From NCBI GenBank assembly GCA_002205965.3, contig NADL03000070.1, forward strand, positions 186,001-250,000: 64,000 bases of DNA. The letters are read 5' to 3'. The notes under the pieces are model-generated. The model was not told the DNA's origin. It made no database searches and saw nothing but the letters and a program-made list of their open reading frames with translations. Of this stretch, positions 1 through 64,000 are shown in pieces. The position numbers were made by a program, and so were the translations under genes. Every line of letters starts with the position of its first letter. Within the stretch, counting starts at the first letter, position 1. The stretch comes from Kappaphycus alvarezii (taxonomy: Eukaryota > Rhodophyta > Florideophyceae > Gigartinales > Solieriaceae).

Positions 1-295
1 AAGGATTTCGGACCTTCTTGTGTGTTAGCGACGAATATTTTGAAAGAACCAACAGGATTCGATTGCAAACAGTCTTCCACTCTGGGTGTGGAGGCTTATA
101 TCCAGCGATTGACGCTTTTATAAGCATAAAATTGTGATTCACCGGAGTAGAAAGCAGATTTGATTGATGGATTGGACGTTGGAAAATGTAACGTTCACTT
201 GGGATTGAGACTCGATTTCACGTTGACCTTTCATCACGAAACCTGTCAATTACTTTCTCTATCGTTGAAGACTTTGGTCACCTCCGTTTGTCCAC
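1..295. other. No recognised feature
   Basis: I see no supportable gene in this stretch. It lies directly upstream of a retroelement C-terminal fragment and may be its decayed 5' part, but no motif could be read in any frame. Confidence 0.3.
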
Positions 296-560
296 CTCCC
301 TATTGAATTCCACAAATCTACCGGGTGGTGAAATGTGCGGGATGACTTCATCACGGACACTTTTGTCAACCCCTTGGCACCCTCCCGCAGAAGATTCCGT
401 ATTTTATACCAGCTAAATTCACTCAATGCAGCGAAAAAAGTGAAACAAGGAGATAGGAGACTTTCATTGCGAATTCTGCAACGGGTAGACTTATTGCCGT
501 CCCCATTTCCTTAGAGTTTTGCACCCGGGTGTCTACGCACTACTATGAAGCGTCGTACGT
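296..560 (+). pseudogene. Non-LTR retroelement C-terminal domain fragment (copy 1)
   Basis: Reading across shifted frames gives the block FVNPLAPS followed by basic residues, then a Lys/Arg-rich stretch, then a GRLIAVPIS block. The same order (FVNPLAPS ... K-rich ... GRLVPVPIS) occurs in the cleaner copy at 5443-5826, so the two are paralogous pieces of one element. From memory, this domain ends a family of eukaryotic non-LTR reverse transcriptases and follows a D-x-TVxNP strand and an invariant Lys, a pattern that recalls PD-(D/E)XK nucleases. The assignment to that fold is inference. The fragment has no RT domain of its own and is broken by stops and indels. Confidence 0.5.
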
Positions 561-699
561 AGTGTGTAGTAAGGAAAATGGAGACATATGGAAATTTTAA
601 ACAAGTTCTAGCTCAGGGAATCCGTAGCGGTATCATTTTCCAGTATTGCCTGCCTGATAACTGAACTCCACGTTTCTTCGTTTCTTGCAGATCTTGGGA

Positions 700-1115
700 T
701 ATTCTTGACCATCTGAAGTCAACCGAGGATGACTTCATACTGACAACGGAGGTATTGCTCGAGAGTATTGATCAGGCGAAAAATTAGGAGATGGAAGACG
801 CAAAGAAGCAAGAAATAAGAGCCATGATGAAACATGGAACATTCAAAGTAATTATTAAGGAAGAGGTTGTACCAAATAATAAAGTTTTACCCGGGAGATT
901 CGTCCTGTCAATCAAATGGTCTATTGGATGAAAAAAAAGGATATCTCACGTTTTTTTACTGGAAGTAACCGCGATAATATGAAAATATCGTGGCTCACTC
1001 GTCCCCTACTTTGTAACCTCATTCACTAAGATTGCCTGAATCGTTAGCAGCAGTATTCAGATTCGAAGTATGGACAGTATATACGTAGTGAAATGAACTT
1101 TTGGGTCTGTTTCAG
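700..1115 (+). pseudogene. Ty1/copia reverse transcriptase, N-terminal part
   Basis: A frame through 725-940 reads FILTTEVL, then EMEDAKKQEI, GTFKV and VLPGRFVLSIK. This is the run-in and first block of a Ty1/copia RT, where the protein copies element RNA into cDNA in a cytoplasmic particle. A shifted frame then gives IVAHSSPTL and FEVWT at about 985-1080, matching the next conserved copia segment. Similarity stops near 1115 and resumes at about 2186, so the gene is split by about 1.07 kb of foreign sequence. Several stops and frameshifts show it is not functional. Start and end are approximate. Confidence 0.7.
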
Positions 1116-1119
1116 GGAT

Positions 1120-2180
1120 CAATGATCTAATTTGCTAATCGAACTCGATTACTGTTTAATTGGTTAGTTTAGCAATTTTCTTTTGGTTTACAGTGACTTC
1201 TCTTGTAAGACTACCTAGAAGTGACCGATAAGGGGCTTGCCATGGGCAGGCACTGGCCCTGAATTTTATTCAGTTACTAATTTGCTAACTGCTGACAAGT
1301 AGCTAGTTACTTAACCGACCGGCGGCCCAACTTCTAACTTAGTATTTATTATTGGGCTTCTTTAAGTGCCCAAGTAAACAGTTACCAAAAGTTTGGCTCT
1401 AGTTGTTATTACCACCTTTCGCGACCCGTTTCTCCTTCTAACGGCTCCCTCAAGCGTGTATATAGAATAGCCATCCCCTTTGGTCCCGATCGTAGCCCTT
1501 CAGACTGATCATCCGCCAGGCTTAGCCCTTTTTCTTTTGTTCCATCAAGTTGCATTTGCGCATGTTCCTCAGGGAGGAATGTATCTCTGGACCCGTTTAG
1601 GCCGAAGCTCCCCTAGGAAGACTGTATAGGAAATACGCGGCGTTCAAGCTATTCAATGAAGGAGGACACAAACATCCATTAGAGCCTCGCTCGCCCTCGT
1701 TGCGCGCTACTCGCAAAAATTCGCTCAGATTCGGCCTTTATTTGGTTGATCGCCGACTTCAGTCGTTCTTTTCTACCATCCATTTACTTTTCTTTTGCTT
1801 TTGGTCCACAGGAACACATCCCTTCCTTGGTTTTCGCCACCTGCTTCCGTTCATCGAACTCTTTTCCTTAGTAGTTGGCTACGTATTGTTGGCTCTTCTG
1901 GACACTGTGTGTCCTTTGACTCAACGAGTGTATAATGAATCTCTACCAAACCGGTCTGCCAGACCACAGAGCTACTTCCCTTCACAGGGCTTAAAGAGAA
2001 AACGAACTCCTGATAGACGCACAGGTACTAACTGCTTCTTCTTTTATTTACCTATACATTCTGGTTCGCTACCCTTTCGGGCTATGTCTGTGCGTTGAAC
2101 TAAAAGATAATAACCCGACTTACAACTAATAGTTTGAGCTGTTTGCAAGGATGTATATATATTAAAAAAACCTATCCCTG
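1120..2180. mobile_element. LTR-like insert inside copia RT
   Basis: About 1.06 kb of non-coding, pyrimidine-rich sequence separates the two halves of a copia RT. Length, composition and lack of coding suit a solo LTR, and short stretches recall the gypsy LTR at 10768 in style (CTAGTTACTTAACC, GCCC-rich runs). I could not place a TG...CA border or a target duplication, so the exact ends are unknown. An open frame at 1700-2098 has no recognisable content and is judged incidental. Confidence 0.45.
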
Positions 2181-2185
2181 AATTC

Positions 2186-3300
2186 TAGCCCAAATCGGAC
2201 CAATATCTCAAGTTGTTTCGATCACTATACGGCCTATGCAATGCCGGAGATCTATTACATAAGAAACCAGACAACCGTTATCGCAAAGGAATGAAGATGG
2301 AACTTTTCATATAGAACCGGATCTCTACTTCCTGAAAAGTGAAGGGGCGCTTCATGACTGGGTGGTAGCTACGTATACGAAATCCTACGTTGCGGCGACT
2401 AATATTTTCGGAAGCTTCCGAAGCTTACCAACAAGATATTTGAAATGAAAGAAGAGTCTCCCTTACCACCTGAATTTACTGGATTCATACTTGACTAGAA
2501 CGAAGGTAATTTCGGCACCACCAAATATATTTTTGGAAACTCGAATGCCTACCCGGTGAGGTATCGTTTAAGCATTTTGGTTGATTCGCATGAAAATGGC
2601 GAGGCTATAAAATTCAATACTCAGACATCTCTTTGAAGTAGCGCAACTGGCGCAGATTGCAGAGAATAATTTCGAACAAAATCTTCGTCAAATTTTGAGA
2701 AGGATAAATAATTTGATCACGTAGAAGGAAGTGATAACCCGATAAAGTCAAGTACTATTGAGAGTATTAGTTTGCATCAAAAATCAACTGCGTCGGAGGC
2801 TAAGACCTCTGTCGTAGCCCTGCGTGGAGTGGCGGATATTTCCATAAACCAAATAACGTACTTAGTCAATAATTAAGTTTGTCTCAATAGTACCAAATAT
2901 AACGGGAAACCATACGCATTGTTGTCTCGCAAATAACGAAAGTGTTCCTCGAATTTGGTGTTCATCGGCGATGTTGACGACAGCCTAGCTTCTTTATAGT
3001 TTGATTACTGTAAATTTGGGTGAGTTTCGCGCCCCAAAATGTCTGGAGAAGTTCACCGTCTTCAGCGATAAATTTGACACATCCGTTGCGCTATCGAAGG
3101 AAACAGATATAATGCTAGGAAAGAAGGTCCTCTTACAACTTCTATCAGATAGCAAAGTCTCCTAGAAGTTATATATACGGGCTCAAGTACTTTCGAGAAT
3201 CCCGAAATGAGAAGATTTTCCCGACGAGGAAATCCCTGACATCTGTGTTAATGGGAGCGCGAGTGCTGTTGCTGAAAGGCCTACAAAGTTAATGAGCTGG
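2186..3300 (+). pseudogene. Ty1/copia reverse transcriptase (C-terminal) and RNase H remains
   Basis: The frame at about 2205-2270 reads KLFRSLYGLCNAGDL, the SLYGL box of copia RT. It is followed by EPDLYFLKSEGAL and by the region where the YVDD box should lie, then EMKEESPLPPEFTGF at about 2440-2490. At about 3140-3220 a further shifted frame reads LLSDSKV, then EVIYTGSSTFENPEMRR, typical of the copia RNase H end. Together with 700-1115 this is one element interrupted by an insert. Frames change many times and stops are frequent, so it is a relic. Its gag, protease and integrase were not found in the window. Confidence 0.65.
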
Positions 3301-5435
3301 AAAATTCCTCGAAAGGTCGTCAATGAAGGCCAAATAAATATCCAACGGAATTTTTCAACATTTTACCGGTGGAAGTACCTTGAGAACACGACTTGTTGAA
3401 TAAGAACTTCATAAACATCGACCCGCACAATTCTTCAGAGGATGTATTGGCACACAACATCAACGAAATGGGCGTAAGTTCAATTGGAAAGGTACTCTGA
3501 GTCTAAGGTAAACCTGGGATCAAAATTGATAGCAACCCAGTGGTCATCGCAAGAGCCACGCACGCTCACTAGCGAATGATCCAAATGCCACTGGGGAACC
3601 TCGGATTCAAACTGAAATCCCAATTATAACGCAAACCATGCAGAAGTGAGCGGGATCGTTTGTTACGAAACTCAACATCATATACAGCTTGCCCACCATC
3701 TGGCAAGCCTCCTTGAGACTTCAAAAATGAACCGTGGAATCACTCCTTTGTATCAAAGCCTATCTCGCTTCTTGCTCATAAATCTCCTCAAAAATTACAT
3801 TGAATACAGATTAAGGAACAGAATCCATCTGCTTGCTGGACAAGAACGGTACTTTCACTAAAGGGATCCTATAATTAATTAATCTTTGATCAATATATCT
3901 GGCCTCTGTAAGACCAGCCAGGACGGATACTTTAGAGTATATGTGGAAGAAAATTATAATTGGACAGTATACGGGAACTCTTGTCTGCCTCATCATCGTT
4001 TTCGGACTTCGAACCGACTTTTAAGTATGTTGGAGTGCCTCGAACACATTCCTTGTTTCCTACTATGACCTTTCGGAAGTCGAGGACCTACCTTACATGA
4101 ATGGCCATCGATGTGGACGATTCCTGAACCATTTGTTACTTAGAGGGGTCGTTGCTGTTCCTCATAATTCCATGGCGGCAACCTGCGACAAAACCAAGTT
4201 ATCAACATGCAACTCGTTGCAAAACATCAAATGCTTCAATACTTCAGTCACTCGCTGCAAATATTTCTGGTTTCCCTCCGAGTCATCGTTTCCGCTTTTA
4301 TTGATCCCCTAAATATGTCGTTTTCATCATTTCCGCTCAACCCTTTTGTACCACCTCAAAGCCAACAAAAAAATCCTTTCCCCCTCTCACCCCGTGCTGT
4401 CCTACTTTTTCTTCTCCCTCCGTTGTACCATCTCATTGTTCTGGTTAAGGAGATTTTAACTGTTCTGGTCACTGTTATAATAACTAGGACATCTCGAACC
4501 ATCGTCAAGTTCACTTCCAAATGCCTGGCGATATATGTCCAGATAGAGTTGTTACGCTTTCATCTTCTCTTGAAAATAACTTTTATCCTGCCCCAGTCGC
4601 CTTTATCTGTTTATTTATTTATTCTGTCCAATTCGCCTTTTATGCTTCCATCTGATACTTTGAGCTGTAGGAATAACCCGGGAGGATAGCAATCAGTCGG
4701 ATTTGTTGCTTGGATTGAGGACGGTAGGGAAGAAATTCGCTCTCTGGTTTGTTTGTATTCGCTGGTTTCGTTTGTTCCGCGTTTGCGCCATGTTTTTAGT
4801 TCTCAGGTTTCAAATTAGTTCAACCTTTGGTTCAGTTGCTCTCAATACACCCCTACTTGTGTTATTTGAGTTTTACGTCAGACTTCTTTTGATCTTATGT
4901 AAAATTTTCCACCTTGACTTGCTGACTGTTGTTTTCCTTACCAGGCCTCTACTCTGAAACTCGCTGCATTCTATGCGCTCTCTTTCACTATAGAAACTGT
5001 GCTCTGATTGAGGTGGCGATGTGAAGTGCATGTGACTTCTTTTAGATGCGTTTGGAATACAGTATAAAGTAGGCACCCGACGATCTGGTAAGAAAGGGGA
5101 GTGTAATTAGTTTTCAATACGGTCGTTGTCAGGCGCAATATGATAAAGAATATAGTGCCGCTGTTGTACTGCGCATATATAAACATCAAAGCTCTTTCAC
5201 TAACTCGCTCTCCGACAAGATCATAAATAAGTTTAGCAGTATTTTTACTGCATTCCGTTGTTCCAACTACGGTACACAGTCTCGGATGTTTTGAATAAAA
5301 AAATTACTCTATTTCTTACTATCCTACGTCTATCTCTGCTCCTATCCCCACGCTGTCGATACATCTACCTCACAATACAAGGGTACGATTGCTCGCGTAG
5401 TGACTGTACCAAAAACGACAAAAAATAATATAAAA
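3300..5435. other. Unassigned, partly pyrimidine-rich DNA
   Basis: Short open frames exist (for example 3646-3861 and 4207-4689) but none shows a known motif. From 4300 to 4960 the plus strand is strongly pyrimidine-rich with TTTATTTATTTATT runs, as in many LTR or UTR sequences. It could hold the copia 3' LTR, but no partner LTR is present to prove it. Confidence 0.3.
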
Positions 5436-5439
5436 TGTA

Positions 5440-5826
5440 GACGTGGACCTATACATCCAGGCAATGGGAAGCAGCGGAGGGACCGACTTTTTTGATGTTG
5501 CCTTCGTGAATCCCCTTGCTCCCTCCAACAGAAGAGTAAGGGCCTTCAACCAATTCCTCTCTGAATGCGGCGCGAAATGCAAAGCAGAGAGATATCAATC
5601 CTTTATCGCGACCTCCACCAGAGGCAGGCTCGTGCCTGTGCCAATCTCCACTCTTGGAGGTTGGCACCCGGATGCATGTGCAGTGCTAAATGACGTGGCA
5701 AGAAACGTGGCTGTGAGGGCACTGGAGACGTACGGAAAGGTTGGGGGGTTGATGCAAAGGCACGCTGCAGCAGCCGTCATGTCCAATGCGGCCTGCTTGA
5801 TGGCTGGCCTGAAGGTAGCATTTTAG
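5440..5826 (+). pseudogene. Non-LTR retroelement C-terminal domain fragment (copy 2)
   Basis: A clean 128-codon open frame ends in TAG at 5824-5826. It carries VDLYI, then DFFDVAFVNPLAPSNRR, KCKAERY, GRLVPVPISTLGGWHPDA, and a helical end with LMQRHAAAAVMSNAA. This order matches, from memory, the last ~120 residues of a widespread eukaryotic RT family, downstream of the Zn-finger and RHN box. The Asp strand plus Lys after about 30 residues suggests a nuclease-like fold (inference). There is no natural ATG: a stop lies at 5431-5433 and the piece simply starts mid-protein, so it is a 5'-truncated copy. The absence of frameshifts makes it younger than copy 1. Confidence 0.6.
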
Positions 5827-6029
5827 GAAGCGTAGTTCCTTCCCCATTACGCTGTAGGTATACCCTTTTTGAGTCGATTGCGGTTGTCTGGAAAACCATG
5901 GGATAGGTCGGAAATATCTTCCAACAGTAAAACACCCAAACGTATTGGCTTCTTGGACCTATAGTGAAAGGAAACCTACAGAAAGTTGGATGTGAGAGTG
6001 TTCGATACACGTTAGGACGTGCGCATTAC
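5827..6029 (+). other. Remnant of gypsy internal 3' end
   Basis: The string GTTAGGACGTGCGCA at about 6012 also occurs at about 21951, just inside the 3' LTR of the large gypsy element. The rest of the stretch is too diverged to read. It marks the 3' internal end of an older relative of that element. Confidence 0.45.
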
Positions 6030-7045
6030 TTACTGAAATCATAAGGCCATGATTTAAAAAGTTATTGTTCTAATATGTACAGAGTGGTAGAGGCTCAAGG
6101 TGTAAGGTCTAAGGATAAGTCAGTTTCAGGAATGTACTAGGCGAGTGTCAGGGAAAAGTGTCATTTATTTAGATAATTTATCAAAACCCATACAAACTGG
6201 AGTTATTTTATCTAGAACTCTCGGGAACAAGTCCAGAACTGACATTTTGGCGGGTCAAGGTCCATTATTGGGCAAAATGTCGACCCAACTCATCATTTAC
6301 TTATGTATTTGTAATTTTGCTTTCAATCAAGCTTTTACCAGTCTATCATAGGTATTCGTAACCCTTCTGAGGATTTTTATACTTATTTGGTGAATAAGGC
6401 AGAAGAAATAAACACACAATTAGTTGTTGGCCCTGAAATGAACCAAAGTTTTGCTCTGCAGCAACCTTGCCTACGGAAAATTTGGTGTCAGCGCGTCGAT
6501 ACCCGAGGTCCACCTTTTTTCTCTTTTCACACTATTTTACATTAACGTCCTATTCTTTTATAATATTTATTCAATTTTTGCGCCCCAGACTCTGTCCCAG
6601 TACAGAAAAATAGGAAGGTCAAGGTGGATACAAGGTTCTTTTCTCCAGAGTAGATACCCATAGCTGCTGAATCGAATTAAGTCTCATTTCTTATCCAGTT
6701 TTGCACCATTGGTGGTTTTACTTCTCTCAATAGGATTTTTTGCAACGTTTAAGCTTTCCGCGGATCACATTTCTGCTTTAAAAGCTGTATGAAAAACATA
6801 CCGTCAAGCCGATCGTGGAACACATTCCGGTATATCATCCTAACTACTGCCCACCAGAGAGCTTATCTACTGCCTCGCAGATCACTTTAAGAGAACGATG
6901 AAGAGAGATATTCATGTGATCCTTGATTTCCCTGCACTGTTTTTCCCATTTTCCGAAAGTGTCACAAACTGGAAACCGTAGAGTTGTCTTGTACTTTACG
7001 ATCGGAGAGAGCAGTGCGCAGTTTTTCGAAAGGAAAAAATTGCGC
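6030..7045 (+). mobile_element. Old diverged LTR of the gypsy family
   Basis: Several colinear anchors are shared with the LTR at 10768-11766: TATTGGGC-AA-TGTCGA near 6255, CTCTGCAG-AACCTTGCC near 6453, ATATTTATTCA followed by GCGCCCC-GACTC near 6565, CCGCGGA-CAC near 6758, CATACCGTC near 6800 and TGCGCATT near 7036. Spacing between anchors agrees with a ~1-kb LTR. Divergence is far greater than between the paired LTRs, so this is an earlier insertion. Ends are estimated from the anchors. Open frames inside (6844-7110 minus and others) are not credible genes. Confidence 0.6.
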
Positions 7046-10000
7046 ATTACTCGTTGAATAGCAACACGGGGCTGAAGGCCACAAGGCTCATTTTTGAAGA
7101 ATATGGCCATGTAGTATGACTATTGTGGACATATAAAGATCAGAGATATCTTGTGGATCTTTAATTCCGAACTTTATGTACTTTGACAATTAATTTTAAC
7201 CCAAAGTTGGTAATTGGTCTGCCAACTGTTCTGGACGAGTATTAAAATGCGCATAAAGCCGCAATTTTGTAGAGGAGTGCATTACCCGTGAATCTAAAAC
7301 TATCTTTGAAAGTTCGCATCATTTAAAAGGGAACTAATGTTTAGTTTCAGATTTCTTGTAAGTTCTAATATGGAGTTATTCCTTTCGACATAAACTAAAA
7401 TCGAGCTGAGAGCCTTGGTGTTTATATTTCGAAATTTAAGGTCTCGGACGCAAGGAATAGCAGAAATAGCAGAAAATTGGGTACCAAAGAACTGAAGCAA
7501 AATAGCTATTGGGCAATTTAAAATGCCTGTACTCATCATCATTATATATTATTTTTAGTAGTTGTTCCTTCATGAGTCCATATTTTGACTCAAACTGAGA
7601 GTTATTAGGTAGGTTTAAGTATGAAGTATACCGAGGTGAATCAATTTTTAAGATCTTTCGTGAACAGAATAAATATATGCTCCGTGTGTCATTCATGGGA
7701 TACTAAAGTTCTCGACGGACATGTTAGTGACTCGCAGATAACCAAAGACTCGTATTAGTTACTGCGTGGGTCTAGTTTTGAAAGCAAACCATGAAAATCG
7801 CCTCGAAATATACTTCTCCTATTCGAACGAAAACGAATTAATTTTGCTTCAGATAGCCATGAAAAGGTATAATTGCATTCAATTGTGTCCACGTAAATCT
7901 TCACAAATTCTCTCTTAGAAATAACAAATAAGTGGAAAATGTAAATTTATTCTCAAATAGTCATTGATTTCTTGAGACTTGACGAAGTTAATCTTATTTG
8001 CTGATAAATTAGTTAGACTCCCGCGAATATTCATTTGAAATGGCTCATTGAACTCAGACGTAATTCAGGAGTTTATTGATGCAGTAGATAAAAAACCTAT
8101 GAGCAACTTCACTGTTAATTTTTCAGCTATTCCCAATTGATCATGAAAATTTGGGCTTTTTTCATTTTTTATGAGTAATTATTGGAAAATGGATGGTATC
8201 TAAATTTCAAAAAACTGCATTCTCAGTAACTAAGGTAACATAGTTAATTTACTTTGGAACAGCTAATTTTAATAAGCTTGAAACAACTATAACGAACTTC
8301 AAAAGTTTCATGCCGCAAAGCAGTGAATGTATCGAGACTTTGAGCAAGACTTTGGTATAAATATTAATGTTATGTTACCTTTGTAGTACAGCAACTAGAA
8401 CAGTACTTGTGCGAAAAATATCATATAAAACTAGAGAAAATTTAATATTTAAATGTTTTATGAATACTCTCTAGCACCATTGATCTTCTTCAAAAAGTAA
8501 GAAAGAAAGTTTTTCAGGAGAGGCCTCAATTTTGGAGGCCAAAACAAGTTCTTTTGTCGTACCGAATGTTACCTATGACAAATGTGAAGTCTATGCGTTG
8601 TGTGAGGTAAGTAAACTAAACAGACATAATTTGTCCCAATAAGATAGCATTGCGTGTCTTCACTGTACTCTTAGGCCATTTATAAACAAATATTGATTCA
8701 TAATAACAGAAATTAGCTGCAAAGTTACTTACATAAATAGCAAATTTACAGCGTTTTCATAGAGCGGTAAATTTTTTTGTTGAGCTATGATAAATGTCCC
8801 ATATGTGTTATATGTTTGTGAACAATGTGAAAAAGCGAAATTGAAAATCTATTGTAATGGACTTCCAGATTTTTAAATGAGAAATAACTAGTGTGCTAAT
8901 ATGCTTCTTGCTCTAAATGCAGCATGATAGCAATTTGTTTTGCTTTATCCAACAGTTTAAAATCCAAAAATTTGATTACTTGCCAGCAGAAATGGTGAGA
9001 TTAGACAAACAGAGACAATTTGAGATGAATCAAAAACTTCCAGCCTGAATTGGTATGGCTTGTGGAGGGGTATAAATTGGACCATTTATCGATACAATCG
9101 GATATGATCGCTTTCAGGTGTGTGTTTTCACGTATTTTCATCGTCATTATAATCAGCTGAAACGCTAATCAAATTTCTTCCGGTTACTTCTTTGAGTTCT
9201 TTTTTCTTTAAATATTGCGAAATCAAGATTCGGTGACCACGATGACACCAGATGTTTTATGACGCAATAGGTTTTATAAAAGCTGAAGTGAATAGCACAG
9301 AGGTCCCGGGAAAAATTAAAATTTAGTATGAGCGTTCTTAATAATAACGTGACTGTTTCGACCCGAGGTGAAACTCACTCAATTTAACACTATAACCATA
9401 ATTTAAAATAGGTGTACGTATCACTATTTTTTTCCATTGTCTTTCACTTCACTATATTCTCCTCGAAATAAATTTCAGGTATAATGAATTAAAATTTGAA
9501 AGTGATTTGAAGAAATGTAGGATACATATATCACTAGGTCTAATTGGGCAACTGTCACTCAAATCGTTTTCCATTACTTCTTGATTTAAAGTTACGTTAC
9601 ATATTTTTGCTCATTGATTTCTTGAAATAACTAAAAATGTCCCATAGAACGTCATATTCATATCCTAAGAGGATGTATGCGACAAATTTCTAAAAGCAAA
9701 CTCCTTGGAAAATCGTACGCCCATCACTGCAATGAGATCAAAATCATACTATTTCTAAACTGAAATCCTATTCCACAATTATTTGCCGCCTCACCAAATT
9801 GGATATAATCACTACAGAGGAAATTTCATTGAATTCTTTGTTGTAAAATTCATTTTCGATTCGCAAAGTATTCCTATATCTACACTGAACATTTTTCAAC
9901 ATGGACTTATCTGCTTCAAATTGAAATGAAATTGCGAAATCGCTTTTCTATTCAATGCCTCGGTGTACAACGACTCGTTTAGTTTTCTTAAAAACGCAAT

Positions 10001-10762
10001 TTCCGCGTCCATATAGTCTCATTCCAAGAGATGAAATATGTTTCCACCACTTTTCTCAATTAGATCAACTTCAGGATCATGGCTCAACGACTAGAAAACT
10101 AATTTGAAGCTAAAATCTCCCACATTCCTTTATCTACAGAAAGGTTTCAAAGGGCTTGCTACGTTTCTTGTATCAAGCGGGTAGTATCTTAATGTATTTG
10201 ATATTTTCTATTATAAATTAATGATTACCTCTCGTTTGCAGAGTTAGTTTACTACTATTTTTGACAAATGAGATAAAAAGTTTTTCGAAATGCAGGGTTT
10301 GCTAAGTTTGAATGTATTCTATTAATATCCAAATATACAAATTAATCTAAAAGAAGTTATTTGACTGAGTTAAAACTGACATACTTACAATCATTTAGAC
10401 GTGACACAATTCACAGACACAGAAATCAGGCAAAAAAACTACAAATATATTAGTTTTAAAATTTTTAATAAAAAATTCTACTCTCCACTCCGATTCTTCC
10501 CAGGTAAGCAAAGTATAGCACTTTTCGTATTCTTGAGGCTAAATAGATTTCAGATGATTCGTACTTGTTGTGATATGTTTCTTTTAGGATATCATATATT
10601 TTGCTCTCTTTGGAATAAATCAGTACTACCTCTTCAGAACTTTTCTGAAATAAACATCTTTGTAATGTGGTGTACCTAACTAATTCATTGAAAGCCAATT
10701 CTTTAAGGCCCAAAAAACGCAAATGATTAGGTCTGTGATCTGCCAGAAAAATTTTCAACGAG
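7046..10762. other. AT-rich gene-free DNA
   Basis: About 3.7 kb of strongly AT-rich sequence without a credible coding region, RNA gene or repeat that I could recognise. Short frames (7300-7542 minus, 10401-10679 plus, 10465-10788 minus) have AT-biased content without motifs. It probably continues the same tract as 23020-28500, from which it is separated only by the gypsy insertion. Confidence 0.5.
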
Positions 10763-10767
10763 GTTTG
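10763..10767. repeat. Target-site duplication, left (GTTTG)
   Basis: GTTTG precedes the TGTAGTGC start of the left LTR and is repeated at 23015-23019 right after the right LTR. Confidence 0.75.
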
Positions 10768-11766
10768 TGTAGTGCAATTGGCACTCACATTGTACTGCCA
10801 TCGGCAGAGCTAATTTTGGTGATCTTTTCTTTGATCTGATTCACTGCTAACCAGCAGGCACTGTACTGTACACTATAGTAAGGGCAATTTTCGCTTGTCG
10901 CCCATTATTATTCCGGGTATTGTATAACCACCGAGGGGCTTGAGGGCTTGCAATGTGGACCACTCGGCCCCCAAATTGGACCTGATAATTTCGCAGGTGA
11001 AAGGTACCTATTGGGCCAAGTGTCGAATTTACTTACCTTTAACTTGGATCTCCCTTACTTGGCTGACCCTAACTTCACTCACCCCGCCGTCGTAGATAAA
11101 AATAAACTAGCCAACTAGTATTTATACCTACCTGACCACTACGGCCCCAGATTAAACAGCCTCCCCGGTGTTGGCTCTGAACTTGACTTCCAACTTCCGC
11201 TTTGCAGAAACCTTGCCAACGGCAACTTTGGCTATAGCCTCGTTTATCCGCCTGGTCCCCCCTTTTTATTTCCCTCCTCTCTATCCAATATTATAATACC
11301 CCTTTGTTGTTTGTTTGTGATATTTATTCACACTTGGCGCCCCGGACTCCGGCGTTTATATACAAGTAGGATCTTCGAGGTTGTCGTAGGTGACAATACC
11401 CTTATCTCCAAAGGAGATATTAAGAACTGCTGACCCACTACTGCATCTTCTTTGTCCACTATTACACCCATGGTGTCTACGGTTCTTTGGAATCGATCCT
11501 TATCAAGTTTCTAGCATTCCGCGGACCACGGTCCGGCCTACAACCCGGACGACAAGTATACCGTCCTGCCGTCCAAGGAATTACCCCGCTCTTCTAACCC
11601 CATTTCTCCTCGCCTTCGGCGAGCTGTGCTACTGCATCGCAGGGTGCTTCAAGATAAAGAGGGCAGCAAAAACCGTGTAGGTCTTGGTACGTGTGTAGGT
11701 TTTCTCATTTTTTGACGGTGTTCCGTTCCTAGACGAGAAGAACTGCGCACCGCGCATTGCACTACA
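10768..11766 (+). repeat. 5' LTR of the gypsy element
   Basis: The LTR begins TGTAGTGCAATTGG and ends CATTGCACTACA, so its termini form an inverted repeat ending in TG...CA. It is 999 bp against 997 bp for the right copy. A TATTATAATA run near 11290 could be the core promoter. The body contains GTACTGTAC (near 10873), a motif repeated elsewhere in the window. Differences from the right LTR are mainly one-base indels in short runs. Confidence 0.9.
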
Positions 11767-12180
11767 CAAATCTGGTCTCCCGACCTAGACCTTATTGGAT
11801 TAGCTCCGAATTCGAAGAAGATTCTCAATAGTCTCACCTCTGGTAACTCTACCTCCAAGTGAGATTCTCCGTCTTTAATAGTTGGGGATTGAAGACGCCC
11901 CTTTATCAACCTTTGTTAATTTCTCGGTTCCTCGTGGTCGAGCCGCCACCGGAGGATAAGGAATAGTGGACTACGAAGCGGAATGTCTTCCATTGGATCT
12001 AGTCGGCTTCTTACTCGAGCGTCCACTGCTCCAAACGGTGTAGCCTCTTCAACAGTACCCCGTACGAAGACTCGTTCGAGGTCTGTGGCCGGAAACATAC
12101 CGTCGGTCACGGAAGCACCCCCACAGGACATCGACTCCCGCTCTGGAGCATGACACATCTCTCCGGGAGGAAATTTGCAC
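11767..12180 (+). other. Element leader with uncertain primer-binding site
   Basis: The sequence after the LTR reads CAAATCTGGTCTCCCGACC. A TGG start a few bases inside is expected for a tRNA primer, but I could not match it confidently to one tRNA 3' end. The rest of the leader has no convincing coding on the plus strand. Confidence 0.35.
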
Positions 12181-12181
12181 T

Positions 12182-12412
12182 TTGGTGCTCACGGAGATTG
12201 ACACTGTTAAAGGAGAGATAAATGCAATTCAGGAATCTCTGAAGACGAGTGAAGTCCGGTTTGATGTTATATTTCGTCAGAAAGAAGCTCGTCTAAACAG
12301 CATAAGTGAATTAAATGTTGCTATAGGAACCCTGCGGGATGAGGTTGCAACTCTGAGGCAGGATGTTAACCGTCTGCTAGAAGACCTAGCCGTCGAAAAA
12401 GCTAGGGTATAG
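12182..12412 (+). CDS. Gag-like coiled-coil segment
   Basis: An open frame of 76 codons is dominated by heptad-like Leu/Val/Ile spacing and charged residues (IQESLKTSEV, LNVAIGTLRDEVATL, DVNRLLEDLAVEKA). A coiled coil at this place, just after the LTR and leader, fits the N-terminal multimerisation part of a retrotransposon Gag. The frame begins without an ATG and ends in TAG, after which the reading continues poorly. No matrix, capsid or CCHC zinc knuckle could be confirmed. Function as Gag is inferred from position. Confidence 0.5.
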   Translation: MVLTEIDTVKGEINAIQESLKTSEVRFDVIFRQKEARLNSISELNVAIGTLRDEVATLRQDVNRLLEDLAVEKARV

Positions 12413-14700
12413 AAAGAGCCGAATGTATCAGCACCCGTCTAAGCCGTCTCCAGTCTGGGCGTACCGGGTACCCAAACTCTCGATTCACGCAGACCAAGGA
12501 GTTCTCGGTACTAACGATGTCGAAGGACCTCGTAGTAATGACGAAGAGATGATGATCAGGATGGAGATCGAAGACGTGGTGACCGTTCGCAACGAGGAAG
12601 AAAAGCAAAGTCCTTAAACAAGAACAGGGTCAAGAAGAACAATAGGAATTACATAAGGACTCATCGTCTCTGAATCTTGCTCACTCGACGGAATTGAGAG
12701 AATTGTTCTGAAGCCTATTCTACGGATCCCGATTCGGATCTCTCTTAGATGAATCGGGCATCCGAAAGGAAGATATGACAAGGCGCGGTCGCGAAGAAGT
12801 CCAAGAACCGCTCTTTCGAACAAAGTCCGAACTGTATCAGAAACCTCTGGTAGATCCACCAGGACACGAATTGGCCTTCTGAAGAACCCGGCCTGGGTGG
12901 GTAGGTCTCGAGGAGTTACAGCCAACAAACCATTTGTACCGTAGGCTGCTATTCTATAGAACGTACAGCTTGAAGCGAACTTTCCAGTCATTAATTCCTC
13001 TCAGACAGGGAAAGCTCAGACGAAAGCCAGACGCATTGTGCAAAAGATTAAGGAAGGATTTTTTCTCGGGTGAAGACCCTATCATGGTGTTGGCTTTCTG
13101 GCACTGATGGTTAGGGAGTTCAACCTCCAGGCATACAGAATCTCAAGCCTTTCGGGTTCTTCCGACTTCTTAACCGGAATTGCAGAAAGCAATTTCGCTC
13201 TGTCGCCGAAACAACTTCCCAGACAGGAGGTATTGCGAGCTGGCCGGAGGCAGTCCATTGGATGCTTCGATCGTTCGCCACTGACGATGCCATACAAAAT
13301 GTGGTACTCGCATGCGAGAATTTCAGCAGCTACCAACGAAGGCGAACATGACTACTATTTGCGCCTTTTGACCCCAGCAGCCGTTGTGGTAACGTTCATG
13401 ACGCCCAGAGCTTATCAACATGTACATCGACGGACTGGACCGCCGTATAAGGGATTTCAGCCATTACCGACGCACAAATAAGGCAGCTACCTTCATAGAT
13501 ATTGTTGAGTACGCCGAGATTCAAGGCATCTCTGTCAGAGCTCGCTCTCAAGCGCACCGAAAGGTCTCAATAGAGTCCCATCCGGTCACAACTAGTACCA
13601 GAATTACGGCTCTTGTGGGATCCAAAGTACCCGTCAAAGAAAAGGACTGTTGCCCTGCTAGATTCACCGTCCGCATCTCAAAATTCAACGATTGAGTATA
13701 ATGTCGATGGAAATGACTACGAGCTCACATTATTGACTAAGCTGGTGCTTCGGATATTCCAACTTGTATGACGGATGAAGGACTTACTTCCATTTCCGAA
13801 GAGATCTCTTATGATACCTCTCTCCTACTCTCGGATCGAGGAAATACTCCCGCACCGCGAATCCCATACCCAAACCGCCACACAAACTTCAACCGCCCAG
13901 GTGGGGAGCGAACCTCGGCGCCGTCACCGTCACGACTCACGAAAGAACAGCAGATGAGTCCCGTCATAGCCTCATATGCCACACATGCAATGGCTGGGGA
14001 CATATTTTCCCAGAATGATTTTTTCTTGGGGGAACTTCCATCGGTATAACGGAGCTATGAAGCTTTGACCCCTCAGGAGAAGGCCATAGTACCGCAGACA
14101 AGCCATAACGTCGCCTTGATGTTTAAGTCGGAGGCCCAGCATCCCACTACGGAGCCTAGGAGATGCCGCTAAACTGCATGCTTCGGCGACGCCGATAGGT
14201 TTCATACCACCGGGTCCATCCCCGCGCGGTCCCAGATAACTTTTTCGAAAAAAAGTAAACCGATCCTCCCATTGGAAGAGATTGTAACCTCGACACAGTT
14301 GAAAACCAATCTGGGCCCCACGGTGCCGCTGTCTCACTCACAAAATGGTAGCACTTCAGTACCGCCCGGATCCCGAAATGCAGCTGTTCTGTATCCCAAA
14401 AATTGTAGGTTGCAGTGGCTTAGATCACCTTTTCAAGCTTCGTCCATGGAGGAAGTTTAGGAGCATGAAACACCCAGACAGAGTCATGATCATGGCACGA
14501 CGCAGTAACAAGTATATGCTGATATCTGCCTTTAACAGGGCTCACGCATCGGACGCTTGCGGTTAGACACTGGATCAGGCCCGACTTCGTCCAAAGTTCG
14601 GAACTACCACCAGAAGCGATGAATCGTCTACCTTATGCCCGCTCTTGCGGACATCTGTGATGCAAAAACAATCCGTTGAGAACACTTTAGACCATTAAGA
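12413..14700 (+). pseudogene. Probable remains of gag
   Basis: Plus-strand frames such as 13107-13481, 13420-13695, 13768-14049 and 14345-14566 are moderately charged and may be pieces of one gag reading frame cut by indels. I could not find a CCHC knuckle or any other diagnostic motif, so the label rests on position between the coiled coil and the protease. Confidence 0.35.
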
Positions 14701-14719
14701 TACCCATCCGGTGGAAGAT

Positions 14720-14870
14720 ATCTTGCACTGGTCATGTTCATCGTATACAAGAGGCTCGCCGCACCAGTAATTTTAGGAACAGATTTCTGCGACCGTTTTT
14801 TGGAATCCATTCGTCTCCGGAAAAAATCTCGTTGAGCTCGAAGGAGGAATTACGGTTAGAATAGTACGAA
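14720..14870 (+). pseudogene. Retroviral-type aspartic protease, C-terminal part
   Basis: A frame at 14758-14830 reads AAPVILGTDFCDRFLESIR followed by a basic stretch. The ILGxDF box is the last conserved block of gypsy-type pepsin-like proteases, which process Gag-Pol. It lies about 650 bp before RT, the expected order. The DTGA active-site loop upstream was not found in readable form, and stops follow at once. Confidence rests on one strong motif plus position. Confidence 0.55.
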
Positions 14871-15469
14871 GGCCTTAAAATGGGCACGAGTAAGAAAACG
14901 CTACCAAAGGAACTGGAACCACCCTTGAAGGACAGAAGGGCATCGCCCAAAATTAGGATGTCCACCCGGGCTACTATTTCACCACAAAGTCAATCATTTG
15001 TCCGGTAACAACAGACCGCCACGGCCTGCTAGTATACAACCTGACTCAATCTGTAAACAAAGCCGGACTGGCAGCCGCCAATGGTATTGCACAAGTGGAA
15101 GCCGGGGTCCCATTTCGGTTGTTGATCGCGAACTTCACAGAATCCCCCATAACTCTCTATTGTTGCAAATAGTTGCTCAAGCTTACCTCATCCATCAATA
15201 ACAGTACCAAGCCAGCTAAGTTTCGGAGAAGTACTCGCATCACCGAAGAAATATCCCAGAGTATGGTCCTGCACCACCGCATGCTGGGACACCAGAGCCC
15301 GTGCTTTAAGAACACGAACACAAAACTCTGAATGAAGAAGCTTCAATACCAGAAAGTTCTACAAAAGCAGTAGAAACCTCTACTGGATCCACATAGATCC
15401 AACGTTGGCCACTCGATTCAAGAAATGCTGAACAGGTACTCGAGTATGTGGATGTTTTGCTGGAAGCCA

Positions 15470-16220
15470 TCAATACTGTTGAACACCACACCGAACTGAT
15501 TCCCAGGACTAGTCCTATCGCTCAATTTCCTTACCAGCTGACCCAAGGCAAGGAAATTAGAAGCAACCGAGGTATAGAGAATGTTAGAAGCAGGCGTAAT
15601 TAGCCCGCACATCATAATGGGCTGCACCAGTGGTGCTATTTCCGAAGCCCGATGGGAAGAGCCGTCCCATCGGCTTGGATAGTTTTTGCGTTGATTATAG
15701 AAAACTGAACGCCGTCACAGTGAAGGACACTTACCCGTTACCAAGGATGGATGAATGTATTGACTGCTTGGCGGATGCATCAGTATTCACTACCCTTAAA
15801 TGCAACTCTGGTTACTGGCAAGTTCAATTGGAAAAGGGGGAAGAGAAAAGACTGCCTTTGTGTGCCACTCAGGATTATATCGCTATAGGCGAATGCTGCT
15901 CGGATTATGCAATGCACCTGCTACCTTTCAGCGAACCCCCCACATTTTTCTGTCATCATGCCGATGGCGCTCCTGTCTCGTGTACCTTGAAGATGTCATC
16001 ATTTTCTCCAAAAACATAGAGGAGCACATCCACCATGTCGAAGAAATTCTGCCGGTGTTGCAACATGCTGGTGTATCCTCTCAAGCTAAGGAAATATTCA
16101 TTTGGTCCAATAAGGTCAAATACCTAGGACATATTATCAAGCCAGGAAGATTGGAAATAGATTCTACCAGAGTAGAAGCACTCCGGGAGGCGAAGCACCA
16201 TTCAACTCTTACTTAGCTTC
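15470..16220 (+). pseudogene. Ty3/gypsy reverse transcriptase
   Basis: RT that would copy element RNA into DNA. The run-in EHHTELIPRTSPI and the block VLFPKPDGKSRP lead to DYRKLNAVTVKDTYPLPRMDECID at about 15690-15770, then VFTTLKCNSGYWQVQL. After a frameshift near 15800 the second frame gives NAPATFQR, the catalytic box as YLEDVIIFSK (about 15980-16010), and VKYLGHII. The first Asp of YxDD is Glu, which should abolish or greatly lower activity. The expected FCVDYRKL is interrupted by a few extra residues. RNase H follows without a gap, as in all gypsy pol genes. Confidence 0.85.
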
Positions 16221-16229
16221 GGAGTTTTC

Positions 16230-16890
16230 TCGGTCTTTGTAATGTATATCGCCGTTTTATCAAAAACTTTTTTAGCATTGCGGCACCACTTAACAAGCTT
16301 TTGCGAAAAGGTTCGCCAACCAAGAAAGAACCATTTGGTGCTACCGAATAAGTAGCTTTCCGGACTCTTATAGCCGAAATTTGTCACCCAAGGTATTGGC
16401 TTTGCCAAAAGCGGGACTCCTTTATTCATTAGACACGGACGCTAGTCAAAATCAAGAAGGAGTCGTCCTGTTCCAAAAGCACCAAACGGGGGAGCGGAAA
16501 CCCATTGGATTCTTCTCTAGATCACTCAAGGAAGCCGAGACACGTTACCCTGTCACAGAAAAGAAGGGTTGTCGGTTTGGGCGTTAACGGCATTTCCACC
16601 TTACCTACAGGGGAGAAATTAACCATCCATATGGATAATTCCTCAATAAGGTGGTCAATGAATATCACTGATCCACGGGTATACTTATGCGCTGCAAACT
16701 CCCAATTATGGAATTCGACTTTGAAGTTGTATATAAAAAGGGAAAAGCAAATACACAAGCAGATGCATTGTCAAAACTTAGTACCAGCGGTGAAACTGTG
16801 GAGATTTTCGACGAGGAAGTCCGTGATTTCTTGCAAAGGACTCCTCCGCTCTTACGGAGGGGGAGGCGTTGGACTCGTCCACAAAAATAG
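16230..16890 (+). pseudogene. Gypsy RNase H domain
   Basis: RNase H removes the RNA strand during reverse transcription. At 16400-16580 the frame reads LLYSLDTDASQNQEGVVLFQ and then PIGFFSRSLKEAETRYPVTEKK, the DASxxxxGxVL block and the SRSLxxAExxYxxTEKE block. After a frameshift a further segment at about 16690-16800 gives MEFDFEVVYKKGKANTQADALSK, the conserved GKxNxxADALSR end. The upstream tether region carries FRRFIKNFF-like residues in a third frame. Catalytic Asp and Glu positions are visible, but the frame is split at least twice. Confidence 0.8.
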
Positions 16891-17099
16891 AGCCCAAATA
16901 CAACAATAAGGCCGGGCAGATCACAGAGTTTGATGAAATAGATTTCTTTAGACATTGCGGATCAAGTACTATCCACTCAAAATGGAAGTGAAGAAGAATT
17001 CGAATGCATTTCTCCGGAGGAGCTTTCCAGGGAACATTACGAAGACGACTTCTGCCAGAAGATCCGTTCAAGAATAAATGCTAGACTCCAGCTCCGCTT

Positions 17100-17900
17100 C
17101 ACAATGCACGCTCCCGGGCACGGAGGATATCTCTGTCGAACAGCATCGGAATACATTCAATTCGTCGTGCCCAACTCCCTTCAACAGAGGATTTTAATAT
17201 TTAGTCATCATTCCAAGTTAGGCGCTCATCCAGGTGGCCGGAGACTGTATGTTTCTCTGAAAAAGTCCTACTATTGGCCATCGATGTCGATGGATCGTTA
17301 CGCATCGCTCGTCGTGCCCAACTTGCGCGAAAATAGAATCAAATTGCGAAGTCTGGAAAGCTAAAGCTCTTTGCACCAAGCCCCGCTGGATTTAGTAGCA
17401 ATCGACATACTCGTCGAACTCATCCGTACCAGCAGGGGAAATCGATACTTGCGGTGATCACTGATCGATACTTCAAGCTCGTAGAACCGTGCCCCTCAAG
17501 AAAATCTCTGCTGCAGCAGTTGCCTCCGCCTTTGATGCACTGGTTTTTGTGTATGGTCCACATATTCAGTTATGTCCGATAATGGTAGCCAGTTTGCTTC
17601 AAAATTCTTCTTCAGCGTGTGCTCAATTCTCGGAGTCAAGAACTTATTCACACCTACCACCGCAGGCAAATGGGCAAGCCGAACGTTTCAGTCGTACCAT
17701 CCTTGCGGCCCTCCGGCACTACGTAGCTTATCACCCGAAGGACTGGGACCTCTTCACGGACGCGCTAACATTTGCTTATAACACGCAAATACACAGGACA
17801 ACAACGTGGCCCCTTCGAACTCGTCTTGTCACGCGCGCCCACTTCCTTAGCAATCCAAGCGCAGCCTACTCTTGAAGAGAACTCAATAACAGTAAATACC
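17100..17900 (+). pseudogene. Gypsy integrase: zinc-binding and catalytic core
   Basis: Integrase joins element cDNA to host DNA. The HHCC zinc domain is visible as HHSKLGAHPGGRRLY, then YYWPSM (17200-17290), and, after a one-base shift, CPTCAKN. The catalytic core follows: LDLVAIDIL with the first Asp (about 17390), SDNGSQFASKFF with the second Asp (about 17575) and QANGQAERFSRTILAALRHY with the Glu (about 17665), then AYNTQIHRTT. All three DDE residues are present, but in three reading frames. The core length agrees with the family. Confidence 0.85.
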
Positions 17901-18039
17901 ACGCCGGTGGAGGCTTGGTTAAAAGGTCTTATTCTACCGTGACCAGTCCATAGAGAAGGAACAAGCAAGATACAAAGCAACTTTGACGTGCGGCTAAAAC
18001 CGGCATACGAAATACCGATCGGATCGTTTGTATTCCTGA

Positions 18040-18210
18040 GGAAGGAGCCGGGTCGAGCAAAGAACGGCCAAAAGTTGTCTGCCGTGGCAACTGGTCCACA
18101 TAGAGTCAGGGAAGTTCGAGATGACACTGTGGTATCGAAATAGGAGACACGCAAGAGCGTGTATCGCGCGAACGAGTCGAGCCTGCACCAATACCCTGGG
18201 CTGACGTACA
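18040..18210 (+). pseudogene. Integrase GPY/F module
   Basis: A frame here reads KLSAVATGPHRVREVRDDTVVS, which is the GPY/F module found at the integrase C-terminus of many gypsy elements and thought to help multimerisation. The aromatic of GPY is His. No chromodomain could be read immediately downstream. Confidence 0.6.
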
Positions 18211-19021
18211 AAAAAAGGCCCATCGGAAGCAATTGAAGCCTAAACTGGAACAAAAACCAAACGTATCACGCACCGCAGGCACCATACGCGAATCAAATCA
18301 AGATGGTACACCCGAAGGTAGTTCGTTATCCAAAGGACTGCTTGACCTTTCATTGATTGAAGATAGAGAAGGATCAATAACTAATGCAGCACAAGACTCA
18401 ATCGAGGCTTAGGATTACAACAGGAAGTTGATGGTATCCAAAGAAAAAATTCCTCCCTTAGAGGATAAAAAGCGGCATCAGGCGATGCCTTTTCCATCCG
18501 TTGCGGCCCGCTCGCAAGGAAACAGTACCCCTAACAAATAAAAGCGATCTGAAGAGAACTACAGAGAGAACCATCTACCCCCAAGGACCCGGCATCAGTC
18601 AAGGAATCTGAGGCTAGCGTACAAAAGCCAGAAGTCCCGAGTCGGGAATATGTCATCGAGAAATTTTATCTCAAGGTCGAGCTGAACACGAGGAGCTATT
18701 GCTTCGCGTCCCTACACCGGCTATCAAATCTCTGAGGCAACTTGGAAACCTGATCCGCGCTTCCGAGGAGAAAGGTAGTGCAATACTTCCGGAAAAATAA
18801 ACTGCCCCTACCACCAGAAGTGGAAACTGCTCAAGTTGGATAAAATACTCAAGATAATTCGGAAACTATTAATTCTGTTCCAATCTGCAGAAGGGGATGA
18901 ATTAAAAACCTAAAAAGATAAATTTGAACCGAGAACTCATTTTCTTTTGGCCACCATGGACAGTAGCACAAGGATGTTTGCCAGGGGCCCGCTAGTAGCA
19001 ATTTAAAAAGAGCTCACTGAA

Positions 19022-19264
19022 GTGAAACGGGATCTCCCCAAAACTTTCGGCGCATTGTTGAAAATTTTGGCTGTTAATTACCTACTATTGTTGGGATTCG
19101 CCCATTTTCTCTACTTATCCATCGATAGAGGGGAATGTCGCGGAAGATCGACCCGTTCGCCGGTTGCTTACCGCTCATCGTCCTCTACAAACGCGAACAA
19201 ACTGCGATTCATCTCTCTAACTGACGACGGGGAGGATGAACGAGAGCTCCGACTGCTTGAATGA
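19022..19264 (+). CDS. Small ORF with one hydrophobic segment
   Basis: An 80-codon frame starts in a GTG context and contains an uninterrupted hydrophobic stretch (ILAVNYLLLLGFAHFLYL, residues about 15-32), followed by Arg-rich and then acidic sequence. This would be a single membrane segment. It lies between integrase and the 3' LTR, where envelope-like genes occur in some elements, but nothing else supports an envelope: no signal peptide, Cys pattern or length. It could equally be chance in a decayed region. Confidence 0.25.
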   Translation: MKRDLPKTFGALLKILAVNYLLLLGFAHFLYLSIDRGECRGRSTRSPVAYRSSSSTNANKLRFISLTDDGEDERELRLLE

Positions 19265-21234
19265 AGAAGTAATGAATTACCGCCGAAGCCTCTGCCGAAA
19301 AGAACACCCGATCTGAAGGTTGAGCCTGGGAACCCCAGATTACAAACAGACCTGTTCCATCCTCTCCTTTGATTATTTTCTGCGGGAATCGATAATGACA
19401 CTTCGCAGTTTGTCTACAAACTGCGGTACGGTGGTAGCGCAACTTCCCTCTCGAAGTGACAGGATGGAATCTAGAAAATTCTTCACGACATCTACTGCCG
19501 TCTCTGGATACCCCATCGGTCCGTACTTCATACCTGAGGAAGGAATTGTAGCATCCACGATGATTGGCGCTTGTTACACTCCTTGGATTCCTGACTTGCC
19601 TATTCTTCCGCTTCAAACGCTTGGAGAGCGGCGAGTCCTCCCCAGAAGAGAGGATTATGACCTCTGAAACTTGAGATTGTCCCGTGAAATGATTATTAGA
19701 AGGAATCTGCGAAGATTCTCTACGCAGACAAGTCTTTCCGCGCCTTTCTGCGAATTCGGGGTTCTGGCCTAGCCGCCTGCCGGAGAAGTGCTTAAGAAGA
19801 AGCTCTCCCTGTTCCTTTCTGCTGGCTCGTCTTGCCGAGCTGACGAAGCGATGCCAGCGAAAGTCCGCGCCTCGCAGATATACCTTTGTTCCTAAGGGCC
19901 TCGACTTCTATTTGCAACAGACCCTCTAGATACCGTGCCCAACGGGCAATCCTGCCGATTTCCCCTGCGACTGCGGGCCTCTTCCTCATCACTTACCTGG
20001 TTAGACCACGGGTCGTACCAGATGAAGTCTCTCGCCTCCCCAAACCGTGATCGGCAATAAGTATACCGTTGAGCGCTGCCACGCTGACTGCTTCTCCGCG
20101 GTGCCCGCGTCCAGTCTGCTTGGTCCGCCACTCGCTTTAAGACTACCCAATCGCCATACCCTTCCTCACCAAGGACAACTCGCAGCACGTCCGGACCAAG
20201 TCGATAGAGTGCCACACGGATTCGAGGAGGTATCCACCACAACCGATAGGTATCGTATACCTCCCAGATGACGAGGCAGACCACCGATTTGGTCTAACCG
20301 GTTACAGTGTACAACCCACCAAGCAGAGGAGCGATTCGCCAATAAATCCGAGCCACGATATGCAAGCACTGGAGGAAGCTCGGCCCATAGAACCCACGGA
20401 ACCTCCCACTCTTCCCACCAGGAGGGTACAGCAATGTACAGACAACGCAGCTGCGAAGGTCTCCAGCACTCTGCCTCAGATTAGTGCCACTGAATGAAAA
20501 CAGCCGAACTCGGACTCGCAACGCCGTTCGTACCGCACTGTGCCGGACCAGAATGAGAGATCTGCCTTCTTCACAATGCGTAATCATGGAACAACACTTG
20601 TTCGGTCATAGGACCGCCTGTGAAAGTACATTGGCCGTAATCCCCACTTCCGTCCAGTTGTGAAAAACATCTTTGAGCCTGAAAAAAGACTGAACATACT
20701 GATGCTACCCAGGAGAGCGGCTACACCACAGGTCCAGCGGGCGAGGACCAGCGTCAGGAAATAAGGGGCCGTTGAGCAACCGCAACTTGTCAGCCAAGCG
20801 TGCAACCTGGTCGCGCCGGCGGAACTGACGGGGAGGTAGTGGCTCCCATCTACCCGCCCTCCACCGACGGTAACGCGTGCCCAAGTCAGCGGAGTGCATT
20901 GACACCCGCATCCCTCACTCTAATGACCGCAAATCAGTTGACGGTATTCCCCCTGATAGTACCAGCACCGACCCCTCCCACCGCATGTATCTCCGCATAC
21001 CCTCTTCGTCCTGAAACTGGCAAACATCAAGCCAGGGAACACGAGAGAAACATAGGGTTCCTCCGACATCAGACGGAGCTCATGCTCTTCTTGGACGGAG
21101 CGCCGGAAACATGCCCAAACGAAAATCCGCTTGGATTGTATATGAAGGAACGGGTTTGTGAGGAGGATGAGGGGAGAAACGGGCGAGGGTGAGGGAAGAC
21201 AAAAGAGGGGTTGGAACAAGCTAACATGTGGTGG

Positions 21235-21312
21235 AACGTGGACGAGCTGGTACAGATGATGGTGCACAGAGTACACAGGGGATGGAGCTGGTACAGATAA
21301 TGGCGCACAGAG
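21235..21312 (+). repeat. Imperfect tandem duplication
   Basis: The unit GAGCTGGTACAGAT-ATGG-GCACAGAGT occurs twice, at about 21243 and 21285, about 42 bp apart. It lies in the purine-rich tail of the gypsy element. Confidence 0.6.
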
Positions 21313-22006
21313 TGGAAACCCTGCGACGCGGGTGATCGCTGAAAAAGGATCCAATGGTTCGCTGCGAATATACCGAAAAAGGAACCAAGGGCTGGATGCC
21401 AAAACGAGGTTTATTCACTTTTGGTGATGTGTCGTAAGTACTGTATTCGCCAATTTGGCATCCAGGCACGCGTACTGTATCCGACCCATTTGTGGTCTTG
21501 CCCTTTCCCGTGGCTGTAATCTCCCAGAGGTGCGTCGAAGTAAAGCACCTTACAATTATTGCCAAGACGATACTGTACGTAAAAAACCTGTCGAAGGTGG
21601 AAAACGTGCATAACCCCGATTTAAGGTTAATATTTGAGGAGGCCTCCCCAAAACTGGGGAGAATCCCGTGTATCGAACACGGAATCTTCCCGTCAGCCGA
21701 TCGAACACTACCGACTGGACCATATGGCCCAAGTTGGTACTATAGTAACCAAAAAGACGAATATTTTGAATATCGAAAAAACCATCGGAGTGCGATCCAC
21801 CCGGTTAGCTCTTAGCTAGCAATGTAGTCGGATCCTGCAGCGGACACCCGTTTTACTGATGCTCAAAACTTACTACTACTAAAAGCTACCCTGTCCCGAG
21901 CCCCGATGAGCATGACGAAGGGTACATCCGGTTAGATCTTAGCGGTATAGTTAGGACGTGCGCAGTCTCCAGTAGATACTGAATGCATTAAACTTCTTTC
22001 TTCGCT

Positions 22007-22017
22007 CAGAAGGGGGA
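22007..22017 (+). promoter_or_regulatory. Polypurine tract
   Basis: The run AGAAGGGGGA ends at the first base of the right LTR (TGTATAGTGC). This is the usual primer for plus-strand DNA synthesis in LTR elements. Confidence 0.8.
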
Positions 22018-23014
22018 TGTATAGTGCAATTGCACTCACATTGTACTGCCATCGCAGAGCTAATTTTGGTGATCTTTTCTTTGATCTGATTCACTGCTAA
22101 CCAGCAGGCACTGTACTGTACACTATAGTAAGGGCAATTTTCGCTTGTCGCCCATTATTATTCCGGGTATTGTATAACCACCCGAGGGGGCTTGAGGGCT
22201 TGCAATGTGGACCACTCGGCCCCCAAATTGGACCTGATAATTTCGCAGGTGAAAGGTACCTATTGGGCCAAGTGTCGAATTTACTTACCTTTACCTTGAT
22301 CTCCCTTACTTGCTGACCCTAACTTCACTCACCCCGCCGTCGTAGATAAAAATAAACTAGCCAACTAGTATTTATACCTACCTGACCACTACGGCCCCAG
22401 ATTAAACAGCCTCCCCGGTGTTGGCTCTGAACTTGACTTCCAACTTCCGCTTTGCAGAAACCTTGCCAACGGCAACTTTGGCTATAGCCTCGTTTATCCG
22501 CCCTGTCCCCCTTTTTATTTCCCTCCTCTCTATCCAATATTATAATACCCCTTTTGTTGTTTTGTTGTGTGATATTTATTCACACTTGGCGCCCCGGACT
22601 CCGGCTTTTTATACAAGTAGGATCTTCGAGGTTGTCGTAGGTGACAATACCCTTATCTCCAAAGGATATAAGAACTGCTGACCCACTACTGCATCTTCTT
22701 TGTCCACTATTACACCCATGGTGTCTACGGTTCTTGGAATCGATCCTTATCAAGTTTCTAGCATTCCGCGACCACGGTCCGGCCTTACAACCCGGACGAC
22801 AAGTATACCGTCCTGCCGTCCAAGGAATTACCCCCGCTCTTCTAACCCCATTTCTCCTCGCCTTCGGCGAGCTGTGCTACTGCATCGCAGGTGCTTCAAG
22901 ATAAAGAGGGCAGCAAAAACCGTGTAGGTCTTGGTACGTGTGTAGGTTTTCTCATTTTTTGACGGTGTTCCGTTCCCAGACGAGAAAAAATTGCGCACCG
23001 CGCATTGAACTTCA
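22018..23014 (+). repeat. 3' LTR of the gypsy element
   Basis: It is nearly identical to 10768-11766 over its whole length. It starts TGTATAGTGCAATTGC (two extra bases) and ends CATTGAACTTCA, so the terminal inverted repeat is slightly decayed here. GTTTG follows at 23015-23019, matching the left flank. Confidence 0.9.
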
Positions 23015-23019
23015 GTTTG
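23015..23019. repeat. Target-site duplication, right (GTTTG)
   Basis: It matches 10763-10767 exactly and directly abuts the right LTR. Confidence 0.75.
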
Positions 23020-26000
23020 CAATGATTCAAACGGAAACATTATTTTTTTAGATAAATTTTTTCAATGAAGATATGTAAAAAATGAATAAAAGTTCAATGG
23101 GATAATTGTGTAAATACGTTTTTCTAAGCATATATGTATGATTTGTAAACGAAAAGCTTTAAATCACCAAAAATACGAACCATAATATGGAACAAAAATA
23201 TTTCAACGGAATCATACCTACATTTACTCATTTAAAGAGGTTCGAATGACCTTCACAAGAGAAATGCCTGCTAGGTATTTTATACTGTGAAGGAGCATGT
23301 TTTTTATGTTAATCTAAATGAGTTTAGATTCAGCAGTGCACATAAAATAGGGATTGTAAATATTAATTGTGCCCATGGATAAAAGATTACGGAACGAAGA
23401 ATAGCACCACAGATAATATTGAAATTCTCTTTTTTAACGTATAAATGAAAAACAAGACTCTTTTTAGTGCACTTCTGACTCGTTAGATTTCGAAGTTTCA
23501 ATGGTTTGTGCATTGATACGGGCATTTATTCAATGCTGCAAACTTTCTTTAAAAATTATGAGGTCCTGCGTTCTACATAAAGATGGATGATCGTGCCACA
23601 TATTTATCAGGTTTGTTATCAGGTGTGCACTATGCATCAGTTCCGATTGTTCATCTTCTCAATGACGTGACCAAGTATTTAGTGCTGCAATAGATTTAAA
23701 GGGAACAAAAACTTTCGTGACTCTCCAGATCATAGCATTTGTGCCCTTCTGGACACCACAAGCTCAAAATATAATACATGTTAAACATATTCTATATCGA
23801 GATGTTTAATCCATCCTCCGAGAAAAGGTCCCTGTATTCATTTCATTCTTTCGAAGTGGAACTTGCGAATATTCTGAAGAGAAAATATTTTTTCACTTAC
23901 ACATGTCTGTATGATGTTAGATTGAGTGGGTGCTTAATTTCTAATTCTCCGTCGAGTTTCAGACGAATTAATCTTCAAAAAAAAATTATCTGTCCACATA
24001 AATCTAAAAGAATGCTTGTTGAACTAGCGCAACTTTTATGTCTGCCTTATACTGATGAGGGAAAGCAGCCTTTATAATTTAACTACTTTGAAAAGGAAGC
24101 TAATATTCATCTACAAATTCGAAAATATTCACGAATAAGAAGGGAATAATTGAATTGATAATGTTTATGAAAATAAATTATGCGAAGCACCACAACGAAA
24201 CACATGTTGAGGATTATTGGCCAATAAATTAAAAATAATGCATCTGAAGTATTTCTAACAACTTTGATGCAATCAAATCGTAAATAACTACAGAAAGTAT
24301 TTATGCACCAGAAAAGCGTGTTAATGGGACATAAATAAGGGATTTAAAGAATTTTGTCTCAATGATAATATCCCACTAAATTCGCATATTATAAATTGTT
24401 TCCATGGTATGTTGAGCAGCTTTATATAGGAGAGTCCCAAACTTCAATGCAACTATTCAAAGTGCAACTAGAATCAAATTTCAATGCTTAAGTTACTAGA
24501 AATAGAACTTCAGTAAAATATATACCGATATATGCAGCTTTATTCATTTTGTGCCCTACCAAAGGGCGTCGAGGTACCTGTGCAAGATAATTGCCAAGCA
24601 AAGCGACCCGACTGTTGCGGAGATTGTTGCCCTGGAATCCGTAGCAATAGTGCAACAAGTTACTGCAATGCATGTAGAACATCTCAGGGTACCTTGGCTT
24701 TGGACAAGGAGTCTCAGAGGCGAATCGCATAGTTTAGCGGAAATAATGAAGCGATACGGAGAAATATTTGTGCCTAGTTTATGTCTTCAATATTGCTTAA
24801 ATTGCGCAATTAGTCCATCCGTTAACATAATATAGTGACTTAGAGGCGCAAAATCACGGGTAAGGTCATTTCTAGGGGGCAGTTCCTATTCCAAAGCGGC
24901 ATAGAATGCGTCAGTAAGCTTATTCTTTGTTTTAAATCTAATTTCGCAAGGTTGGTAAACAGAAGCCGGTATTAATGTCTGCAAGGGGCACTCTTTCTGT
25001 CGAAAAAATTGATGGCGTCATTGTACAGTACTGTATTATTTTTTTCAGAGTCGAAAATGTTTGCGCACAAAAAATTCAACGGAGCGCAGGGCGCAAAGAA
25101 AAAACCATCAAATATACATCATTTTTTTCCTGACGCCAAGAGAATTTCCAAGGTCGTCTTCTTGTTATAAATCGGTTTCGTAGGAAGGTACAGTTTCATA
25201 AATACAGTAGTATCAAACAGATCGAGTGAAGATGACTCAGGATGTGCTCTTACATGAACTTTTCAGAGCCTACTAGCGCGTTTAAAATGAAGAACTCCTC
25301 GTAGTATTCCTTCCAGGTATCACGTTAGAATGCGGTTTTAAATGCGGCGAACGGGTCAGCGGGATATCAGATCTTTCCGTTTGTGCCGGCAAGATAATGC
25401 CCAAGGTGTATAAACTCCGGAGAGAGCAGAACTTCGATTGACTTGCGTAATCTGTCATAGTGGTCTATGAATTAGCTATCACCATTGTGCCAAGATCCAG
25501 GAGCAAGGGTTTTTAACTCTGTATCCTTTTTCGGATAGTGACGATGGCAACTACCATTTTATAGCAATAGTATAGAGAAATAGAACTATTACAAAGCCAT
25601 TAGGTGGTTCTCCATTCAGTCTTTAAAATCTACATAGTGAGTTTTTAAATCTCCTATAGTAGCATTACTAGGATTTTTGTTGAATCGTTTCTATTCTATA
25701 TCTTGTTGACATCAAACCTTGGACAATTTATCTGTTGTATCTTATTCAAATGTATCCTTAAGGAAAGCACTTACTTTTTTATTCAAATAATTCTATTGTT
25801 TATTATACCTCAGGGATGGATCAAGAAAGCACATAGAGTGGTTTTATCACCCTAGCTAGCCTTCCTGAGACTAAAAATGGTATAATTCATATTTATAAGT
25901 ATTTTATCCATACTTCTCAATTCTATTGATTCGATAAAACCTTCAATATTTATGAATCCCACTGTACTTACTTAATTGGTTCATGTTGCTTTTAAAATGA

Positions 26001-28530
26001 CCTTCGTTGAACATTTCTTGCCTACATTCATCTTCCTTACGGAAATTTATCTTACTGAAGACGTATGAACCGTGAGGAACTTCATAGAAACCATCAAATA
26101 GGCGTATTGGTATGTCATTAATAATATTTTGGACAGAAGAAGTGATACCCAGAAGTCACAGTAAGGGGTAAGTTGGATTGATTGACTGCGAATGGCGTGG
26201 AGGTTAAGATTCTCACGAGTTTTTGTGTAAACGATTGTTCTGAATCTACACTTCAAATGACAGATCGTTAGTAATTGGACTGCATACTTTCAAAACATCG
26301 ATATATTTTCAAATTAGAGTTATATAAGCTCGTCACAGCTATCAATGCTTTGTGAAATTTGGTAATCGTTATCTTCCTTTAAAATTCCCAAACGTCCTAA
26401 ATACGAATGAAATGAATTCCAGTAATACTTAGAGGTCTTCTTGGGCTTTTAAAAATGCCATATTACCTCAAACATTAGGCAAGCAGACGTTTTATACCGA
26501 CCACTACTTCGTCCTGGCTGAGTCAAATTAATGTGAACTAAACTTAATAATTGAGTTTTAAGACATCAAGTAGGTCTGGGATGTCATGGGTATACCAAAG
26601 CTAACAATATTTTGAAGGAGATCGAAGGGAGGAATAAAAGCAAAGTAAAGGTTGATAAGGATGTTAACTACCAGATTGAGAGCAGTTTAAGACTACTTCT
26701 TGGTACACTTAATTGCTTCAATATATGTAGGTAAAAGAGGGTTTACAAGGAAATTTTCATTACTGTTTTATTCTGAAAATGAATGGGGTTACTAATGATT
26801 TTCGAACAATTTTTGATTTCATGTTGACATTCTACCGTAACGCACAACCTTGCAACTATTTTCGATTGTATCACGAAACATTATTAGTAATCTTTATACC
26901 TCTCAAATGTGAGATACTCTTTTACATGACAGCCAGATTAGAAACTAAATATCTATAAAAGATTTCACATCCCTTTATGCTAGTTAGAGTCATTACATTT
27001 TCGGTATTTCATTGTAGTAGTATCCTCTTTGCAATTACGAAAGTACAGAACTTCTATTATACTTCCTATCCTAAAGGTTGTGATATAAATCTCAAAGACT
27101 TCAAAATATTTTCGACTTTTACTTGTTTTACTTCTAAGAATGTCTCTATGTATTATTTTTCGCATTTATTACATTTTAAGAACCAAGACGTAAGCCTTTT
27201 CTCATGTTTATTTGTTGAAAACAATATTAAAGTATTTCTAATTACATATAGTTATTGTCTTCGGATACTTAAAAATATTTAATATCACATCATCACCTAA
27301 TTTTCCGACTGAACATAAGTAAATCACTTGCGAAAGCCATTATTTCTTTAACTGATTAGAGAGGTGATAAATAATGTCACTTATTTATTCTAAGTCCTTA
27401 TTTTTCGCTACAAATCTTTAAATAATTTCATAATATCCTTTATTAACAAAAAGGTTAAGACTAACCTTTTTTTAAATTGATATGAAAATAGGATAATTAA
27501 ATCATCAAATTATGCTCCTTTGTTGGTTAATTCGCTGAAAAATCTAGAAAAAAACACCTATGAAAGAATTTGTTACCGAAACATTATAAAGCGTTTTTTA
27601 ATTCATTTTCATTTGAATTATCATTGAGGCCCATGGCATTGTAAAGTCAAGTGAAATAAGAAGGGCTTAAATTTTCTTTAAATTCGAAGACTTTTTTCAA
27701 CCTTCAACACTAACTTTGCTACCAAATACGTTCGGTTGTTCTATTTTCGTTGCCCAAAAATTACCATGAAACCTGGAAAAGTAATTTTAAAGAGATTTTT
27801 AAATAGGACTGTTTTATAACTTAATCAATTTCCTTAACAAATAACAATTTTACGGGAATCACCTTAGTAGTGAAATACTTGCATCAACTAATTGACAGAT
27901 ATCTGAGCATTTCTGCGCTTTTTTCGTTACTACCGCTCCTTTTTCATAACTTGAACTCTAATTACACAGTGCATTATAAATGAGTATGTATATAATGCAA
28001 ATGTCGCCTTTTAGAAAACTTCTTGCTCAGTAATGTGATTTATTTTCATGTGGTAAAAATATTATTCAGGGTTAATTAAATATTTCATAATTTTCCTCGC
28101 ATCAGAAACATTTAATCTCATTCTTCGTTCCAAGTTTTGTATCAATATTTTCCCCTGGCTTGCAAATAATACTTTTGCCCCTATATTGTTCTTTGCGCTG
28201 TATATAGAGTATTTACAAGACAGCTTTATTATCCAGAAAAGCTTGTATGCTATTTCCTTGCTCTAAATTCCTTTCTAACTGTGTATTGAATGTATCCGTA
28301 TTCCCTACTAATTTTTGCAATTCTGTTCGGAAAAGTAATTTTATCTTAAGAGATGTGTTTTGAAAAAGAATTGGCTTTTTTCTGAGAATGGCCCATATAA
28401 AATCACATTTCGCTCATTTTGGCTTCGTCAAATCTTCTTTAAGATTATTTAGTAGTATTTTAAATTTGATTTGTATTCAAATCATGCTTCTTCATCTCCT
28501 TTTTACTTCTAAATCATGAAAAAGTAATAA
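23020..28530. other. AT-rich gene-free DNA
   Basis: 5.5 kb of AT-rich sequence without recognisable genes. A frame at 24551-24835 (plus) has a slightly better amino-acid mix than its surroundings but no known motif and no partner exon. No tRNA, array or clear repeat was seen. Confidence 0.5.
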
Positions 28531-28537
28531 TTTTTAA

Positions 28538-30150
28538 TTATTCGTATCGAGCCACGTACAGTAGCCCTCCACCTGCACTCAAAGCCGTAACGAGAGAAAC
28601 TGGAGTGGTAAAGTCATCTACCAAAGACTTTCCATCCTGAGTCTCTGTGTGGATGAGCTCCAGAAGTGCGACGCAATTTTTAATCGCCGCAAACGGCAAT
28701 ATAATCGGCAAAGTTCTTTTCTGATAGCAAGCGGCATTTTCGGATAAAATGACTACTTCTGTTCTTGCTGGTAAATCCTTCTTGAGTCGAATCATTCCGC
28801 CTCAATAATTGAAGCAACTGCCAAACCGTCCTGCTGAGTCTCTTTTTGGACAACATGGTCATAGAAAAGCATTGATAAGTGCTCCGGACCGTCATAAAGG
28901 CATGCTAAATCGTACACTGATGGAAAGTAGAAACTAAGATTCCGTGCGAGCTGATTTCCTTCTTTCCAAAGAAGTCTCTTGTTTTCTCCCTGAATCGAAG
29001 GAGTTCATATTTAATCTCGTAGTCTGCCAGTAGAACGGCCCTATTATGTCTACGCTGCAGTGAGATTTCGCCAAGCAAATTATCTAGAGCCACCTGCTGT
29101 GCAATAACGCTTTGAACGTCTGCCATGTATTGCATCCATTTTATCCTGACGTCATCGACGAATGTTATAGCATCCATTCTGCCTACGGGCAGGTAAGACT
29201 CAAGCTTGTTACATAAACTCAATGTTGCTAGGCAAACATTGCATAAAACATCTAGAGCTGTCAGTATCATAGTTTGGTTTCCCTTAAAGCAAAAGAACTG
29301 TCTTGAAATCCACCGGAATCTTTGTTTATGTGGGACTCAATGAAGTCCAGGTTGAGAAAGTATTGAACCCCTTCTATTTGCACTTCGAAATTTACATGGC
29401 GCTCCAAAGGAATGAACAGCTTTACAAGCCTGTTGAAGTCAACAATTGTGTCGTTCACTAGCCCTCCAACAATATAGTCCACTGCAGATTTTCGTCGCGA
29501 CTCGCGAGCTGTAAGGGCTGAACATGCTGCTGAGAAAGAAGAACGCCCAACTGCTTGAAAGTTCTGCTCGTCGCAAGCAGTCTTATAATCATTAAATATT
29601 GTGCTCCTGTTTTTCTTTCTGGTTATGGAGGCTAAAATGTATTCCCTTCCCTGGCACAGAAATTTCCTAGTTCCCCACTATAACAGTTGAATGTTCGGCC
29701 TTGACATATGAAACTCACCACGAATCTTATTTGTTCTTCCGAAACTCGTGAAACACGCCTTACGTCTGACTACAATCTCCCACTTACCAATATGGAGTCA
29801 TATTGCCAGTCTAAATGGGACTTTGCATAAGTCCGAGCGACTATCGGGTTCGACTCCAAGCGAATCCGCCCGTCTTCACTCCCTGCAAGATTATCCTTGC
29901 CTCTATTCCCTTCAACAATCTCGTCGTCAGCGTCAGCTCCTAGTTTCGATAAGAAATAATTTAGGTTATCCCGCTTCAAAGAAGCACAAAGGAAGGCATG
30001 CAATACACGACGTTCAATTGATACTCTCCTTGTGGGCTTCGAAGCCGGTGCAACATCTTCAGTTATGCTCGGAAAACCACGTCGTTTGTGAAAAGGTCCA
30101 ATTCTGTTTTCGCATTACTCCCGTGGATCTGCTGGGTAGAACATTTCGCA
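28538..30150 (-). pseudogene. Broken DDE-like transposase
   Basis: Reading leftward on the minus strand, the N-terminal part (30110-29770) contains SIERRVLHAFLCASLKRDNLNYFL. After a frame change there is YKTACDEQNFQAVGRSSFSAA and LTARESRRKSAVDYIVGGLV (29640-29440). After another shift comes LADYEIKYELLRFREKTRDFFGKK (about 29030-28950). The end reads YDGPEHLSMLFYDHVVQKETQQDGLAV, VVILSENAACYQ and IHTETQDGKSLVDDF (28880-28600). From memory, this order (acidic strand, SDNA-type box, HTETQDGKS box) belongs to a transposase-like family common in oomycetes, brown algae and other protists. The box here is SEN, not SDN, so a likely catalytic Asp is lost. It has at least three frame changes and ends abruptly at 28538. 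Confidence 0.5.
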
Positions 30151-30817
30151 AACTCGAGAAATCAACGTTTTTAAAATAGCATCACACCGTGCTAAATCAC
30201 GTGGGGTGGCACTACGAGGGCGATTTTCAGAAATAACATCAACTTTTTTGCTACCAAGCGCTGATTCAGAGTTTCAGAAGGCCTAGATTACAGCCGCATT
30301 GTATTTGCTGGTATTGAGCGATCACCTATTGTTTGGAGAATATAAATTCAATACTGCGCTTCATGATTTGCATTGGTCCAGGAAGCGGTTGTTGGACGCA
30401 CAGGCTGGGATTGAATGTAAGGTTTGGGCAGCGATGGTAGCACCGTTGCCAATGTTGGATCTGCCATCCAGCTAGAGTAGACTGTAGATGAAATAAATAC
30501 TAGGGTGGCGATCGCCCCCGTAGTAGAGAAAAGTACACAGCATGTACACATTCCTGTCTTTATTGAGCAAGCATGTACGTCTACTCGCAAGCCAGCTGGA
30601 TTATTTTGTCATCCACCAGCTTTTCAACTTCGCCTATGAGACTGTTTCCAGGAATAAGCACGCTTGGAAATACCACTTGCAGAGTTCCCGGGATCTGTGT
30701 CGATCGAAAAATTTACTTTTACCATATACAAGTGTTGGGGTCAACATCTCGGCGCTATCGTAGCAAAAACACACGTTTGTTCACGTCCGGTCCACCTTTG
30801 CTTGGATCGGACTTCGA
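30151..30817. other. Intergenic stretch with the first GATC palindrome
   Basis: No gene is credible here. It contains GGCGATCGCC at 30507-30516 and marks the left limit of the palindrome-rich block. Confidence 0.4.
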
Positions 30818-31662
30818 CTAGGGAATGACTTCTTTCTTCTGAAGGGCGTTTTTGTACCTTCTCTCAACAGCATTGTACTTACCAGAATCCCTTTGAAGTC
30901 CAATTACAGCTATGCCATCCAGACAACTTCTTCCAGGAACGATTGTACAAGATCTCTCACTTCCCTCAACGACTGAATCGTTTCCTTCACAGACGTAAGT
31001 GCCCAGTATGCGTAATAGTGTAGTCTTACCGTGGGTACCATACCACTCAATCATTTCAATCCGATCGGACTCTGATGATATTCCAGGACTTCGCATATAA
31101 CTTGAAGACTCGGAAACATTACGTAGAACTGGCTTTCACCAAGAGACGCGTTCTGCGTCATGCCGAAAGAGGGGTGAAAGGTGACAGATTCTTCGGCCTC
31201 GTTCAGCGTACACATTTGTTGGATAAAATGGGCGATCTCCTCAAATTCGTCCAAGTCACAGTCCGTGTATGCCATTACGGAAGACGCAACAGCCTGCCCT
31301 TGAAATGCGAAATTCCCCGCCTCTCCTTCTATTTCTTCTCCCACCATCCGCCCAGGGCGACGCACGGGCTTCTGGAGCCGAATACTTATCCTTGATCGCA
31401 AAAAAGTCATCACGCGTTCCACAATATGCTCGTCAGTTTCAAACTCCCTCCCTTGAAGTCGGTCTATGTTGCTAATTACCTGCCATTGTAACTGCAAAAC
31501 TTCATAAAACATTCGGGAATGGCATTTTCGCATCTTCTTAACTTGGAACAGAATGTGAGGAAGAGGAGGAAAGCTATCGGCGTTTCGTTTCAGAGATCTC
31601 GGACCTGCCTCATCGGGATCTTCCCAATCCCAGTCATCATCATCTTCATGACATCCTCCCAT
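30818..31662 (-). CDS. Unknown acidic protein, possibly spliced or frameshifted
   Basis: The gene starts at ATG 31662 with a very acidic run (GGCHEDDDDWDWEDPDEAG) and reads about 200 codons to a stop at 31051. It includes a basic patch (RLQKPVRRPGR) and two helical stretches (YEVLQLQWQVISNIDRL and DLDEFEEIAHFIQQM). The next frame, 31096-30818, overlaps it and ends in KYNAVERRYKNALQKKE, which also looks coded. So the gene either continues through an intron or carries one indel near 31080. No domain is recognised. It belongs to the palindrome-rich block (TCCGATCGGA at 31060-31069 lies in the overlap). A separate minus ORF lies just upstream. Confidence 0.45.
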
Positions 31663-31701
31663 GCTACCAACACACTATCCGCTAGGAGGAACCTATGCCC
31701 G

Positions 31702-32049
31702 TCATGACAAGGGAGGGTTTTCATTCTCAGTACCCTCCAAGCATTCTGACTCTGCCACTCGAAGGCAGTGGTCGGGTAGAAACTCCACTGAATCAGTCAC
31801 GGGTGGATAGTTCTTATACGCCACGTACTTGATCAACCCAACACCGAGAACTCCTGGGCGGGTATCCCCGCCTTCACATTCAATAATACTGGCCTTCCAC
31901 CACACAACAGACGGAGTATCTTCATCATCCATTTCCCAAAGCACCTCAATTGAATCCTTTATCTTAGGTAGGGCCTTGCGTTGCGAGCAGATCCGTGGAT
32001 CCGGGTAATCGGCGGAGGATAATGTGGGCATGGCGTTTGATTGAGACAT
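31702..32049 (-). CDS. Small protein with Tudor/chromo-like barrel signature
   Basis: From ATG 32049 (MSQSNAMPTL) the frame reads about 115 codons to TGA at 31702. The centre has IEVLWEMDDEDTPSVVWWKASII, then GVGLIKYVAYKNY and SVEFLPDHCLRV. A strand with acidic turn, WW-K-A and a Y-x-x-Y strand is the kind of pattern seen in Tudor-like or SH3-like barrels that bind modified histones. This is inference from pattern only. The frame is open further upstream to 32316, but that extension is Cys/Phe-rich and antiparallel to a better plus-strand gene, so I chose the inner ATG. It shares its frame with the 31662 ORF but three stops in about 40 bp separate them, which could be an intron. Confidence 0.45.
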   Translation of the reverse strand: MSQSNAMPTLSSADYPDPRICSQRKALPKIKDSIEVLWEMDDEDTPSVVWWKASIIECEGGDTRPGVLGVGLIKYVAYKNYPPVTDSVEFLPDHCLRVAESECLEGTENENPPLS

Positions 32050-33657
32050 GGCGAACGAAACTTCTCCAAATTTCCCATCATCGTGTGCTTTGTCCTGGTT
32101 CTTTTCGATGATGCAGACTGAGTTGCGGTCCAACATGGCATCGATTGAGTCCCGAATCGTTTCCAAAATCAAGACGCTTGAGGAGAAGCAAGGAGGAGCC
32201 CTTTCGAACCTCGATGAGTTGAAGTCTCGATCGAGACATTTCGAAAAGAACACGAAGTCATGCGCGCAGGAGAGAAACCGCCTGTTTGGAAGGAAGAAGG
32301 TTCTTGACTGGTTCACTTTTCATGATGGCCTCATTGAAGAGTCGGATGCACTGTCCAAGGTTGCTTCAGTGGCCATACCCTCACATATTGTCGCGATCGC
32401 GACTACAGACGGTGGGAAAATAGATGAGCAATGTGTGTTCGCTACAAGTTTGATTCTGTTTGGGAAAGCATCAACGAGCAAAAGAGAAGTTTTGAATGTA
32501 GGTTTTGGGTTGCGACACAGTGAGTTGGGGCTGTTTCTCGTCCTCATCCTGCTTTATGATCTCAATTTGAACAAATTTGGGATTTCAGAGGAGACCAGTC
32601 TACCGCGATCGCGGCCAAACCTCCATCTACGAGGAAGAAGACCAACCAGAAGAAGAAGTAAGGAAGCCTTGTCTTCCAAGCTTGTTGCTGTCTCGCTTCA
32701 TATCGGAAAATATTGTCAAGGAAGCAGGGGTGTATTTTGCAACTGCGCCGCGTACAAGGAAAAACACGCACATACGTCGGACAGCCGGTGGGCAACGCGA
32801 GAGCATCACTCCGATCGGAGTAGGGGACAAACCTACAAACTGCGATATAGCTATTCATGGTGCGCGCAAGCTCTACAGTCTCATCATTCGTTACCTTCAT
32901 TATTGTCGTGAAACCGCTGCAGAGAATCTTGGGTACCTTCTTGTTGGCGGGTCTTCGGCAGTGTCTACTGCTAGTCAGGGTGGACTGCACATATGTTTGT
33001 CCGATCGGACAGGATCCAACATGACGTCCCTGGACGGTATCCCAGAAATGTGTCGCCATGGCGGTGATGAGAATGAAGATTCTAACACGACTGAGTATCG
33101 TGAGGGGTTGAGGAAATTGCCGGAAATGGTTATAACTGCACAGTACACAGCTGTGTTTATCCATCCGGAGGAACCAGTAGCAAAAAGGACGGTCGGAAAG
33201 AACAAGTTTTGACAAGATCAATTCACCTGGTTGAGGTTGCATTGCGATTTATGGTCGATTACTGCCGCCTGAAATCTGAGATTGCCTATTTCCGCGGTAG
33301 TGAGGGATCACTCAAATCAGTGGTTGCACTCGCCATTGTGTTCAGGGGTTTGGTGCAGCAATTTCTGGCTAAGGCCACTGGCGATCGCCAGAAAGGTGGA
33401 AGGATTTCGGTTACGGATATACCGTCGGATGCTGATGTCGTTTCCGGCTCATTGCCGTTGTCTCTCTTAATGCCTGGAGTATCTACACTGAAGCGTGCTG
33501 TGGATGGGAAGATACTTATATTAGAGATGATTATGCATCACAAAACGTGGGTACGGCGGAGGTTACTGGACCAGACGCCAGTGCTGTAGATGATGAGCAC
33601 GTTGAACCGGAGAATGAACCAATACTTCCAGCGGAGAGTATGGGTATTTTCCAACTG
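32048..33657 (+). CDS. Unknown multi-segment gene, probably spliced or frameshifted
   Basis: Four readable segments follow one another. Segment 1 (32048-32497) has a coiled coil (SIESRIVSKIKTLEEKQ). Segment 2 (about 32589-33211) has acidic IYEEEDQPEEEV, then IRYLHYCRETAAENLG and SDRTGSNMTSLDGIPEM. Segment 3 (33209-about 33430) has VVALAIVFRGLVQQFLAKA. Segment 4 (about 33430-33657) has IAVVSLNAWSIYTEA and an acidic end DDEHVEPENEP. A GTAGGT...TTTCAG intron of 91 bp (32498-32588) would join segments 1 and 2 at phase 0. The later changes have no clear splice sites and may be errors or decay. No domain is recognised. Six palindromes of 12-14 bp centred on GATC lie inside its coding frames. Confidence 0.45.
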
Positions 33658-33659
33658 TA

Positions 33660-34165
33660 ACACCCGCGTTCGCGTGTGTACTGTGACGGTATGAGGGCCT
33701 CTGCAGGTCCCCTTCATCGTAGTTTCGTAACTGCAATCTCTGCTTGCGAGCGGAGGTGCTCGTGCTCTGCATGTTGCAGGTTGAAACTGTTAGAATATGG
33801 TAGTTGTTCTCTGCGCAGGTTGTCGATCGACATGTAGTATTGTGAAGCGAAAAGGGTTTGTGCCAGTTGGAAGTGAGTAGCGTAGGGCATCGGCGACATG
33901 GCGACTGTCGATCGACATGTGCCGAAATGAAAAGAACCGCGTTGAGTGAGTGAAGTTGTGAGGCGACTGCCTCCGAGTCCCAGTAAATGCGTTTCATTCG
34001 ATGCACCTAACTGAATAACCCATACCGGAGAGATCGACCCGGTGGAATGAACGGTTGAATTTGATCTTGAGGTAAAGAACCAAGTTTGGATCATCCCATG
34101 CCCGTGGCTGGCGCGCTCGCGCAAGAGAGCGTGTGTGGGGCTGCATCAAAAGCACGTAATGAATT
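33660..34165. other. Intergenic region with two TGTCGATCGACA palindromes
   Basis: No credible gene. It holds TGTCGATCGACA at 33821-33832 and again at 33906-33917, 85 bp apart, upstream of the intact ORF at 34166. The repeated identical 12-mer is a candidate regulatory site. Confidence 0.45.
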
Positions 34166-35131
34166 ATGTCATCGTGCATCATTCAGTCAAGTGGTACTGG
34201 CAAGTCAGCCGCCTATAAGCAGTCAAGTCTGTCAGGTGGTATTGACAAGTTGACCAAAGATTTAGTTCAAAGCGTCACGTTAGGCGGATCCGCCTCTTCT
34301 AATGAACAAGTTTCGTCGGGTGTTACTGGAGCCAAGGCCGTGAAAAGTGTACCGATTCCTGCAGGTATTCCTGTGAGTCCTCACCATGGTGAGGACAACG
34401 AGATCAAAGGCGGATCCGCCAAAACCGTTGTAGCCCCATGGAACGTTGGCCCAGTTCTTCAAGATATGAAGGAGTTGTCAGAAGCTGGGCGAATAACTAA
34501 GTTGCAGGCTGAGGGGGTCATGTTTTGTCCAGACCATTCCGATGAATTCAAGGCAAGCGTCGCAAAGCTTGGCAGACCGCTGTTGCCATGTGAAATAGGT
34601 ACTAGGCAGGATCCCGCCTTTGACAGACGCCCTCAATGTGCGCACAAGAGAACGTCAGCTTACCAGGCGTTATTGGTGCAGGCTGGCTTTGCTGAGCCAA
34701 CGACAAACGGGCTCAATTCCAATCCGACCTTCTATGCGGAATGGGCGGATGTGCGGTCGATGGAATCAGTACCAACTCGCCCTGATCGTGGTTTGATACG
34801 ATGCCACATACCCTCCAAGATTGACAATCGGATGATGAGCGGTAGGCATGATTGGTGTCCGACACCGGTTGTTGTGCGAAGTTTTGAACATTTCTCGTCT
34901 ATCGCTCGTGAAAGTCGACGCCACGACATGGCCGCGTTCGATGAGATGTCGAAAGACGACCACAGTACGACCTTGGACTTATGGTCCCAGTACATTCGAA
35001 TGTATTCCTGGGGATTGCTTTCGCCCACATTGCAGAGCGATCGCACTCCTTACAAGGACGTGTTGGATGCTCACTATCTAGATGCGACCGACGCTCTGCT
35101 TTCTAATTTCGACGGAAGGAGAATGGCATAG
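34166..35131 (+). CDS. Intact ORF of unknown function, 321 aa
   Basis: A complete frame runs from ATG 34166 (MSSCIIQSSGTGKS) to TAG 35131 with ordinary composition and no internal break, the longest intact frame in the palindrome-rich block. The first ~90 residues are Ser/Gly/Lys-rich and probably disordered (GGIDKLTKDL, GGSASSNEQ, KGGSAKTV). Residues from about 90 on are better ordered: VLQDMKELSEAGRITKLQAEG, FCPDHSDEFKASVAKLG, then a His/Trp/Cys-containing part and ending LDATDALLSNFDG. Two palindromes encode both GGSA motifs (34282-34295 and 34409-34420). I do not recognise a domain. Company with transposase genes suggests an accessory protein of a mobile element. Confidence 0.55.
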   Translation: MSSCIIQSSGTGKSAAYKQSSLSGGIDKLTKDLVQSVTLGGSASSNEQVSSGVTGAKAVKSVPIPAGIPVSPHHGEDNEIKGGSAKTVVAPWNVGPVLQDMKELSEAGRITKLQAEGVMFCPDHSDEFKASVAKLGRPLLPCEIGTRQDPAFDRRPQCAHKRTSAYQALLVQAGFAEPTTNGLNSNPTFYAEWADVRSMESVPTRPDRGLIRCHIPSKIDNRMMSGRHDWCPTPVVVRSFEHFSSIARESRRHDMAAFDEMSKDDHSTTLDLWSQYIRMYSWGLLSPTLQSDRTPYKDVLDAHYLDATDALLSNFDGRRMA

Positions 35132-36895
35132 CGACGTGAGCTATTACCCAACGGGATCCCGTTGATACTAATGTGACTTCCGTGGTCAGACAAAACACCT
35201 GGTAGATCATAGAAACGCCTTATACATGCAATCACCTTCACACAGACGGGATCCCGTCTTTTCTGAAAACGATAAGTTGTGTTTATGCAAGCGATGCAAT
35301 CACGTATATTGGGATGTTAATAGCAAATATCTGAAGAATGTTAGAACTTTAGTTTGGTCTAATCCAAATGATGTGAACGCCGGCATACTCCCAACAGGGT
35401 ACGGTTTAAAGTGAATAATATCTGCGAATCACACTATCCACAAACAGCAGTAGGTATCATACTACCTAGTTTACACACATTATTTTTCATGCATATTGAA
35501 ACCCTTCCAAAATCCTCCTGCACACTTCACTCGTAACTTGACTTGGGCGTTGCGGGATCCCGCTGCAGATTTCAAGTACCACAAGGAACGTGCACATCGT
35601 ACTTTTTGGATGGGATCCCATTCTTTTTCAACCTCCTATCATTTCCTGCGCACCCGACCAATGTTCCAAGCGTTGCTGAGTGATATATTTTGCGGGATCC
35701 CGCCCCTTTGCAACACACTACAAGAACAATGCAGCTTCCTGGAACGAAAAAGGATCCCGTTTCCAGATATTTCTGAGTGAGATATTTTGCGGGATCCCGC
35801 TATCTCTGCCACCAACAACAGCTATAATGCAACTTCCTCGTTTCAGAAGGGATCCCGTTTCTTGCGCTTTTTCATTTCTTATCAGAACACCATGTTGAGT
35901 GTAGTGGTATCTCACTACTACCATGATTACTTGGAGAAGCCTGTAGCATGATCTAGGCATGCCGATGACGTTTAAATACCTAGAACATACCCCGGATATG
36001 AGGTAAAAGGATGCAATGGCGATCACCACTTTCAGCACCGGAGCATTTTTAAACTGTACTATTGGATTAAACACACAGCCATTGCGCAACAACATCAACT
36101 AATAGTTTCTTTGATAAATCCTACGATCGTCAGAATATTGAACTAACCCTTCAGTGGACCTACGAGACTGTAGACAATACTGGGGTTGATCTTTGCCAAT
36201 GAATGTATCGATTGGAGTGTAGAGTAGCAGTCATTATTCTTAGCCAAGTACGTTTGGAGTGGAATCTAGCACTCATAGCTCTGCAAGTAACATTTGATTA
36301 CCACACTGGAAGGGTACCCGATCGGGTGCCATACCGCAGCAAGGGTTTTCCATACATGGAACCGCAATTTCTATTGTTACAGGGCACTGATGTTAGTGCC
36401 AGGCACCTCCACCCAATCTCCACTCCCTGTGTCATGGGATTAAATACCTGCTGCCATAAAAAGACCCGATCGGGACAAAGGAACTCAGCACAGGCAACAT
36501 GAAAGAATAGCTGACATGACGATAGAACATACTAGCGTATCCGATGGGACTTTCACTGCTTCCAGAGGGGGGTCTTCCAACAATGTAACCATCATTACAA
36601 ACGGAAACTTACAGAAATGAGGGTCATACATGGGTGGATCCACCCAATGGAAAACCAGAGCAGAAAAAGGCGGGCCATTTTCGAAAATCGCACACTGTTA
36701 TTGCGCAGTTGGTCCCAGAAGCTACGTGATCAGCTCGAACCAACCTTGCCTTGACCAACTACATTATATTCATATCACCATCCCGTAATAACCCCTCGAA
36801 TGCCTTGATGTCTTTGTGTAGTGTCGATCGACACACATCATGACCATTGACTGAATTTCCGATGTCCTGAAAACGATCGTATCCGGCAGAGGACA
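35132..36895. other. Intergenic region dense in GGATCC palindromes
   Basis: No gene is supported. The stretch carries nine perfect 12-16 bp palindromes (GCGGGATCCCGC three times, plus others listed under the palindrome set), near-palindromes at about 35752 and 35848, and a ~97-bp tandem duplication at 35681-35876. Confidence 0.5.
35681..35876 (+). repeat. ~97-bp imperfect tandem duplication with two palindromes per unit
   Basis: Both units begin AGTGA-ATATTTTGCGGGATCCC, contain A-AATGCA-CTTCCT, and then a GGATCCCGTTTC half-palindrome. The second palindrome of each unit is imperfect and differs between units. Units start at about 35681 and 35777. Confidence 0.7.
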
Positions 36896-39800
36896 ATATG
36901 GAAGAAGCAGCGCCGCATTCAAGATGGAGAATCTCGTGAAGACGTCCCAGAAAAAATCAGCAGGAGAAGACCGCTCCCATCCACATGGCTCTAGGTACTA
37001 AGAGACTCGACTACGGAATCAGGACACGCAGAATTGAATCTACTTGATATCTCAGTGGAGCCTGCGCAAGATCAGAATCCGCATGAACAGGAGCCCCACT
37101 TTCCCTCTCTACTCGGAGGGTCAGCCAACGCAAGCAATAATCGATCGACTCATGCAAACACACCTGATCCGGTTGATGATGATCTGTGTCCAACTGGGGG
37201 AATATGAATTCCGACGGAGGGGATGATGTCAACCCGAGAGTTGTGCCGTCGATCGACGAGGTAATTGCTCATTTGCAACCACTCGTACGTCGAACTTTGC
37301 AGGACATAGAAGAATTGGAAATACAGGATGGGGATGATGACAATGTCGTACACGGGGATGACCCATTACGGAATGCATTTTACAACCTCCTCCCACCCAG
37401 TGACGAGGAAGACATGCAGCAGATGGACACAACCTCTCAAGACACATCTGCTGAAAAGCTACTATCGATACCTAAGCGGGTAATCAACCCATGGCCTAAA
37501 ATGCTTGGCTTTTTATTGGTATGTGGGAGTGTACGTTTCACAGTTGAACAATACGAGGAAGTCCGTGACATCATTCGTTGAATTGAACCTTCCTGTCAGA
37601 TACCTTCTTATTCTACTGTTCAAAGGGCGATTTTTTCGTACCTCCGATACATATGCTTTGTTCCTAATTCAATGTACCAGTTAACTGTCGATTTGTTGAA
37701 GCAGAAAAGCTTTTTACCACGCTTACAGTTACGAGCCATCCGAGGCGGCGATCGCCGCATGAATCGTACCACTTTGCCAGTGTGAATTGTACTTCCTTCA
37801 GATTGGGAAAAGTATGATGTCCTCGCTCTACCAATTTTCAACTAGAACTACGATATATTGGGGCGCAAGGATTCCATTGAATCAATCATGGTAGTGAGAG
37901 ATCGTATAACAGTGATAAATCCATGTGAATCAATTATTGTCATGCACGAAAACCAACTCGTCAAGGCGTATTGTGGTGCAAAAGTCAAGGCTCATGTTGA
38001 GAAGGAATGCCGCCGTGTACGTGATATAGCTGTGTGGCCTGATATGTGGAGAGGGGATGCGTGGGATCGAAGAGGAATGTACCGCAAAGTGCGAGGGACG
38101 CAGTGGCAAGGCCGTCAACCGGGGAACGTAGTATTGTGGTAATGTTGAGAACGTGCAAGCCTCTTAAGAAAGAGCTCTCCAAGACTGTTACCACATCAGA
38201 TCGGAATCCCGATCGTGGCAGGAGGAATGTGAATGGAAGGAGGAAACGAGGTCGCCCCCGGAACGTACAACTTCCTGATTCCAATCAATTCGTATTACAC
38301 GGCGATATATGCTGTCAGCTGCGATCGCAGCGCGATGACAATGTTGCAGCTGTTATTGTCTATAGACATTGGATTCCTATGGATGGTGTCACCCATACTC
38401 GTATGGTGTTCATGCGACGCCCACAGATGGAAGTCAATGTGCCCGCACATGATCTTCTGGAATCTCATATCATTTCCTCGCATGACGTTGTTTGTGACAT
38501 AACGTCTTCACTGTCCTGTTGGTGTAAAGTTGGATGAAGCAAGTGGTAGATCTTCCAGGAAGGTGCCAACATCTCCACCAAGAGGTTATTTGGATGACGG
38601 TACGCTGTATATCGTGTATAGATCACTGCAGTACTGTGATGACTTCAAACAAGGATCACTTCAGTCGTCACTGAAGGCTAGCGGATGTTATTTCCTTCCT
38701 ATGAACTTTCTCCCGAGGGATAGAACGACTCGTGCGGCAGTGCGGGTGATCAGCTTCACACCCCATGGTATGAGCTCGAACCAAATCCTAGTTTGCATCA
38801 TACCAGATCTGGTACAAGCATGCTCGAAGGGTATTTAGGGCAGACTACCAGATGGAACGCATGTCCGTATCTTTTTTGACGTGATTGGTTTTGTAGGTGA
38901 CTACCTAGAGTCCTTCGGTAGTGTAGATTTGCTGGGACATCGCGCAAATTTTCCATGCACAGAATGTTCCTTTCGTAAGAGATAAAACATTGGAATTTCA
39001 TTTGGGTACACAAATTCTGTGCATGGCTGTAATATGGCTACGCTGAGCTGTGCGGAAAGGACTTGGGCTATGAGGGAAATTGGTATTGATGCTGATGACT
39101 GCAACTACCTGGGAATGTGCGACAATCAGAGGGTATGTAACGAGAACTCTCCTCCACCAACGTTTGCTGAGGAAATGGCAAAGTCGGATCGGACATTCCC
39201 CTTACAATCGATGGCCATCATGTCGTTCCAGGGATTTTTGATCCCTACAGGGGCAACGTAATTGCGCCAGATCATCTCCTATCTGGTGTTGCACAGGATC
39301 TACTCGATTATTGCTTTGCGCTACTTCCAAATAAAGAGACCCGGAAGGATATTGAGTTTAATATGCAATGCACTAACGGAGAATGGATTGTGCAGACAGG
39401 GCTCCGTGTACAGTTCCAACAACAAAGGCTTGAATAATATGAGGCTCTTAGACATTTCCTGTGTTCTATGTGTGCCTTTGGGTGTATTCAAGACCTGTGT
39501 AAGAGACGCTAAAGAAAGCCGCGGGATCCCGCAGCGAGTTGTCAACGCCCTCGAAAACCTCCATAAGTTGGTTTGTTTGACTTTTTGGTAGCTCATTGAA
39601 GGACTACACAGCCCTGAAACAGTCAAGAACTTTCATACTGGCAGCCGTGATCAATATTTTTGAGATCTCCAAAAGCTTGCGCAACAGTATCCTGACGATG
39701 TACATGACCTGTGCAAACGTCTTTTCGAAGCAAAGAAGCTGTTGGACAAGCCCAATTTGCATAGTATCCTGGAGTTGGACTACCACACCATCCCCGCGTT

Positions 39801-40868
39801 TAGTCATACTCGCCAAATCATGGAGTTGGTATTGTAAAATGCACATCAGCCTCTGAAGAGATGCATCACGAGCGGCAACCATTTGAACGGAAATTAGGGC
39901 TGTTGGTCATTGTCTGGCTAATGATTGGCAAGGCCACGTAGCTCTACTGCGGAGTTATTCTCACACTGAGTCTTACACAACATCATCTGATGATACGTAC
40001 TATATGGAATTCGCTGAGGGTCGTTTGATGTTTGGAGAAGAAACAATGTCTATGCTTATGCATAAAGAGGACGCTCTCAGTGTCCGTGAATGCGCAAGGA
40101 ACATCGTCAATTTGGCTTTGAGAGGCCCTGTTTTGAAGCGCATGGGTTCAGGGGAAAAGACATGCAGGCTTCATACAGGTGTAGAATGGTGGAATAGTTT
40201 TGGTGAATTGAGAGATGAATATGCCAAAGATGTTCCGATCGGAATGAACGCGGCGATAGACATATGGCACGCAGTGGAAACGGCAAATGGAATATATGGA
40301 AAGTACATGGAATAGTGCGGAGATGTGAGTGCAATCTCAGTCACTCTTGCAAAAACATGCAAAAATTATCAAGGAAGTGAAGTACGACGGAGGCAAGTAT
40401 AAGGGCCGTTCGGCCCCTCACCACTGTTTGTACTCTGTATGCGTTGCACAAGCCCCTCTTAGTTCAACGACCTGGGCAAAAGGCGACCGTATCTTGCTCC
40501 CTTGTACAGGAGATGATGTCGTGGTGAAATATTTTGCAGTGGTCGCGATTCTGGGCTCAGATACAAGTGACATCATTCCGGAAGGAACATGGACCGTCGT
40601 GGTAAGGTGCAAAATATCAAAGCGTGGTGCCTTGTCCACGGAGTTTCCCCAGCCGGGATCCCACCTAACGCCCGAAACGTTTTCACTCCTCAAGCTTACA
40701 CGGAATGTACGTCGAATTGCTATTGTTCATGCATGTGGGTTTTATCTACTGAACAAATGTGCTCGAGACCCTACTGGATATCGATTTGATCATGGTGGAA
40801 CAATTTTCAGCGGTGAAACTTTCTACTACATCAATAGAAAAGGCGTGTTCCCACCAAGAATCGGATAG
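36896..40868 (+). pseudogene. Large transposase, KDZ/CACTA-like, broken
   Basis: One protein of about 1,200 residues can be followed on the plus strand through several frames. It starts with an acidic N-terminus (37187-37480: EELEIQDGDDDN, PPSDEEDMQQMD), then INPWPKMLGFLLVCGSVRF and VLPSDWEKYDVLALP. An AT-hook-like KRGRPRN lies at about 38255. The core has YCDDFKQGS (38630), GFVGDYLESFGSVDLLGHRA and PCTECSF (38885-38980), FDPYRGNVIAPDHLL (39240), DKPNLHSILELDYHTIP (39745) and NAHQPLKR (39837). The end has GETFYYINRKGVFPPR (40815-40860). From memory, this order belongs to large eukaryotic transposases with these CTxC and AHQPLKR boxes; the exact family name is uncertain. Seven or more stops, all explicable by C-to-T, and some one-base shifts disable it. 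Confidence 0.6.
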
Positions 40869-42400
40869 GAAATGGACAGGACTATACCCTAGGGCGACCA
40901 GATCTGGTCCAAGGGTACCGGCGGCAGTAACTGTGTCTTCCGGATGAGTACATATATATGAATTTTATAGCAACGTATTAAACAATGTCTAGTGAACACC
41001 AGAGGAAACAATGTAAGCAGCGCAACCTTCACTGCAGAGGAAATGGATCCATTGCCAACGTCGATGTTTTTACTACTGCGGCAGCACCTAATACAGTGCG
41101 TCAAGCTGTGACTTCAGCACCGTCGAAGCACCAAATGATGTACCTGACAACTCCGAAATTGCCACTGACGGAGCAAAGCTCGTACTGCTGATCGCGGGAA
41201 AATCGCCACTACGTGAGCACCGCTTGAAATGCTAACATCAGTGAATCCCATGTTCCCTCAACGAAGGTTGTCATACTGCCACTTAGCATATTCATTGTCC
41301 CTGTATCATAGAAAGCAGAGTCTACAGCACTAAAATCATCACTGCCAGTGGCACTGAATTCTATCTTCCTACCAGTGAATAAGACATTTCAGTAGTAGTA
41401 GAAATGCTGATAAACAGCATTACATGTGGTTTTGAGCAGCAATAGACTGTGATGTTTGCCAGCAGTACATATATTGCTGCATGCAATAATGAAAACAGCG
41501 CTGAGAGGATTTTTCAGCACTGCTTTCATTGTTCATGGAACAGTAAATTCGCTGTTTACGAACACCAAATTCTATGTTCCATGAAACAAAAAAGTACTGT
41601 TCCATGAGTAATGATTGTGTTGACGGTTAGTGAGTGACATATCTCGTTAACAGCAGTACAAAATACTGTTCAACGAACAGCAAATCAGTGGTTCGTAATT
41701 TCTGCCGCACGAAGGAAATTCCTTCGTAGTGAGCATCTCTAAATAGTACAACCTTTCGGGACCCTTGGAGGTTGTGTGTGAGATTTTGAGGCCTAATCGC
41801 GTAAAGAAGCGCAGAGAGAGAACCAATAGACTCATTTTCTTCATTATCGGTGTCTCAATCTCTTTCTTCATTGTAGCGCACACGTTTGATGAAGTTGCGA
41901 GGAGATCACAAGTGATTCTGCATGTTGTCGTTGGTGTGGATGAAGAGGTCTCTGGCCGAGGCAGGATTGGATTTGTGAGTTAAATTCATTGAAGCGTTGT
42001 GCACTTTTGAGTACAAAAAGATGATATCAACGAGGGATGTTGGCTAGGGGGGCGGCTTGAAAGGTGATCGGGGCCAAGGTGATCACGAGGAGGGAAGGGA
42101 AATGGGAACGACGTGAAGAAGATTGAAAATGATAGGACTCTTATCTGGCTGAAACTTACCAGAGTACGAGGGTTTCGTAATATCAAGATGATTGAGTCTG
42201 AAACATTTCTTTCAGAGGTTGGAATCCAATATCTATGGGAATGCCCTTTCTGGGCGCGAAATGCTTATATAAATGCCTTACATGACAAATATCTCTACAT
42301 CCACCAATCACTACAACTTAGAGGAGCAAGATTCATGTTTTGTGGTTCAAGAGCTTTCTAAGGGTTCCAAAATGAGTATCAAGGCTCAAATACTTGTATT
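40869..42400. other. Flank of the large transposase
   Basis: No gene is supported. The last palindromes of the set are at 40896 and 41042. Frames at 41765-41983 (plus) and 41647-41883 (minus) overlap each other and show no motif; the plus one has a short hydrophobic run only. The region may contain the right end of the element. Confidence 0.35.
41532..41690. repeat. Cluster of inverted AACAG/CTGTT motifs
   Basis: TCATGGAACAGTA at 41533-41545 is matched by its exact reverse complement at 41595-41607. Nearby lie CTGTTTACGAACA and GCTGTTCAACGAACAGC, another short inverted repeat. Such dense inverted motifs are common near the ends of DNA transposons. Confidence 0.55.
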
Positions 42401-45400
42401 TTACCGTATTGCACATTCCTCAGAGAAGATGTCCCTTGACTCGCAAATCGTGTGTTAAATCACAAAAAATTGTAAGAAAAGAAAAGAGTTGGATGCTATC
42501 GCGGATGCTTTATATCGAGCAATTTTCGTGTTGTGATTTCGTCGGCATGGAGAAGCGCAATCTATGAACGTTGGAAAAAGTTTTGAGTAACTATAAAGTA
42601 CACGGATAGAACATTCTTATAAGGATTTTAATGAATACAGATAGAAGGTAAAGGAACTTGGATGAGGGAACCGGAATTAGTTTTGCTATGCCTGAGAACT
42701 TGCTTTGGTTTCGTCCATATGTTGGAGAATCCAGCCTCGTTTTGGCTAGAAAAAACTTAGGGGAATAGAATTAGTTACTTGTTGTAGAATACGTTAAGCC
42801 AGATAATGCGACTGTAACCACATCACGTAGTGCAGATCATGACCGAGACACAGCTTCGTAATTGATGTTTGCTGGGACAAGAAATAATTCCGCAAATATT
42901 CATGGCAAGTCTTTCGTAATTGAAAAGACATGAATACAATTTATCACGGCTGTTTATTTCTTAAAATGAAGAACGGATATATTTTAGAAATTGGTAAGCT
43001 TGTCGTAATATCCTCTTGCCAGCATCGTATTAATTTTAAAGTGCTGAAAAGCCGTTTCAAGTGTTCTTTGATAGTCTATTTGAAGGGAAGGACGTCTCTT
43101 GAAATCTTGGGGGGATTCACGGCAAACTAAAAGCTGGATAGGCTTACGTTAAATACTGCTTTCAATGTTTTGATAAAATATCATCGTTGCACATTCCTTT
43201 TTATTCTGAGGAAGCCCTTTATAAAAAGAAATACAAAGGGATGCGCTTTACCAGCTGGTAGGATTTTTCTCTACTATCGGACTTTTGCTGGTTGAAAAGG
43301 TATAATATCGCCTATTCTTGTTGAAATTTAGGAATAGCCCTAGATTTAGTTTCAGTAGCTCCATTGAAGCGCTAATATGGTAAATGTTGAATTAAAAATA
43401 CGTGAAGCGCTTCTAAAAGAAAGATTTTACTTCGAAATCGCATAAGTGCGGGGTATTAGACGATAAAGGGAACCATCAGATAGCTCGTTCTCCTAATTAA
43501 ATTGCTTTGCTTAGCTTTGAAAGGACCGGTGATGTCGAGTAAACACTGGAATAGCTCTCTCCTATTATTTTGTGCGTAATTATCACGGAAATTGGACTTC
43601 ATTACCACCCATGCGATCCTTTGCATAGATAAACGTTTAATTCTAGACCAGAAAATGACAGTGCAGATGTTGAATATATCATTAGTCACCATTTATACTC
43701 TCTCGAGCCTTTTGGATTAAAATGATATCTTGGACAATGGATAGGGCTTTTAGGTTCATATTACAATACGGGCCGGTTTAAACAACAAAAATACTTTACA
43801 TACTTATGTGTGGATTCATTCGTGAAAGTACTGCGTATCTCGTTGCGAAATATAGAGCCCAGAAAATTGTGACCAAGCGCCACCTTAGTACATGCGGATG
43901 AAGCAGAGAGACTGCGAGCTCTTCGTTGAGAGCTTCAGGGCAGTAGGATTACTTTCTTTAATGATTATGGTGGTAATCATGCAGAAAATATATATGTGGA
44001 AAGAGATGAAGGGCGAACAGCCATGATCCATTTATTGAATGAGCGCCATTACAATAAAGGAATCGAGGGCACTCATCATGTTTCCGATGCTTTTACTTCG
44101 ATCTTCACTCCTGTACCGAGAATCTCAGCGGAATTTCAGATATTTTTCGGATTTTGGAATTAAATGAACCTACTTGTCGCTCACGGGACAACCAGGTAAT
44201 CTAAAACATTGAATCAAGATCATATCGCTTCACCGGGACGTGATAATAAATGACCCGTCTATTTTGCAGAAATTAGTTGGCGAGGGCGGCAGCTTCCTCA
44301 TTGGTTTGACTTTTATCAAGCTCCTGTATACTAATACCTTCCAAGAATCAGCTTTGGGATGCATGAAGCAGTATAAGCGGCAAAAATCGCGAATTCAGAC
44401 ATAATGTACATCAATATTTAGAAAAGATGAATTATTACACTTTTAAGGACCAAATTAAATCATCAGAACTCATCTGAATATTACTTTTCTATTCCTATGA
44501 AACTTTGCATACCTCTTCAACAACATGTCTCTTTATTGCTCTAAAGTCTTGGAAGTCGGGAACAAATTGTGCCTCACAGAGGCTAATGTGTATGTAGGTA
44601 CTTACCACTGATAACATCGTATGTAGAATAAAAAGAGGGTGAGCTATTTTCTGACAAGAAAAAATGAGAGGCAATTTAATAGTTCTATTATTCAGATGAC
44701 CGGTTTTTCACGAAAAAAAAAATTTACTGAATCTAGATAAGACACTGCATACTTCTTATAGATATTTTGACGAATAGTATAATTTTGGAGTTTTGCCTCA
44801 TATGGGGACAAAATGAGCCGGAGTCGAGGATAAGACTATTGCGGTATAAATATAGACACTAATAGGGATATTACTTGATTATATGGTATCGTGTTTAGCA
44901 TTTAATACTTCCTGGGGCAATATAGATCATACACACGTGAATATCAAGACTTCAGCTTCAATTCAATAATATGTTCCTAATTCCTCTTTCTCCAACTGAA
45001 TACTTTATTAATTGAGTATTTATATAGCTGTCTATCATTTGTTGAGAAAAATGGTAAGTAAGAAAAATTCAGCAATAGGTTGTACTCTTTATAGGCAAAA
45101 TATTTATTCATTTTGGTTCAAAAGCACGGTTTAAATATTAATTGAAATCCATCTAAATCGTTACAAAAAATTTATTCTTAACTTTTTCCCCTGAAAATAG
45201 AACTTCTATCTACTTAATAGCATATTACGATTTTGCAGACAGCTTAAGTCGAAAGTTTTCAGCTCCCGTGGACATGTTGGTACTTTTTTGTTTTTCAAAA
45301 TATTTAGAGTGGTTGTAATGGATTCCAACTAAATACCGAAATAAAAATATTATATGTTTCATTCCTATCATATTTGATTGGAAAAAAGCATAAGTTTTGC

Positions 45401-45515
45401 CATGAGACGTCACGAATAGCTAAATATGTCAGATTTAACGCCTCCTTCTCTGTGGTCGTATAAAAATAAATTATCTAACCATAGGAACTGGAAGAATATA
45501 TTTTTTGGAAGAATT
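42401..45515. other. AT-rich gene-free DNA
   Basis: About 3.1 kb of AT-rich sequence. Short frames such as 42930-43130 (plus) and 43456-43692 (minus) have no motif. Nothing is supportable. Confidence 0.45.
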
Positions 45516-45518
45516 GTT

Positions 45519-46762
45519 TTATGTCTCCTTAATTTGTTTGAAATTCATGTTATCTATTATTTTTAAATGAGGATTGGCATATAGTGGGGCAGAACAATGG
45601 ATCGTCAGAGATTCCGGTATTACTTCATGTTTCAGGCATGCGTTAGTATACCACAGCAACTGTTTCACCTCTGCAATCCTGAGCTTAGGTGTATCGTTAC
45701 CCCCGCATAGCCTTAGGCTCTCCGGGAAAAGCCGAATGGGGAACCCTTCAGCCGAATCCAGAATGACACTTTGATTGGCATCTACGAGTACGCAGTGATC
45801 TACCAAATGCACAGGGTTCTCCAGGAGAAGCACAAGCCACACTTCCTTCCTTAAGCTCCCAATAATGCGGCATGCATCTTCAATACTGCTGCTGCTAACC
45901 ACCTTTGCATCGGCAAACCTTCGGATATTAAGTCGCATCCCAAGGCTCTTAATGAGGGCACCTGCTCTACCGATACTGGTTGGCCGTTTTCCGCAATCAA
46001 TGAGTTTATCCCTTGCACGCGACGCGACCTCATGGCCCAGCAGACAATACGCGCCATTCACAATGGACGCTGAGATACAGTCTAGCATCCCACTAATCCC
46101 AACCATGTCCTGATGTTCTCGCACTTCATATTCTTTGAGTTCAGGTCTCGAATTCCTAGCACCGCACACACTCGTATGCACGGATACACCAGGGTTCCTA
46201 CGGCAAAAGCGGAGTATCGTGTTCAGGGCTGACTTATCAAAACGTTCCTCATTAATGCGGCAGAGCTGTCTAGGACCCGGGACGACCCAGCTACGTGGTG
46301 CAACCTTGCGCCTTGTGAGTGCAAGCGGAATGGCATCGAAACGCACTATTCGATAACCCACACTCGGTGGTGAGAGCGAATCGATATCAATATAAAAGTA
46401 GCTTGACGCGTCCTGAATCTTTGATTTGCATCCAAACCAAACGCCCTTACGGAATTCCTTGCCGTTAATGTTCACACCGCTGCCGAACATTACGGCATCA
46501 ACAGTCCATTCAGTGGTTTCCATATCGACGGATGCATGCTTGCCACAAGTTGGACCAGTTACTGTCAGTCTAGTGAGACTCTTTTCGTTGTCACTGGTGT
46601 GGTCAAAATAAGCGGGCACCGAACAACTGCTGGTTCACGTTCTTGTGAGATTCGGTTGAGAGCAATTTGGAAAGCACCATCGGCGATGGTATTGTTGCTT
46701 TGTGTCGGTTTCTTCACTGAAACGTGCAACATTGATGCTCTTCCATTCACACAACGCACCAT
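45519..46762 (-). CDS. Putative papain-like cysteine peptidase, one frame change near the 5' end
   Basis: A long frame (46619-45519, 366 codons) is intact. Its true N-terminus is probably ATG 46762 in another frame (MVRCVNGRASML ... QEREPAVV), joined by one indel near 46620. The C-terminal half carries GISGMLDCISASIVNGAYCLLG (residues about 175-196) and, about 75 residues later, LVDHCVLVDANQSVILDSAEGF. A Cys at a helix start, then His and a following Asp on strands, is the order of papain-fold peptidases (C39, OTU and related). The catalytic role is inferred from order only. The N-terminal half is not recognised. Similar proteins are, from memory, encoded by repeats in oomycetes. It stands alone between AT-rich DNA and a hAT element, without visible partner genes. 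Confidence 0.5.
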
Positions 46763-48177
46763 TCTCGATAAACAAGGACCGAAAGGGGTGAATTAGGTGG
46801 GGGAGGAGATAAGAAGAACGAAAACGCTTAGCCGCTTATGCAGGTATCGGTCGATCGTACCGATAAAATTTGGTGGGCATCTGAGATTCCATGTGCTCTT
46901 AATATCGGTACCCTGAAGCCGGCCAAAACATTGCCCACGATTTTGAATCATGGCTAATGACCGATATATTCAATGATTTGGAGCGTTTTATTTTATTTTC
47001 ACGTTTCTCTGGTACTGGCTGTGACCGATGATTTGTTCAAATCGGGGGAGTGTCGATCATTCGCAATGTCTTATAAGTACACTGTACCTACAGTGTACAG
47101 TAAAGCTCATTTCACACTCTGTATTTGAAATCTGTGATCCGAATTTACAGTCGGATCAGATCATCGAGGTCACAGTGTTGAACTTAATAATTCTTCCCGA
47201 TGCCGTATGCCGTCGTCTTCTAGGAGGTACAATTTTTTGAAGAAGACATACTACGTTGACCTGAGTCCGTAGTGTTGACGTCGTGACTGCGCCGGCCCTT
47301 CTTTATTAAAATCAGCCCTACTCTTATCTACCTATCCTCTCTTATGACGTTAGTTTGATTGTACAAGCTAATAAGAGAGCCTCAGTAGGACGGGTTTCAC
47401 AACAGATACAACCAACCACATCTTCCACACATTAAAGTTGTAGAATGTTGGAATTGTTTGGGTTTTTTGTTGTTGTTCTGGTCAGTCAGAAAGATGTCTG
47501 AAGTGTCCTTTATTGTTGAAATACAGGATACACATAATTTATTTATGTTCTATTTGCAGTCCTGTAGTGTATTTTTTTGTCCTTACTACTGGTTTATCCT
47601 ACTTATTCTATATTTTCTCTGTCCCATTGTACTGTTGGCGATCCCTGCTAGGACTGTAGTAGTGTAAGGGCTACTAGGGCCGTCCGCAGGACTGTCCGCT
47701 AGGGAATCTAGTAAGTAGTTAGTAGATGTGCTAGAGATAGTCTACGGCATCTACTGCCTATAAAAGGCCTAGCCGCCTTGGGCACTGAAGCAAAAACACT
47801 ATCAACAACTTTTTACAACCTACTCAACTTGTCTACCCTAAGCAAAAACGACTACAGTTTTTTCAGGCTTGCCGCTAACGCCTCCAGTTTGATTTTATCC
47901 CTTGCATTTTCGCGACATTTATATAGAAAAATATTGTCGAGGGCTGCCAGAGAGTTTCGGTACCTGAGAAGCAGTGAGCATTCCGACTGGCTGCCATCCT
48001 CTTGTCCAGGGGTGCTTTTCAGGAAGGTGCTGACCAATAAGAAAACAGCTCCTGTCTGGGCTGTATAAATTTGCCTCTTCCGTGAACTACGGTACGTACG
48101 ATAAAAGGCCATCTCTTCCCCTGTACATACGAATATTCCAACCAAAAATAACCTAAAATATCCCCCTGTACTGTACT
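46763..48177. other. Non-coding stretch, possible LTR or promoter
   Basis: No credible gene. A near-palindrome ATCGGT-CGATCGTACCGAT lies at about 46846-46865 and lacks one base of perfection. A TATAAAAGG box lies at 47759. The segment around it resembles an LTR in tone but has no partner in the window. Confidence 0.35.
47759..47767 (+). promoter_or_regulatory. Candidate TATA box
   Basis: TATAAAAGG is followed by a C-rich and then A-rich leader-like stretch. No ORF of note follows within 300 bp, so it may belong to a solo LTR. Confidence 0.3.
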
Positions 48178-48301
48178 TAGTGATGGCCGGTAATAAAAAA
48201 ATTTATTCCATGACAGGCACTTAATAAATGAAAATATTCCATTACCAGGTAATTTAATTCCCTCTCGGACCAAAACAGTAATTATTACCTCATAAGTAAT
48301 T

Positions 48302-48339
48302 TATGAAGTCATAGTCATAATTATGACTATGACTTCATA
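48302..48339. repeat. 38-bp perfect palindrome
   Basis: The arm TATGAAGTCATAGTCATAA is followed without spacer by its exact reverse complement, centred between 48320 and 48321. It lies 120 bp inside the left end of the hAT element and could form a cruciform or bind transposase. Confidence 0.9.
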
Positions 48340-48439
48340 TTTTAATGACCTAGGTAGTCATAATTATGACCAGCTGGGTCATTAATTCCGCAAAGAAATT
48401 AATTCCCCTAGTCCTGACAAGCGGAATAGTCCCGCATTG

Positions 48440-48660
48440 TGCTATACTGTACTGTACAGTGCTTTACATTACAGTGTAAGGGCTAGCACAAAGGTGCAAC
48501 ATGCAGTCATGCACTGAACTGTACAATCCAGTACATGACTCCATGTTGTACTGTACAACATGGAGTACTGTACTGTACGATCTTCAGTACTGTACACATG
48601 GAGTACTGTACTGTACGAACAGTACAGTACAGTGCAGTACAGTACGATCTTCAGAGTAAG
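48440..48660. repeat. Cluster of GTACTGTAC palindromic repeats
   Basis: At least six GTACTGTAC or GTACAGTAC cores occur in 220 bp, with flanking CATGGA arms. The copy at 48541-48563 is a perfect inverted repeat of 11-base arms around one T. The same core appears in the gypsy LTRs (10873, 22110), at the left edge of the hAT element (48167) and at 55813. Confidence 0.75.
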
Positions 48661-49308
48661 GGTTCGAACCCAAAGGAACAGGACCGCCTGAATTCTTTCA
48701 ACAGCCCCTGGCCAATGCACCCACTTGCAGACAACCGTCAATGCGCCCAGTCAAAGTTCTCAACAATCGACCCGTGGTCGAATGGTTAAGCCTAAGTCCT
48801 GGGATTCTGGATAGTCATATCCTTTCTCGCAGCAACTTAGTTGGAGCGGTGATTTAATTTCCTGATTCCGAGATCGTTCTCAGATTACTGTCATAACGTA
48901 GTACAAGGAAGTTGTTATCTAGATGACAACTAAGAAGCACCAGAGATTGGAGTGCTATCATAGAATATGTCGCCAGAAGGGCAGCTACATTTTTAACCTG
49001 TTTTGGTGAGTAAAAGGCTGTTTTTTGAATATTTTTACGGATTCACTACAACAAACACACACTTTATAAACTGGAGTCCATTAAACATGTGAAAGAGAAT
49101 CTTGAACTTACCTGAAAGGGTAAGGTGAATTATTTATATGGATATCGATAAACATCTATTTTTACAGGGATTGGGACAGAAAAGCAGTGTATATGTGTAT
49201 AAACCGAAGCATATATCGTCAAATTAGCGAGCGCTATTTAATTTTCCGCAGGTAGCGTGACGTATAATAGGTATTAAAAAGACTTCAAATAAAGAATTTA
49301 TAACATTC

Positions 49309-51683
49309 TTAACATAGCGGATCTAATTCAATTCGTCTGGAAGATGCTTTTGTCTCTTCAGATAGTCTCCAACTTTCAAAAGACATTCGGTAAGGCCAGC
49401 TGTCAGCCGGGATCTCTTTTGGATCTAATTGATCCAGCAACGCTAAAAACTCTTTCAGATGATTGGAGGAAGAATTAGGAGTAAAAACAACTCGTGCGAC
49501 TTGAGATAGGATTGGGAATGTGCCTTCATACTTCTTCCAAAAATCAAGCTTCCATTTCTTTTGCAGAAGCCGCCATAAACTTATAAAGGTTAATTTCAGA
49601 ATCAATGGAGGCATCAACTTTATCCCCAATTTGCACATCTCATCATCTGAATCGAAACTTGATAAAACACCCTTCTTTGAATGTTCGGATGCTTTGCATT
49701 TAAAGCATCCGACCCTGACGAAACCGTGATAGTGAAGTAGTTTTCGCCAATTTTGAGATAAGCTTCACAGCAGCTGTGTCAGAAAGGGTAAGCATCAACT
49801 CCACCCAAGAAAACCTTGTGCTTCATTTTGAAATACCTGGGAGTCAGAAGAGTTGCATGAGCGCAATGCTCTGCCATTGGACACTGAAGGTTATTCTTCT
49901 TACGATCAGGATTAATTCAGATAAATCATCTACCAATCTTCGCGTCACAGAATCCATTAAATTTTGCTCCTTCTTCTTTTTAGAATTTTCAAAATTCCTG
50001 CCGAACAAATGTCCTTCAAATGCATTGTCGGGCCTACCTGAGAGCCCAACAAAGCTGTACTTTCTTCGACTGCCCTGAATAGCTCAACAATAGCTTTCAG
50101 AGATAGCTTTTCCCTAGCGGTAGGTCTATCAGCTGGACCGACACCTTTCCATGTAACATTGTCAGCATACAGTTTTTCGATGCAGATCCAAAATAGGGTT
50201 CCAAATACAAAAACCTCAACCATTGAAACAGTAGATCCCCATCTTGTCTTAACATCCAAAATTGGCCGCAATATACTCGCGTTTTTGACGAAAGCTCTGA
50301 ATAAGGTACTGTGCAGCAACTGCAGACTTCTTAAAAAACTTGACAGTCTGGCGCACTTTCATAAGTAATTCGTCAATCTTGTCTGAAATGCCTTACGAGA
50401 CGAAATCTGAAGCGAATGAGATGCACATGCAATTCGGTTCCAAGAAGATCTGAAAGTGTAGGCTGACTGTCTGATTGGTCGAGGATCTTTCAGGAACAGT
50501 ATCTGCAAGGGAGAAGTTTTCAGGCAACTGCGGCAAGGTGCATTCAGGATCAAATTGAGCTGATAATCGAATGAATCTTCGCTGAAATCCTCATTGATAT
50601 CATTGTCATCCAGTCCAGTTTCTACTTCTTCGAATACTGATTCATTGGCAGCGGCAGATTCAGTTGCCTTAAACGTAATTGCATCCCTTTCTTGCTCATA
50701 AATAGAGGCGACCTCGTGAGTTTCGTTTCCACTTTCAAGCTCTCTGATTTTCTGAGCCGCGACTCCAGCAGTACAGAATCCTCAATTTCAGCCAAAATCC
50801 CTTCCTCTTCCGACGTAAGTTCGATTTGTTTCCTCGCATTAGCAGCGCTGTCAGTGGTTATAAAGCCACTTTTTTTTCGATTCCTAATTTCTTCGTAGAT
50901 TCAAGAAGGAAGCGTGAAAGTTCCTTTCCAGTATGGCGACCAACCAGCTTAGTGCAGCATACCAAGTTTGTATGGTATCCCCATTCGCTGTCAATGAACG
51001 ATATTGTTAAAGATGAATAGGAATCATTATTTTCGGCCGTCCAAACATCTGTAGTTCCAGCTAAAATCGAACTTTTTCGAGTGTGTCTGCATTCAACTTA
51101 TCAACGAGAGCCTCGGATTTCTGTAGAAACTACGACGGCCTGACTGACATGTTGACTTTGGAGCAAATTCATCAACAATTGCCCGAAACCCCGAATCTTC
51201 AACAATAGAAAGCGGTCTTTGATTGAGAGCATCCATTCTGCGCATAACCGAATAAATTTCTTCTGACGAACCCGATTTGTTGACCTTCTGGTGAACATTT
51301 TCTTGAAGCCAGGGTTTGTCAGGCTTGATATAATAGCTGAACCCCCTTACGTTTATCGAATGACACGGAGATGTCAGTTTCTTGTGTTTGCTGTTCATGT
51401 GGCTTCGGACATTTGTGGTTCCACGTCCCAAAGCACCTACTTTCGCGCAAAGCCGACATTTAAACTTTCGCTTGTGCGGTTCATCTTTGGGGTAAACCCG
51501 TTCAAGCTGCACGAAAGAAAAGATCGGGTTGTTGGAATTTCCATCGTACGGTACGAAATGAGCAGTCGCCGGAACTGGTGAGTTTCGCACGGAGAGAGGG
51601 GCCGTTGGACCTTTTTCGCGGACCGAAGGGGGTTCTGCTTGCATTACGGGCTCAGATTGCGCATTTGCGCCCTGGGAATTCAT
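49309..51683 (-). pseudogene. hAT transposase with BED finger, broken
   Basis: The N-terminal frame (51683-51093) holds a BED-type zinc finger: FKCRLC, then TTNVRSHMNSKH (residues about 74-101), which binds DNA. RPLSIVEDSGFRAIVDEFAP follows, the family's hallmark after the finger. Shifted frames give RIACASHSLQ near 50430 and, at 50319-49957, KTRWGSTVSMVE, the C-H-x-L and TRW-ST boxes of the RNase H-like core. The last frame (49638-49309) has LDFWKKYEGTFPILSQVARVVF, the C-terminal dimerisation block. The first catalytic Asp region was not readable. Frames change at least three times and the end after the dimerisation block is unusual (NSSSNHLKEFLALL). N-terminal residues 1-40 look disordered. 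Confidence 0.8.
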
Positions 51684-52225
51684 TTGCAGCAGAAAAGGTC
51701 GTTAATTCGGCAGTTTTCGCTAAATCTTGTATATACTGGTCTTAAACGCTCTGCTCAAGTTTATTGTGGCTATTTGGATCTAGGTTCAAAACTGTGCCAT
51801 TTTGAACAATAGTATAGAATACTGTAAAATCATGACTTTTGAGGGGATCGGTGGTGGTCAGTCATAGATAATTAATTACTTTCCGGTCATGAAATTCTGA
51901 ACATATGGTAAGATGAATATCTATTCGAATAGAATAAGAATCATAATACAATCATTATTTCTCCATGTCATAGTGGTGAATTCGATAGTAGGCAGGTAAT
52001 TAATAGGTAATAGTAATAATTCTGCCATAGTGCAGTCTATTGCTCCTCGGTAATAATTTGGTAATCAAGTCATTAATTCTTTAATGACTTCAGGAAGCAA
52101 TGACTTCAGGAAGTCATTAATTCTTTATGACCCCAGGAAGTCATTAATTCCTTTGTGAGTTCATATGCACAGGTCTTAATTCTCTTATATTCCTGTCCAC
52201 CACTGTACAGAAGAAGAAGAAGACT

Positions 52226-54165
52226 TTACCAAGCAGAAAAGGGGGGGCTAGCGGCCCTCAAAAAGAGAAAAAATCTATCCGAGCCAGGAGCGGTTGAGTT
52301 GTCGTCGGTTGATCGCGACAGAAGTTCGTTGTTGTATGAGCGAACTGATAATCGTGAACAAGCGATCGCGCTCGAAAGCAGGGCTACTGCTTTTCCGTAG
52401 AGCGATGTACTCAGCCAATTCTGGACAGACCTCGTTCGGCACCGGGACCGGCAGACCCTGTATATCGAAAGCCATCGGGTGGAAGTCGATACGTAGCTCG
52501 GCGCAGAGGTGGCCATAGCGGAGAGATTTCGCGCGCTCAGATGCAGTAAGGGCAGCGAGGGGCGTGTGAATCCGCTGTTGGGCGTATGGAGCGGAGTGGA
52601 GGCTGATGACAGTGACGTCGTAGCCCTGGGGACGGGAGAGAAACTGGACATCATCGATGTAGATGTCGAGGCGGCGGCGGGAGTTGGAGGGTCGGGGCAA
52701 GTCTTGCGGGAAGTTCCATTCCCGGACAGGGCGAATCCAATTGATAAGCGTGTAACCTCGGAAATGAGGCGGTCGCGAAACACAATTGTGGCGCCGAATG
52801 GAGCCGTCGGCGCAGGGTGTCCGTAGAATCCAGGGTGGGACAGTGCGGAAGTGGGCGGCGGCGCAATAGGTGCAGGGTTGTGTGCCAGAGAAGATGGGAC
52901 ACCAAGACGGAGGCAAACCATGGTTCGTCAGACTTCAGGAGCGGCCCGGGTACCGAGATGGCTCTGCGAGAGGTTGTGAAAGGGACGGGAGGCGTGGGAA
53001 GAAGCGACGGAAGCTAGGCGCGGAGTAGCCGGAGCCTTCGGAGGAGGAGAGGTCGACGGAAGAGAGAAGTTTGGCGCGAAGCGCCTTTGTGATCTCAGCA
53101 GTAGCGGTTGCCTGGAAGTCAGACGGCCTGGGGAAGAAGAGGCGCGGAGCCAGCAAGGACGGCTCTGGGGAGAAACTGTCGGGGAGGCTTTATTTGGCCC
53201 GGATAGAGGCAAGAGGCGTTGAGATCAAGGGAAGACGTCGAAGCAATCACCGAGGAGGAGGCGAAGAAGTGGTAGGAGGAAGAACAGAGCCAGCGTAGCA
53301 TGCCTCTGCGATGGTTTCGGTTAGGGGAAGTCCGAGCCCTCCCATACGTAGTGGAAAGCTGGGCGGTGAGCCAGGCACTGTCTGGGAGACGGTGCATGTC
53401 TTCGAACACCCTCGCATCCCAGAGTCAAAGGTTTGAGCTCCGGAAAGAGTGAGATGCGGCGGGGTGCAGCGAAGAACATAGATCAGGCGGCAGGAACTGG
53501 CACAGTGTTACAGTAGTTGGTAGCCCAGTTGAGGGTCATTCAATCCGGAGATGCGCGACCAAACCTCGGAAATGGCATGTACCCGGGAGGCAAGAAAAGG
53601 ACTGGCAGCTTTGCGGGTGCCGATTGGGGATCCGAGGACTGTCACGGAATTGTGGAACGTATCGTGCAGGATATGGCACACCGAAGGGACGCGGGAGGGA
53701 TCCGGGCCAGGACGCCATAGCGTTGTTTTGGCCATGTTGAATAGAGACCCTAGTGGCTTTCCACGGTCTGAGATGAAGCGGAGAACCTCAGAAGCGACGT
53801 TGACAGGGACGATGACGGTACCGTCGTCGGCGAACCAAGCGTTTGGCGTATGGCGGGAAAGCGTGATGAGCTGGGTGACCAATGGATGGATGCCAAGGGG
53901 AACAGGATGCTTCCGAGCGGATCTCCCTGGTGGGTGCTGTGCGACTGTGCAGGATGTGTGAACCGAACATGAGCGTGGAATCACCTCCATATAAAGTAGT
54001 GCACAAACCGGGCGAGGTCGGGATATGTTGGCCGTCTCGAGCAAAATGTTGTGGCGCTCGATTTTGTTGAACGCGTTTGACGCGTCAATTTGAAGGAGAG
54101 CGAAGCTGGCGCTGTCAGGCGGGTGGAGAGAGGGGAGCTTTGGGTGTTTAATGATTGAAAAATAA
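52226..54165 (-). pseudogene. Non-LTR retroelement copy A: RT palm to C-terminal domain
   Basis: Minus-strand pol. The frame 54230-53508 has FALLQIDASNAFNKIER, then an altered GxxQGDP region, the catalytic WFADDGTVIV (intact ADD), FNMAKTTLWRPG and VTVLGSPIGT. Downstream a GGLGLPLTE block (about 53320) and SERAKSLRYGHLC are visible. The end (52916-52275) has CTYC...RRHN, RRRLDIYIDD and GYDVTVISLHSAP, which is the zinc knuckle and nuclease-like domain of this family. Enzyme role: target-primed reverse transcription in the nucleus (family knowledge). Frames change several times. Its 5' half lies at 55395-55812 beyond a ~1.2-kb insert. Confidence 0.75.
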
Positions 54166-55394
54166 TGTCGGCTGTAATCCAGATAACATTGGTATGTGAA
54201 GGTACGGTCTTGCGATGTCACAACTTGCGCGTAAGTCCAACACTTACTGATCCTCGTCCTCAATCGAATCTGGCTCTAATGGGGTCGGCGACGTCGCTAT
54301 TAACGTCATCGCCTTCCACAAAATTAAAGTCAGACCAATCCATCCAGCTAACCGGCACCCACAGGCGCTCAGTTCCATACGGACCCTGCAGAGGCAAACC
54401 GGTGGTCGTCTCCATGCTCGTAATAGCCTCGCCCGCGCGCCTAATGTACGCCTGCCCTTGAGCGACTTCGGGGTTGAATGTGATGGGGGCGGCTTCCGAA
54501 GAAGATAAGGGCTTCCCATCATCGACAGATGATGAGCGTGAGGGAGCGGTAGACATGAGGTGTTGACCGGTGGGTTTGGTCGTTGTAGAGGCTGAATAGA
54601 ACAGGGCTCAGTTCCAAAAGGCGGCAAGTTCGTTCGCCGTTTCCGAGCTCGTAATAGTCTCACCGCGCGCCCAGTTGTACGCCTGCCCATAGGCGACTTC
54701 GGGTTCAATGTGATAGGGCGGCTTCCTGAGAAGATAGGGCTGCTCGTTACTTATTTGTGACGGGCGTGAGGGGTTCGTAGACTCGGAACGTGGACAATGG
54801 CCTGTTAGATTTGCAAACTGAAGGGCAAGCTCTGGTCCGAGCGAATTCCCGTCATAGACGGTGAACAAGAGGTCGTGTAAGGGACCGATTCAACCACCGA
54901 GTGGCAGTTTTCGAGGCCTTGACATGGCAGGGACAGAGACAGAATTGATGCCACGACGTGCCCAACTCCGTTTCCCCGCCACACTGCGGCCTCGTGCACG
55001 CGGACGAGCCGCTGCAGGTCTGACACAAGGCGTTGAACGTGTGTGTGCAAAGCTATAAGGTGGGGCCGGGGAGAACGGAGCTGCTTTTCTATCTCCCCCT
55101 CCAAAGCGAAATTCACCATTATCAGGTAGAAGAACGAGTGTCCAGGTGGCTTGAGGTTTTGCGGCACCTCAGACCAGAGCTCGAGCGCTTTTGCAAAAGG
55201 CTGCATGCGGCGTGCAGAGCACTCGGGGTCATCGTTCCAGTCTTCGAAGCCATCAAGATCACTGTACCACTCATAGTCTTCACCGTCGCCGTAGTCTCCA
55301 AGCTCCGACATCCTTGAGTAAGGGCTACTCACCCTGGTTCGTAAACCAGTGCACCCAACTAAGCGATTGGACTTATTACAGTAATGCATGCCGG
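54166..55394 (-). mobile_element. Insert of unknown type in the RT of copy A
   Basis: The RT of copy A is continuous in similarity up to 55395 (GTEAIIHATRV) and again from about 54230 (FALLQIDASNAFN). The intervening ~1.2 kb is not RT. It holds one acidic ORF and two imperfectly repeated segments near 54540 and 54760. No termini or target duplication could be placed. Confidence 0.5.
54805..55311 (-). CDS. Acidic ORF of unknown function, 168 aa
   Basis: The frame starts at ATG 55311 and runs to TGA 54805. It begins with Asp/Glu/Tyr/Trp-rich sequence (MSELGDYGDGEDYEWYSDL, GFEDWNDDPE), followed by a helical part (AKALELWSEVP, FFYLIMVNFALEGEIEKQL, HTHVQRLVSDLQRLVRVHEA). The acidic start is reminiscent of the acidic start of the ORF at 31662, but I see no proven homology. 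It lies wholly within the insert that splits a reverse transcriptase, so it probably belongs to the inserted element. No domain is recognised. An in-frame extension upstream to 55416 is possible but looks like flanking RT sequence. Confidence 0.4.
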   Translation of the reverse strand: MSELGDYGDGEDYEWYSDLDGFEDWNDDPECSARRMQPFAKALELWSEVPQNLKPPGHSFFYLIMVNFALEGEIEKQLRSPRPHLIALHTHVQRLVSDLQRLVRVHEAAVWRGNGVGHVVASILSLSLPCQGLENCHSVVESVPYTTSCSPSMTGIRSDQSLPFSLQI

Positions 55395-55812
55395 GTGGAG
55401 AGAACCCGTGTCGCATGAATGATGGCTTCTGTTCCGTGGCGGACTCCGACGGCGAGCTGGTGAGGAAGGAAATAAGAGACGACGGTGGGTTGTGTAGACA
55501 AGCGCCGAACGACGAGGCGGCAGATGAAGCGTCAAAGAACCGTACCCATGGCGATGGGGCGGAGACTATCGCCGCGGCCTTTGGGATGCGAGTAGGGTAG
55601 CCCGGCGAAGAGATGACGGAGCTCAGTTGGGAGTCGGCCGTCCACGGCAGAGTTCACAAAGATTGTGAGCTGAGGCAGGGCGGAACGATCTGCGGTATCA
55701 CCACCTGGTGCATGGGAGAGGGATTTGAAGACGGATGGGCGGAGGCCGTCAGGGCCCGGAGAGCTGTGGTGTGGTAGGAAGGCGAGCTGACGGCGAACCT
55801 CGGCTTCCGTAG
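55395..55812 (-). pseudogene. Non-LTR retroelement copy A: RT N-terminal part
   Basis: Minus-strand reading gives TEAEVRRQLAFLPHH, SSPGPDGLRPSVFKSL, then SALPQLTIFVNSAVDGRLP, RGDSLRPIAMGTVL, RRLSTQ, LPHQLAVGVRHGTEAIIHA. These are RT blocks 1-2 (fingers) of the non-LTR family. One TGA interrupts the LRPIAMGTVL-RF stretch and would be CGA (Arg) if restored by a C-to-T change. The sequence stops being RT-like beyond 55812, where GTACTGTAC-type sequence begins, so this is the 5' truncation point. Confidence 0.7.
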
Positions 55813-56076
55813 TACTGTACTGTAAAGTAATAATTCAGAACAATTTTCTTATCTGCCGGTTGGCCTGCTGTACCACGGATTACAGGTACAGAGGACTCCC
55901 AACCTTCCCATTACTAGCAGTAAACCAAACCAATTTCCCCCCCTGTACCACGGTGACACTGCGTCATACAAAACAAGGAGGGTTCTTTTAATGTGTTTAA
56001 AAACCTGAACCATGCAGGAAGTGGGTTACAACTGGCTTGGCAATTATACGGTATCTACGCCCCGGTACAACCTTCC
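55813..56076. repeat. Non-coding, carries one arm of a large inverted repeat
   Basis: The segment 55872-55945 is matched in inverse orientation by about 61968-62040 with roughly nine of ten bases equal by eye. It includes GTACAGAGGACTCCCAACC and AGTAAACCAAACCAATT. No coding was seen. Confidence 0.65.
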
Positions 56077-56270
56077 TTCGCTGCTTCCCGTCGCGGTTCC
56101 TCCCTCAACAGGAGCTCCGCGACTTCGTTACCCGTTTTGCATTTAGTCTCCAAATAATGCAGGCGCGGACAGGTTTCTACCCGCCGCCCACATCCGTAGT
56201 TAATTTATGAATACCCTCCGCACGCTTCTGTGCGACATTGTACAACCAATAAAGATTTTACCACCACAAG
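56077..56270 (+). pseudogene. Non-LTR copy E: extreme 3' end
   Basis: It matches the last ~90 coding bases and the 3' UTR of copies C and D: CTTCGCTGCTTCCCGTCGCGG, CTCCGCGACTTCGTTACCCG, then the shared 3' tail with the CGCAC...GTGCG hairpin and AATAAAGATTT. It is a severely 5'-truncated insertion. Confidence 0.75.
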
Positions 56271-57740
56271 TTTACTGGGTACCAACCCACATATCTACCA
56301 CACTAAATTAACCCCCCATTTTCCCCCAGTGGGTTAAACAAAGAAGTCTTGTAAATCATCAATCACTGGCAGTTCCTTGCATTAATATCCTACAGATCGG
56401 CAGGAATACTAGGCTGTATTTGTAAAATTCAACCTATCGAGACTACAGCAGAGTAGCAGGTATGAGAGAGTGCCTTGTGTTTCAGACGGATACGGTTGAC
56501 GCTGATATCATGCCGCCTTCAGAGTCATACCACTGTTCACGAGCCCTTCCATTAATGCTTCTGTCAACGATTGATCGAGGCTGTACTTCACACAGAGATA
56601 TCAGATGATGCACGAGAATTAGGAGATGAAAGAGCCTTGTAGACTGCTTGTAGAATCTTCACAGCGGGCTCGCAAGACGTAAGGCACTTGCTTCTCCCTG
56701 CCCAAACGGAGAATTCCTTACCTTTGGCAGTTACGTACAAGACGAAAATGACATGATAGAACGTTGGATTCGATTCTGAAACTTTTCGGCAACCTCATCT
56801 GTATTCTGTGCGTTCCGACGCATGTCGTGCCAACGCAATGAACTTTGGAGTTGCAGTATTGTAGTAGGAAACGTTTCTGTATAACTACAGTATACTTGAA
56901 CCCTGTTAGAGGCACACAGTTTCTCGGGATACTGCATTTCGTTGATTTTCAGAAACGCTGCCCGATCACGTTATCTTCTTATCCTATGGTGGTAAATCTT
57001 TACGAGTTGTACAGTATGGCACAGAGGCGTGCGGAGGGTGTTCAGAATCTTATCCGAAGACATGGTATGAATGCAAGTTCTTAGGACTCTCAATCTTCGC
57101 GCCGCTCACAGGGAATCAACCCCATTTATCGCCTTTATCATCAAACTGCTTTGTCCTGTCACAGTAACTTGTGATTCCGTGGCCCAGGTGTTATCTTTGG
57201 CATGTGTACTGCGAATAAGTTGCCGCTGGCTTTCCAACGCGTTTGTTCGCAAGGTTATAGCACACTGGGCTTTGGAAGTTTCGTCACATGGTAGGGTTGA
57301 TCAAACCGAAATGACCTCTGTAATAACTCTCGTTGCTGAGGAATGTCGGTTTGACCACTGTTATGCTCGGGCTGTAAACGTAAACAGGTGAAACTGTAGG
57401 GTGCGTTATTGTTTTGAAAGAATGTACTGTGTACTAATTGTTGCTGCTACGAAATGCAGTGGTATAATGAAAATGGAGTAAATATCAAATATGTTCATTG
57501 CGGAAAACAGGGGGCGCCTTTACTAGGAGACTTTGGAGGGCTGAAAACCATTGGGGGCTTTAATGTAGGCGTTGCGCAACGGAGAGGATAGTTGTTCATC
57601 AGGAGTCGAATATATCTTCCAAAGAGTAAAACAAGCAAACCTTGTGTGTGTGTAATCTTTACGGGATGTGGACAAAGCATGTGGGAGAACATACTGAGGG
57701 GGATTACAGAGAAACTAACATGCGAAGGGGGATGAGAGAG
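56271..57740. other. No recognised gene
   Basis: Frames at 56718-56937 (minus) and 57071-57391 (plus) have no motif. The first ~60 bases share CCACATATCTACCAC and AAATTAACCCCCCATTT with the sequence after copy D (61311), a common 3' flank. Confidence 0.35.
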
Positions 57741-57743
57741 AAA

Positions 57744-59480
57744 CTAATCGGAAATGCATCTGGTAAGAACTTGACGAGCTTGCAACCCATGCAAGCAGAA
57801 CACAAAGCGCGTGATTAGGAGGTGCAGCTCCCATTGGGGAGTGGTGCCTCGACGGGCAGCAGCGAACGTAGAAAGGCGCCGGAAGAAAGTCGCCCCGTCG
57901 GCCCCAAGGGCACCGAACACATCAATACCAACAGGAAGAAGCCGTATATCGTTCGTGTGGCAGACTAGACCGTAGTGCGTGTGTTTCGCACGTTCAGCCA
58001 TTGAGGCAGCTGCGCCGCCAGATAGGGCACACTGGGAAACGCGAGAAGTGACCTCTGGATGGGCCACTGTGACATTCAAAGCGATATCCTTCGGGTCGAG
58101 GCCATATGTAGCAGGGATATTAAGATCTATGCGAAGGGCGGACGAGGGAGAGGACGAAGGGGGAAGGGGAGGAAGCAGATTTTCAAGAGAGGTAGAAATT
58201 CCAAGCTCCTTACAGTAACGATGGAGAGCGTTACGCAAGACATTGTGGCGACGAGTCTGCCCATCGTTGTACTTACAGGTGAGGGGATGTTTGCCCAGGG
58301 GATCGAGCAACGGGGCGATGTCGTTGGAACGGCGAGCACATACCGTACATCGATCATGACCAGAGAAAATCGCGCGGCCGAGGAGTAGAGATACAGCGAC
58401 TATCCAAGCTTGCGAGGACAGATAGGTTCCGCGGTGATGGTGCGGTAAAGTTGAGAAAGCTGAACAGGCGGACGACTCACGGACGGATAGGAGGCGAGAT
58501 CTGTCGCGGTCAGAGGATGATGGGAAGATCCGATCAACGTCGAACTGTGAAGCTCAGACGAGATAGAAGACTGGAGCCGTTCGCCGGGGACCGGCGTTTG
58601 ACATCGCTGAAACAGAGAAGTGGGCGACAGGGAAGCCGAAAGATCTAGATAACGGGTAGATAATAAAGAGATCGCCCCGAGGCACTTCCTCCAAGTGTAG
58701 GTCTCCCGAGAAGGAGAGCAGATCTGAGAAACGGCGGAAAACATCAATCGTCGAAGCCGCATAAGCGGACTCAGGGATTGAAGAAGCGAGAGGAATGCCA
58801 AGACCACCGAAGAAAATAGGAAGGCAGGCTTGCTCCCATTCGGAGTCGGTGCAAGGACCATGAATCTGTGCGAAAGCCTCCCGCTGCTTCCGGTCGAAGC
58901 TGACGGCCAAAGCCGTAGATTGGTGGGGGAGAGAGTCCGCAGCAGATAAATAACCTTACAGGCGCTCGCACAGAAACGGTGCAAGTGGTAGGCCATCTGG
59001 GCGTCATCGAAGGACTGAAGACAGGAAAAAATGCGATCGACTGCAGCTTGACGGGTGTCGAATGCGGCGCTGACGAAGGAATCGGAACCAATGGGAGAGC
59101 CGAGAACGGTAAAGCCATCAGGCGTGGAGAAGGGGCAGGGAATAGTGAGGGAGAAGGATTATAGGAGAGGCCGTATACGTGTGTTTTGGTCATATTCAGT
59201 GCGAACCCGATGGCTTGTCCCTGACTCTGGAAGAATTGCAAAGCCTCGAGGGCCTGCGAGCGGGGAACGACCAAGTTCCCATCGGCTGCATACCAAGCGT
59301 TGAGCGGGGGCCGGAATTGCTCCTGGAACTGAGAACGAGAGGATGGAGGGCGAGAGCGAAAAGCAGAGCCCCCAACGGATCCCCCCGTCGTGTGCCATCG
59401 GGCATAGTATGGAGAATGAATCGAATGAGAGAAAAGAGGTATCCCCATAGCAGTAGTGAACCCATCGCCATGCCAGGTCG
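57744..59480 (-). pseudogene. Non-LTR retroelement copy B, 5'-truncated
   Basis: Minus-strand pol starting near the QGDP block (DGTRRGDPLGALLFAL, about 59395). The catalytic box reads AWYAADGNLVV (about 59290-59265), so the first Asp of ADD is Ala and the copy is presumably inactive. Next come IGFALNMTKTHVYGL, FFGGLGIPLASSIPESAY (58790) and PVPGERLQSSISSE (58580). The C-terminal part has CTVC...HPLTC...RRHN (58340-58240), then RIDLNIPATYGLDPKDIALNVTVAHP and MAERAKHTHYGLVCHTND, then GIDVFGALGADG. The last ~190 codons (58310-57744) are in one frame. The CxxC-x(n)-HxxxC set could hold zinc. Confidence 0.75.
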
Positions 59481-59675
59481 CCCTTATTTAGGATACGGGA
59501 TACTATACGTCACTGCGTTACGTCATACAACGTAGCACTTCACTTTTCATGTATTTGCGGGAGATGACCCAACGATTACGTACTTCAGCTACTGATCTGA
59601 AAGAACTTGGTAAACTACTCAACTGCTCAAACGGTACAGTATGCCTTCATTTCAATCCAAAAGTTGAAATACTTA

Positions 59676-60030
59676 ACTGTACCTCAGGTACTGCCGCAAC
59701 ACTCGAAGAGCGCGAGAAACATCGTCATTACGGCACTTGCTGCGACCAAAACGATATCTTCCTTTCCCCCGTCGGGATTGATATTTATGGCGCCTTGAGC
59801 GACGACGGCAAGGGTTTTTTCCGCCGCCTTGCTTCCTTCGCTGCTTCCCGTCGCGGTTCCTCCCCTCAACAGGAGCTCCGCGACTTCGTTGCCCGTTTTG
59901 CGTTTAGTCTCCAGATGATTCAGGCGCAACTGGTTTCCACCCGCCTCTTGCATTCGTAGTTAATTTCTGAATACCCTCCGCACACATTTGTGCCATGCTG
60001 TACAACTCGTGATCTACCACCACTGTACTT
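59676..60030 (+). pseudogene. Non-LTR copy C: 3' end
   Basis: It begins inside the C-terminal domain (GTAATLEEREKHRHYGTC, DQNDIFLSPVGIDIYGAL) and runs intact to the natural stop at 59957-59959 (QLVSTRLLHS). The shared 3' UTR follows. It gives the true C-terminus of the family protein, which is frameshifted in copy D. The frame upstream of 59676 is unrelated. Confidence 0.75.
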
Positions 60031-60274
60031 ACGGCTGGCCTCACACCAGCCCCGTGAGATAATATCCCATGACTCGGCCTCAATTTCGGACTCTATTACA
60101 CAGACCTGTCCCACCTAGTCCTCGGAAAATAGCCGTCCTGCATCCCTTATCAGTAAAGCACCCCAATTTCTCCCCCCTGTAGTTAATAGGCAGTACATGG
60201 AGGGTCATTATTGTACATATATCTCGGTCCGCCATCTCGCTCTTATCCTCCCGCCACCCGTAGCTGTCTTCGTC

Positions 60275-61225
60275 GCTTACAGCTACGGCTCTTTTCGAGC
60301 GTTGTTCATCGCCGGTCCCGGCGAAAGGCTCCAGTCTGCGATCACAACTGAACTCATGCTATCGAAGTCCGATAGGTTGTTCACGTCCGCGGCAGCCCAC
60401 GACCGAGCACGGCTCCTCTCCGTGCGCACGTCCTCCGCCTCGTCTGTTTTCTCTTCGCTTCCTCACCCCACCGCGGTACGTACATGTCCTCTTCTACGTG
60501 GAAAGTCGCTCTGGCTCTCCGTCTCGGCATCGCGCTATTCCCTAGATCTACTTGCTGTCCGGTCTGCTCCCGCCGCTCGGCTGACATCGCACCCGTCTTA
60601 GATCCAAGTGGTCAACACGCGTTGACCTGCAAATACGAAGACGGAATGACTCGTCGTCATCACATCCTCCGCAACGTTCTTGCCCGCTACTGCAAGAAAG
60701 TTGGGATCGTCGCCCTCGTCGAACATCCGCTCCTCTACCAGGTTCCCAACCCATCTGGGCATTCGGAGTCCCCCGCGCTACGAATGGACATTTACATACC
60801 GGCTGCATACGGGCTTCACAGTACCGATATCGCTGTCGACGTTACTGTTGCCCACCCCTCTGCACGCCGCCACATTTCGCCAAGTAAGGTTACCGCAGGC
60901 GCTGCCGCAACACTCGCAGAGCGCGACAAACATCGTCATTACGGCACTTACTGCAACCAAAACGATATCCTCCTCTCCCCCGTCGGGATTGATATCTATG
61001 GCGCCTTGGGCGACGACGGCAAGGGTTTTTTCCGCCGCCTTGCTTCCTTTGCTGCTTCCCGTCGCGGTTCCTCCCCTCAACATGAGCTCCGCGCTTCGTT
61101 ACCCGTTTTGCATTAAATCTCCAAATAATGCGGCGACAGCTTTCTACCCGCCGCCCGCATCCGTAGTCAATTTATGAATACCCTCCGCACGCTTCTGTGC
61201 GACATTGTACAACCAATAAAGATTT
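60275..61225 (+). pseudogene. Non-LTR copy D: C-terminal domain and 3' end
   Basis: It starts around GPGERLQSAITTEL (about 60320), as in copy B. After one frameshift near 60480 it continues intact: CCPVCSRRSADIAP, GQHALTCKYEDGMTRRHH (zinc-binding CxxC and HxxxC), RMDIYIPAAYGLHSTDIAVDVTVAHP (putative nuclease strand with Asp), LAERDKHRHYGTYCNQND (Lys) and GIDIYGALGDDGKGFFRRLASFAASRRG. One base is missing at about 61091 relative to copy C (CGCGACTTC versus CGCGCTTC), which shifts the last ~20 codons. The 3' UTR has a CGCAC...GTGCG hairpin and AATAAA. Confidence 0.8.
61165..61225 (+). promoter_or_regulatory. Conserved 3' UTR stem-loop and AATAAA signal
   Basis: After the stop, GAATACCCTCCGCAC, a short loop and GTGCGACATTG form a 5-bp stem. 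AATAAAGATTT follows. The same tail is present after copy E (56205-56265) and, with changes, after copy C (59965-60020). Such a 3' structure is where an RT would bind its own RNA (inference from non-LTR elements). Confidence 0.65.
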
Positions 61226-62330
61226 ACCACCAGAATTGTACAGTATATTTCTTGTAATAACACGACCAGCTCTTTTCTCTCAAAAAAAATAAAAAAAAAA
61301 TAACCACATATCTACCACAGTAAATTAACCCCCCATTTCAGTTTTCTCTCAGATTACTGCTTTTTATTCGAGTGGTGTGGTTGGTCTGTCAGATTTGTTG
61401 GGAGTTTCAATAACTCAAGGGGACAAATTCCGTAGCGTCTCAGCTAAGCCATCTGGTCCAGAGTTGCTACTGCACTCCTTGCTCACACGCTGTGTCACAG
61501 CGAGGATACTGCTTCGTAAACTATTACCCTTTGTATGACATAGCATGACGACCACTCCCTGTTAAGATAACAGAAACGATTTGCGGATGATGTGGTGGCG
61601 GTTCCAATCGTGACCTTTCAGCTGTCTAGCTAACCTGAGCTTAACAAGGTTTCCAGTTTCTCTCTCTCGAAACCTTATTAATACTTAACTAACTTGATCG
61701 GATATATCTACCAAGAGAAAAAAACACCCACACCTTTCCCCCTAACTTCTCGTTTTGAGTGCATGCAAAATTCTCATAATCAATATGAAAATGCTCCAGC
61801 AAAAAATGTCAACGCAGCTGTGGTGAATGAGGGTGACGGACTTGTTGCACAGTCTGAAATGGGATATGCTTTAACATGTTGGCGACTCTGTGGATGCTAA
61901 AGGTCTAACGGGTGTAGACTACATTGGGAAACGGTGCAGTCTAGACCTCATATCAAAGTTTTTCCCAGAGGGGGGAAATTGGTTTGGTTTACTGCGAGTA
62001 ATGGAAAGGTTGGGAGTCCTCTGTACTTGTAATCATTCCCAGAGTACCGAACACCTCGAATAGTCCATAGCTTACGGACATCCATGTTGGGTTCACTCGC
62101 AGAGTGAACCCACTGCTTACCAAGAGAAAAAACACCCAAACCTTTCCCCCTCGCAGATATGCATCAGGAAATAGCTTACGTCCTTATCACAGATCAGCAA
62201 GGCGGATTATGTCTCAGAGAAGTTAGAGTGTGTGTTTACTGGAAGAGTCTGGAAAGCTAACCGGGGGCGTTTTGGAAGTTGTATACATATACATGTATGC
62301 AGTACACGATAAAACTTTATGTCTCACACT
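61226..62330. other. Non-coding with short repeats
   Basis: No gene is supported; the frame at 61694-61900 has no motif. A ~36-bp direct repeat containing ACCAAGAGAAAAA-CACCCA lies at about 61707-61743 and 62118-62152. The second arm of the large inverted repeat lies at about 61968-62040. Confidence 0.5.
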
Positions 62331-62334
62331 CGGT

Positions 62335-63161
62335 TCTTTCGCCGCATCAGACGGCCAACGGTGTTAAAGCCGGGTTGGACTCTATTGTCCACGACACCCG
62401 CACGACACAACGTCGCTTCTCCGCCACCCGAATGTCGCCACGGTCCTCATAGACGCCAACAACGCCTTTAACCGTGTTGATCGGCAGTCTATGCTGGACC
62501 ACTTACCAATGCTCGCCCCTCGCTAGCCCACTTCGCAAACATGATCTACGGCCGCATGCAACTTCCACTGCTCATACCGAACCGGGATCGCACCGTCATA
62601 CCAAGTGCCCAGGGCACCCAACAGGGTGACCCGGCCAGCATGTTATTGTTCTCGCTAACGATCCAACCCCTCATCCGTCGGGTTGCTGAGATCCCCAACA
62701 TTGCTCTCTGCCAATGGTACGCCGGCGACGGAAATATAGTTGGGAACCTTGGCGGTATCCGTCAGGCGCTCAGGCTCCTCGAACGAGATGGTCCCACGGT
62801 TGGCTTCCATGTCAACCCACGTAAGACACGGATAAATTGGCCTCACGTCATGCCTCCGGATCGAGCAGCCCTCTTAGCGGAATTCCCTCTCGCTGAATGC
62901 TCGCGGGACGGCTTTCCGCTTCTCGGGGCCCCCATTGGCAACATAACGTTCACGGAGAGTTTTCTCCGGTCCAAGATCGCTCAGTGCCGACGTACCCTGG
63001 ACCGCCTTCTGCTGGTCCGCGACGCCCGCGCCCGGTTCCATATGCACCGGATCCGTGCCTCTGAATGCCTCCTATCGCATGCATTCAAGCTCTCAGACCC
63101 ACGCTTCGCTGAGTCCGCTGCAGAAGAATTTGATGATCTACAACGTAGAGACGTAACGTAA
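62335..63161 (+). pseudogene. Non-LTR retroelement RT, copy F, truncated at both ends
   Basis: The first part in shifted frames has HQTANGVKAGLDSIVHDTR and VATVLIDANNAFNRVDRQSML (62345-62490). The long intact frame 62541-63161 has FANMIYGRMQLPLL just before, then QGTQQGDPASMLLFSL, the catalytic QWYAGDGNIVG (first Asp replaced by Gly, about 62729), VGFHVNPRKTRINWP and FPLLGAPIGN. RT blocks end at about 63110 (FAESAAEEFDDLQ). No zinc or nuclease-like domain follows; unrelated sequence begins at 63165. It is a different subfamily from copies A-E, judged by residues. Confidence 0.8.
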
Positions 63162-63164
63162 AGT

Positions 63165-64000
63165 AGTTCCTCGTTTTCGTAGTGAAGATCACGTTTCGGT
63201 ACCAAGCGTAGTGTACGATGGTACTTAGTCAGCTTCTTCACTGAAGTATCCTTGACAACGTAGTTACTTGGATCACGTTTCGGTTTGACGTAGTCTTCAC
63301 GTTTTTCGTAAGGTGGTGGCACGTATTCAGCTTCCTCGTAGAGTGTCACGTAGTCAGGGTCTCACGTTGGTATCCCACGCGCGGGCCCAAGGTACGTCAG
63401 GTAGGCGCGCGGTGGAAAAGGAACAGGCACAAGCAGAGGTAGTCGTAGTCAGTCTGGTAAAACGTCTGTGCGGACGGCTGACGGCTGGCAGCCGCACCTA
63501 TGGTGCGGACGCACCTATTTATTTTGAAACTAGAATTACAGTATCTAGCTCGCGCGAGTGCCATGGGGCAGTTTCTACGATGACCTGTCAGGAGGATCTG
63601 CACGTCTACACATTGCGTGCCATGTGGCAGTTTCTACGCTGACCTGTCAGGAGGATCCGCACGTCTACACGGCCCCTGAGCACGGTCAGCTTGCTGGGTG
63701 TGATCATGAAGGAGAGAAAGGATGCTCTTGACCTTGTCGACCAAACGTTTTTTGCCTTTCACGTTGTTAAGGTACGCTGTAACGATTTCGGGTAGTCATT
63801 GTAAAGATCACGAACGTTATTCCAGGTCCAGTCTCGTTTGTCCGGTAGACCTGTCTACTCTACGTGGAAGAAAAACCGTCATTTGCTTCGCCAACATCGT
63901 GTATACGTTCGACGAGTTCATATTGCGCTTCGGTACGATTAGCTAGTTCCAATAGCTCAGGTTTTACGGGCTCGTTTTCATCCGACGTACGATACAGTTT
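63165..64000 (-). pseudogene. Unknown coding fragment at the window edge
   Basis: Minus-strand frames have coding-like content in pieces. At 63998-63865: LYRTSDENEPVKPELLELA and EAQYELVERIHDVGEAND. At about 63830-63690: WNNVRDLYNDYP, then in a shifted frame AYLNNVKGKKRLVDKVKS. At about 63349-63165: YEEAEYVPPPYEKREDYVK and YVVKDTSVKKLTKYHRT, a Tyr/Lys-rich stretch written by a repeated ACGTAGT-type sequence. The pieces may be exons or a frameshifted single gene that continues beyond the window. I do not recognise the protein. A promoter or splice site could not be assigned. Confidence 0.3.

Follow-up and report, generated by a model that had tools for sequence, protein, structure and literature searches.

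A DNA transposon of Kappaphycus alvarezii (family F1) carries, over its whole body, perfect palindromes centred on GATC whose arms vary in sequence yet match each other, and related families in the same genome share the trait, one of them around a different core. The window analysed is a 64,000-nt stretch of contig NADL03000070.1 (positions 186,001 to 250,000, forward strand). Listing every perfect palindrome of at least 12 bp in it gave a total of 53, and the interval 32224-41053 held 27 that are GATC-centred and 12-16 bp long (14 CGATCG, 11 GGATCC and 2 AGATCT), exactly the number and core split reported in an initial annotation of this DNA. That annotation had described the palindromes of the span as GATC-centred and the rest of the window as devoid of them; the former applies to 27 of the 32 in the span, the other five being centred on AGCT, CATG (20 bp), TCGA (twice) and TATA, and the latter is nearly so, apart from one GATC-centred palindrome at 13799. 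The GATC count divided by 256 predicts 0.33 such palindromes by chance in the element, and the excess also held against dinucleotide-shuffled sequence, in which 500 shuffles of the span gave a mean of 0.19 and a maximum of 2 versus 26 observed (the script dropped one of the 27 at an edge). The special position given to GATC was borne out as well. Other centres yielded 5 palindromes in the element versus 2.31 expected. Flank pairing at the 70 GATCs of 32000-41200 was bimodal, with no pair at 26, one at 9, two at 7, three at 1 and four to six at 27. Furthermore, the sites were spaced more evenly than random (CV 0.64 vs 0.97; a fraction of 0.0002 of 5000 simulations was as even), at about one per 250 bp over the element, in coding and non-coding sequence alike.

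The edges of the element were defined by the copies C134 and C454, whose homology begins and ends exactly at 30210 and 41731, with flanking DNA that is unlike between copies. Its CACTA start and TAGTG end are inverted repeats (seen in four copies for the left end and in three for the right) as in CACTA (EnSpm/CMC) elements. The sites do belong to a mobile element with other copies, as had been supposed. CACTA elements produce a 2-3 bp target-site duplication; GT is common to both sides of the C134 copy, and the flanks of the window and C454 copies showed no match. The transposase region had about 25-80% local amino-acid identity to families F2, F3 and F4, and the pieces tested matched no Pfam family, hence no known Pfam transposase; their motifs presumably resemble those of CACTA (EnSpm/CMC) transposases. 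Possible accessory gene A has a 285-aa counterpart in the C467 copy, and gene B extends to 438 residues in C454. Pfam gave no match for either of the two window frames of gene A and none above the cut-off for gene B, and neither a homologue nor a Pfam match was found for the 321-aa frame; in the Pfam results for these frames, neither a binding domain nor a methyltransferase domain was recognised. A nested LTR retrotransposon at the locus contained zero GATC-centred palindromes. Besides a diverged 97-bp tandem pair holding two sites, only short chance-like pairs were found to join sites in a repeat search of 29000-44000.

Table 1. Features of the F1 element in window coordinates; sites are written arm-core-arm.
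Feature	Position	Strand	Basis
Whole element, family F1, 11,522 bp, ends CACTACGAGG...CCTTCGTAGTG	30210..41731	+	homology limits vs C134/C454 copies
Left terminal inverted repeat (CACTACGA...)	30210..30230	+	copy comparison
Right terminal inverted repeat, reads CACTACGAAGG on - strand	41711..41731	-	copy comparison
Possible accessory gene A, two open frames (31051-31674, 31702-32319), coding status uncertain	31051..32319	-	
Gene B open frame, similar to family F4 in L038	32045..32911	+	sequence comparison
321-aa open frame	34163..35131	+	
Transposase region, several open pieces	37183..40868	+	local matches in F2, F3, F4
GTCTC-GATC-GAGAC	32224..32237	.	palindrome listing
GTCGC-GATC-GCGAC; decayed homologue in F4	32390..32403	.	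palindrome listing, family mapping
CCGC-GATC-GCGG	32603..32614	.	palindrome listing
ACTCC-GATC-GGAGT	32808..32821	.	palindrome listing
TGTCC-GATC-GGACA	32998..33011	.	palindrome listing
CTGGC-GATC-GCCAG	33378..33391	.	palindrome listing
TGTC-GATC-GACA	33821..33832	.	palindrome listing
TGTC-GATC-GACA	33906..33917	.	palindrome listing
AGGCG-GATC-CGCCT	34282..34295	.	palindrome listing
GGCG-GATC-CGCC	34409..34420	.	palindrome listing
CAACGG-GATC-CCGTTG	35149..35164	.	palindrome listing
AGACGG-GATC-CCGTCT	35244..35259	.	palindrome listing
GCGG-GATC-CCGC	35552..35563	.	palindrome listing
ATGG-GATC-CCAT	35610..35621	.	palindrome listing
GCGG-GATC-CCGC, in 97-bp tandem pair	35692..35703	.	palindrome listing
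GCGG-GATC-CCGC, in 97-bp tandem pair	35789..35800	.	palindrome listing
ACCC-GATC-GGGT	36316..36327	.	palindrome listing
TGGGTG-GATC-CACCCA	36631..36646	.	palindrome listing
GTGTC-GATC-GACAC	36821..36834	.	palindrome listing
CGTC-GATC-GACG	37247..37258	.	palindrome listing
GCGGC-GATC-GCCGC	37745..37758	.	palindrome listing
GCTGC-GATC-GCAGC	38318..38331	.	palindrome listing
TACCA-GATC-TGGTA, transposase coding sequence	38801..38814	.	palindrome listing
GCGG-GATC-CCGC, coding; F4 homologue pairs with TGCGC/GCGCA, core GATA	39521..39532	.	palindrome listing, family mapping
TTTTGGA-GATC-TCCAAAA; decayed in window, perfect 18-mer in C134 and C467; homologous to F2/F3 sites, whose arms covary with it	39657..39674	.	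copy alignment
TTCC-GATC-GGAA	40233..40244	.	palindrome listing
GACCA-GATC-TGGTC	40896..40909	.	palindrome listing
AATG-GATC-CATT; arm GGCAATG (18 bp) in C134 and C454	41042..41053	.	palindrome listing, copy alignment
20 more sites, perfect in another copy, decayed or missing in window: GATC near 30510, 30702, 30906, 31595, 31863, 33306, 33965, 34032, 34342, 34610, 35039, 36021, 37143, 37166, 39187, 39664, 40657; remaining three in 0.9-kb segment missing from window copy at 32058	30510..40657	.	copy alignment

Copies of the F1 element were found at five other places, one of them partial. Positions are conserved between copies: alignment of four of them gave a union of 47 sites, each at a constant place, and several of these reach a greater length than their window counterpart (20 bp at most). 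Thirty-five of the 47 were intact in at least two copies, and the inner four arm pairs were identical in 35/35. Since damaged sites showed few changes each and intact ones no inner-arm difference, the copies differ by decay, and in dead copies the sites decay. Among the 116 GATC columns of the alignment, the best copy reached three arm pairs in 4 and four in 18. The sites were 12-22 bp in length, with arms matching over 4-9 positions in many different letters; that the arms differ between sites, as first noted, was evident from 30 different inner 4-mers at the 47 sites, the two commonest occurring 6 and 5 times. The arms were nonetheless non-random, being 72% GC with A never at the second position, and AT-rich stems were not longer than GC-rich ones in F1, giving no sign of equalised stability. 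Conserved coding sequence held 8 of the 47 sites (2.7 per kb vs 4.05 per kb outside).

The genomic background was sampled as ten random 10-kb stretches (100 kb) of the 336-Mb genome. These contained 7 GATC-centred palindromes, a density far below that of the element, though exceeding the 1.39 predicted by their GATC count, so that the idea of an equal density everywhere failed in this sample, while a background excess was seen. One site 12-mer occurred 29 times in the genome, 13 of them inside F1 copies, versus 1 for its reversed-letter control; a second occurred 22 times, 12 in F1 copies, with 36 for its control. GATC ranked 31 and 195 for arm pairing in two background sets, and hairpins as a whole were no denser in F1 than in background.

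Arm pairing was ranked per sequence set for all four-base words with enough occurrences. The best-paired centre was GATC in F1 (z 14.8), F2 (7.4) and F4 (4.9, decayed), and GGCC in F3 (5.8), and sets lacking the trait had top scores of 3.3 to 4.3. No other four-base loop came near GATC in F1, and a weak excess of AGGT (3) and GAGT (3) was present in F1 and F2. In F3, stems also surround the non-self-complementary GACC (3 sites) and GTCC (2 sites), versus 0.10 and 0.11 expected. Two GATC palindromes in F3, versus 0.14 expected, show that its core is not pure. Three of the GACC/GTCC sites were readable in both F3 copies, one being broken in the second copy. One GGCC 12-mer occurred at 15 genome places (control 7), namely 4 in F3 copies, 8 elsewhere and 3 situated upstream, by 126-145 bp, of matches related to F3 (66-67% identity), a position unlike that in F3 itself. 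Two further relatives showed no enrichment, C590 (2.0 kb sampled, L041) at all and C2 (3.2 kb sampled, L037) overall, although C2 did contain two palindromes, a GGCC one of 20 bp and a GATC one of 14 bp.

Site positions mostly differ between families among those mapped: of 24 pairs of an F1 site and a relative, 20 had no intact counterpart and 4 retained four or more arm pairs, versus 0.09 expected at 1/256; the two F3 copies account for two of these 4. One transposase coding site is common to F1, F2 and F3, reading GGA-GAT-CTC, GTA-GAT-CTA and GCA-GAC-CTG, respectively, so that F3 has a non-palindromic core there. Its second arm pair covaries as G-C, T-A and C-G, with Gly, Val and Ala codons on one side matched by synonymous Leu codons on the other. 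The first arm pair of a second site is G-C in F1 and C-G in F4; double-sided change was seen at these two sites only. Even spacing together with covariation that respects the reading frame suggests selection.

Because the arms vary yet match and the core is family-specific, what is kept appears to be arm pairing plus core, not arm sequence. The explanation to which we assign an about even chance is that each palindrome forms a stem-loop whose tetraloop is particular to the family and is recognised by a factor that the element probably encodes; binding sites for such a factor, one of the roles first suggested, still rank first among the classes of explanation. Stems of 4 bp or more, largely free in sequence, would close a four-base loop, GATC in F1, F2 and F4 and GGCC, perhaps G-N-C-C, in F3, and selection would maintain the pairing and the loop. 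We infer that the sites act as single-stranded hairpins; the likeliest reader would be a loop-specific nucleic-acid-binding protein co-evolving with the core, which may coat or mark the element's own single strands, whether transcripts or single-stranded DNA, with a benefit such as protection, export or un-silencing. The F3 stems around non-self-complementary cores are easier to reconcile with a loop than with a palindromic duplex. The loop of F1, F2 and F4 is self-complementary, which a one-strand loop does not need and which counts against a stem-loop. In a hand-chosen subset of 14 near-miss sites, 6 read as one transition-type break (two G-T and four A-C, + strand), a split that indicates no G-U preference, contrary to expectation for RNA of the + strand. 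Further points against the stem-loop reading are the non-random F1 arms, stems showing no equalised stability, the two relatives without enrichment, the impure F3 core and its one broken site, the weak excesses of other loops and of background GATC sites, the few sites with double-sided change, and the lack of a recognised binding domain.

Recognition of the double strand, which we judge rather unlikely, would have a homodimeric element protein, be it a regulator, a nuclease or a methyltransferase, bind the duplex, with symmetric flanks widening a 4-bp palindromic core such as GATC or GGCC into a body-wide self mark like anti-silencing motifs. It accords with both main cores being 4-bp palindromes, with the few G-T-type near misses and with sites both inside and outside conserved coding sequence, an arrangement more in keeping with a role at the level of DNA, and VANC systems also change their motif between families (PMC5735166); a loosely specific dimer, however, needs no match from arm to arm, and the F3 stems around non-palindromic cores also speak against it. 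A by-product of mutation is improbable in our estimate: an element or host nuclease would nick or cut the core, and fold-back repair would perfect the flanks with no selection on function. Templated correction of quasi-palindromes does yield perfect palindromes with arbitrary arms, such as those seen here. A repair ratchet was also proposed for HIP1 sites (PMC4390886). Against this stand the all-or-none pairing at the aligned GATC columns, the even spacing and frame-respecting covariation, the nested LTR element without sites and the low background ranks of GATC. A GATC methylation or repair signature, as suggested earlier, would on its own leave unexplained both the symmetry of arms 4 bp or longer and the family with a GGCC core.

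A trace of a donor genome left by horizontal transfer, likewise suggested at first, is very improbable and found no support: the sites are indeed dense in the elements and not in the sampled host stretches, but four related families in one genome share the trait, mostly at other positions and with two cores, and a passive trace would decay as the dead copies do. Chance, low complexity or a duplicated repeat has a negligible probability, for although one site pair lies in the tandem duplication and some inner arms recur, the shuffles refute it and no other long duplication joins sites within 29000-44000.

Short binding motifs of fixed sequence are known to build up in transposons, and CACTA elements have subterminal TnpA binding motifs of fixed sequence near their ends; F1 likewise has many motif copies in a CACTA-ended transposon, but they span the whole body and have variable arms. 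The HIP1 sequence (GCGATCGC) and alternate HIPs of cyanobacteria are over-represented palindromes, another palindrome replacing HIP1 in some genomes (PMC4390886). The likeness drawn initially is apt in kind only, extending to the GATC core, strong over-representation and core replacement. HIP1 is an invariant octamer scattered across entire bacterial genomes (PMC4390886), whereas the F1 sites have variable, matched arms and family-specific cores, reach high density in certain eukaryotic transposons alone, and are neither a single fixed GC-rich palindrome nor highly over-represented in random host stretches. The VANC motifs of Arabidopsis VANDAL transposons (PMC5735166) are also many, short, specific to one transposon family and rare elsewhere. 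They are, however, fixed 8-9-mers, mainly non-coding and often in tandem repeats, and the term 'palindrom' is absent from the text of that paper, whereas the F1 sites are palindromic and arm-variable, with 8/47 in conserved coding sequence and one tandem pair. Single-stranded RNA viruses bear dispersed packaging-signal stem-loops that share a loop motif and are bound by coat proteins; F1 similarly keeps the same four bases at the centre of arms that vary yet pair, in a transposon for which no coat gene or particle is known. REP sequences are diverse palindromes read single-stranded by the transposase-related TnpAREP in co-evolving pairs (PMC8266576), but that system is bacterial with HUH proteins, and no HUH protein was recognised in F1. 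Among the literature matches listed, most subscription papers being outside their scope, no comparable set of sites in a eukaryotic transposon was described.

The trait across families points to an undescribed recognition system held by selection. Tentatively, and from sequence comparison, a superfamily of eukaryotic DNA transposons may tag its whole body, coding sequence included, with family-specific password tetraloops (GATC, GGCC and relatives) on stems that drift subject to selection for pairing; a reader encoded by the element would then tell its own nucleic acid from that of the host and of sister families. Self-complementarity and a family-specific core as the sole kept features of sites all along an element, with paired coding changes, would constitute a signal of a new type, which in turn would call for a new reader. 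Scoring arm pairing around all 256 four-base centres, element by element, offers a simple scan for such codes in other genomes. If true, the proposed tagging would give a transposon a code for self-recognition that is based on structure.

The whole-genome search (assembly of 336 Mb in 884 contigs, the window being C70:186001-250000) revealed further copies of the palindrome-bearing element in contigs C134, C454, C467 and C15 and a partial one at C608, with matches ~86-93% identical to the window. Homology starts with CACTACGAGG and stops with CCTTCGTAGTG, and these ends at the homology limits indicate a DNA transposon with CACTA-type ends, here family F1; comparison of the copy flanks gave no convincing target-site duplications. 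The C467 copy was at first taken as truncated, which was rejected when its right part was found ~6.6 kb further on. Two pieces present in other copies are absent from the window copy, and the shorter contains CACTACGA, like the element's own terminus. The element carries a second conserved protein and a transposase-like protein that we take to resemble CACTA-superfamily transposases. Genome size, together with the retrotransposon and hAT-like frames, suggests a eukaryotic host. No Pfam match above cut-off was obtained for 23 open frames (20 from these elements, including several copies of one gene, and 3 elsewhere in the window), and no homologue at E≤0.001 was found in a 5.8-billion-protein set for a 321-aa frame, a 394-aa transposase piece or one LINE-like window frame. 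Scanning the window against Rfam and for tRNAs gave no matches, and gene finding by codon-position substitution ratios gave a weak signal only.

Positions of features in the window
Feature	Position	Strand	Remark
Ty3-type polyprotein-like frame	15600-17900		presumed Ty3-type polyprotein
12-bp palindrome TACAGTACTGTA	25024		
F1 copy	30210-41731		
Second conserved protein	near 32.0-33.0 kb	+	conserved
Absent piece, ~0.9 kb	32058		present in other copies
GATC palindrome cluster	32224-41053		
20-bp palindrome	34377-34396		CATG-centred
Absent piece, 91 bp	38057		present in other copies
F1 site with F4 homologue	39521-39532		
Transposase-like protein	right third of element	+	local matches in related elements
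Perfect 38-bp palindrome	48302-48339		outside element
14-bp palindrome	48357-48370		same centre sequence as the 38-bp one close by
hAT transposase-like frame	49300-51700		presumed hAT transposase
LINE reverse transcriptase-like frames	52200-63200		presumed LINE reverse transcriptases

The initial annotation had counted 27 perfect GATC-centred palindromes of 12-16 bp in the cluster, and a full palindrome listing of the window reproduced this count exactly. The base adjoining the core was C in 14, G in 11 and A in 2, and five palindromes with other centres lay in the same span. The number of GATC palindromes far exceeds chance: 0.33 were expected from the element's GATC count, and a chance origin was ruled out by 500 dinucleotide shuffles of the span (mean 0.19, maximum 2). 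Pairing of the GATC flanks was nearly all-or-none and at background level beyond ~6 pairs. Ten random 10-kb stretches (L016-L025) held seven GATC palindromes vs 1.39 expected, ~5 times the simple expectation per 100 kb and far sparser than in the element; other elements of the same kind may contribute to this small excess. Genome-wide, two F1 12-mers occurred at 29 and 22 places, 13 and 12 of them inside F1 copies (1 and 36 for the reversed-letter controls). As separate observations, the longest palindrome of the window copy is the CATG-centred one, also present in the C134 and C454 copies, and TACAGTACTGTA is a recurrent motif of the genome, found in four contexts, namely the window and the sampled stretches L017 (8179), L018 (4288) and L038 (4734).

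A site was defined as a four-base core with at least four pairs of matching arm bases. Four F1 copies were aligned, with pieces of two others also sampled, and the alignment contained 47 distinct sites, of which the window copy has 27 intact, C454 33, C134 17 and C467 (a shorter stretch) 17; 20 were perfect only in copies other than the window. Conservation of positions between copies, a point raised in the initial annotation, was borne out, the sites occupying the same places in the alignment. Inner arms were identical in all 35 sites intact in at least two copies, and sites were sometimes longer in other copies, up to 20 bp. Because the sites lie at fixed places with no inner-arm differences, the common ancestor of F1 probably carried at least 47, and the present differences are probably decay. 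The sites are spread over the element at one per ~254 bp and more evenly than at random (CV 0.64 vs 0.97; a fraction of 0.0002 of 5000 simulations as even). Eight of them fall within sequence conserved as protein between families, where the density is 2.7 per kb vs 4.05 per kb outside. At the junction of stretches L012 and L013, the C454 copy is interrupted by 6.6 kb of inserted sequence bearing direct repeats of 445 bp that are 98.9% identical. We interpret this insertion as an LTR retrotransposon; it holds no GATC palindrome site and serves as a natural palindrome-free control.

Diverged related elements were reached via the F1 transposase exon, and all but the one in C590 were picked from the genome match list before their palindromes were examined. 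Sampling was unequal: 5.6 kb of one copy for F2 (C7), 10 kb plus 3.2 kb for F3 (C749 and C34), 10 kb plus 3.1 kb for F4 (C1 and C467:2.24 Mb), and 2.0 kb and 3.2 kb for the relatives in C590 and C2. When four-base words with at least five occurrences were scored by the pairing of six flanking positions, GATC ranked first in F1 (z 14.8), F2 (z 7.4) and F4 (z 4.9, decayed), and 31st and 195th in two background sets. Top scores in sets lacking the trait reached 3.3 to 4.3, so that among the four families F4 gives the weakest signal; it has one perfect GATC site, the same in both copies. F2 carries nine GATC palindromes of up to 22 bp, with arms quite different from those of F1 and often AT-rich. 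In F3, GGCC ranked first (z 5.8) and GATC 65th, with two perfect GATC palindromes also present; C749 contains 14 sites with a core at most one letter off GGCC, six exactly GGCC. One GGCC palindrome was located in four F3 copies, three F3-related places and eight further places (control 7); in the three related places it is found upstream, at a distance of 126-145 bp, of matches related to F3 (66-67% identity), at another element position than in F3. Against the trend of the other relatives, C590 showed no palindrome enrichment, and C2 had one GGCC 20-mer and one GATC 14-mer with no overall enrichment.

Sites were mapped between families through protein alignments. Four of the nine F2 sites could be placed on F1, one coinciding with an F1 site; among 24 mapped pairings of an F1 site with a relative, tallied with one entry per 12-mer and relative so that sites of the same 12-mer share an entry, 4 kept at least four arm pairs. 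One site, in Asp-Leu-Gln codons, is common to three families, reading GGA-GAT-CTC-CAA in intact F1 copies, GTA-GAT-CTA-CAA in F2 and GCA-GAC-CTG-CAA in both F3 copies. At the second arm pair of this site F1 has G-C, F2 T-A and F3 C-G: Asp is preceded by Gly, Val or Ala, respectively, and the Leu codon changes its third base in step. With GACC as the F3 core, the arms there remain paired around a centre that is not palindromic. C749 holds three GACC and two GTCC stems (0.10 and 0.11 expected); three of these can be read in C34, where one is broken and the other two persist. The F4 homologue of one F1 site is a five-pair stem around GATA, its first pair changed from G-C to C-G. These comparisons indicate that the arm pairing itself is conserved between families.

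From the fixed core, the variable but matched arms and the paired changes between families, we infer that the sites bear the mark of a stem-loop whose loop is specific. The main rivals are a dimer binding duplex DNA and a by-product of repair. The non-palindromic F3 cores speak for a folded strand rather than a duplex palindrome, and we regard the dimer as rather unlikely; several features gave the hairpin no help, namely the biased, partly repeated F1 arm set, the absence of the arm length-GC correlation that thermodynamic compensation (longer arms if AT-rich) would produce, and near misses that did not prefer G-T over A-C (2 vs 4) among 14 author-picked sites. Repair we consider improbable. 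The trace of a donor genome proposed in the initial annotation was rejected, as the related families carry the trait mostly at different positions and with two different cores. For the stem-loop, the even, body-wide spread suggests that the sites may coat or mark the element's own nucleic acid.

HIP1 palindromes (PMC4390886) have the same core and, like the present sites, can have it replaced by another, but they have fixed arms and occur genome-wide, whereas the present sites have variable arms and are dense in certain transposons. VANC motifs (PMC5735166) are likewise family-specific and concentrated in their own transposons, but their sequence is fixed and they lie mainly in non-coding DNA, whereas the present sites are arm-variable and partly coding. 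Among the systems compared, viral packaging signals appear nearest in architecture. As none of these matched in full, the palindrome array would be a new kind of signal. Many diverged F3 relatives (63-75% DNA identity), among them the one sampled over 2 kb at C590, are present in the genome, and these would reveal the number of core types.
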